The notes beneath the pieces were generated by a model, which had not been told where the DNA came from, made no database searches, and saw only the letters and a list, made by a program, of their open reading frames with translations. From Clostridiales bacterium (GTDB lineage: Bacteria; Bacillota; Clostridia; Oscillospirales; Oscillospiraceae): 38,055 nt of DNA. The stretch covers positions 1 through 38,055 of the forward strand of contig JAAYBH010000469.1 in NCBI GenBank assembly GCA_012718935.1, written 5' to 3'. Made by a program: the position numbers and the translations under genes. Positions 1-38,055 of this stretch are shown piece after piece. The number at the start of each line of letters is the position of its first letter. Position 1 is the stretch's first letter.

Positions 1-1652
1 ACGAGCTGGGCCAGATAACCGACGAGAATAAAAAGCGCCTTGCTGTCCCTGAACTTAATAATCTGGTACACCATTGACAGCATTGCCAGAAATCCACCCC
101 ACCAGACAATGGGATTTCCGAAAGAGGCGAAGGATGACCGCAGCCCGCCCAATGACTCCAGGTAGTACAAGATCGGACGCCCGTCTGTAATCCACTGCCA
201 CCAGGAGGAGGAATAGGAGTGCGTCGCCTCCAGCTTGGCGTGGTAGCCGAACATAAATGTCTGATTGTTCCAGATGAGCTGATAATACCTGGGATCCCAG
301 AGCATACCCTCCGATACCTTCATACCGGCGGCGCACCCGCTTGCGATGTAGCTCAGGCAATAGACGATAGAAGGAATGACGATAAAGAATGTGAAGGTGC
401 AGACGAGGGTTGAGACGAAGAATCCCCCGAAGCCGGATATTTCGTTGTCTTTGTAATACTTGTAACACCAGATCAGGCGGATGATATACAGCGCCAGCAG
501 GCCGGCTCCGGCGTAAATGACGATCCATTTGCTGGCGCAGCCGATTCCGAAAAAGAGTCCGGAAAGGGCCAGGGACGGCAGCGATTTGTTGAACACCTCC
601 CCGGGGTCCCGCGTGATGTACCGGTACATGAAAAAGTAGGAGACGAGAATAAAGAAGACGCCGTAGGTGTCGATTGTGGCGATGCGCGTCTGGACATAGT
701 GCATGAAATCGAAAGCGAACAGGAGTGTCCCGCAGGCCGCAATGACGGTCTTTCCGAACATGTTTTTCAGGAATATATACAGGACCGGGAGCATCAGAAC
801 GCCGAAGAGCGTTCCCATAAAGCGCCAGCCGAAGGGCACCATACCGAAGAGGCTGATACCGATGGAGATGATCAGCTTGCCCAGGGGCGGGTGTGTCGTT
901 TCATAGGGCACGATATTGTTCAGGTGTTCATAAGCCGTCCGGCCGTGGTAGATCTCGTCGAAGTACATGTTGGTCATATAGGTCGGCGTATCGGGTATCT
1001 CGTGCTGTTCGTCGAAAAGCTGGGGTGCGTCTTCGCACGATATTGCCTCGGGAGGTATGAGGGCTCCGCTTTTATCGTAAATTGCCAGCTCTCCGAGTTC
1101 CATCGGTTTCTTTGACGCGGTGATACGGATATACTGTGTCATGGCATTGTCGGTATTGATGCTTGCATAGAGCCACTTAAACAAATCGGAATGAGGCTGG
1201 TTCATGGACTGCTCCTTGCCCTCTGCTGGGAACTGCTCCTGCCAGTTCACGCCGTCGCCGGAAAATTCCAGCGTATAATAGCCGACCCACAAGCCTGAAT
1301 AATACATGATTTTACCGATATCGGCCGGCTCCGCGAGCGTTACAACAACGGAGCTTTTTTCGTCTGTAAACCGGAAGAAGCTTTGGGGCGCCGTCATATT
1401 GCCGAGCTTGAAGAAGGCGACGGCGGCGTAAAGGAGCGTAATAATGATGACCGGCAGAATATCGCGGCGCTCCATGGGGTGCCTGCGGTGCAGGAGGGTA
1501 AATTTCGGCTTGCTGACGATCCGTGAGATCCATTCGGTTGTTCCGGCCAGAGGCTGCGTCACCTTCAGGTAATACCTGAAAAAAAGAAAAAGACATACGA
1601 GCGTCACAGCCGGAAAAACAAGCGTCAGATATTGTACTATCGTCTTAAACAA
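1..1652 (-). CDS. Dolichyl-phosphate-mannose-protein mannosyltransferase (PMT/GT39-like) membrane glycosyltransferase, C-terminus cut by window edge
   Basis: Manual reverse-strand translation is open across the region (not in ORF track because it runs off the window): FKTIVQYLTLVFPAVTLVCLFLFF..., TYMTNMYFDEIYHGRTAYEHL, ETTHPPLGKLIISIGISLFG, multiple TM segments. GGAGG precedes a TTG start at 1652. Confidence 0.85.
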   Translation of the reverse strand, partial: MFKTIVQYLTLVFPAVTLVCLFLFFRYYLKVTQPLAGTTEWISRIVSKPKFTLLHRRHPMERRDILPVIIITLLYAAVAFFKLGNMTAPQSFFRFTDEKSSVVVTLAEPADIGKIMYYSGLWVGYYTLEFSGDGVNWQEQFPAEGKEQSMNQPHSDLFKWLYASINTDNAMTQYIRITASKKPMELGELAIYDKSGALIPPEAISCEDAPQLFDEQHEIPDTPTYMTNMYFDEIYHGRTAYEHLNNIVPYETTHPPLGKLIISIGISLFGMVPFGWRFMGTLFGVLMLPVLYIFLKNMFGKTVIAACGTLLFAFDFMHYVQTRIATIDTYGVFFILVSYFFMYRYITRDPGEVFNKSLPSLALSGLFFGIGCASKWIVIYAGAGLLALYIIRLIWCYKYYKDNEISGFGGFFVSTLVCTFTFFIVIPSIVYCLSYIASGCAAGMKVSEGMLWDPRYYQLIWNNQTFMFGYHAKLEATHSYSSSWWQWITDGRPILYYLESLGGLRSSFASFGNPIVWWGGFLAMLSMVYQIIKFRDSKALFILVGYLAQL

Positions 1653-1757
1653 AACAGTTACCTCCGCAGCGTGCCGTTTTATCAGTCTTTTTGAAGATAA
1701 ACGTTACAAATTATGATAACAAGAAAAGCGGAAAAAGTACAGAGAAAAATTAGCAGT

Positions 1758-1779
1758 TCCGTGGTCGCTCCGTGGTCGC
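1758..1779. repeat. Exact tandem 11-bp direct repeat TCCGTGGTCGC x2
   Basis: tccgtggtcgc at 1758-1768 and 1769-1779, followed by an inverted-repeat partner (ggtcgc-ct-gcgacc). Confidence 0.8.
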
Positions 1780-1847
1780 CTGCGACCGCGCACCCGGTGA
1801 ATATTAGGATAGAAAATTGTTGAACTTATGGTATAATAAGGTGAATT

Positions 1848-2420
1848 TTGGCGGATACGGAGGTTTTTATATTGCTTGCTCTGATCATGATGATCGAAAA
1901 CGAAGGCGACAGATGTAAGGCGGCGGAGCTGTACAGGCGCTTCGGCCGGATGATGCTGTCCGTCGCCCGGGCCATCCTTGGAGACGCCGGCCTTTCAGAG
2001 GACGCCGTTTCGGAAGCGTTTATCAGAATAATCGAAAATCTTGATAAAATTGATCTGGACGACTGTTACAAAACACGGGGCTTCGTTGTTGTTATAGTGA
2101 GAAACACGGCGTTCAATATCCTTAAAAAAAAAAGACGGGACAAAACCGTCCCGTTTGAGGATTACATAGACTACTCGGACTGCGCCGAGCCTGTCTTTGA
2201 GGATGTGACCATCCGTGAGGCCTGCGCGAGGATTGCAAAGGCCGTTACGGGACTCCATCAGAATTATGCCGATATTCTATATCTGAAATGCGAACTGGGA
2301 TACTCGAATGAGGAGATATCGAGAATTCTGGGTATCACCCCAGAAAATGCCAGGGTACGCCTTGGCCGGGCGCGGCAGGCGCTGAAAAATCAGCTGGGAA
2401 AGGAGGAGGTTTTGCCGTGA
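1848..2420 (+). CDS. ECF-type RNA polymerase sigma factor
   Basis: Region 2 (AELYRRFGRMMLSVARAILGDAGLSEDAVSEAFIRIIENLDKI) and region 4 HTH (YADILYLKCELGYSNEEISRILGITPENARVRLGRARQALK). TATAAT at 1832-1837 upstream. True start may be the TTG near 1872. Confidence 0.9.
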   Translation: MADTEVFILLALIMMIENEGDRCKAAELYRRFGRMMLSVARAILGDAGLSEDAVSEAFIRIIENLDKIDLDDCYKTRGFVVVIVRNTAFNILKKKRRDKTVPFEDYIDYSDCAEPVFEDVTIREACARIAKAVTGLHQNYADILYLKCELGYSNEEISRILGITPENARVRLGRARQALKNQLGKEEVLP

Positions 2421-3109
2421 CGTCCTGTGAAGGAAGCAATCTGCTGTTTGACGCCTTGCTGAAGGCCGCCATCCGCGAGGTGTATGAAAGAGAAACCGAC
2501 GCGCTGGCGGATGAAGAGACCCTGCGCGGCTGCACCCCTTCCCCGGCCCTTGACAGGCGGATCGATGGCATAATTAAAGGGTACAATCGAAAGAAAAGAG
2601 CCAGGCGCCTGGCTAAAGGCCTCGGTAAGGCCGCCGCCTGCCTCTGCCTGCTGCTGGCTGTCTCCTCTATTATATTATTGAGCGTCGAGGCCACAAGGAT
2701 CGCCATTTTCAACGCCGTGCTGACCTGGCGTGAGCAATACACGGAAATCTGGTATGAAACGCCGTCTGATACCAGCGGGCATACCTATCGGCCGGCTTAT
2801 CTGCCCGAGGGGTATACCGAGAAAGAGTTCAGGCCCGGCGGGAGCATCACAATGATCATCTACGAAAATGAAGCGGGAGACCAAATCATTTTTGTGCAGG
2901 AACCGGCTGGTAACGGAACAACCGCAGTGGATAACGAGCACACGGATTATTCCCGGGTGAAGGTGTCCGGCAGCGAGGGCCACTTGTTTGAGGCTCAGGA
3001 CAAAGATAACGCCAGCATGCTCATCTGGGAGAAGCATGGCATTGTCTTTAATCTGATCGCCGTTCTGGAGGGCAAGGAACTCATACGCATCGGGGAGAGC
3101 GTCGAATAG
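2417..3109 (+). CDS. DUF4367-type single-pass membrane protein, putative anti-sigma partner
   Basis: GTGA overlap with the sigma gene; cytoplasmic N-terminus, one TM (AAACLCLLLAVSSIILLSV), then a YLPEGYTEKEF...IIYENEAGDQIIFVQEP domain. Confidence 0.75.
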   Translation: MTSCEGSNLLFDALLKAAIREVYERETDALADEETLRGCTPSPALDRRIDGIIKGYNRKKRARRLAKGLGKAAACLCLLLAVSSIILLSVEATRIAIFNAVLTWREQYTEIWYETPSDTSGHTYRPAYLPEGYTEKEFRPGGSITMIIYENEAGDQIIFVQEPAGNGTTAVDNEHTDYSRVKVSGSEGHLFEAQDKDNASMLIWEKHGIVFNLIAVLEGKELIRIGESVE

Positions 3110-3132
3110 CGTGAATTAAGCGGAAAGAAGCG

Positions 3133-3156
3133 CCGCGCCTGTTGCTTTAGGCGCGG
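3133..3156. terminator. Rho-independent terminator between convergent genes
   Basis: ccgcgcct-gttgcttt-aggcgcgg followed by tgtttctt; lies between the + DUF4367 gene and the - dnaJ. Confidence 0.7.
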
Positions 3157-3162
3157 TGTTTC

Positions 3163-4287
3163 TTATAATAATTTCTTTTTTTTCTTGACCCCGGCGGTGC
3201 CGCCGGTTATCGTCTCGCCGAATTTGCGGAGGAGGTCTTTCTGCTCGTTATTAAGGCCGGTTGGGATTTCGACCTTGACGGTGACAAACTGGTCGCCGCG
3301 GCCGCCGCCGCGGAGGTTCGTGATGCCTTTGCCCCGCAGTCGGAAGACGGCGCCGGTCTGGGTGCCTTCGGGGATGTTGTACTTGACCTTGCCGTCCAGC
3401 GTGGGTACCTCTACCTCGGCGCCAAGAGCAGCCTGGACGATAGAGATCGGCATGTCATATAAGACGGCGTTGCCCTCCCGTGTGAAAAGGGGATGGCGGG
3501 AGACATTGACGGTGATATACAGATCGCCCGGTTCGCCGCCGTTGAGTCCGGCGCTGCCCTGCCCGCGCAGGGAAATGGTCTGTCCGTCGTCGATGCCGGC
3601 CGGCACGGAGACCTTTATGTTCTTTGTACGGCGGACAAGTCCTGCGCCGCGGCATTTCTGACAGGGCTGATGTATGATTTTGCCTTTGCCCTCGCACTTG
3701 GGGCATTCAGATGTGCTCTGCATAACGCCGAAGGGTGTCCTGTTCTGGGTCGTTACGTTACCTGTCCCGTGGCAGTTTGCGCAGCGCTCCGCCGTTGTGC
3801 CTTCCTTGCAGCCGCTGCCGGCGCAGGTGTCGCAAGTTTCGATGCGGGAGACGGAGACCTCCTTGTCAACGCCGAAAGCGGCTTCCTCAAATGCTACCCC
3901 AACCTCAACATGGATCCGCTCGCCCTTGCGCGGCGAATTCCGGCTGCGCGCGCTCGTGGAGCCGCCGCCGAAGATCGAGCCGAAGATGTCACCCAGGTCG
4001 AAATCAATACCGCCGAAGCCGCCGAACCCGCCGAAGCCAGAGCCTGCGCCGAAGTTTGGATCGACACCGGCATGGCCGAACTGATCGTATTTTGCCCTTT
4101 TATCGGCGTCGGACAGGACCTCGTATGCCTCGTTGACTTCCTTGAAACGCGCCTCGGCGCTTTTGTCACCCGGATTCAGGTCAGGGTGGTATTTTTTCGC
4201 CAGCTGCCGGAACGCTTTTTTGATCTCATCGTCAGACGAGCCCTTATTCAGCCCCAGAATCTCGTAGTAATCACGTTTGTCCGCCAT
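3163..4287 (-). CDS. dnaJ: Chaperone protein DnaJ
   Basis: J-domain with HPD ([11 protein letters not shown]), G/F-rich region, four CxxCxGxG zinc motifs. Confidence 0.98.
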
Positions 4288-4365
4288 ATAGTCGCCTCTC
4301 TTATCCTCGGGGTGTATCCGCTGGGGCAGAATATGTGCCCGCCCTCCCGGAATTTCGCATAAACA

Positions 4366-4386
4366 GGGCGAACACGAGGTTCGCCC
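4366..4386. repeat. Intergenic hairpin GGGCGAAC-acgag-GTTCGCCC between dnaK and dnaJ
   Basis: Perfect 8-bp stem, 5-nt loop; no T-tract, so more like a REP/mRNA-processing hairpin than a terminator. Confidence 0.6.
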
Positions 4387-4426
4387 CTAATGCGCTTAAA
4401 CTAAATCTATGCTTTTATCGCGTTTT

Positions 4427-6286
<1,860 letters not shown>

Positions 6287-6336
6287 TGTTATTTTCCTCC
6301 TGATATATATAAATGTAGTTTTTATGTTAATACGGT

Positions 6337-6858
6337 TTAATTTGCAACCTTCACCAGAGCATGTCGGATGACGCGATCACCGAGCATGAAACCTTTTTCG
6401 AATTCCTCAGCAACTATTGAAGCGCCGTAAGCGGGATCCTCCATATGCATAATCGCGTTGTGCACTTCGGGATTAAACGGCTCGCCGACGGCCGGTATTT
6501 CATTGACGCCGCATTTCTGAAGGATATCCCTCAGCTGCGTCATTGTCATCTCAATGCCCTTGTAGAAAGCTTCGTCCGAACACTCCTGGCTGAGCGCCCG
6601 CGCCAGATTGTCATAGACCGGCAGAAGCTGAGCGATCGTGTCGCAGCGGACATCTGTGAACAGTGCTTCTCGCTCCTTGCTGCTGCGTTTCCTGTAATTA
6701 TCGTACTCGGCGGCCAGCCTGAGGTATTTTTCCTTTTCGGTCTGCAGCGCCGCTTCCAGCTCCGGGAGCAGTGAAGCCTCGCACACCTCGTCAACAACTT
6801 CGGCCGTCAGGGGTTTCTCAATCTCGGATATCTCGTCTTTTTTTGTCTTTCCCATCAT
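6337..6858 (-). CDS. grpE: Nucleotide exchange factor GrpE
   Basis: [33 protein letters not shown]; position in hrcA-grpE-dnaK-dnaJ operon. Confidence 0.97.
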
Positions 6859-6884
6859 CTCAACTCCTTAACTCATGTGTCTAC

Positions 6885-7958
6885 CTATGGGGTATTGTTG
6901 TGGGTTCCATCACTTAGTATACCCGGCGTCTTGTCGCTGCCGGATAAGAGCGCGCTCAATCCCCTGGCAATATATGAAAGCCGAGCCGCGACTTTTGAGT
7001 AGTCCATGCGCGTCGGCCCTACCACGCCGATGAGCCCCTGCATATCGTCACCCGCGTCATAACGAGCCACGATCACGCTTGAGTCCCGCAGCTCCTCGGC
7101 CAGATTTTCAGAGCCGATTGTGATCTTCATTCCTCCGCTGTCCTCGGGAACGGGGAGCTTTGCGATTTCACCCTCGCTGGAAAGATACCGGAGCAGCCGC
7201 TGCGCCTTGTCCACATCCCTGTATTCGGGATATTCCAGCAGGTTTGACGCACCCGTTATGTGTGTTTCCCTTGCTTTTGTCTCGGATAAAAGCTCTAATG
7301 CAAATCCTGCGATAACAGCCACGACGCCATTTGAGTCATTCGAGGCTCTTTCGGTGGAAGATATGAGCTGCGGCGTGATCTTTTCTTCCGTGATATTTGT
7401 GAAGCTGGCATTAAACAGGGTCGAGAGCTTTGTCAGCTGCGTCTGTTCTACTGTAAACGGAAGATGGACAAGTTTATTCTTCACTGTTTTGTTGCTCATC
7501 ATCACAACGATAATAAACGTGCCGGAATCAACGTAGATTATATCAAAGCGTGATATTGTGATGCTGTTGCTTGCGGCCGCCAAGGCGTACGCCGGATAGC
7601 TCGTCAGCTGCGATGTAATACGCCCCGCATCGGAAATTATCCTGTCAAGCTGTTGAATTCGGCTTTTCAGAGCACGGTTGATCGTCTCTGTTTCCTCCAG
7701 CGAAAGCCTGTACTGCTCCATCAGCTCGTTGACGTAAACACGATAACCCGATGATGTGGGGATCCGGCCGGCGGAGGTATGCGGCTGCTCGAGGAGCCCC
7801 AGCGACTCCAGCTCTGCCATATCATTCCGGATTGTGGCAGGCGAAACAGTCAGGCCGATATCTTTTGCAATCGTCTTCGACCCGACAGGCTCGGCTGTCT
7901 GGACATATTCGTCGATGACAGCGCGCAATATCTTCTTTTTACGCTCTCTGAGGTCCAT
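6885..7958 (-). CDS. hrcA: Heat-inducible transcription repressor HrcA
   Basis: MDLRERKKKILRAVIDEYVQTAEPVGSKTIA...VSPATIRNDMAELESLGLLEQPHTSAGRIPTSSGYRVYV. The ORF-track start at 8030 lies in the CIRCE element; ATG at 7958 with GAAGGGA upstream is the better start. Confidence 0.97.
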   Translation of the reverse strand: MDLRERKKKILRAVIDEYVQTAEPVGSKTIAKDIGLTVSPATIRNDMAELESLGLLEQPHTSAGRIPTSSGYRVYVNELMEQYRLSLEETETINRALKSRIQQLDRIISDAGRITSQLTSYPAYALAAASNSITISRFDIIYVDSGTFIIVVMMSNKTVKNKLVHLPFTVEQTQLTKLSTLFNASFTNITEEKITPQLISSTERASNDSNGVVAVIAGFALELLSETKARETHITGASNLLEYPEYRDVDKAQRLLRYLSSEGEIAKLPVPEDSGGMKITIGSENLAEELRDSSVIVARYDAGDDMQGLIGVVGPTRMDYSKVAARLSYIARGLSALLSGSDKTPGILSDGTHNNTP

Positions 7959-7999
7959 CCCGAGTACGTTCCCTTCGAATGCTATGGTCCTGAGCGCTG

Positions 8000-8026
8000 T
8001 TAGCACTCTCGACGCTTGAGTGCTAA
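8000..8026 (-). promoter_or_regulatory. CIRCE operator (HrcA binding site)
   Basis: TTAGCACTC-tcgacgctt-GAGTGCTAA, perfect match to the CIRCE consensus (9-bp arms, 9-nt spacer), just upstream of hrcA. Confidence 0.98.
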
Positions 8027-8030
8027 CCAT

Positions 8031-8059
8031 AATTTAGCACTATGCTGCCATGATGTCAA
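8031..8059 (-). promoter_or_regulatory. Sigma-A promoter of the hrcA operon
   Basis: Reverse strand TTGACA (8054-8059) - 17 nt - TAAATT (8031-8036), immediately upstream of CIRCE. Confidence 0.85.
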
Positions 8060-8237
8060 GTACCTGGTGTTAATGTTTTTATTTTGTTAATATTCTGAAC
8101 GTTTATTTTGAAATTGACGGTATTTTTACGTTGTTACTTTTGTAAACTATTGTTGTTGCAATTGTATCCATATTAAAGTATCCTTGATGCACGATACAGA
8201 AACTCCCACTTTCGTTTCAGTATTATAAGGAAAGCAG

Positions 8238-8909
8238 GTGAATTTATTGAGAAAATTCTTTACATATATGCTGTTTATTGTAATTGGTATTGCCGTGGGT
8301 CTGGCGGCGTCATTGGCGGTGTATTATGTATCGGGTCATATGATATTTGACAGTATTCTGGGCATCGGCTCGAAGCCCGAAACAGTTTTAATTGATACCG
8401 GTGTCGAAAACGCCGAACTCACAGAGTTTGCCTTTGAAATACTCGGATATATTAAAGCGGATGATTACGATGCGCTTTCTCAGGTCGTCCACCCTGAGTA
8501 CGGCGTTGTTTTCTCGCCTTATGCGACGATTAATCTCGCGTCAAATAAGCGCTTTACAGCATCGCAGGTCGGAGATTTTTTTGAGGACAAAAACAAATAT
8601 GTCTGGGGAAAATACGACGGGAACGGCGAGCCGATCGAATTAACGCCGCCGGAATATTTTGATACTTTCGTATTTGACAAGGATTTTACACAGGCGTCCG
8701 AAATCGGCGTGGATAAGGTTATCCGATCCGGCAACTCTCTGGAAAACATCAAGGAGGTATTCCCGAACGTCAGATTTGTCGATTTTCATATAGCCGGAAC
8801 GGATCAGGCATCCGGCGGGCTCGATTGGAGCAGTCTGAGGCTCGGGTTTGAGGAATTTAAGGGAGAGCTCAAACTGACTGTTATTCTCCACAGCGAGTGG
8901 ACTGTTTAA
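8238..8909 (+). CDS. Conserved hypothetical secreted/membrane-anchored protein
   Basis: N-terminal TM (FFTYMLFIVIGIAVGLAASLAVYYV); GTG start with upstream GGAAAGCAGG; no recognised enzymatic motif. Confidence 0.7.
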   Translation: MNLLRKFFTYMLFIVIGIAVGLAASLAVYYVSGHMIFDSILGIGSKPETVLIDTGVENAELTEFAFEILGYIKADDYDALSQVVHPEYGVVFSPYATINLASNKRFTASQVGDFFEDKNKYVWGKYDGNGEPIELTPPEYFDTFVFDKDFTQASEIGVDKVIRSGNSLENIKEVFPNVRFVDFHIAGTDQASGGLDWSSLRLGFEEFKGELKLTVILHSEWTV

Positions 8910-8927
8910 GAGATTGAAGCAGCTTTG

Positions 8928-8957
8928 AAGAACCGGTTTGTGACAGCCGGTTCTTTG
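8928..8957 (+). terminator. Putative Rho-independent terminator
   Basis: AAGAACCGG-tttgtgacag-CCGGTTCTT followed by a short T stretch. Confidence 0.6.
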
Positions 8958-9057
8958 GCATTATTTTGCACATTATTATTTTTCTTTCTGATAATAATAA
9001 GGTTGTTATTTCAAATGAGTCGGGTCCGTGGGGCGGGCCTTAATATCAGGAGGAAAA

Positions 9058-9258
9058 ATGAAAAGGTTTTTAGCTCTTCTTATCGCTTTCTTAATCGTTT
9101 TCGCACTTGTCGGCTGCAATGTGGCGCCGAATGTACCGAGAGTGACGCCCTATTCCACATACGGCGGCAACTATTATAACAATATCCAGGGCGGCGCATA
9201 CGGTCCTCCCGCCGGGACCAACGGTAACAGGACGTACGGCAACAGAGCAGGGACCTGA
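9058..9258 (+). CDS. Small putative lipoprotein, Gly/Asn/Tyr-rich
   Basis: AGGAGG SD then ATG; MKRFLALLIAFLIVFALVGCN lipobox; short tail YSTYGGNYYNNIQGGAYGPPAGTNGNRTYGNRAGT. Confidence 0.65.
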   Translation: MKRFLALLIAFLIVFALVGCNVAPNVPRVTPYSTYGGNYYNNIQGGAYGPPAGTNGNRTYGNRAGT

Positions 9259-9279
9259 GCCGTCTGCGGCTGTAAAATT

Positions 9280-9318
9280 AAGCGGCTGTGTCTGAATAAT
9301 CTTTTGACACAGCCGCTT
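9280..9318. terminator. Bidirectional terminator between convergent genes
   Basis: AAGCGGCTGTGTC-tgaataatctttt-GACACAGCCGCTT, 13-bp perfect stem. Confidence 0.75.
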
Positions 9319-9338
9319 ATATTATTGCAGGTATCCTA

Positions 9339-9917
9339 TCAGGCTTTGCTGGTCGAGCTTTTTCCTCTGCCGAGCCTTTCGCCATGGACGATGTACTTGG
9401 AAACGGCCTTGTATACAAAAAACGTTATAAGCGAATTGCCGCCTGCCTTAATCAAATTAAACGGCAGTATGACAGGAAGCAGCATGGCGTCAACAACGTC
9501 GGCCGAAACGCCCATAAAGAGCGGTGTAATAAAATGATTGGCAAGCATCATCACTAGACCCATGGCAATCGTGCCGCTGACGAGGCCGATAACGGCGCCC
9601 ACGCGCGTATGCTTGATACGATAAATGACGCTGGCGACAACAACAAGCGTAGAGGTTGCGATTACATGCATGATAAACCCGTAGACGCCGCTGTGGGCGC
9701 TGACTGTCAGCGCCTGGATACCGCTGGCAACCACCGTCAAAATGATACCGACAACAGGGCCGAACGCAAAGCCTCCAATGAGAATCGGGATGTCGGCAGG
9801 ATCATATTCAAGAAAAGGAGCCGCCGGGAAAATCGGGAAGTGGATAATGTAAAGCAGGGCAACGGAGAGCGCGACGAAGAAAGCCATGATCACGAGATTC
9901 TTTGTGGTAAACTTCAT
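9339..9917 (-). CDS. ribU: Riboflavin ECF transporter substrate-binding (S) component
   Basis: Multi-TM protein with FLEYDPADIPILIGGFAFGPVVG; directly downstream of an FMN riboswitch; SD GGAGG before ATG at 9917. Confidence 0.88.
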   Translation of the reverse strand: MKFTTKNLVIMAFFVALSVALLYIIHFPIFPAAPFLEYDPADIPILIGGFAFGPVVGIILTVVASGIQALTVSAHSGVYGFIMHVIATSTLVVVASVIYRIKHTRVGAVIGLVSGTIAMGLVMMLANHFITPLFMGVSADVVDAMLLPVILPFNLIKAGGNSLITFFVYKAVSKYIVHGERLGRGKSSTSKA

Positions 9918-9942
9918 TGGAAAGACCTCCATAAAAGATTAA

Positions 9943-9968
9943 CACCTGAAAGACATGCCTTCCAGGTG
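9943..9968 (-). terminator. Probable expression-platform hairpin of the FMN riboswitch
   Basis: Reverse strand CACCTGGAA...TTTCAGGTG followed by TTAATCTTTTA, between aptamer and ribU SD. Confidence 0.5.
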
Positions 9969-10004
9969 ACCACAAAGCTAACAAACGCATTGACGTTCGG
10001 CTTC

Positions 10005-10128
10005 GTCTTCTTCCATCCAGACTTTAACTGTCGGTATTGGAGTTACACCAATTCTGATGACAATTGTTTAGAATTATCATCTCGCGGACTTTACCGCCGA
10101 TCGGGAATTTCACCCTGCCCTGAAGACA
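10005..10128 (-). promoter_or_regulatory. FMN riboswitch (RFN element)
   Basis: Reverse strand GTCTTCAGGGCAGGGTGAAATTCCCGATCGGCGGTAAAGTCCGCGA...GGTGTAACTCCAATACCGACAGTTAAAGTCTGGATGGAAGAAGAC matches the RFN consensus. Confidence 0.95.
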
Positions 10129-10150
10129 TCATATTCAAATGTCATTTATT

Positions 10151-10178
10151 ATTATAGCATGGTCTGCGCGCATTTCAA
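10151..10178 (-). promoter_or_regulatory. Promoter of FMN riboswitch-ribU
   Basis: Reverse strand TTGAAA - 16 nt - (TGC)TATAAT. Confidence 0.65.
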
Positions 10179-10251
10179 TATTAAATTTTGACAAACGATC
10201 GGAAAGATAATAAAATAAGAATGGTAAAAATTATGAAATAACTGATAAGGC

Positions 10252-10773
10252 ATGGTCTTGCTTATGAAGCTCTCATCCAGCCGCGGAACGTCATGCTGCT
10301 TTTCCGGTTACCGGCCTGAAAAGCTCCCCTGGGGTCAGAATGAAAATGATGAACGCTGCCTTCGGCTTAAGGAAAAGCTCGACGATGTCATTTCCGCGGT
10401 ATATATATCGGGAATCCGGCATTTTATCTGTGGCATGGCCCTCGGCAGCGATATGTATTTCTGTGAAGCCGTTGCGCTCTTCAAGGAGGACCATGACGAT
10501 ATCACGCTGGAGGCGGCGCTGCCCTGCGAGGACCAGGCGGCAAAATGGAGCGAGAGACAGCGGAACAGGTATTTCAGGCTGATCCAGCTATGCGACACCG
10601 AGACGTACGTCAGCAGAAAGTATACACCTGACTGCATGATGCGCCGGAACATGTATATGGTCGATCATTCCTCGATTCTCATTGCAGTGTATGACGGCCG
10701 CTTCGGCGGGACGATGCATACGGTAGGCTACGCCGAGGCGAGCGGATTGGAAATCATACAGATAAAGCCGTAA
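10252..10773 (+). CDS. SLOG-family protein (DUF1273/YpsA-like)
   Basis: [14 protein letters not shown]...[23 protein letters not shown]...[30 protein letters not shown], typical of DUF1273. Confidence 0.85.
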
Positions 10774-10849
10774 GCTCAGAATTTTCGGGCGAATAAGGAC
10801 AAATAGAGGCAGAATACACTATACAAAACTCGTTTTTGGTGGTGCCGAT

Positions 10850-11245
10850 ATGCTTTCTGCCACATTTGCCATCTTATTAATGAGCCCGTTTCTCATGCTG
10901 CGGATGTCCGAAGGCGCAGGGTCTTTCCCGAAACCGCTTTCGGCGGCCGACGAGCAGAAGTACATAGAGCTATTCATACAGGGTGATATGGAAGCAAGAA
11001 ATATTCTGATCGAACGCAATCTGCGGCTTGTCGCGCATATCATTAAAAAATATTACACCCAAACCAGCGAGCAGGATGACCTGATTTCCATCGGGACGAT
11101 CGGGCTGATCAAGGGTATTTCAACATATAAGCCGGACAGACGCGTGCGCCTGGCGACATATGCAAGCCGCTGCATAGAAAATGCTATATTAACGCAACGG
11201 CTCATATGGGCTTTCGGGATGGGAAACGCACTTCTTTTCGTGTAA
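10850..11245 (+). pseudogene. sigK: N-terminal part of sporulation sigma factor SigK (spoIVCB-like), interrupted after codon ~111
   Basis: [87 protein letters not shown] is SigK-like, then unrelated [20 protein letters not shown]-stop; regions 3-4 absent from the window. Confidence 0.85.
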
Positions 11246-11778
11246 AATGGAGACTGTTCCGCCGCATAGGGAAAAACACGATCATAATGGTGAAGCATGC
11301 TCTCAAGGAGGTGCTTTACGCCCCCTTGTATATCCACAGCTTTCAGCTGCTCTTACCGCACCGTATGGACGAGGCTGCGAAGTTCAACGGCTTAGACCCG
11401 GACAGGCTCGTTTCCACGGCGGACAAGCTTCGGTACTACCGATATAAAAAAGCCCTGCTTCAGCGTGAAGTCGCCGATTACGCAGGGATTGACAGGAGCA
11501 CATATATCAAATATGAGGCTGGTCTTGATTATTACCCGCCGGACAAGCTGGGCAAAATCGCGGAGCTGTTGGGGGTTGATATTGCCGATCTTCTCGATAA
11601 GTATAACGCGTTTATCCGGAACGGGCAGGGGCCGCAAATCCGTGCTTTACGCCGACAGATGAGGCTGACCCAAAAGGAATTCGGAAAACGCTTCGGCATC
11701 CACGAGACGACGGTAAGGGAATGGGAGCATGAGAATATCCGAATCTCAAAGAAGCAGTACATTAAGCTGTTTATGTAA
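11206..11778 (+). CDS. XRE-family regulator with two HTH domains
   Basis: [56 protein letters not shown] and [45 protein letters not shown]-terminal start uncertain. Confidence 0.8.
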
Positions 11779-11798
11779 CAATTTTTGCCGTGATTTCA

Positions 11799-11996
11799 TC
11801 AGCGGGTTTTGCCTGAGCTGTCTGTCTGGGCCCGATGGGACTGTTCTAGTTTTTTTATTAAGTCCATTTTTTGCTCTCTGGGGCAAGGCAGTTTTTGAAT
11901 GTAACCGATGACAGCCTGCGCATGGACCGTCGCTATCCGCTTTTGTAGAATGCGCATATCGTCTGCATTTTTCGGATAATGTACGGTGACATTCAT
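11799..11996 (-). CDS. Small conserved protein of mobile-element type
   Basis: MNVTVHYPKNADDMRILQKRIATVHAQAVIGYIQKLPCPREQKMDLIKKLEQ; strong SD GGAGG upstream. Confidence 0.55.
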   Translation of the reverse strand: MNVTVHYPKNADDMRILQKRIATVHAQAVIGYIQKLPCPREQKMDLIKKLEQSHRAQTDSSGKTR

Positions 11997-12079
11997 GTCC
12001 TGTCCTCCTCGCTGAAATTTTCAAGGTACTCATACATATGCCGCCGAGGTTGTCCGTTATCATCCTGAACTGTATGTGA

Positions 12080-12109
12080 TTGATGCAATCTTACTTTTTA
12101 TGATATAAT
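12080..12109 (+). promoter_or_regulatory. Putative promoter of the STAND ATPase gene
   Basis: TTGATG (12080-12085) - 18 nt - TATAAT (12104-12109). Confidence 0.5.
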
Positions 12110-12163
12110 TACCATCCATAACGCTTGTCCCGTACGCTTTCAGTATAAAGGAAGTATTCGCTA

Positions 12164-12195
12164 AACACATTGTTTAGGGATTGAGCGCAAATTGA
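12164..12195 (+). repeat. Left copy of gapped direct repeat AACACATTG-N8-TTGAGCGCAAATTGA
   Basis: Pairs with 18293-18324 at identical spacing: 9/9 plus 14/15 matching bases. Confidence 0.7.
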
Positions 12196-12212
12196 CGATT
12201 TGACGGAGAGGG

Positions 12213-14552
12213 GTGGCCTGTGTGGAACGGTGTGATTTCAGCTCCGCCATGACCATCTTGTACAGATACTTCGGCAGCGACTACGGTACGGATCAGGTAG
12301 AGCTGATGTACCAACTCTTTACCAGCTTTGTCGCCGATGACGCCGCGGCGGATTTCACGTTTGACAACGGCTCCGTCTGCCGCTGGATAAACGGTCAGGC
12401 CCGGATCAGTCCGCGCATCAGCGGGTACTATGTCGCAGGCAAGCATCAAAACGAACTGGCTGAGGATATTAGGAACAACGTCATCCCAAAGCTGACCGAC
12501 AGCGCCATGTGCGTTCAGGAGATATCCGACCTTCTGATCAACGATGTGACCATATCGGCGCAGAAAAAGAAGGAGATGGGTGCAAGCCATCCCCCTGAAG
12601 CTGAGAAAGAACAGGCATATTTTCTCAGTCTTGTCCTGTGCTTTTGCATGGCGCGCGAATTCATCAGGCGCGACGCCAAAACAAAGCTGCTACAGACAAG
12701 CGGGACGCTGTCTCCGAATATTGACGGCTATCTGCTGGACGGCTTCGCGCCGCGTCCCTGCCGCTGGTTCTGCGGCAGAGAGAGTGAGATTGCCACCGTC
12801 CATGAGCTGCTGAAGCAGCACGGTCATATCTTCGTCGAGGGTATCCCCGGCATTGGGAAAAGCGAGCTGGCAAAGGGCTATGTTGCTGCGTTTCGAAGAG
12901 AATACACAAATATCCTGTATTTCACATATACCGGCAATCTCCGGCAGATGATCACGGATATGTATTTCTCCGACGACCGGCCGGAGGAGAACGAAATAGA
13001 ACGCTTTAAGCGGCACAACCGCTTCCTGCGCAGCCTCAAGGGCGACACGCTGCTCATCATCGACAATTTCAATACGGTGGCGTCCGACGAACCGTTTCTC
13101 GGCGTGATGCTGAAATACAACTGCCGCTTACTTTTCACCACGCGCAGCCGGTTTGTTAACTATCGTATATATGAGCTAACAGAGTTATCAGATATGCAAA
13201 CCCTGCTGATGCTGGCCGGCAATTTCTATGCCGATGCGGAAGCGCATCGGCCGATCCTGGAGCAGATCATCGAAGCGGTGCACCGGCACACGCTGGCTGT
13301 GGAGATGTCGATCCGCCTACTTGAAACTGGTATACTGACGCCGGAAGCTCTGCTACAAAAGCTGACGGAGCAAAAGACGGCGATGGACGCTTCGGACCGA
13401 ATCAGCGTCGTCAAGGATGGGATCAGCCGCAAAGCGACGTACTACGACCATCTGCACCTTCTGTTCTCCCTGTATCGGCTTTCGGAGCCGATGCAGACAG
13501 TCATGCGGAACTTGGCCTTTATTCCTCCGTCCGGCATCATGCCCAGGCTGTTTGCCAAATGGCTAAGACTGTCCGACATGAACGCAATCAACGACTTGGC
13601 TGAGTTCGGCTTTGTCCGGCAGCTGGAGAGCCGAAAAATCGGCCTTCATCCGATGATCCAGGAGATTGCCGTTACGGATTTGAAACCGTCCATCACTAAT
13701 TGCGGCGATCTGATTGAGTCGATTCAAGCGGTCTGTCTCCGTCACGGAGAGGATGTCCCGTATTACAAGCTGCTGTTTCAGACGATTGAGAGCATTGCTG
13801 TCCTCGTAGTGAAAGACGAGGAGGTTCGGTATCTGCGCTTCATTGAGGACGCTTTCGCCTATATGGAGAAGTATCAGCACCGGTCCGGAATGGAGAAAAT
13901 CATCGCTGAAATGACCAGCATACTGCCTGCTAGCGGCGGCCCGAACGATCAAGCGTTGCTGTTTGACTACCAGGCAGCGTTTGAGGATGTTTTCCATAAC
14001 AACCCTCAGAGAGCAATCAAGCTGGAAAAGGACGCGCTGGCCCTATGTGCGGAGGTGACAGCGGATAACGCGCAGCTGGCCGCTAATCTAAATGCCAACA
14101 TCGGGTATCTGTACCACAAAACAAAGCAGATGGCGTTGGCAAGGCGGCACATGGAGGAAGGTCTGCGCCTTTTGGAGCGGCACGATCTCCTGTATATGAA
14201 CGACAGCGTGATACAGATCACCAACTATGCCGGTCTGCTTGCGGATATGGGAGAGCGGGAAAAGGCCCTGTTGACGCTGCAAAAATGCGCGAAGGCCGTC
14301 AAGGAGTTCAATTCCGAGCTTTCCCGAGACTATGCAAGCATCTCCTGGAATATGGGAACCATATGCCTCGAAATGGGCAACGTACAGCAGGCTACGGAGT
14401 ATTTCAAAGCTGCGCTGAACGCGTATGAAGTGCTGCTGGCCGGCGAGCCGGAACAGCTGGAGGCACAATATCGGGAAGTTCAAAAGCTGTACGCCGCAGT
14501 CGGCGCTCGGTTCGGCCAGCAATTCAGAAGAAAGCTCAGCGCAGACGAATGA
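12213..14552 (+). CDS. STAND/NB-ARC (NLR-like) ATPase with C-terminal TPR region
   Basis: Walker A GIPGIGKSELAKGY, Walker B DTLLIIDNFN, sensor-like CRLLFTTRSRF, winged-helix-like MIQEIAVTDLKPS, C-terminal TPR-like repeats (LNANIGYLYHKTKQMALARRHMEEGLRLL; ISWNMGTICLEMGNVQQATEYFKAAL). Confidence 0.85.
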   Translation: MACVERCDFSSAMTILYRYFGSDYGTDQVELMYQLFTSFVADDAAADFTFDNGSVCRWINGQARISPRISGYYVAGKHQNELAEDIRNNVIPKLTDSAMCVQEISDLLINDVTISAQKKKEMGASHPPEAEKEQAYFLSLVLCFCMAREFIRRDAKTKLLQTSGTLSPNIDGYLLDGFAPRPCRWFCGRESEIATVHELLKQHGHIFVEGIPGIGKSELAKGYVAAFRREYTNILYFTYTGNLRQMITDMYFSDDRPEENEIERFKRHNRFLRSLKGDTLLIIDNFNTVASDEPFLGVMLKYNCRLLFTTRSRFVNYRIYELTELSDMQTLLMLAGNFYADAEAHRPILEQIIEAVHRHTLAVEMSIRLLETGILTPEALLQKLTEQKTAMDASDRISVVKDGISRKATYYDHLHLLFSLYRLSEPMQTVMRNLAFIPPSGIMPRLFAKWLRLSDMNAINDLAEFGFVRQLESRKIGLHPMIQEIAVTDLKPSITNCGDLIESIQAVCLRHGEDVPYYKLLFQTIESIAVLVVKDEEVRYLRFIEDAFAYMEKYQHRSGMEKIIAEMTSILPASGGPNDQALLFDYQAAFEDVFHNNPQRAIKLEKDALALCAEVTADNAQLAANLNANIGYLYHKTKQMALARRHMEEGLRLLERHDLLYMNDSVIQITNYAGLLADMGEREKALLTLQKCAKAVKEFNSELSRDYASISWNMGTICLEMGNVQQATEYFKAALNAYEVLLAGEPEQLEAQYREVQKLYAAVGARFGQQFRRKLSADE

Positions 14553-14563
14553 GGATATGGCGC

Positions 14564-16255
14564 TTACCTTTCCAAAGCCTGTCTTCGTGTTTTTTTCTCC
14601 GGCGTTATCTGAGTTTTTTGAGCCTCTTTCAGCCGGCGCCTGACGGAGAGCGCGGCATCATCGAGATTACCCTCACCAAGCTCGTAGCCGATTTCCCGAC
14701 GGGCGGCGGCGAGTCGGCTCCGGTCAAATTTGTCGCCGTAACCCTTGCGCAACGCGGTTTCGACCTTGGCCGTCTGCGCCGGACGCAGCTCGGCGCGGGT
14801 ATCCCAAACGGTCTCTGCATCTCCGGGTTTGATGTGGCCGGAGACTTCATTGTATTCTGCTAGTTCCTGCTTTTCTTTTTCGGTTAACTCAGCTTCCCGG
14901 CGATCCAGGCCGGGGAGCTCTTTTTGTATGGCCTGCAAGGACTGTTCCTTGTTTTGAACCTCGGTGTCCTTCGAGCAACTGAGTTTGGAGATCAGCATAG
15001 CTCTCTCAGATTTCAGGTCCTCGATTTCCTCCGTGAAGGTGCCGATTTTAATAGTCAGATCATGCTTTTTGACAAATTGCAGGGTGGTACGCTTATCGCG
15101 TTCGGTCTGCAGCTCTTTACGTTCCAAGGACCTGTCCTTGATAATTTTGCCGATAGTCTTATACTGTTCAAACACCGGCGCCGTTTTGTCCAGCCAGTCA
15201 TGATACTTCCACTTTTGCTGACCGACGCCGAGAAGCTGATACCGCAAAACAACAAGCCGGCTGCGGATATTCTCCAGGGCTTCCGCGATCTGCGGAACGG
15301 TTTGCAGGAGAGCGTCCAGCTTCGCTTTCAACTCCCGAAGGATGCGGTTTCCCGCTTTGATCTCCCGGTTCCAGGCGCAGCGGTCGGCGGCAACGCCGCG
15401 CTTTTCCATGGCACGGGCGGAGACGCCCTCATGGATGGTGGGCAGCTCGTCGAGGCCCCTTTCAGCGTGGCTCCGATGATCGACGCGCTCGACGCTTCCA
15501 TGTTCAGCCAAGACACGGTTTACTTCATCGGCCCAGGCTTTCCGCCACCCCACAAGCTGCTCATCGCTGTTCCAGGCCGCGCAGATCGGGTTCTGACGTC
15601 CGTAACGGGTTGCTTTGGGATGCTTAGAGATACGCTCCAGGCCCTGCGCCTCGGCCTTGGAAGGCGATAGATAGACCTTTTCTTTCCCGGCCCGGTACTG
15701 GTATTGCTTTTCCCAGCCATCATGCTGTACCGTCAGAAATTCGACGGCGGTAAAGCCCTTTTCCGCGCCGTCACGGACGCACAGATATTCTTTTTCAGTT
15801 TTCTGCTGCCATGTGCCGTCTGAATTGAGTGGCCGGACCGTCAGCATCAGATGCACGTGTGGATTGCCGTCGCCAGCGTCGTGGATACAAATATCGGCGC
15901 ACATACCCTGTGACACAAAGTTACCCTGTATGTAGCTTGTCAACAGGTCTACCCAAGCGCCATTATCCAGCTCCGCCGGCAGGGCGACGATGAGTTGCCG
16001 GGCGAGACGGCTGTCCTTTGCCGTTTCAGCAGCTTCCACCGCGTTCCAGAGCTTTTCGCGGTCGCACCAATCCGTCGGCGCTTCCGGCGGAAGAAATGTC
16101 TGCTCGTAGACAAGGCCGTACTTCCGGGTATAGTCGTGCCGCACGCCGTCGTAATCGTTAGTCATACAGCCGCAGCTCTGGTAAGCCGTCGCGGCGACGG
16201 CGGAGCGCCCGCTTCCGCGGCTTATGATTTTCGCTTCCAGATGATAAATTGCCGT
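14564..16255 (-). CDS. MobA/MobL-type (MOBQ) relaxase; canonical start codon absent
   Basis: Includes N-terminal AIYHLEAKIISRGSGRSAVAATAYQSC upstream of the ORF-track start, then MTNDYDGVRHDYTRK...NPHVHLMLTVRPL...DGAEKGFTAVEF...VDHRSHAERGLDELPTIHEGV. Start position is ACG at 16255. Confidence 0.85.
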   Translation of the reverse strand, partial: TAIYHLEAKIISRGSGRSAVAATAYQSCGCMTNDYDGVRHDYTRKYGLVYEQTFLPPEAPTDWCDREKLWNAVEAAETAKDSRLARQLIVALPAELDNGAWVDLLTSYIQGNFVSQGMCADICIHDAGDGNPHVHLMLTVRPLNSDGTWQQKTEKEYLCVRDGAEKGFTAVEFLTVQHDGWEKQYQYRAGKEKVYLSPSKAEAQGLERISKHPKATRYGRQNPICAAWNSDEQLVGWRKAWADEVNRVLAEHGSVERVDHRSHAERGLDELPTIHEGVSARAMEKRGVAADRCAWNREIKAGNRILRELKAKLDALLQTVPQIAEALENIRSRLVVLRYQLLGVGQQKWKYHDWLDKTAPVFEQYKTIGKIIKDRSLERKELQTERDKRTTLQFVKKHDLTIKIGTFTEEIEDLKSERAMLISKLSCSKDTEVQNKEQSLQAIQKELPGLDRREAELTEKEKQELAEYNEVSGHIKPGDAETVWDTRAELRPAQTAKVETALRKGYGDKFDRSRLAAARREIGYELGEGNLDDAALSVRRRLKEAQKTQITPEKKTRRQALER

Positions 16256-16461
16256 GTCCGTTCACCCCGCATCCTTTGCGCTATCCTCAGCCTGACGCGT
16301 TCCCCGTCTCCCGTGACTTTCAGCAGAAGGGCACGGGAGGCTGCCGATGCTCTGAATATGCCTCCCACGCAGCATATTCGGGAGCACCGGCGGCAAGGCG
16401 TCCGCAGATGCCGCATCCGGCCTCTCGCCGCGGCGGGCGCACGTGCCCCGCAGGGGCTGCC

Positions 16462-16500
16462 ACCACCGCCCGTGCGGGCGGTGGTTAGTAAGTGCGCCCT
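16462..16500 (+). other. Origin of transfer (oriT): hairpin plus MOBQ-type nic core
   Basis: ACCACCGCCC-gtgc-GGGCGGTGGT perfect 10-bp stem followed by tag and TAAGTGCGCCCT (16489-16500), matching the RSF1010/pSC101/pTF1-type nic consensus; adjacent to the relaxase. Confidence 0.85.
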
Positions 16501-16527
16501 TCGGGAGCTTTTTGCTCCACGTAAAAC

Positions 16528-16728
16528 TCAAAGTCTGCGGAAAATGTATTCAAGTGCCGCTTTCAGCGTCTCGCCGTCCATCGTGACGGCTTCCGGGTAG
16601 AGGCTTTCCAGGATGGCTCCGTGCTCAATGAGCCGCCGCGTTCTGGACTTGCGTTCCCGCAGCTTTTCCCGTGCTTCAGCCTCCTGCTGACGGTGTTGGG
16701 CTTGCAATTGCTCCTTGTCATCGTTCAT
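16528..16728 (-). CDS. DUF3847-type mobilization-associated small protein
   Basis: MNDDKEQLQAQHRQQEAEAREKLRERKSRTRRLIEHGAILESLYPEAVTMDGETLKAALEYIFRRL between relaxase and parR/parM; internal ATG at 16728 is the likely start. Confidence 0.7.
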   Translation of the reverse strand: MNDDKEQLQAQHRQQEAEAREKLRERKSRTRRLIEHGAILESLYPEAVTMDGETLKAALEYIFRRL

Positions 16729-16871
16729 ATGTAAAATCTCCTGCTCTTCGGTATGAGTTTTATGAAAAATGATACTATTTTTAGTTCCTGTTGGTGCAGT
16801 CACCTGAAACCGCAAGTTGCTGATGGATTTTGGTGCCGGTATCGAAATGTCTGGTGCTGTACCGGTGCAGA

Positions 16872-17285
16872 TTACCCGCCAAGAAAGTCCCAATCCACGT
16901 TTACACCGACTTCCTGCTCTGCTGCCACCGCATCCTCATTCTGAGAGTGACCGGGCCGGGAAGGAAAAGTTTGCTGCACCTGATACGGCTGTATCCATCC
17001 GGCGAGGTAGGCGGCGAGGAAGCCGGGCAGCACTCGTTCCATCGCCCTCTCAACCGCCGCCACAATCTGCGCCACGAACCGTTCTTCGCGCTCGCGTGTT
17101 TCAAGATAAGGGTCGCTTTGCGTCTTGTAATACCGCTCGAAGAAGTTCACCAGCGAGACGGCGATTGCCTGACTGTAGGACTTAAACGCCCTCTTGTCCA
17201 TCGTCTGAAGGTACTCCCAGGCCCGCCGCTGTAGAGGCTTATCCAGATTGAATCTCAAATTTGTGCTGCGGATATTGCCGCCCAT
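16872..17285 (-). CDS. ParR-like partition adaptor protein
   Basis: Small protein (RSTNLRFNLDKPLQRRAWEYLQTMDKRAFKSYSQAIAVSLVNFFERYY) directly downstream of the ParM-like gene. Confidence 0.6.
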   Translation of the reverse strand: MGGNIRSTNLRFNLDKPLQRRAWEYLQTMDKRAFKSYSQAIAVSLVNFFERYYKTQSDPYLETREREERFVAQIVAAVERAMERVLPGFLAAYLAGWIQPYQVQQTFPSRPGHSQNEDAVAAEQEVGVNVDWDFLGG

Positions 17286-17288
17286 TGG

Positions 17289-18209
17289 CTACTCCTTCCT
17301 CCGAAGGGCTGCGTATGCCAGGTATTCGTAGCCCTTCGCCGTGGCGCAGATGTCCTCGATGATGGTGACGCGCTCGGCGTCGTATTGCCCGAAATGCTTC
17401 ACTATGCAGCCGCCCCCGCCCACGATGTAGAGCCGCATCAGGTCCGGGCTATACTCGTACCGCCGCAGAGTGGCGAAAAGGGAGTCCGCGTAAGCAATGG
17501 CGACGGCCCGGATACAGTCCAGATACTTCTTCCCAATATCTGCCGTCCCGTGGCGCAAAAAGTGGTCGATGATGCTCTCGTCGATCTTGATACCAAAGCT
17601 GTCCATGACGGCGTTTTTCGCAGCGATCACACACTGGTTAACGCCCAGCTTTTCCGTCCAGCATTTACTCTCGACGGCTTTCTTGTTAATGATGTACATG
17701 ATGTTCATGGTACCGTTGCCGATGTCAGCCAGCATATTTGTTCCCCGGAAATCCCCGAGCCGCTCGATGACGGCCGGGTAGCCCTGCGGGTATAGGCTGC
17801 ATCCCTTGAACCGGATATGATACGCTGTGCCGTTAAATACAAACCGGACGTCCTCGTACCGCAGAAGATACGCCCGGAATTCCTCCCGCTGCGCCTTGAT
17901 CCAGGTCAGCGGCAGGCCGGCCGCCAGGTGCACATCCGCTTCCCGGAGTCCGTGAATATTCAGCTCCCGCGCGATAGCCATGAGGGTTAGAATGTAATAC
18001 TCGTCGTCGGACGCCTTGTCCGGCGTGAATTCCTTGTGGCCTTCTCCGATACGGTAGTAGGTGCTCTCGTACTCCAAAATGTTTCCAGTGAAAATGGGGT
18101 CCGTCTTGCAGGCGACGAGGCCGGTTGGGGTTACGGTATTGACCGTCTTGATGTTCCCATAGCCGTGGTCAACGGCGATGATTTTTTTGCCGTCCTCCAG
18201 CTCGCGCAT
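17289..18209 (-). CDS. ParM/StbA-like actin-fold plasmid segregation ATPase
   Basis: IIAVDHGYGNIKTVNTV, DIGNGTMNIMYI, LYIVGGGGCIVKHF actin-like phosphate and adenosine motifs. Confidence 0.85.
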   Translation of the reverse strand: MRELEDGKKIIAVDHGYGNIKTVNTVTPTGLVACKTDPIFTGNILEYESTYYRIGEGHKEFTPDKASDDEYYILTLMAIARELNIHGLREADVHLAAGLPLTWIKAQREEFRAYLLRYEDVRFVFNGTAYHIRFKGCSLYPQGYPAVIERLGDFRGTNMLADIGNGTMNIMYIINKKAVESKCWTEKLGVNQCVIAAKNAVMDSFGIKIDESIIDHFLRHGTADIGKKYLDCIRAVAIAYADSLFATLRRYEYSPDLMRLYIVGGGGCIVKHFGQYDAERVTIIEDICATAKGYEYLAYAALRRKE

Positions 18210-18240
18210 GTGTGATTCCTCCTATTCCGATTTTGGGATT

Positions 18241-18272
18241 AGTACCGCCGCGGTACTGATTTCCGGCATCAG
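18241..18272. repeat. Two adjacent dyads upstream of parM (possible centromere/operator)
   Basis: AGTACCG-ccg-CGGTACT (18241-18257) and CTGAT-ttccggc-ATCAG (18256-18272). Confidence 0.55.
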
Positions 18273-18292
18273 TCTAGGGCTTTTCATGAGAG

Positions 18293-18324
18293 AACACATT
18301 GACGCAGATTTGAACGCAAATTGA
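18293..18324 (+). repeat. Right copy of gapped direct repeat AACACATTG-N8-TTGAACGCAAATTGA
   Basis: See 12164-12195. Confidence 0.7.
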
Positions 18325-18331
18325 GCAAAAA

Positions 18332-18369
18332 ACATCCCCGCGCGGCGAAGTGCTCGCCATGGGGGATGT
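18332..18369 (-). terminator. Rho-independent terminator of the lemA-side operon
   Basis: Reverse strand ACATCCCC-catGGCGAgcacttcgCC...-GGGGATGT followed by TTTTTGCTC. Confidence 0.8.
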
Positions 18370-18440
18370 TTAGGATGTCTAATGGTATGCATGTTGATAC
18401 AATCAAAGCATCAAAAGGACAGATATGACCTCCTATTGAA

Positions 18441-18977
18441 TTACAGCTTCATTGACACGTCGGCTCTCTTGCTGTCCTGGGCTTCAAAGAAACTATACGG
18501 GGTATATTTCTTCCCGATGATGCTGCAAGGCCACGTGACAAGAAGTTGATTGAAAGCCGATACATTCGAGTTATAAAACCGCCGGGCGGCCTGTAAATGT
18601 GCCTCCGCGTCGCGGATACCGTCCTGCAGGTCGCTGAAAACCGCCGCCGACTTAAGCTCCGGGTATGCTTCCGCCACAAGGTTCAGCCCCCGCGTCAGCT
18701 CATCCATTTGTGCGCTGACCTCGCTGCGCTGGGCCATCGTCATCCCCTGTCGCAGCCCAACGATTTTCCCGAAGGTTTCCACCTCATGTATGGCGTACTG
18801 CCGGCACACATCCAGCATTTTCGTCAGCGTGTCGTAGCGCTTGGTCAGGGCGACGTCGATCCCCGATTCACTCTCGGCTATTTTAACCGCCATGCGCCGG
18901 AAGCGGTTAAATGTCTTGATGAACCACGATGCGAGCATGAAAATGATTACCACAATAATAATGAAGCCTATGAGCAT
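18441..18977 (-). CDS. LemA family protein
   Basis: Single TM then NRFRRMAVKIAESESGIDVALTKRYDTLTKMLDVCRQYAIHE...YNSNVSAFNQLLVTWPCSIIGKKY. Start at the internal ATG 18977. Confidence 0.9.
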   Translation of the reverse strand: MLIGFIIIVVIIFMLASWFIKTFNRFRRMAVKIAESESGIDVALTKRYDTLTKMLDVCRQYAIHEVETFGKIVGLRQGMTMAQRSEVSAQMDELTRGLNLVAEAYPELKSAAVFSDLQDGIRDAEAHLQAARRFYNSNVSAFNQLLVTWPCSIIGKKYTPYSFFEAQDSKRADVSMKL

Positions 18978-18996
18978 CGTTGCTTCCGCTCCTTTC

Positions 18997-20355
18997 TCAG
19001 CCGCCGAGGTTGGCGGCAACAAACAAATAATGAAACAACAGCAGGAGCGCCGTACCGGCAATACCTGTGAAAAGTCCGCCTATTCCTCCGCGCCTCCTTA
19101 ATGTGAGCAGCGGCCACATAAACCCCAGGACGAAGATCGTCAGCACAAGGATATAAACCAGCGTCGGCGCGCTCACCGCATCGGGGCTGAAAATATCGGT
19201 GGAGAGTATGATCCCGTAGGGAAGCCTTATGAGCGTGTAAAGCGCGCTCACGGCATAAATGGCCAGCAAAATCAACCCGATGGGATTGAACCTGCGCAAT
19301 ATTCCCGTTTTTTTCCTGCCCGCCGGTTTCTGTCCGGCTCGGGCCGCGTCGTCAGTTACAGAGGCTTCGGCATCGTCCTGGATATCAAAGCCTCTTGAAA
19401 CATCACCGTCCGGATTTTTACCGCCGAACAGATCGTCGTTTCTCATCAGCTCATCCAGGATATCTGTCAGGTATGTAATTTCCCTGCGCTGGTCCGCCCT
19501 CAGCAGGTTAATATCCTTTAACTGTTTTCCGGAAGCCTCAAACGAATCGCGGTTGTTTTGCACGGCTATACAGATTAAATTTCCATTGAAGCACATATTG
19601 GTGAGTCCGCCCGCCCTTGCGTCGGCCGATGCAATAAATTCCATAAAGTGCGGCGTCAGAATCAGAAACGCGGTGTGCCAGTCTGATGTAAGTATCTGAA
19701 ACCGGCTGTTGAAGGCCGCGTTTTCGGTTTCAATGTCGCTTGTCATTTTTGCGCTGAACAGCGGCGGCTTTTCACGCAGGCGGAGCGTGGCCGCCAGCCG
19801 CCTGTCATGCTCAACAAAAATCCACGGGCCTTGAAATACGGTTACCCAATCAGTTTCCGTGTCGCCGTCCGAATTTTTGCGTCTTTCGGCCCGTTCCAGC
19901 TTAACATCACTGAACAAAATAGTACGTCCCTTGTATTTGCCGCGCACCAGGTCGCTGCCGGTACATTTATCCCATTGCCCGGTTAGCCCCGCGCCGCGTA
20001 TGAGGTCCGCGCTTATGTGGGCGCCGTGGTTATATTCCTCAACCTCAAACACTTCCCCAAGCAGGCCCCGCGTGATGTTTTCGCTGACAAACGCTTTGAT
20101 TTTATTTTTTTTCCCGACAAGCATGAAAAACAACACAACCGCCGCAAAAAACAGCGCCAGGATTCCCCACACAATCACCTGGGGAACGTCTTCACCGTTT
20201 TTTTGGGCTATACCCGCCCACACTCCCAGCCCACAACAGGCTCCCAGCAGTATAAAAAAGGCAAGCAGCCTGGCGTTCGCCGATTTGCGCATCACGTTCA
20301 GCCGCGCTTGGATCTCGGCGTCGTTAAGCGCTGTTGTTTGAACATTTTCTTTCAT
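18997..20355 (-). CDS. DUF3137 domain membrane protein
   Basis: Paired with LemA; TM segments plus GRTILFSDVKLERAERR...VFQGPWIFVEHDRRL...LTPHFMEFIASADAR. Confidence 0.8.
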   Translation of the reverse strand: MKENVQTTALNDAEIQARLNVMRKSANARLLAFFILLGACCGLGVWAGIAQKNGEDVPQVIVWGILALFFAAVVLFFMLVGKKNKIKAFVSENITRGLLGEVFEVEEYNHGAHISADLIRGAGLTGQWDKCTGSDLVRGKYKGRTILFSDVKLERAERRKNSDGDTETDWVTVFQGPWIFVEHDRRLAATLRLREKPPLFSAKMTSDIETENAAFNSRFQILTSDWHTAFLILTPHFMEFIASADARAGGLTNMCFNGNLICIAVQNNRDSFEASGKQLKDINLLRADQRREITYLTDILDELMRNDDLFGGKNPDGDVSRGFDIQDDAEASVTDDAARAGQKPAGRKKTGILRRFNPIGLILLAIYAVSALYTLIRLPYGIILSTDIFSPDAVSAPTLVYILVLTIFVLGFMWPLLTLRRRGGIGGLFTGIAGTALLLLFHYLFVAANLGG

Positions 20356-20425
20356 TCCCGTTTCACCTCCCAAAGTTACTCGTCTTTTTCTTCAGACGCG
20401 GAAATATAATAGACATCACAGGCCA

Positions 20426-21419
20426 CTAACGTACGCCGGAATGGATGCTTCTGTCGGCGTCTGTGATTGCCTCCAGCATATCCTTACCGCTGGCCCCCAC
20501 ATACCAGTCGTCATAATGAGGCGGCCTTTTATCTGCCGGAACATCATCCCACAGCATACCCCCAGGGACGCAGCCAGATTTCATAAGTAATCCAGCCCCC
20601 GTCGGGGTACTGAAAGAATTCGTCTATAACGACCATGTGGTCATATTCATCATTCCATTGTCCGGGCGTCAACACCCAGTCCTCGTCTTCGACGGGATAT
20701 CCGAACAACTCGCCGCCCGTCGATTCGACCCTTCCCGCTTCATTGTTCATATCCAGTTCGTGGCTGATTTCAATCGTTCCCAGCTCTATCGTTCTCAGCT
20801 CTATATTGTGATCCCACAGGTAAATGACGCCCGAGCCGTCCTCGTCAATCTTTATCACCGCGTAGCAGTCCCAGGTATCGATTTCGCCTCCCTTCCGCCC
20901 AATATAAGTGTCATCAGCGTCGGTGATTTTCCAACATCCGTACCAATTACCGAGCCACCAGTTTCTCTGTTTTGCCGCGGCTTCGGCGGTTTCGGTGGTT
21001 CCGGTGGTTTCGTCTGCTTCAGCAGTGTTCATATAATTTGAAGCGTGTTCTCTGTTATACCAATCGTCCGCCGGCTCAAACCCAACATCGTTATAAGGCG
21101 ACGTTAAATGGAAAATCCCACGCGTTTCTTTGTGCACAAGGATTTCAGCGACGCCAAGCCTTATAATACCAAGGTAAAAGCGATAATACTCCACACCATC
21201 GACAGTATACTCGTCATTTCCGGGCTCAATTTCACTGCCCAACTGAAACGGATGCTCGTCTGCCCAGGCCTGCAAATCCGCCCTTGCCTCGTCGGCGGTT
21301 ATGGTTGGTTTTGGTTCCGTGTCCGTGCCCGGTTTTGCTTTCGTATTCATGCCGTCACACCCGGCAAGCAGGGCTATAACGATGATGGTCGCAAATAATA
21401 ACGCGATTAGTTTTTTCAC
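20426..21419 (-). CDS. Lipoprotein with apparent 1-nt frameshift near the C-terminus
   Basis: GTG start, MKKLIALLFATIIVIALLAGCDG lipobox. The annotated frame ends WLRPWGYAVG-stop at 20544; after a G5 run the other frame continues GMLWDDVPADKRPPHYDDWYVGASGKDMLEAITDADRSIHSGVR-stop. Confidence 0.65.
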
Positions 21420-21723
21420 TATTGATTCCCCCCATTTCCGTTTGTACCGCGTCCGCGATGAAATCCAGTCCGGTCAGTGCGCTTAGCCCGTCTATAAGTA
21501 TCTCCGGCGTCAAGTCGCCTGAATAGCCCAGTTTGTATTGCTCGATTACCAAGTCACTGTTGCCGCCTGAAAAATCCGCGACAAGCGTCGCAATGTTCTC
21601 CGGTTCCCGCGTCGGAGAGGACGATGGTGAGGTTTGCGGCGTCTGAGTTGTGGAATTATTGTTGCAGGCGGACATTGCCAAAACCAAGCCCTCCGCCAAG
21701 AGCAACGAAATCATCTTTTTCAT
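21355..21723 (-). CDS. Short lipoprotein, possibly 3'-truncated
   Basis: MKKMISLLLAEGLVLAMSACNN lipobox, SGDLTPEILIDGLSALTGLDF; C-terminus overlaps the next gene's SD and start. Confidence 0.55.
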   Translation of the reverse strand: MKKMISLLLAEGLVLAMSACNNNSTTQTPQTSPSSSPTREPENIATLVADFSGGNSDLVIEQYKLGYSGDLTPEILIDGLSALTGLDFIADAVQTEMGGINSEKTNRVIICDHHRYSPACRV

Positions 21724-21774
21724 GTGAGGTGTACCTCCATGTTTTTATAGATATTTGCGCGACAATGCACGATT

Positions 21775-22659
21775 TTACTCTATCCGTTCATAATTGCCGC
21801 TCAAATGCGCCCATTCGGAGCCTTCCGGGGCAAACAATTCGATTGCGCTGTTATCCCCATAGAGGATGAATGACAGTTCGCCATATTCCGCCGTGTAGTC
21901 GGTATCAGAAGAGATCGTTGCCTTTCCTTCAAGTACATCGCTGCCGTTTCTGAGCAAATAAATCTCGAAATCAAAGAAGCTGACATCGTTGTAGTTGGTA
22001 ACCGTTATAGAGAATCCCGCGTCTCTATCTATATACTCGCCATCCCAATACGGGGCGTCTGTATATATTTCGCCGTCGCCGATATCATCGAAGGTATCGC
22101 CGCGCCCGTCATCGCCGCCGATTATATCGCCCATACCACCGCTGAAATCATCATAAATGGCAGCCGACCATTCACTGTAATCCACGGCGGCGCGGTATAC
22201 CACTTGATAGTCGTCGCCCATAAGCCCGCCCTCGATGGTTCCTACTGCTATGGAATAGATGTAGCACCCATGTCCCATCGCAGAATCAAGGAACAGCAAG
22301 TCGTCAAGTGAGATATAGACGCACCGGTCGGAGCCTACCAGATCGAAAAAGTCCGTGCGCGTGAGCACGTCGCTCACCACCAAGTCCGCGCCTTCTCTGG
22401 GCGTTGCCCCGCCGCCGCTGTCGCCTGAAAGCTCATAAAGCTCATAATAATAGATTCCCTGCCCGATTTCTTCTGCGCCTGCGGGTATATTCCCATTCTC
22501 GCTATTCCCCGGTGAAGACGTTGGAGCAGTCCCGCTGTTCTCACTCTTCGGTGTGACGGGAGGACTGTTGCTGTCAGCATTGCTGTTCTCATTGCCGCCG
22601 CAAGCGGTAAGAGAGAGAGTCAGCGCAAGCGCCAGTGCGATTGTAAAAAACTTTTTCAT
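21775..22659 (-). CDS. Lipoprotein, unknown function
   Basis: MKKFFTIALALALTLSLTACGG with SD GGGGCGAAGG; an in-frame upstream ATG at 22743 also has an SD-like GAGGGGG. Confidence 0.7.
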   Translation of the reverse strand: MKKFFTIALALALTLSLTACGGNENSNADSNSPPVTPKSENSGTAPTSSPGNSENGNIPAGAEEIGQGIYYYELYELSGDSGGGATPREGADLVVSDVLTRTDFFDLVGSDRCVYISLDDLLFLDSAMGHGCYIYSIAVGTIEGGLMGDDYQVVYRAAVDYSEWSAAIYDDFSGGMGDIIGGDDGRGDTFDDIGDGEIYTDAPYWDGEYIDRDAGFSITVTNYNDVSFFDFEIYLLRNGSDVLEGKATISSDTDYTAEYGELSFILYGDNSAIELFAPEGSEWAHLSGNYERIE

Positions 22660-22799
22660 TTCCTTCGCCCCTTGAAATGTTTTTTCATTAGTCGACTTTT
22701 CATTTATAACTTTCGTTGTTTTACTTGTTACGTTGGTTTTCATTGTCTTTCCCCCTCGTGGATTGTTTTTTTGAACAGACAGCCAGCATTCGCCATGAA

Positions 22800-22850
22800 A
22801 ATTTTATCATCTGTTTCCAGCCGAAACGGAAAATCAAGAATATTTGATAC
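22800..22850 (-). promoter_or_regulatory. Outward-facing 51-bp promoter/operator element, copy L
   Basis: Reverse strand GTATCAAATATTCTTGATTTTCCGTTTCGGCTGGAAACAGATGATAAAATT; 46/51 identical to 23780-23830 in inverted orientation; ends with extended -10 TGATAAAAT. Confidence 0.8.
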
Positions 22851-22866
22851 AGGGCTGTCAAAGCAA

Positions 22867-22894
22867 AGAGCGCCCTCGTTTCCGATGGCGCTCT
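22867..22894 (-). terminator. Terminator of the response regulator gene
   Basis: Reverse strand AGAGCGCC-atcggaaacgag-GGCGCTCT followed by TTGCTTTG. Confidence 0.65.
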
Positions 22895-22948
22895 GATGAA
22901 AATCCTGTATCTGACGACTATAAAACATTGCGGACAGGCGGACGATGC

Positions 22949-23644
22949 CTATTCATAGACGACCTTTAAAAACACATAGCTCTTGTTGCTCATGGAGCGG
23001 ATTTCAAAGGGACTGTCGATATCTAGCCCCAGCTTTATGCGGATACTGGAGATGTGCGCCGTCACCGTATGGGTGGAGTTGTTGGAGGGCGCGCCCCATA
23101 CCGCTTCATAGAGATCGGCGGCAGGGCATTGCCGCCCGGCGTGGCTCACCAGGTAAGCCAGAAGCTGAAGCTCCTTCTGTGTCAGCGCGACGGCCTGTCC
23201 GCCCAGCGTCGCGGTTCCGTTCTGCAGGTTGATCGAAAGAGGCGGCATGTCGATACGCCCCGCGCCGTGAAGCCCCGACCGGCGAAGCTGCGCCATGACG
23301 CGCGCGGACAGCACGTTTAAATCGCAGGGTTTTGTTATATAGTCGTCCCCGCCGTCGCAAAGTCCCCGGACGATGTCCTCGTTCTGCCCAAGGCAGGTGA
23401 GGTATATCACCGGAGCGGTGGTGATTTCACGCATTTCCCGGCAAAAATCGTATCCGGAGCCGTCAGGCAGCATCACATCCAAAAGCACAAGGTCCGGCGG
23501 GTTGTCAAGGATGGCGGACCTGGCGTCTGCCAGTGTCTGGACGGCGATGATCTCATAGCCCTGCGCCTCAAGATGCTCCTTATTCACAAGCAGCACATCG
23601 GGTTCATCCTCCACAATGAGAATGCGCGGTCTTCTTGTACTCAT
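22949..23644 (-). CDS. OmpR/PhoB-family response regulator (orphan)
   Basis: Receiver RILIVEDEPDVLLVNKEHL...DLVLLDVMLPDGSGYDFCRE...GDDYITKPCDLNVLSARV; winged-helix LTQKELQLLAYLVSHAGRQCPAADLYEAVWG...VTAHISSIRIKLG. No histidine kinase adjacent. Confidence 0.95.
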   Translation of the reverse strand: MSTRRPRILIVEDEPDVLLVNKEHLEAQGYEIIAVQTLADARSAILDNPPDLVLLDVMLPDGSGYDFCREMREITTAPVIYLTCLGQNEDIVRGLCDGGDDYITKPCDLNVLSARVMAQLRRSGLHGAGRIDMPPLSINLQNGTATLGGQAVALTQKELQLLAYLVSHAGRQCPAADLYEAVWGAPSNNSTHTVTAHISSIRIKLGLDIDSPFEIRSMSNKSYVFLKVVYE

Positions 23645-23682
23645 ACCATATCCCCCGCCTAACATCGAACAATTCGTCTGTT

Positions 23683-23709
23683 CGCCCGGCTCACGCCGGG
23701 CGTTTTTTA
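23683..23709 (+). terminator. Strong plus-strand Rho-independent terminator with no plus-strand gene upstream
   Basis: CGCCCGGC-tcac-GCCGGGCG-TTTTTTATTTC. Confidence 0.8.
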
Positions 23710-23723
23710 TTTCTTAATATCCA

Positions 23724-23752
23724 ATTATAACACATAATGACAGACGTTGTAA
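23724..23752 (-). promoter_or_regulatory. Promoter of the response regulator gene
   Basis: Reverse strand TTACAA (23747-23752) - 17 nt - TATAAT (23724-23729). Confidence 0.65.
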
Positions 23753-23779
23753 GCAGGGACTGAAATGTCGTGACAAAAG

Positions 23780-23830
23780 GTATCAAATATTCTTGATTTT
23801 TCGTTTCGGCTGAAAATGGATGATAGAATT
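23780..23830 (+). promoter_or_regulatory. Outward-facing 51-bp promoter/operator element, copy R
   Basis: GTATCAAATATTCTTGATTTTTCGTTTCGGCTGAAAATGGATGATAGAATT; contains dyad ATCAA-atattc-TTGAT and extended -10 TGATAGAAT; upstream of 23877. Confidence 0.8.
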
Positions 23831-23876
23831 CCCGTGGCAGATGTTGATCATGCGTTTTTGAAAGGCGGCGGGTATT

Positions 23877-24134
23877 TTGAAAATAAGAAGTGTCGCGACG
23901 GCTGTCCGTGAAGGCGAGGGCCTGCTTGACACGATGCTGGACATCCATTTTGACAACGGGCAGACCATCCTCTTATCGCTTGAATCCAGGATGAATGACC
24001 CGCAGTTTATCCAGCTGCACAAAAACGGACAGCTGACGCGGCCGAGAACGGACGGGCTGCGCGTCTACTGGCAGAACGGCCCTTCCCTGTCCCTGGAGGA
24101 AATCATGGCAATCACGAGGGGGGAGCGATTATGA
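23877..24134 (+). CDS. Small DUF2442-like protein, paralogue 1
   Basis: LDIHFDNGQTILLSLESRMNDPQF...RTDGLRVYWQNGPSLSLEEIM; ATGA overlap with next gene. Confidence 0.55.
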   Translation: MKIRSVATAVREGEGLLDTMLDIHFDNGQTILLSLESRMNDPQFIQLHKNGQLTRPRTDGLRVYWQNGPSLSLEEIMAITRGERL

Positions 24135-24373
24135 AACGGAAGATTGTAAAGGTCGAAGCAATGGAAGGTCAGCCGTACCTGATCGCCGTTGAGTTTGACA
24201 ACGGCAACATCATTCTTCTGATGCTTGAGTCCAAATTAAGCGATCCTCTGTTTGCCGAAATTGAAGCGCTTTCCAACCCGAAGACGGACGGGGAACGCGT
24301 GTTTTGGATTAACGGGGCGAGCCTGACGGTGGACGAAATCATGGGAATGCTGGAATCAGGAAACGGCGGATGA
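24131..24373 (+). CDS. Small DUF2442-like protein, paralogue 2
   Basis: IAVEFDNGNIILLMLESKLSDPLF...KTDGERVFWINGASLTVDEIM; clear similarity to the preceding ORF. Confidence 0.6.
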   Translation: MKRKIVKVEAMEGQPYLIAVEFDNGNIILLMLESKLSDPLFAEIEALSNPKTDGERVFWINGASLTVDEIMGMLESGNGG

Positions 24374-24469
24374 GAAGCGGATATGCCCGCGCAAACGAAA
24401 CCTGGTTAACCAGAGGAAAGCACAAGCAACGATCTCTATGGCGACAGTAATTTTAAAGGGGTGTCATCA

Positions 24470-25876
24470 ATGAGCGAAGAGAATAAAACAAACAGTGGAG
24501 CGCCATCCTCCGATACGACCTCCGCACTTTTTGTGTCCGCGCGCAAAAAGCAGCTGGAACAGCAGGAAGCCGAGCGACGGGCAAAGGAAAAGGAAGATGA
24601 GCGCCTGAAGGCCGAGGCGGAGGTCCGCCGGCTGGAAGCCGAGGTGGCCGAGCGCAAGCGCCGGGCGGAAGAGGAAGCGCAGCGCGTTGCCCAGGAGGAG
24701 GAACAGAGCCGGAGGGAAGCGGAGGAACGCCGCAGAAGGGCGGCCGCCGAGGCTGAAGCCGAAGACCGCCGTCAGGCCACCGAAGCCGAGGCCCGCCGGA
24801 AGGAAGCGCAGAGGCAGGCCGCCGAGGCTGAAGCCCGTCGGAAGGAAGCGCAGAAAACGCAGGCCGCCGGGCAGGCCGCCGGAAAAACCTTCAGTATGCC
24901 GAAATTGGCATTACGGAAGGAGGCCGCCGTCGGAGAAAAAAAGAAACTTCCGGTTCCGCTGCACTTCATCATCGCCGGCGCGGCGGTGATTGTTCTCGCC
25001 GTCGTCCTTGTGCTGGTTTTTGTTCTCGGCGGCAAAGGCGGCAAGGGCCCGAGCGAGCCCGACTTCGCCTCCCTGCTTTTGGAGAATGACGGCGGATGGT
25101 ATCTCAACGGCGATAAGAGCTCATTCTGCCTCATCACCGACGGGGACGGCAGCTGGGAGCTGTACGACGGCGACGGAATCCTTGGCATCTACGGGTATTT
25201 CATTGTCGAGGACGACGGAACGATCTGGGCGGAGAGCGATGACGAGGAAGGTTTTGCCGCGCTTATCAGTTTTGTCGATGAAAATTGCTTCTATTTTGAG
25301 AAGGAGATTTTTTACAGCGAAGCGTTCAGCACGGACGCCGGTCAGTATGACGAGGACGATTACGACGGCTATTCCGAGAGCACCCTGTATATCGACCCCG
25401 ACGCGGCGCTTAACGACAGCGGGATAATCGACGGTCTGGGCATGCTGATCCGTTTTCCGGATACTGTTTTCCAGCTTAAAAGCGCTACGGAGAGCCGCCT
25501 TTTCCTCTCCTCGCTTGACGGCGCCGCTTCCATCGAGGCCGCGAAGGGCGAGTCCTACGGCGAGGTCACGCGGGAGGAGATGGGGTATTACAGAGATAAA
25601 AAGCTCGACAAATTGTCGACCTCCCTGCCCGGCGAAATTACCCTGCTTGACAGCGGCCTCTACGATAACAACAGCGGCTTCCCCTTTGTCTATTTCAAGC
25701 TGTCTTATGCCGGGACGTACGAAACGCGCTACGTTTGCTTTATCGCGGCGCTTTGGCAGAACGAGCGCACCGGCGCGACAAACTTTTATGATTTCGTGCT
25801 CGATTGCCCGGAAGAGCTGACGGACGACTATATGGCGCTGTTCAACCGCATTCGTGCTTCGGTGGACGACGCCTGA
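24470..25876 (+). CDS. Coiled-coil / single-TM / extracellular-domain protein of the T7SS locus
   Basis: Glu/Arg/Ala-rich coiled coil, TM LHFIIAGAAVIVLAVVLVLVFVLGG, then a Gly/Asp-rich extracellular domain (DGGWYLNGDKSSFCLITDGDGSWELYDG). ATG 24470 preferred over GTG 24461. Confidence 0.75.
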   Translation: MSEENKTNSGAPSSDTTSALFVSARKKQLEQQEAERRAKEKEDERLKAEAEVRRLEAEVAERKRRAEEEAQRVAQEEEQSRREAEERRRRAAAEAEAEDRRQATEAEARRKEAQRQAAEAEARRKEAQKTQAAGQAAGKTFSMPKLALRKEAAVGEKKKLPVPLHFIIAGAAVIVLAVVLVLVFVLGGKGGKGPSEPDFASLLLENDGGWYLNGDKSSFCLITDGDGSWELYDGDGILGIYGYFIVEDDGTIWAESDDEEGFAALISFVDENCFYFEKEIFYSEAFSTDAGQYDEDDYDGYSESTLYIDPDAALNDSGIIDGLGMLIRFPDTVFQLKSATESRLFLSSLDGAASIEAAKGESYGEVTREEMGYYRDKKLDKLSTSLPGEITLLDSGLYDNNSGFPFVYFKLSYAGTYETRYVCFIAALWQNERTGATNFYDFVLDCPEELTDDYMALFNRIRASVDDA

Positions 25877-25915
25877 GCGCCGCCGCGTATCAATCATATG
25901 ACGTAAAGGAGTAAA

Positions 25916-28900
25916 ATGATGCGGTTGTTAATGACGGTCGTTTTTGAAAACGGCTTTCAGGAGATATATCTCCCCAGCGCAAACAACAAAAACGTGCCCA
26001 TCGCGATCCGGCCCCATATCAGCGGCTGGCATGAGGATATCACGCTGCCTCTGGAGGTCTGGGACGACGTCTGGCAGATGAGCGGCAGTGAGCAATTTGT
26101 CATTACCGTTAACGAACGCCCTGTCGACAAGGCCGTTCTTGTCCCGGGCCTTCTGCTCAACTGCGAAATGCGCGCAGACCGCGAAACGGTGTTCTCCGTG
26201 ACCTTCAACGAGGTTGACGAAGGAAACACCCGGTTTGACAAGTATTTTCTTGATTTTTCAGTCTGCCCCTGGGTGAAGATCGGCAGCGGCGAAGGAAGCG
26301 TCGTCACATATAAAAACCAGTTCTGCTCGCCGCAGCACGCGGAGATCGTCAGCGAGGACGGAAGAGTCGTCGTCCGTGATCTTGGCAGCGTCAACGGCAC
26401 CTTTGTGGGCGGACGCATGCTCACCGGCGACCATACGCTGAAATACGGCGATGAGATCTATATTATCGGGCTTAAAATCGTCTATCTCGGCAATGTCCTC
26501 GCCATCAACAATCCCGGCGGCGCCTGCGCGGTGGACGACCGGAAGCTCAAGCCGATACATATCGATACGGCCGCAGACGGCGACGCGGCCCACGCGTATG
26601 ACGGTGAGGAAGCGTACTTCCTCCGCACCCCGCGAAAGGTTGAGAAGCTCGATGACGAGACCTTTATGATCGAAAAGCACCCGTCGAAGGACCGGCAGAA
26701 AAAGCAGCCGGTGATCTTTACCATCGGGCCGACGTTTACAATGATGATCCCCATGGTCGCGGGCGTGATGATGATGGGCGGCGAGGGCGCGTCGGCCGTC
26801 AGCGGCATTGTCATGTCCGTGGGCGCCGCACTGATCGGCGGCATGTGGGCGGTGCTGAATATACGGTATCAGAAAAAGGAGGAGGCGGAGTCCGAGTCCT
26901 CCCGTATCCATAACTACACCGCGTATATCGCGAAGATCGCCCAGCGCATCCAGCAGAAGCTGATCTACAACCACGGCGTTTTGGAAAGAATGCTGCCCTC
27001 CGGCGCGGAGGTGGCTCACTTCCCTGTTGAGGGAAGCGCCCGCCTCTGGGAAAAAAGCAGCACCCACGACGACTTCCTCGCCATACGCCTGGGCACCGGG
27101 GAGATCTTATCTCCCAACAGAATCGAGGTGCCGAAGGAGCAGCTCATGGCGGAGCACGACCCCCTGAACGAAAAGGTGGAGGAGATCCAGCAGGCCATGT
27201 CCGCGCTGAAAAACGTACCCGTGGACATTTCCGCCTACAGGAACAGAATGATCGGCATCGTGAGCCGGGACAGGGAAAACGTATTAAATATCGGAAATGT
27301 TATCAGCGCGCAGCTTGCGGGGCTTCACGCCTATACGGAGGTCCGGCTGTGTTACATATACCCGATGAAAGAGGCGGACAGCTGGGATTACGTCCGCTGG
27401 CTGCCCCATGTGTGGACGCCGGACGGCAAACTCCGCATGATCGCCAACGACAAGAACACCGTGGGCGACGTGATGTTCCACATATCGGGCGTTATCCGCG
27501 ACAGGCTGGAGCGGGCCGGCAGCGAGGAGGACGAGGCAAAGCTTCTGCCGCATTATGTGGTCATTGTGGCCGACTGGTCGCTGGTGGAGGATGAGCCGGT
27601 GGCCAAGTACCTGATGAATCCGCAGCCCGAGCTGGGCATGTCCGTGATTTATCTGGTGGACGCCGTCGACAAGCTGCCCAGCGGCTGCACGGCCATTGTC
27701 CAGGATGACGATGAAAACCGCGGCTTTTACAGCGCGATCGGGCTGTTCCCCCAGAGAGACCGCGTGACCTACGACAGGCTTTCCCTGGAACAGGTGGAGC
27801 GTTTTGCCCGCAGCCTTTCAAATTACAGGGTCCGGGAGATGAACGCCTCCGCGGCGATACCGGATATGCTGACCTTCCTCGATATGTACAAGACCTCAAG
27901 GGTGGAGGAGCTTGATATTCTGCACAAGTGGCTGGAAAACCGTACCTATGAGAGCATGAAGAGCATGGTGGGCTATAAATCCGGCGGCCAGCCGCTGTAC
28001 CTGGATATCCATGAAAAATATCACGGCCCCCACGGGCTGGTGGCCGGAACGACGGGGTCCGGCAAATCCGAGACGCTGCAAAGCTACATCCTCTCCCTGG
28101 CGGTGAGCTACCACCCCCATGAGATCGCCTTTATCCTCATCGACTATAAGGGCGGCGGCATGGCCCAGAGCTTCGTCGGCCTGCCCCATCTCTCCGGCGT
28201 CATCACAAATCTCGGCGGAAACGCCACAAACAGGGCGCTTTTGTCCATCAACGCGGAGATCAAATCCCGCCAGCGCATCTTCAACGAATACAAGGTCAAG
28301 CACATCGACGCGTACATCGAGCTCTACCGCTCCGGTGTGGCCACCGAGCCCATGCCCCATCTGCTCATTATCGCCGACGAGTTCGCCGAGCTTAAAAAGG
28401 AGCAGCCGGAATTTGTGCGCGCCCTCGTCTCCGCCGCCCGGGTGGGCCGTTCTCTGGGCGTCAATCTCATTCTCGCCACACAGAAGCCCAGCGGCGTCGT
28501 CGACGACGAGATCTGGTCCAACACCCGCTTCCGGCTCTGCCTGCGCGTTGCCGACAAGCAGGACAGCAACGAGATGCTCAAGCGGCCCGACGCGGCCTTT
28601 ATCACAGGGACTGGCCGCGGATATTTCCAGGTCGGAAACGACGAAATCTTCGAGGAATTTCAATCCGGCTGGTCCGGCGCGGAATACGAGCCAGACGTGC
28701 CCTTTACCGACGATAAGAACGTTAAGGTAGAGCTGATCAATCTCATCGGAAAAAACGGTGTGCCTAAAAAGAAAAGCAAGAAAAAGAGCGACAATATCGC
28801 AAAGGTCACCCAGCTTGACGCCCTGGTGCAATACGCGTCGAAGCTGGCTGATGAAAACAGCATCCCGGCCATCAAGCAGATATGGATGCCCCCCCTTCCC

Positions 28901-30532
28901 AAAACCGTTTATCTGGAGGACCTGGCGGAGGTTCCGAAGCCGGAGGGGTTCTCGCTCCTTCTGCCCATAGGTCTCGCGGACAATCCGGAGGGGCAGAATC
29001 AGTACCCCTGCGCCGTGGACTTTATCGCCGACGGGCATCTGCTTATATGCGGCGCGGGCGGCTCGGGGAAAACGACGCTGCTTCAGACCCTGATTTACGG
29101 CGCCGCCAACCGCTATTCGGCGAAGGAGGTCAACATCTACGCGGCGGACTTCTCCAGCCGCACCATGGCCGTGTTCTCCGCGTTGCCCCACGTGGGCGGC
29201 GTGATGTTTGAAGGGGACGATGAGGCGATTTCCGAGACCTTTGAAATGCTGCTGAAAACCCTTGCCCAGCGCAAGAGCGAATTTTCGGCCCAGGGCATCG
29301 GCTCATTCCGGGAATATGTGTCCCAGCATGACGACTGCCCGGCGATTCTGCTGATCGTCGACAACTACCCGGCCTTTATCGAGAGCTACGAGAAGTATGA
29401 GGATACCGTTGCCCAGCTCTCCCGGGAAGCGGCCAGCTACGGCATATACCTCGTGCTCACCATGAACAACGCCGGCGAGCTTCGCAGCCGTATCCGGCAG
29501 AATTTTACAGCGGGTATCGCCCTTCAGATGCCCGACCGGTTCGAATATGAGGCCGTCATCGGCGACCGCACGGAAATCGTCCCCGAAAACCGCATCTCCG
29601 GGCGCGGCCTGATCAAGGCCCCGCTGCCGGTGGAGTTCCAGACCGCCCTGTGCGTGCGGGAGGACGAGGGCCTCTCCCAGGTGCAGACCCTCCGCCGCCG
29701 GTTCGCGGCCATGAAGCCCGCCGAGGGCGACGGCGTGAAACGGATCGGCTACAAGCTGGATCATTTGAGCTTCGACACCCTGATGGGCCGCGCCGATGTG
29801 AAAAGCCTGCCGCAGAACACGCTGGCCATCGGGCTGGATATGGAAAGCGGCGCGCCGGTGACGGTGAACCTCGACGAGGAATTCTGCTATACGGTGGGAG
29901 GCGCGGGCGGCTCCGGAAAAACAAACCTCCTGACGGCCCTCGCCAAACAGGCAAAGTCGAAAAAGGCGAGGCTCTACCTGTTCGATAACCCGGGCGGCGC
30001 GCTGGAACGGCAGGTCTCCTTCGACAGGGCCGTCCACAACGACGCGGAGCTGTTCGAGCTGATGGAATCCGTCATCGTGGGCGAGTTTTCAAACCGGAAC
30101 GGTATCGTGGCGGATACGCGGGACGCGGGCGGCGATATCGCAAACGCCTTAAAGAGCCATGACCGCATCGTGTTTCTGATCAACGACATGAGCGCGTTCA
30201 TTTCGGCAGTTTACAGCCCCGGCATAGATATGAGCGGCTTCTTTGAGATTGCCCTTGAAAAGGGCTTCGGGCATAAAATACAGTTCTTCGCGGCCGTCAC
30301 GCCGGACGACTGGGCCGATATGGCGCGCTACACGGCCATGCGTACCTACGCGGGATACCGCAGGGGCGTGCATCTTGGCGGGCTGTTCGACCAGCAGAGC
30401 ATTCTGCAGTTCGCGGTATCCGCCGCCGACAACGTGCGCCAGCTTGCCCCGGGCATAGGATATGCCGCCGGCCTAGACGGCGGCGCCGTCAGGATCATGA
30501 CGCCGCAGGTCAGTGAGGAGGATGTGAAATGA
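25916..30532 (+). CDS. essC: EssC-like type VII secretion FtsK/SpoIIIE ATPase with FHA domain
   Basis: FHA motif (CSPQHAEIVSEDGRVVVRDLGSVNGTFVGG), two TMs, three P-loops GTTGSGKSET, GAGGSGKTTL, GGAGGSGKTNL. Confidence 0.95.
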   Translation: MMRLLMTVVFENGFQEIYLPSANNKNVPIAIRPHISGWHEDITLPLEVWDDVWQMSGSEQFVITVNERPVDKAVLVPGLLLNCEMRADRETVFSVTFNEVDEGNTRFDKYFLDFSVCPWVKIGSGEGSVVTYKNQFCSPQHAEIVSEDGRVVVRDLGSVNGTFVGGRMLTGDHTLKYGDEIYIIGLKIVYLGNVLAINNPGGACAVDDRKLKPIHIDTAADGDAAHAYDGEEAYFLRTPRKVEKLDDETFMIEKHPSKDRQKKQPVIFTIGPTFTMMIPMVAGVMMMGGEGASAVSGIVMSVGAALIGGMWAVLNIRYQKKEEAESESSRIHNYTAYIAKIAQRIQQKLIYNHGVLERMLPSGAEVAHFPVEGSARLWEKSSTHDDFLAIRLGTGEILSPNRIEVPKEQLMAEHDPLNEKVEEIQQAMSALKNVPVDISAYRNRMIGIVSRDRENVLNIGNVISAQLAGLHAYTEVRLCYIYPMKEADSWDYVRWLPHVWTPDGKLRMIANDKNTVGDVMFHISGVIRDRLERAGSEEDEAKLLPHYVVIVADWSLVEDEPVAKYLMNPQPELGMSVIYLVDAVDKLPSGCTAIVQDDDENRGFYSAIGLFPQRDRVTYDRLSLEQVERFARSLSNYRVREMNASAAIPDMLTFLDMYKTSRVEELDILHKWLENRTYESMKSMVGYKSGGQPLYLDIHEKYHGPHGLVAGTTGSGKSETLQSYILSLAVSYHPHEIAFILIDYKGGGMAQSFVGLPHLSGVITNLGGNATNRALLSINAEIKSRQRIFNEYKVKHIDAYIELYRSGVATEPMPHLLIIADEFAELKKEQPEFVRALVSAARVGRSLGVNLILATQKPSGVVDDEIWSNTRFRLCLRVADKQDSNEMLKRPDAAFITGTGRGYFQVGNDEIFEEFQSGWSGAEYEPDVPFTDDKNVKVELINLIGKNGVPKKKSKKKSDNIAKVTQLDALVQYASKLADENSIPAIKQIWMPPLPKTVYLEDLAEVPKPEGFSLLLPIGLADNPEGQNQYPCAVDFIADGHLLICGAGGSGKTTLLQTLIYGAANRYSAKEVNIYAADFSSRTMAVFSALPHVGGVMFEGDDEAISETFEMLLKTLAQRKSEFSAQGIGSFREYVSQHDDCPAILLIVDNYPAFIESYEKYEDTVAQLSREAASYGIYLVLTMNNAGELRSRIRQNFTAGIALQMPDRFEYEAVIGDRTEIVPENRISGRGLIKAPLPVEFQTALCVREDEGLSQVQTLRRRFAAMKPAEGDGVKRIGYKLDHLSFDTLMGRADVKSLPQNTLAIGLDMESGAPVTVNLDEEFCYTVGGAGGSGKTNLLTALAKQAKSKKARLYLFDNPGGALERQVSFDRAVHNDAELFELMESVIVGEFSNRNGIVADTRDAGGDIANALKSHDRIVFLINDMSAFISAVYSPGIDMSGFFEIALEKGFGHKIQFFAAVTPDDWADMARYTAMRTYAGYRRGVHLGGLFDQQSILQFAVSAADNVRQLAPGIGYAAGLDGGAVRIMTPQVSEEDVK

Positions 30533-30783
30533 GCAGAATTTATCTGGAGGTCCGGGTACCCGGCGCCGCAAAAACGTATGAATTCACCGCCGACAGCGTG
30601 ATGACCGTGAAAAATGTGAAAACGCAGTTTATCAGACAGATATCGGCGGTCGAAGACCGGGAAATCTTCGCCGACGCCGGCCAGGTCCTGTTCTGCTCCG
30701 TGCGCCTTCAGGGGCTGCTGCAGGACCAGGAGATCCTGGGCGAGGTGGGCGTGACAAGCGGAGATACGATCATTCTCCTGTAA
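30529..30783 (+). CDS. YukD/EsaB-like ubiquitin-fold T7SS protein
   Basis: 84 aa immediately after EssC (ATGA overlap); ubiquitin-like pattern ending LGEVGVTSGDTIILL. Confidence 0.8.
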   Translation: MSRIYLEVRVPGAAKTYEFTADSVMTVKNVKTQFIRQISAVEDREIFADAGQVLFCSVRLQGLLQDQEILGEVGVTSGDTIILL

Positions 30784-30826
30784 GGAGAGAAAAACAATAA
30801 AATATCTTGAAGAAAGGAAGACAGCC

Positions 30827-31126
30827 ATGCCCGATATGAGCAATGTGGATTCCGACAAGATCCTCTCCGCGGTCGGTCAGCTTGACGGAATTACGGATTC
30901 AATTCAAGGCTGCGTGGGAAAAATCGCCGATTCCGTGGAGACGCTGGATAAGGGCTGGGTTTCAAGCGTTAAAGCGGAATTCATGACCCGGTATCAGCGG
31001 GACTGGGAAGCCATGCAGGAGATGCTTGCCCAATACCGCGAAATAAGCGCCCAGCTTCGGGAGGCGGCACAGGATTTCGACAAAACGGAAAGCGAGCTTC
31101 TCTCTCGCGTTTCCGCGCTGGGATAA
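30827..31126 (+). CDS. WXG100-like protein (WVS variant)
   Basis: ~100 aa helical hairpin, LDKGWVSSVKAEFM, C-terminal FDKTE. Confidence 0.7.
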   Translation: MPDMSNVDSDKILSAVGQLDGITDSIQGCVGKIADSVETLDKGWVSSVKAEFMTRYQRDWEAMQEMLAQYREISAQLREAAQDFDKTESELLSRVSALG

Positions 31127-31139
31127 GGGGTGAAACATC

Positions 31140-31463
31140 ATGGCCACAGGCAATGAAAGCAAAATCGACACAAAGCTGTTTTCGTCCACCGCCGACGCCG
31201 TCGCCGCGTCCGTCAAGGAAATCGACCGGCTTTGCCAGGAGTGGAGCAAGGCGATGACCGGCCTGCGCGGCGAATGGCAGGGCGACGTCTCCGACGACGT
31301 GAAAAACACGGTCGAGCAGGTGAAGAAAAGCGCCGCCGACCTGGTTGCCAATCTCTCCGGGTATCCCGTCACGCTGCGGGAGATCGCCGGGATTTACGAC
31401 AAGACGGAACAGAACGTCCAGGAAACCGGCAAAACCCTTAAATTCGAAAAAACCTTTCGGTGA
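31140..31463 (+). CDS. WXG100 family protein
   Basis: LRGEWQGDVSDDVKNTVEQ and C-terminal YDKTE (YxxxE). Confidence 0.8.
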   Translation: MATGNESKIDTKLFSSTADAVAASVKEIDRLCQEWSKAMTGLRGEWQGDVSDDVKNTVEQVKKSAADLVANLSGYPVTLREIAGIYDKTEQNVQETGKTLKFEKTFR

Positions 31464-31485
31464 AATCAGAGAAGGGGTCAAAAAA

Positions 31486-32889
31486 ATGAAGAAATGGATA
31501 TGCGCCGTAACCGCGCTGTGGATGCTCTTAATACCGCTTGCAGCCTGCGATTCGGCAGACAGCGGCGGCGGTTATGAAGAACCGTACGTGGAGGATATGC
31601 AGGAGGACGGCGGCGATACGGATGAGCTCGCCGGCGCGGAGGAAACGGCCGGCGCCTACAGGGAGCCCCTGACCGGCGCGCTGATTACATATCCGGAGAG
31701 CCTGACAGACAAATACGAATACGACTCAACGCACGGCAAGGGCATGAGCATTTCGGACTACGAGTCGGATTACCCTGTCCAACTGGAAATCGTCGTCGAC
31801 GATATCTTTGTGAACAGTCTCGACGAGGCCTATGAGAAGTTCGGATTCGGTTCGGGCTTTGACGAAACCGTGCTGCTGGCCTACACCGGCAACTACATGG
31901 CGTTTTACACTGAATCGTGGTCCGCCTTTGGAGACGCCACCCATGTATATCGGTGGCTCTGCCTGCTCACAGACGGCAGCGTCCTGCACGTGTCGATGCG
32001 GACAGAGGCGGAGGGCCATGCGTCGCTGGCGCAGCAGGTCGGCATTGATTTCACAGCCGGCGGCGGCGAGCTCGGGCTGGCCCCGGCCGGCGGGCTGGCG
32101 CCGTACGCGGGCGACTCGGCCGCGGCGGGCATATGGTATAACGCCGGCAGCGACTGCTGGCTCGACTGCTCCGGCGGCGTGCTGTACGCGCTGTATGACG
32201 GCGGCGGCGGCGTGCTCGACTGCGGGGTATACGACGGCTTCTGGGGCAGAATAAAGGGCCTTGACGGCGAGAACCGCAGCGTCTGGGCGGCGGACGGCGG
32301 ATTGGAAATCGACGGGTACGACGGCGTGTTCCGGCCGGCGGATTCGCTGGGGATCATCCCGGCCGGTATCCCCGCGGGGATACCGCGGGAGGGTACGCCG
32401 GCCGGCGAGAGCTCCGGCGCGCTGTCGGAATACCGCGGCCAGTGGGAAAATAACGCCTTTACCTGCAGCCTGGACATCAACCGGGGCGGCGTCATCATCA
32501 CCACGGGCGACAGCTTCAGTTCCCGGGATTACACGGTCACGGAGGAGGGCTATCTTGAGCTTTCCGACGGCGCGCTGATCCGGCCCGACGGCAGCGGCGG
32601 GCTGACCGTTGACGGCTATGAGGGCGTTTTTGTCCGGAAGGGCAAGGCCGGAGACCTTTACGCGCCGTATACCGGCCAGTGGCATAACGACGATACGGGG
32701 GACACCATCTGGCTGCAGGATGGGGGCGGCTACAGTTATCAGACCGACGACGATAGCTTTGGCTTCAGCGGATGGCATGTCACGGGAGACGGGACCCTGG
32801 TCATCGCCAACGAGCCTGCGCATATCGACGAGAATGGAAATCTGGTCATCCAGGGATACGACGGAGTATTCGTCAGGGAGGCGGAGTAA
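31486..32889 (+). CDS. Lipoprotein with three repeated GxW...DGYDGVF modules
   Basis: MKKWICAVTALWMLLIPLAACDS lipobox; module ends GLEIDGYDGVFRP, GLTVDGYEGVFVRK, NLVIQGYDGVFVRE. Confidence 0.8.
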   Translation: MKKWICAVTALWMLLIPLAACDSADSGGGYEEPYVEDMQEDGGDTDELAGAEETAGAYREPLTGALITYPESLTDKYEYDSTHGKGMSISDYESDYPVQLEIVVDDIFVNSLDEAYEKFGFGSGFDETVLLAYTGNYMAFYTESWSAFGDATHVYRWLCLLTDGSVLHVSMRTEAEGHASLAQQVGIDFTAGGGELGLAPAGGLAPYAGDSAAAGIWYNAGSDCWLDCSGGVLYALYDGGGGVLDCGVYDGFWGRIKGLDGENRSVWAADGGLEIDGYDGVFRPADSLGIIPAGIPAGIPREGTPAGESSGALSEYRGQWENNAFTCSLDINRGGVIITTGDSFSSRDYTVTEEGYLELSDGALIRPDGSGGLTVDGYEGVFVRKGKAGDLYAPYTGQWHNDDTGDTIWLQDGGGYSYQTDDDSFGFSGWHVTGDGTLVIANEPAHIDENGNLVIQGYDGVFVREAE

Positions 32890-33182
32890 TGGCAATTAAA
32901 TTCGACTACAATCAAACGATCAGCCAGGCAAAGCAGCTGGAGGAGCTGGCCACCGATATGCAGAACCAATGCGTCAAAAAAATGGGGTCGGTGTACGAAA
33001 ACGTCGCCGCGGCGTGGACCGGCGAGGCGGCGAAGACCTACCTGAAATATATCCAGGGCGTTTCGGACGACCTGTCCAAAAAGGCCAAATACCTGCGCGA
33101 TGTGGCCGCCTTTCTGCGGGAAGCCGCGAAAAAAATACAGGCGGCGGACGCCGCCGCGAAGCAGTCGGCCCAGAAAATATGA
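32889..33182 (+). CDS. WXG100 family protein
   Basis: VAAAWTGEAAKTYLKY; TAATG overlap with the previous gene. Confidence 0.85.
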   Translation: MAIKFDYNQTISQAKQLEELATDMQNQCVKKMGSVYENVAAAWTGEAAKTYLKYIQGVSDDLSKKAKYLRDVAAFLREAAKKIQAADAAAKQSAQKI

Positions 33183-33202
33183 ATATAGGAGCGTGAATAA
33201 GC

Positions 33203-33511
33203 ATGGCGCAGAGTACTGTCGACATTCAGAAAATGAAAAGCGTGGCTTCGGAGCTTGATAAAAACTACGCGACCATCAATAATCAGCTGAAAAAAATGGA
33301 TGAGAGCATGGGCGTCCTGTCGCAAATCTGGACGGGAGAGGGCGCCTCGGCCTATCAAAACGCCTATCTTCAGAACACGCAGAACTTCGTACAGCTGGCC
33401 GAGGCGATCAACAGCTGCTCGACTTCCCTGACGGCGATCGCCAATACATACAACAAAGCCGACATGGCGGCGGCCGACGCCATCAAGTCGAAAATGGGGG
33501 GCAGAAAATAA
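33203..33511 (+). CDS. WXG100 family protein
   Basis: LSQIWTGEGASAYQNAY; C-terminal YNKAD (YxxxD). Confidence 0.88.
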   Translation: MAQSTVDIQKMKSVASELDKNYATINNQLKKMDESMGVLSQIWTGEGASAYQNAYLQNTQNFVQLAEAINSCSTSLTAIANTYNKADMAAADAIKSKMGGRK

Positions 33512-33834
33512 TGGCAAACGCGATTCAGGCCGATCCGGCCAAGCTGCGGAAAATTGCCGAAGACATCGGCAAGGTGCATACATCCCTGCGCAATACCCTT
33601 TACACGTCAAACAGCCAGGTCGGCTCCCTGAAGGGCGTCTGGACGGGCGACGCGGCGGCGGCCTTCAACGTCAGCTTCCAAAAGGTCCTGGATAAATGCG
33701 CGGAAAGTCTGGCGACGGTGGAGCGGCTTGTACACGCGCTGTACGATTCCGCCGACGCGTACGAGCGCAATGAAAAGGCCGTACAGCAGGAGGCCTCGAA
33801 GCTGCCGAAGCTGCCCAACAACACCATGCGGTGA
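33511..33834 (+). CDS. WXG100 family protein
   Basis: LKGVWTGDAAAAFNVSF; C-terminal YDSAD/YERNE; TAATG overlap with previous gene. Confidence 0.88.
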   Translation: MANAIQADPAKLRKIAEDIGKVHTSLRNTLYTSNSQVGSLKGVWTGDAAAAFNVSFQKVLDKCAESLATVERLVHALYDSADAYERNEKAVQQEASKLPKLPNNTMR

Positions 33835-33858
33835 CGGATTTGGGAAAGGAGCGCCCAC

Positions 33859-34659
33859 ATGGCGAGATATAAGGTTTCATATAAGGTTTTAAGGGAACAG
33901 GGCGAGGAGCTCAAGGCCGCCGCCAAGCTGATGGACGGCTATACCGAGCGCGTCAACCAGATCCGCGGAAAGCTCGGCAGCGACGAAATGCTGGCGTCCG
34001 TGCGCAATAATCTTCAAAAGCTTGCCGTCCAGATGGGAGAGTCCCGGGCGATCATCAATATGGCGGGCAGCGTACTGACGCAAAGCGTCGAGGGCTATGC
34101 GACGCTGGAGAGCCGCCAGGTGAAAAAGGTGGATGCCCTGAAGGCCCACAACCGGGATTTCTATAAAAATCCCGTGGTTGTGGCTTCCGCGGGCGGCGCG
34201 GCGGCAGGCGGCGCAACAGGGGCCGCGGCGGCGGCAAACACGGCGGCGCCGACCGGCGCGGCGGCCGGCCCGACGACGGTGGAATACACCCAGAACAATA
34301 CAGTGATTAATTACAATGCGGCCCCTGAGGCATCCGCCGCGCCGGCGGACACGCCGGCCGCGTCCTTTACCGCGCCGTCAGGCGCCGGGGCGGGCACGGC
34401 GGCGGCCGGGGCCGGAGCGCAGAAGAGCGCCGCCGTCGGCGCGGGCATCGCGGCCGGGGCGGGCGCGCTGGGCGCCGCAGCGGGCGCGGGCGGCGCTTAT
34501 GCGGCCGGGCGCGTCAAAAAGCGGCGGGAGGAGCAAAAGAAGACCGAGGCTGAAAAAGACGCCGATCCTCCGGAGGACGACCCGGAGGTGCTGCTGGCGC
34601 AAGCCATTGAGCGCGTCAACCGGCTCAGCGAAGAAAATGAGGGAATCAATCCCGGCTGA
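33859..34659 (+). CDS. ESAT-6-like helical domain fused to Ala/Gly-rich low-complexity tail
   Basis: N-terminal ~100 aa helical, no W in the turn (RGKLGSDEML); then long Ala/Gly tract and charged C-terminus. Confidence 0.65.
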   Translation: MARYKVSYKVLREQGEELKAAAKLMDGYTERVNQIRGKLGSDEMLASVRNNLQKLAVQMGESRAIINMAGSVLTQSVEGYATLESRQVKKVDALKAHNRDFYKNPVVVASAGGAAAGGATGAAAAANTAAPTGAAAGPTTVEYTQNNTVINYNAAPEASAAPADTPAASFTAPSGAGAGTAAAGAGAQKSAAVGAGIAAGAGALGAAAGAGGAYAAGRVKKRREEQKKTEAEKDADPPEDDPEVLLAQAIERVNRLSEENEGINPG

Positions 34660-34710
34660 CGCCGGCCGCGGCATGCGTCCGTGCGCTTCTCGTGAATAAG
34701 GATTGATGGG

Positions 34711-34902
34711 ATGTGTCATATGCCTGTTTGGTTGGCTTCGGTTTTATTGCTTATATGCGGCGCATGCTTTGTGTGGCTGCTGGTGAAAGCCGTCCGTGAG
34801 AAAAAGAGAGCCCTTATTATACTTTCGGTGTGCGCGGGCGCGGCGATGCTGGTTGTCATCGCGTATATCGCGCTGGCCCTGCTGCTTGTCGGCGGCGTAT
34901 AA
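34711..34902 (+). CDS. Small two-TM membrane protein
   Basis: MPVWLASVLLLICGACFVWLLVKAVREKKRALIILSVCAGAAMLVVIAYIALALLLVGGV; no clear SD. Confidence 0.5.
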   Translation: MCHMPVWLASVLLLICGACFVWLLVKAVREKKRALIILSVCAGAAMLVVIAYIALALLLVGGV

Positions 34903-34975
34903 GCCGTTACGACGTATAACCGAAAAAAACAATACCAGTTGGGTAACCATATCTTAATTTTTCGGAGGATATAAA

Positions 34976-35563
34976 ATGAAAAAGACATTTTTAAAAACAA
35001 CGATGATAGCGCTGTGCGCGCTGCTGCTGCTTGGCACGCTGAGCGCCTGCGGCCCAAAAAATCTGACGGGTACCTGGAACAACGCGGACTACGACGAGAT
35101 GTTCGTCAATTTTGACGAGGACGGAAGCGTCGCCGGCTATAACGCCGAATACGACATGGTGATCTTTGGCGGCTGGACGGAAAAGAAGGGTTCCTTTGAG
35201 ATAACCGGCCTCTCGGACGAAGCCCTGGTCTTTAAGCTGCAGGGCAAGGACACATTGTACTGCGAGGTGTACGAGCTCACCCTGAAGAAGGGCGCGGAAA
35301 AGGAGATTCCGGCCATTACGGACAGCGAGCTTACAGATGGCGCATGGATCACGGAGGACGGCGTCTATGAACTGGAATTCTATTGGGACGATTGGGACAT
35401 CTACGATGACGACCAGGGCGAATATATTTTGGAAGGTACATATACGGTGGTGAACGGTAAGCTCACCATGAAGACGGAGGCCGGCACGACGTTCAAACCG
35501 ACGATCGCGGACAACCGCCGCGAGCTCACCTTAGACAATATGGTCTTCTTCCTGGAGGATTGA
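34976..35563 (+). CDS. Lipoprotein, lipocalin-like
   Basis: SD CGGAGG; MKKTFLKTTMIALCALLLLGTLSACGP; NLTGTWNNADYDEMFVNFDEDG. Confidence 0.75.
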   Translation: MKKTFLKTTMIALCALLLLGTLSACGPKNLTGTWNNADYDEMFVNFDEDGSVAGYNAEYDMVIFGGWTEKKGSFEITGLSDEALVFKLQGKDTLYCEVYELTLKKGAEKEIPAITDSELTDGAWITEDGVYELEFYWDDWDIYDDDQGEYILEGTYTVVNGKLTMKTEAGTTFKPTIADNRRELTLDNMVFFLED

Positions 35564-35640
35564 CATCCGCGGGAAAACGCGCCCCGGCGGCGTCTTTGCG
35601 CCGGCCTGAATTTATCTATCCGGTTAGGAGGTTTCAACCC

Positions 35641-36876
35641 GTGAAATCCATTCGAATACCCGCGACATTCGCCGGCGCCGTTCTGGCGCTGAGCATGCTT
35701 GTGGCCGTAACAGCCTGTTCGGAACAGGACAGCAAGACGCCCCCAGCCGCGGCCGTCCCCTCCGTCGGCAAGGCAATCGACAACAGCAGCGCCGAGATCA
35801 CCGCAATGACCCAGGAGTATCCCGGCGACAGCATCGCCGAGATACTGATGATCAGCTATGACGGCCGGCAGCCGGCATTGGAGGAATACGGCTGGAAAAA
35901 TCCGGAGATCGAATCCCTCAACAACGCCGTTAAATTCGGCGTTCAGCAGATATACAACGAGTTTACCGAGAGCGGCGGGGAAGGCTCCTGGATCGAGATA
36001 CGCTCCTACCCCTTCACCGGCGACGATTATCTGCAGATCGTAACCACCTGCTCCATCTACCCGTCCTACGGCACCGACGGCGATTTATACAGCTACAACT
36101 TTGACAGGAAGGCAAACCGGTTTCTGTCCGTGGACGACGCGCTGGAGAAGCTGAAGCTTGACCGGGAAAGCGTGGCCGAAGACGTGCGAAAAATGGTTGC
36201 CGGCTACTATGCGGAGACGGGCGGCGGTTTGACGGCGGGAGAGGTGTCCGTTGCCGGGTTCCTGTTTGTGAGGGGTCCGTCGGGCTATATCACGCAGCTT
36301 CTGGTGCGGTTTGATCTGACGACGGAGGACGGCGACGTCTGGAAGACCTTTGCCGGATACACGCCTGAGCTCAACGAGTTCATACCGCTCAACAGCACCT
36401 GCCTTTTTGACCCGGGCGAGATGGACCAGATGGAGCCTCCGCTTTCCTATCAGATGGCGCCGGAAGACGTGCCGGGAGATCTGATGCTCCAATTTGACAC
36501 GGAGGGTCTGGAGGCCCTTACGCCCGGATATGAGTATCTTCTGGACGGCATCGTTTATTTTGCCGTGGAGACGCTTTCACCGGTCGGCTACTCCCGGGAG
36601 GCCGTGCTCGGGCAGATAAAAAGCCTTGAGGGGGACGGTATCAGGCTGACGACGATAGCAGAGTCCGAGGAGCACGCCGCTCTCCTGGGTTACCCCGCAT
36701 GGCTCATTGTTTACGACATGGGCAGCAACGAGGATACCAGGCACTGCGTCGATCTTTACGTTCAGACCGATTCGGCTGATTTCAGGCTGCATACCAGCGT
36801 CCCGGCGGACTATGAACTGGATTATCACGATGAGATCGGCCGGCGGCTCGCCTCCGTTTTTTTGGCCGAGTATTGA
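35641..36876 (+). CDS. Lipoprotein, unknown function
   Basis: GTG with TAGGAGG SD; VKSIRIPATFAGAVLALSMLVAVTACSEQ lipobox. Confidence 0.75.
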   Translation: MKSIRIPATFAGAVLALSMLVAVTACSEQDSKTPPAAAVPSVGKAIDNSSAEITAMTQEYPGDSIAEILMISYDGRQPALEEYGWKNPEIESLNNAVKFGVQQIYNEFTESGGEGSWIEIRSYPFTGDDYLQIVTTCSIYPSYGTDGDLYSYNFDRKANRFLSVDDALEKLKLDRESVAEDVRKMVAGYYAETGGGLTAGEVSVAGFLFVRGPSGYITQLLVRFDLTTEDGDVWKTFAGYTPELNEFIPLNSTCLFDPGEMDQMEPPLSYQMAPEDVPGDLMLQFDTEGLEALTPGYEYLLDGIVYFAVETLSPVGYSREAVLGQIKSLEGDGIRLTTIAESEEHAALLGYPAWLIVYDMGSNEDTRHCVDLYVQTDSADFRLHTSVPADYELDYHDEIGRRLASVFLAEY

Positions 36877-36930
36877 TATGATCGGCGGCGCGGCTGCTTG
36901 ATACCCTACGGCAAGTTCTCCGGCCATGAA

Positions 36931-36981
36931 AAATAGCCCTTATGGATTTTGCTGTTTTACGCATGTCCATAGGGGTTATTT
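36931..36981 (+). terminator. Putative imperfect terminator hairpin
   Basis: AAATAGCCCTTATGGA ... TCCATAGGGGTTATTT (G-U pairs), weak T-tract. Confidence 0.45.
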
Positions 36982-36983
36982 AC

Positions 36984-37012
36984 TTGAAAGTTCATCTATA
37001 AACGGCTACAAT
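36984..37012 (+). promoter_or_regulatory. Putative promoter of the 7TM sensor gene
   Basis: TTGAAA - 17 nt - TACAAT. Confidence 0.6.
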
Positions 37013-37042
37013 AATGGAATAATCCTAAAAGGCCGCAGGGAG

Positions 37043-38055
37043 GTGCTTTCCATTCGGAATTTGCTCAAACAACATAAGCTGACCGTCATTGTCCTTGCGG
37101 CGGTGCTGACAACGCTGGCCCTGATGCTGCTGGTCAGGCCGCCGGAAAGTCCTGAAAGCGTCACGGTCAGGCCGCAAAACGGCGTGTATGATCTGACCGG
37201 CATTGCGGACTTGGATGGAACGCTTATCCGTCTTGCTCCGGCAGGGACCTATTACCCCAATACATATCTGTCGCCGGAAGCCGCCGATGAAGGGATTCCC
37301 GAAAGCATTGACCGCCACGGAGAAATCCGCGCCGACTACCTCTCCCAGCGGTTTGTTCTGCGTCTCTCGGATAACAGCGGGGTATATACCCTGACCCTTA
37401 CCCTTTCCGGACGCCACGCCATGCGCGTCTACGTGAACGGCAGCCTGGCGGCGCAGACCGGTCATCCGGGAACCACAAAGCAGGACACCGAGGTATGGGA
37501 GAACAATATCACCTTCGACGCGGCAGCCGCAGACGGCAAAGTGGAAATCATCCTCCACAGCGCACAGTTCTATCATGCCAAAAGAGGCGCGTCCCTTGCG
37601 GAGCTGAGCCTGAGCAAAGCGGGAACCGTCACCGATCCCTTCGCTTTTGACCGGGTCAAGGGTATGGCCGTCGCAGGCGCGTTTTTGTGCGCGGCGTTGT
37701 TGTTGCTGGGCATTTATCTGCTGCTGTCGCGTACAAAAGCGACTCTGTATTTCGCGTTGGCCTGCATTGTCATGGCGCTGCGGGAATGTCTGCAAAGCCA
37801 AGCATGGACATACTTTCCCATAAACGGGAATCTCTCGTTCATGCTGGAATACATAAGCGTCGTGCTGCTGACGGTTTTTCTTTCGCTGTATCTCGGACAA
37901 TACGCCGCAGGCCGTTTCCTGCGGGGCGTTCAATATACGGCAATCTCCGGCTCCTGCGTTTATGGCCTGTGCGTACTCTTCAGCGATTCTGTGTTCTACA
38001 CCTCGGCGCTGGGCTATTATCAGATACTGCTGGTGTTATGCATCGTTCCCGGCAT
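37043..38055 (+). CDS. 7TM-DISM-type membrane sensor protein (partial, runs off window)
   Basis: Manual translation: signal anchor LTVIVLAAVLTTLALMLLV, 7TMR-DISMED-like extracellular domain (QRFVLRLSDNSGVYTLTLTLSGRHAMRVYVNGSL), then TM helices (AGAFLCAALLLLGIYLLLSRTKATLYFALACIVMALRECL). Start uncertain (GTG 37043, ATT 37052 or TTG 37061). Confidence 0.7.
   Translation, partial: MLSIRNLLKQHKLTVIVLAAVLTTLALMLLVRPPESPESVTVRPQNGVYDLTGIADLDGTLIRLAPAGTYYPNTYLSPEAADEGIPESIDRHGEIRADYLSQRFVLRLSDNSGVYTLTLTLSGRHAMRVYVNGSLAAQTGHPGTTKQDTEVWENNITFDAAAADGKVEIILHSAQFYHAKRGASLAELSLSKAGTVTDPFAFDRVKGMAVAGAFLCAALLLLGIYLLLSRTKATLYFALACIVMALRECLQSQAWTYFPINGNLSFMLEYISVVLLTVFLSLYLGQYAAGRFLRGVQYTAISGSCVYGLCVLFSDSVFYTSALGYYQILLVLCIVPG

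What the first reader, a model, noticed from the sequence alone, without database searches (positions are those of the whole stretch)
22800..23830. Two outward-facing, 46/51-identical promoter/operator elements flank an orphan OmpR-type regulator between a lipoprotein operon and a T7SS operon
22800-22850 read on the minus strand (GTATCAAATATTCTTGATTTTCCGTTTCGGCTGGAAACAGATGATAAAATT) and 23780-23830 on the plus strand (GTATCAAATATTCTTGATTTTTCGTTTCGGCTGAAAATGGATGATAGAATT) differ at 5 of 51 positions, all transitions. Each faces outward: L toward the minus-strand lipoprotein/DUF3137/LemA cluster, R toward the plus-strand DUF2442-like/T7SS cluster. Both contain the dyad ATCAA-atattc-TTGAT, end in an extended -10 (TGATARAAT) and lack a good -35, which is typical of activator-dependent promoters. 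Only the response regulator gene, with its own -35/-10 and terminator, lies between. Inference: the regulator coordinates both arms as one surface/secretion system.
Basis: partly seen in the sequence, partly recalled or inferred. Interest (0 to 1): 0.85.

Follow-up and report, generated by a model that had tools for sequence, protein, structure and literature searches.

The report
Twin switch sites around a regulator
Two near-identical control sites flank a bacterial regulator gene, and relatives of that regulator in other bacteria carry a similar site at the same spot, so one sensor-regulator pair probably switches on both a protein-secretion gene cluster and a neighbouring lipoprotein gene cluster.

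Summary
22784-22850(-) and 23780-23846(+) are 56/67 identical and all 11 differences are transitions. There are only two copies in the 3.3-Mb genome and no full copy in 401 genomes of the family. Orthologues of the regulator in unrelated families mostly sit divergent from a DUF2442-like gene. In seven loci the upstream region holds a dyad (about GGTNAAGATTTCTTNACC) whose centre lies 35.5 bp from an extended -10, with no good -35. A weight matrix trained only on those loci picks exactly R and exactly L as the best site of their upstream regions (expected 0.002-0.004 and 0.004-0.010 by chance), with the -10 one base closer. R is in the conserved place; L is an extra copy before a lipoprotein gene. 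Correction: the regulator is not a clear orphan, because a kinase of its partner family (cut by the contig end) lies at 36926-38055. Two other loci of the genome (C297, C361) carry the canonical site before DUF2442-like/lipoprotein genes. Best reading: a two-component operator, duplicated so as to co-regulate a T7SS operon and a lipoprotein operon. Binding, direction of control and kinase pairing are inferred.

The parts
22784..22850 (-). Element L: operator/promoter copy facing the lipoprotein operon; dyad ATCAAATATTCTTGAT at 22833-22848, extended -10 TGATAAAAT at 22801-22809
   Evidence: best site in its 289-bp upstream region by an ortholog-trained matrix
23780..23846 (+). Element R: operator/promoter in the conserved position between regulator and DUF2442-like gene; dyad at 23782-23797, extended -10 TGATAGAAT at 23821-23829
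22949..23644 (-). OmpR/PhoB-family response regulator (start ATG 23644)
   Evidence: Pfam Response_reg 1.2e-22 and Trans_reg_C 4.7e-16; ortholog family
23724..23753 (-). Regulator's own promoter (CTTACA-18-TATAAT, extended -10)
22860..22893 (-). Terminator-like hairpin after the regulator gene (GAGCGCC/GGCGCTC then T-rich)
   Evidence: read; loop too long for the scan
23877..24134 (+). DUF2442-like small protein 1 (TTG start, first gene after R)
24131..24373 (+). DUF2442-like small protein 2
24461..25876 (+). 471-aa protein with a charged repeat region and an apparent membrane segment (by eye), T7SS cluster
   Evidence: no Pfam family above cut-off
25916..30532 (+). EssC, T7SSb ATPase
   Evidence: TIGR03928, 1108 bits against cut-off 778
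30529..30783 (+). YukD/EsaB-like protein
   Evidence: PF08817 E 8.8e-4, below gathering score
30827..33834 (+). Five WXG100 proteins (30827-31126, 31140-31463, 32883-33182, 33203-33511, 33511-33834) and a lipoprotein (31486-32889)
   Evidence: PF06013 matches above cut-off
21775..22659 (-). Lipoprotein gene after L (start ATG 22659; an upstream in-frame ATG at 22743 is less likely)
   Evidence: 50% identical to the lipoprotein of paralogous locus C297
18441..21723 (-). Rest of the L-side cluster: two lipoproteins, DUF3137 protein, LemA protein
   Evidence: PF11335 and PF04011
36926..38055 (+). Sensor histidine kinase of the family that partners orthologs of the regulator (7TM-DISM type), cut by the contig end

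Best explanation
L and R are two copies of the operator-promoter of the intervening OmpR-type regulator. The phosphorylated regulator binds as a dimer to the dyad (centre about -47 from the predicted start), next to the vacant -35 position. It recruits RNA polymerase to an extended -10, switching on in one direction the DUF2442-like/T7SS genes and in the other the lipoprotein/DUF3137/LemA genes. R is the ancestral site, conserved with the regulator; L arose by duplication of R (or conversion by it) and brought the lipoprotein gene under the same control. Signal input is probably from a 7TM-DISM histidine kinase of the family encoded at 36926-38055. Shown: the duplicated elements, their promoter anatomy, the conserved position, dyad and spacing across orthologous loci, and the partner-family kinase. 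Inferred: binding, activation rather than repression, operon extent, kinase pairing, direction of duplication.
For: Repeat is real and confined to the two promoters. Regulator/DUF2442-like divergent pairing recurs in C297 of the same genome, G332, G963, G498, G445, G1178 and G1232, and with a longer gap in G1402; a histidine kinase gene lies tail-to-tail with the regulator in all of these. Seven orthologous upstream regions (C297, G332, G1178, G1232, G1319, G445, G567) align without gaps over 51 bp: dyad, then -10 at position 45; G963 has a different dyad (GATTAC-N6-GTAATC) at the same spacing. Matrix from non-window loci: R and L are the best sites of their upstream regions, chance expectation 0.0016-0.004 and 0.004-0.010, and no background hit combined such a score with a correctly placed extended -10 in 1.5 Mb of simulation; they rank 2 and 3 in the 38-kb window. 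In the same genome the canonical 51-nt model finds just two strong sites: C297 (a training sequence, before DUF2442-like and lipoprotein genes) and C361 (not in training, E 9e-9, before a lipoprotein). The lipoprotein after L is 50% identical to one in the C297 cluster.
Against: L and R are divergent from the canonical site: the 51-nt model does not find them and identity to C297/G332 by free alignment is at noise level; their case rests on dyad position, right half-site, TTnCG and -10 spacing. An 18-bp dyad-only matrix does not single them out either; the 23-bp stretch that does was chosen after seeing the alignment. L and R are duplicates, so they are not two independent matches. G498, G098 and G1402 give no clear site. 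No binding or expression data. The genome is a fragmented bin (541 contigs, 5.8% contamination), so C297 and C361 may not be from the same cell.
Confidence: 0.72

Rival explanations
1. L and R are promoters that share a site for a different transcription factor or a special sigma factor; the regulator gene merely lies between them.
For: No binding data; L and R differ from the canonical site of the orthologous regulators. The paralogous regulator of C297 could be the one that binds.
Against: The dyad plus -10 arrangement follows the regulator across unrelated families and lies in its upstream intergenic region. Its sequence varies between regulator subgroups: the window regulator is 48% identical to that of C297 and its site differs; that of G963 differs again.
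Confidence: 0.15
2. The regulator binds L and R but represses, or both activates and represses depending on phosphorylation.
For: A dyad next to the -35 position could block polymerase; sequence alone cannot give the sign.
Against: Lack of a -35 with a dyad immediately upstream is the usual design of an activated promoter; the site lies upstream of, not over, the -10 and start in all loci.
Confidence: 0.15
3. The pair are terminal inverted repeats of a small mobile element carrying the regulator.
For: Inverted repeats flank a single gene.
Against: The sharp edge is on the inner side and the outer edge fades, the reverse of a transposon end; no transposase between; no third copy in the genome or full copy in 401 family genomes; R is in a position conserved without any L.
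Confidence: 0.02
4. The repeats are recombination sites of an invertible segment that flips the regulator.
For: Inverted repeats; orientation-dependent switches exist in Clostridia (own knowledge); a serine recombinase-like gene lies on contig C361.
Against: Arms are only 84% identical over 67 nt; inversion would leave near-identical promoters facing outward; orthologs keep the same regulator/DUF2442 orientation.
Confidence: 0.03
5. The repeats act as structured RNA leaders.
For: A 5-bp stem TTTCC/GGAAA in L becomes TTTTC/GAAAA in R, a compensatory-looking pair.
Against: The stem lies upstream of the -10 and would not be transcribed from it; no credible Rfam match; the stem is not conserved in orthologous sites.
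Confidence: 0.03

Closest known systems
OmpR/PhoB-family regulators with inverted-repeat operators: GraR (S. aureus), BceR, VirR; CmrR (C. difficile)
   Same: OmpR-type regulator, short dyad upstream of a promoter. GraR: palindrome ACAAATTTGT upstream of -35 sequences, essential for induction (PMC3128592). CmrR: ACAATNNNNNNNNATTGT, 18 bp, activation of the downstream start (PMC12548384).
   Different: Dyad sequence, no good -35, DUF2442-like target gene, kinase of 7TM-DISM type, and here two duplicated sites around the regulator gene.
Two-component control of T7SSb (DegSU in B. subtilis; ArlRS and SaeRS in S. aureus)
   Same: A two-component system governs T7SS genes (review PMC10765036).
   Different: Those are global regulators encoded elsewhere; here the regulator sits beside the T7SS cluster and its operator is also placed before a lipoprotein cluster.
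Classical divergent regulator/target pairs with an operator in between (own knowledge)
   Same: Regulator divergent from its target, operator in the shared intergenic region.
   Different: A second, nearly identical operator beyond the regulator's 3' end.

Membership tests
OmpR/PhoB response regulators | Receiver domain plus Trans_reg_C winged helix | tested here: met
   both above gathering score
OmpR/PhoB response regulators | Conserved phospho-acceptor Asp and switch Thr/Lys in the receiver | tested here: met
   D55, T82, K104 invariant in the alignment
OmpR/PhoB response regulators | Operator of tandem direct repeats, as in PhoB or OmpR (usual, not universal) | tested here: not met
   the conserved feature is a dyad, not a direct repeat; the inverted-repeat subgroup (GraR, CmrR) is the better analogue; membership rests on the two domains
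Two-component pair with adjacent kinase | Cognate kinase gene next to the regulator | tested here: not met
   kinase of the partner family is about 13 kb away and cut by the contig end
T7SSb (Firmicutes) | EssC-type ATPase | tested here: met
   TIGR03928 above cut-off
T7SSb (Firmicutes) | WXG100 substrates | tested here: met
   five proteins above PF06013 cut-off
T7SSb (Firmicutes) | EsaB/YukD protein | tested here: inconclusive
   E 8.8e-4, below gathering score
T7SSb (Firmicutes) | EssB, EssA, EsaA membrane parts | not tested
   no dedicated search was made
Transposon or MITE ends | Sharp outer ends with target-site duplication | tested here: not met
   outer edges fade, inner edges are sharp
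Transposon or MITE ends | Several copies in the genome | tested here: not met
   only this pair
DUF2442 (PF10387) | Score above the curated cut-off | tested here: not met
   best relative 19.9 bits against 23.9; window copies 12-14 bits; hence 'DUF2442-like'

The most novel reading that the evidence does not exclude
A so far undescribed signalling module of Clostridia-type bacteria (7TM-DISM kinase, OmpR-type regulator, divergent DUF2442-like small protein, and a conserved dyad/extended -10 operator) normally drives large surface proteins, several with S-layer homology domains. In this organism it has captured a type VII secretion system and, by copying its operator to the other side of the regulator, a lipoprotein operon. 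The regulator is now driven by a kinase whose own regulator has decayed (fragments on contig C361).
Probability: 0.35. Interest if true: 0.6.

Novelty: new variant of a known kind. Interest (0 to 1): 0.47.

Why it matters
It gives a concrete, testable operator and regulator for a type VII secretion cluster in a Clostridia-type bacterium, and shows how a two-component system can widen its regulon by copying its operator to the other side of its own gene. The same operator pattern defines a family of signalling modules next to surface-protein genes, which no paper found here describes.

Tried and rejected
Dispersed repeat or mobile element: rejected. Structured RNA: no credible Rfam match, and the compensatory-looking stem is upstream of the start. 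Coding constraint as cause of the all-transition pattern: the changed positions show no three-base periodicity. Free best-match alignment of R with orthologous intergenic regions was at noise level, so I aligned by dyad centre and then tested with a matrix trained without window sequences. The 51-nt model built from orthologs did not find L or R, which I count against a strong identity claim. The genome-contig scan with four regulators was swamped by generic response regulators and gave one useful locus, L108. Inverted repeats like L/R were sought at five orthologous loci and not found, so the doubling is peculiar to this locus. A matrix hit at 34942 outscored R but overlaps a ribosome-binding site, has no -10 at the right distance and is not a clean dyad; left as unresolved.

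Full report
OBSERVATION. The repeat finder lists them as the best inverted pair of the window, 67 nt and 84%. Laid side by side, 22850 down to 22784 and 23780 up to 23846 share 56 of 67 positions; the 11 differences are all transitions, and to nt 75 there are 16 transitions and one transversion. Bases upstream of GTATCAA, on the side facing the regulator, are unrelated; on the downstream side the likeness fades out. The genome (3.3 Mb, 541 contigs) has no third copy, and none of 401 family genomes has a full copy.

ANATOMY. Each copy has the dyad ATCAA-ATATTC-TTGAT, then, 26 bp further on, the extended -10 hexamer (TGATARAAT), with no good -35. R's predicted start lies about 40 nt before the TTG of a DUF2442-like gene (23877), with AAAGGCGG as a possible ribosome site. 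L lies before a lipoprotein gene whose likely start is 22659. The regulator (22949-23644, minus) has its own -10 TATAAT and a terminator-like hairpin at 22860-22893 just before L. A plus-strand terminator-like hairpin at 23683-23702 lies upstream of R.

SURROUNDINGS. Right arm: two DUF2442-like proteins, EssC (TIGR03928, 1108 bits), a YukD-like protein and five WXG100 proteins. Left arm: lipoproteins, DUF3137, LemA. At 36926-38055, cut by the contig end, is the N-terminal part of a 7TM-DISM sensor kinase, 81% identical to the kinase that partners the orthologous regulator in genome G332. The regulator is therefore not clearly an orphan.

RELATED LOCI. Searches of class, order, family and phylum samples with the regulator or its alignment gave orthologs with the same arrangement: kinase tail-to-tail with the regulator, and the regulator divergent from a DUF2442-like gene, often followed by a large secreted protein; in G332, G1178 and G1232 that protein carries S-layer homology domains. 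In G098, G567 and G1319 the regulator is divergent from another secreted or surface-type gene instead. Contig C297 of the same genome holds such a locus: DUF2442-like gene, a 450-aa lipoprotein, and a lipoprotein 50% identical to the one after L. None of the related loci fetched held EssC.

PHYLOGENETIC FOOTPRINT. Seven of these upstream regions (C297, G332, G1178, G1232, G1319, G445, G567) align without gaps over 51 bp: dyad GGTNAAGATTTCTTNACC, then about TTNCGCAC, an A/T-rich stretch, and a -10 (commonest form TGCTACNNT) starting at position 45, dyad centre 35.5 bp upstream. G963, one of the window regulator's nearest relatives in the tree (support 81/66), has a different dyad, GATTAC-N6-GTAATC, at the same 35.5-bp spacing. 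In the window the spacing is 34.5 bp. A 23-bp matrix made only from non-window loci, scanned over the window, ranks R second and L third, well above the next site. Within their upstream regions R and L are the best sites, expected 0.0016-0.004 and 0.004-0.010 times by chance; no hit in 1.5 Mb of simulated sequence combined such a score with an extended -10 at the right distance. Caveats: L and R are copies, so this is one independent event; the training alignment was set by dyad centre and the 23-bp stretch was chosen after seeing it; an 18-bp dyad-only matrix does not single them out; the longer 51-nt model does not recover L or R.

SAME-GENOME SITES. That 51-nt model finds two strong sites in the genome: C297 (in training) and C361:289-337 (not in training, E 9e-9), the latter before a lipoprotein gene. 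C361 begins with the last 40 residues of a kinase 83% identical to that of G332, followed by fragments of a decayed regulator on both sides of the operator-lipoprotein unit. It may be the continuation of the window's kinase gene, with about 0.84 kb missing; this is an inference from contig ends.

MECHANISM. The most likely reading is class-II-like activation: the regulator dimer on the dyad, centred near -47, contacts polymerase at promoters lacking a -35. Inverted-repeat operators are established for OmpR-type regulators: GraR (PMC3128592) and CmrR of C. difficile, whose 18-bp site ACAATATTCAAGAATTGT is of the same size (PMC12548384). Two-component control of T7SSb is known, but by regulators that also control much else (PMC10765036). 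R, in the conserved place, is probably the parent and L the copy. At position 22 R matches the orthologous pattern (TTTCG) and L does not, which agrees.

VERDICT. Observation confirmed; interpretation supported in its core, corrected on 'orphan', and extended to a family of modules. It is a well-supported regulatory prediction rather than a new kind of system.

Noticed in passing
window 36926-38055: N-terminal part of a 7TM-DISM sensor histidine kinase, cut by the contig end, 81% identical to the kinase next to the orthologous regulator in G332.
   Followed up: yes
L187 (G000:C361) 2-1146: Kinase C-terminus, then fragments of a decayed response regulator at 134-244 and 1040-1146 (minus strand) on both sides of a canonical operator (289-337) and a lipoprotein gene (415-945).
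   Followed up: partly
window 34942-34964: Top-scoring match of the operator matrix, but it overlaps the ribosome-binding site of a lipoprotein gene (34976) and has no properly placed -10; chance or a repression site.
   Followed up: partly
window 23683-23709: Strong plus-strand terminator-like hairpin between regulator start and R with no plus-strand gene to terminate; in the regulator's mRNA it would form a 5' hairpin.
   Followed up: no
window 22784-22850 and 23780-23854: Divergence between the two copies is almost purely transitions (16 to 1 over 75 nt), stronger than the usual bias.
   Followed up: partly
L062, L170, L172: DUF2442-like gene followed by very large S-layer-homology surface proteins, apparently controlled by the same kinase/regulator/operator module.
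   Followed up: partly
window 14564-18209: Relaxase-like gene (14564-16165) and ParM-like gene (17289-18209) next to the LemA cluster, suggesting a mobilisable element nearby (judged by eye).
   Followed up: no
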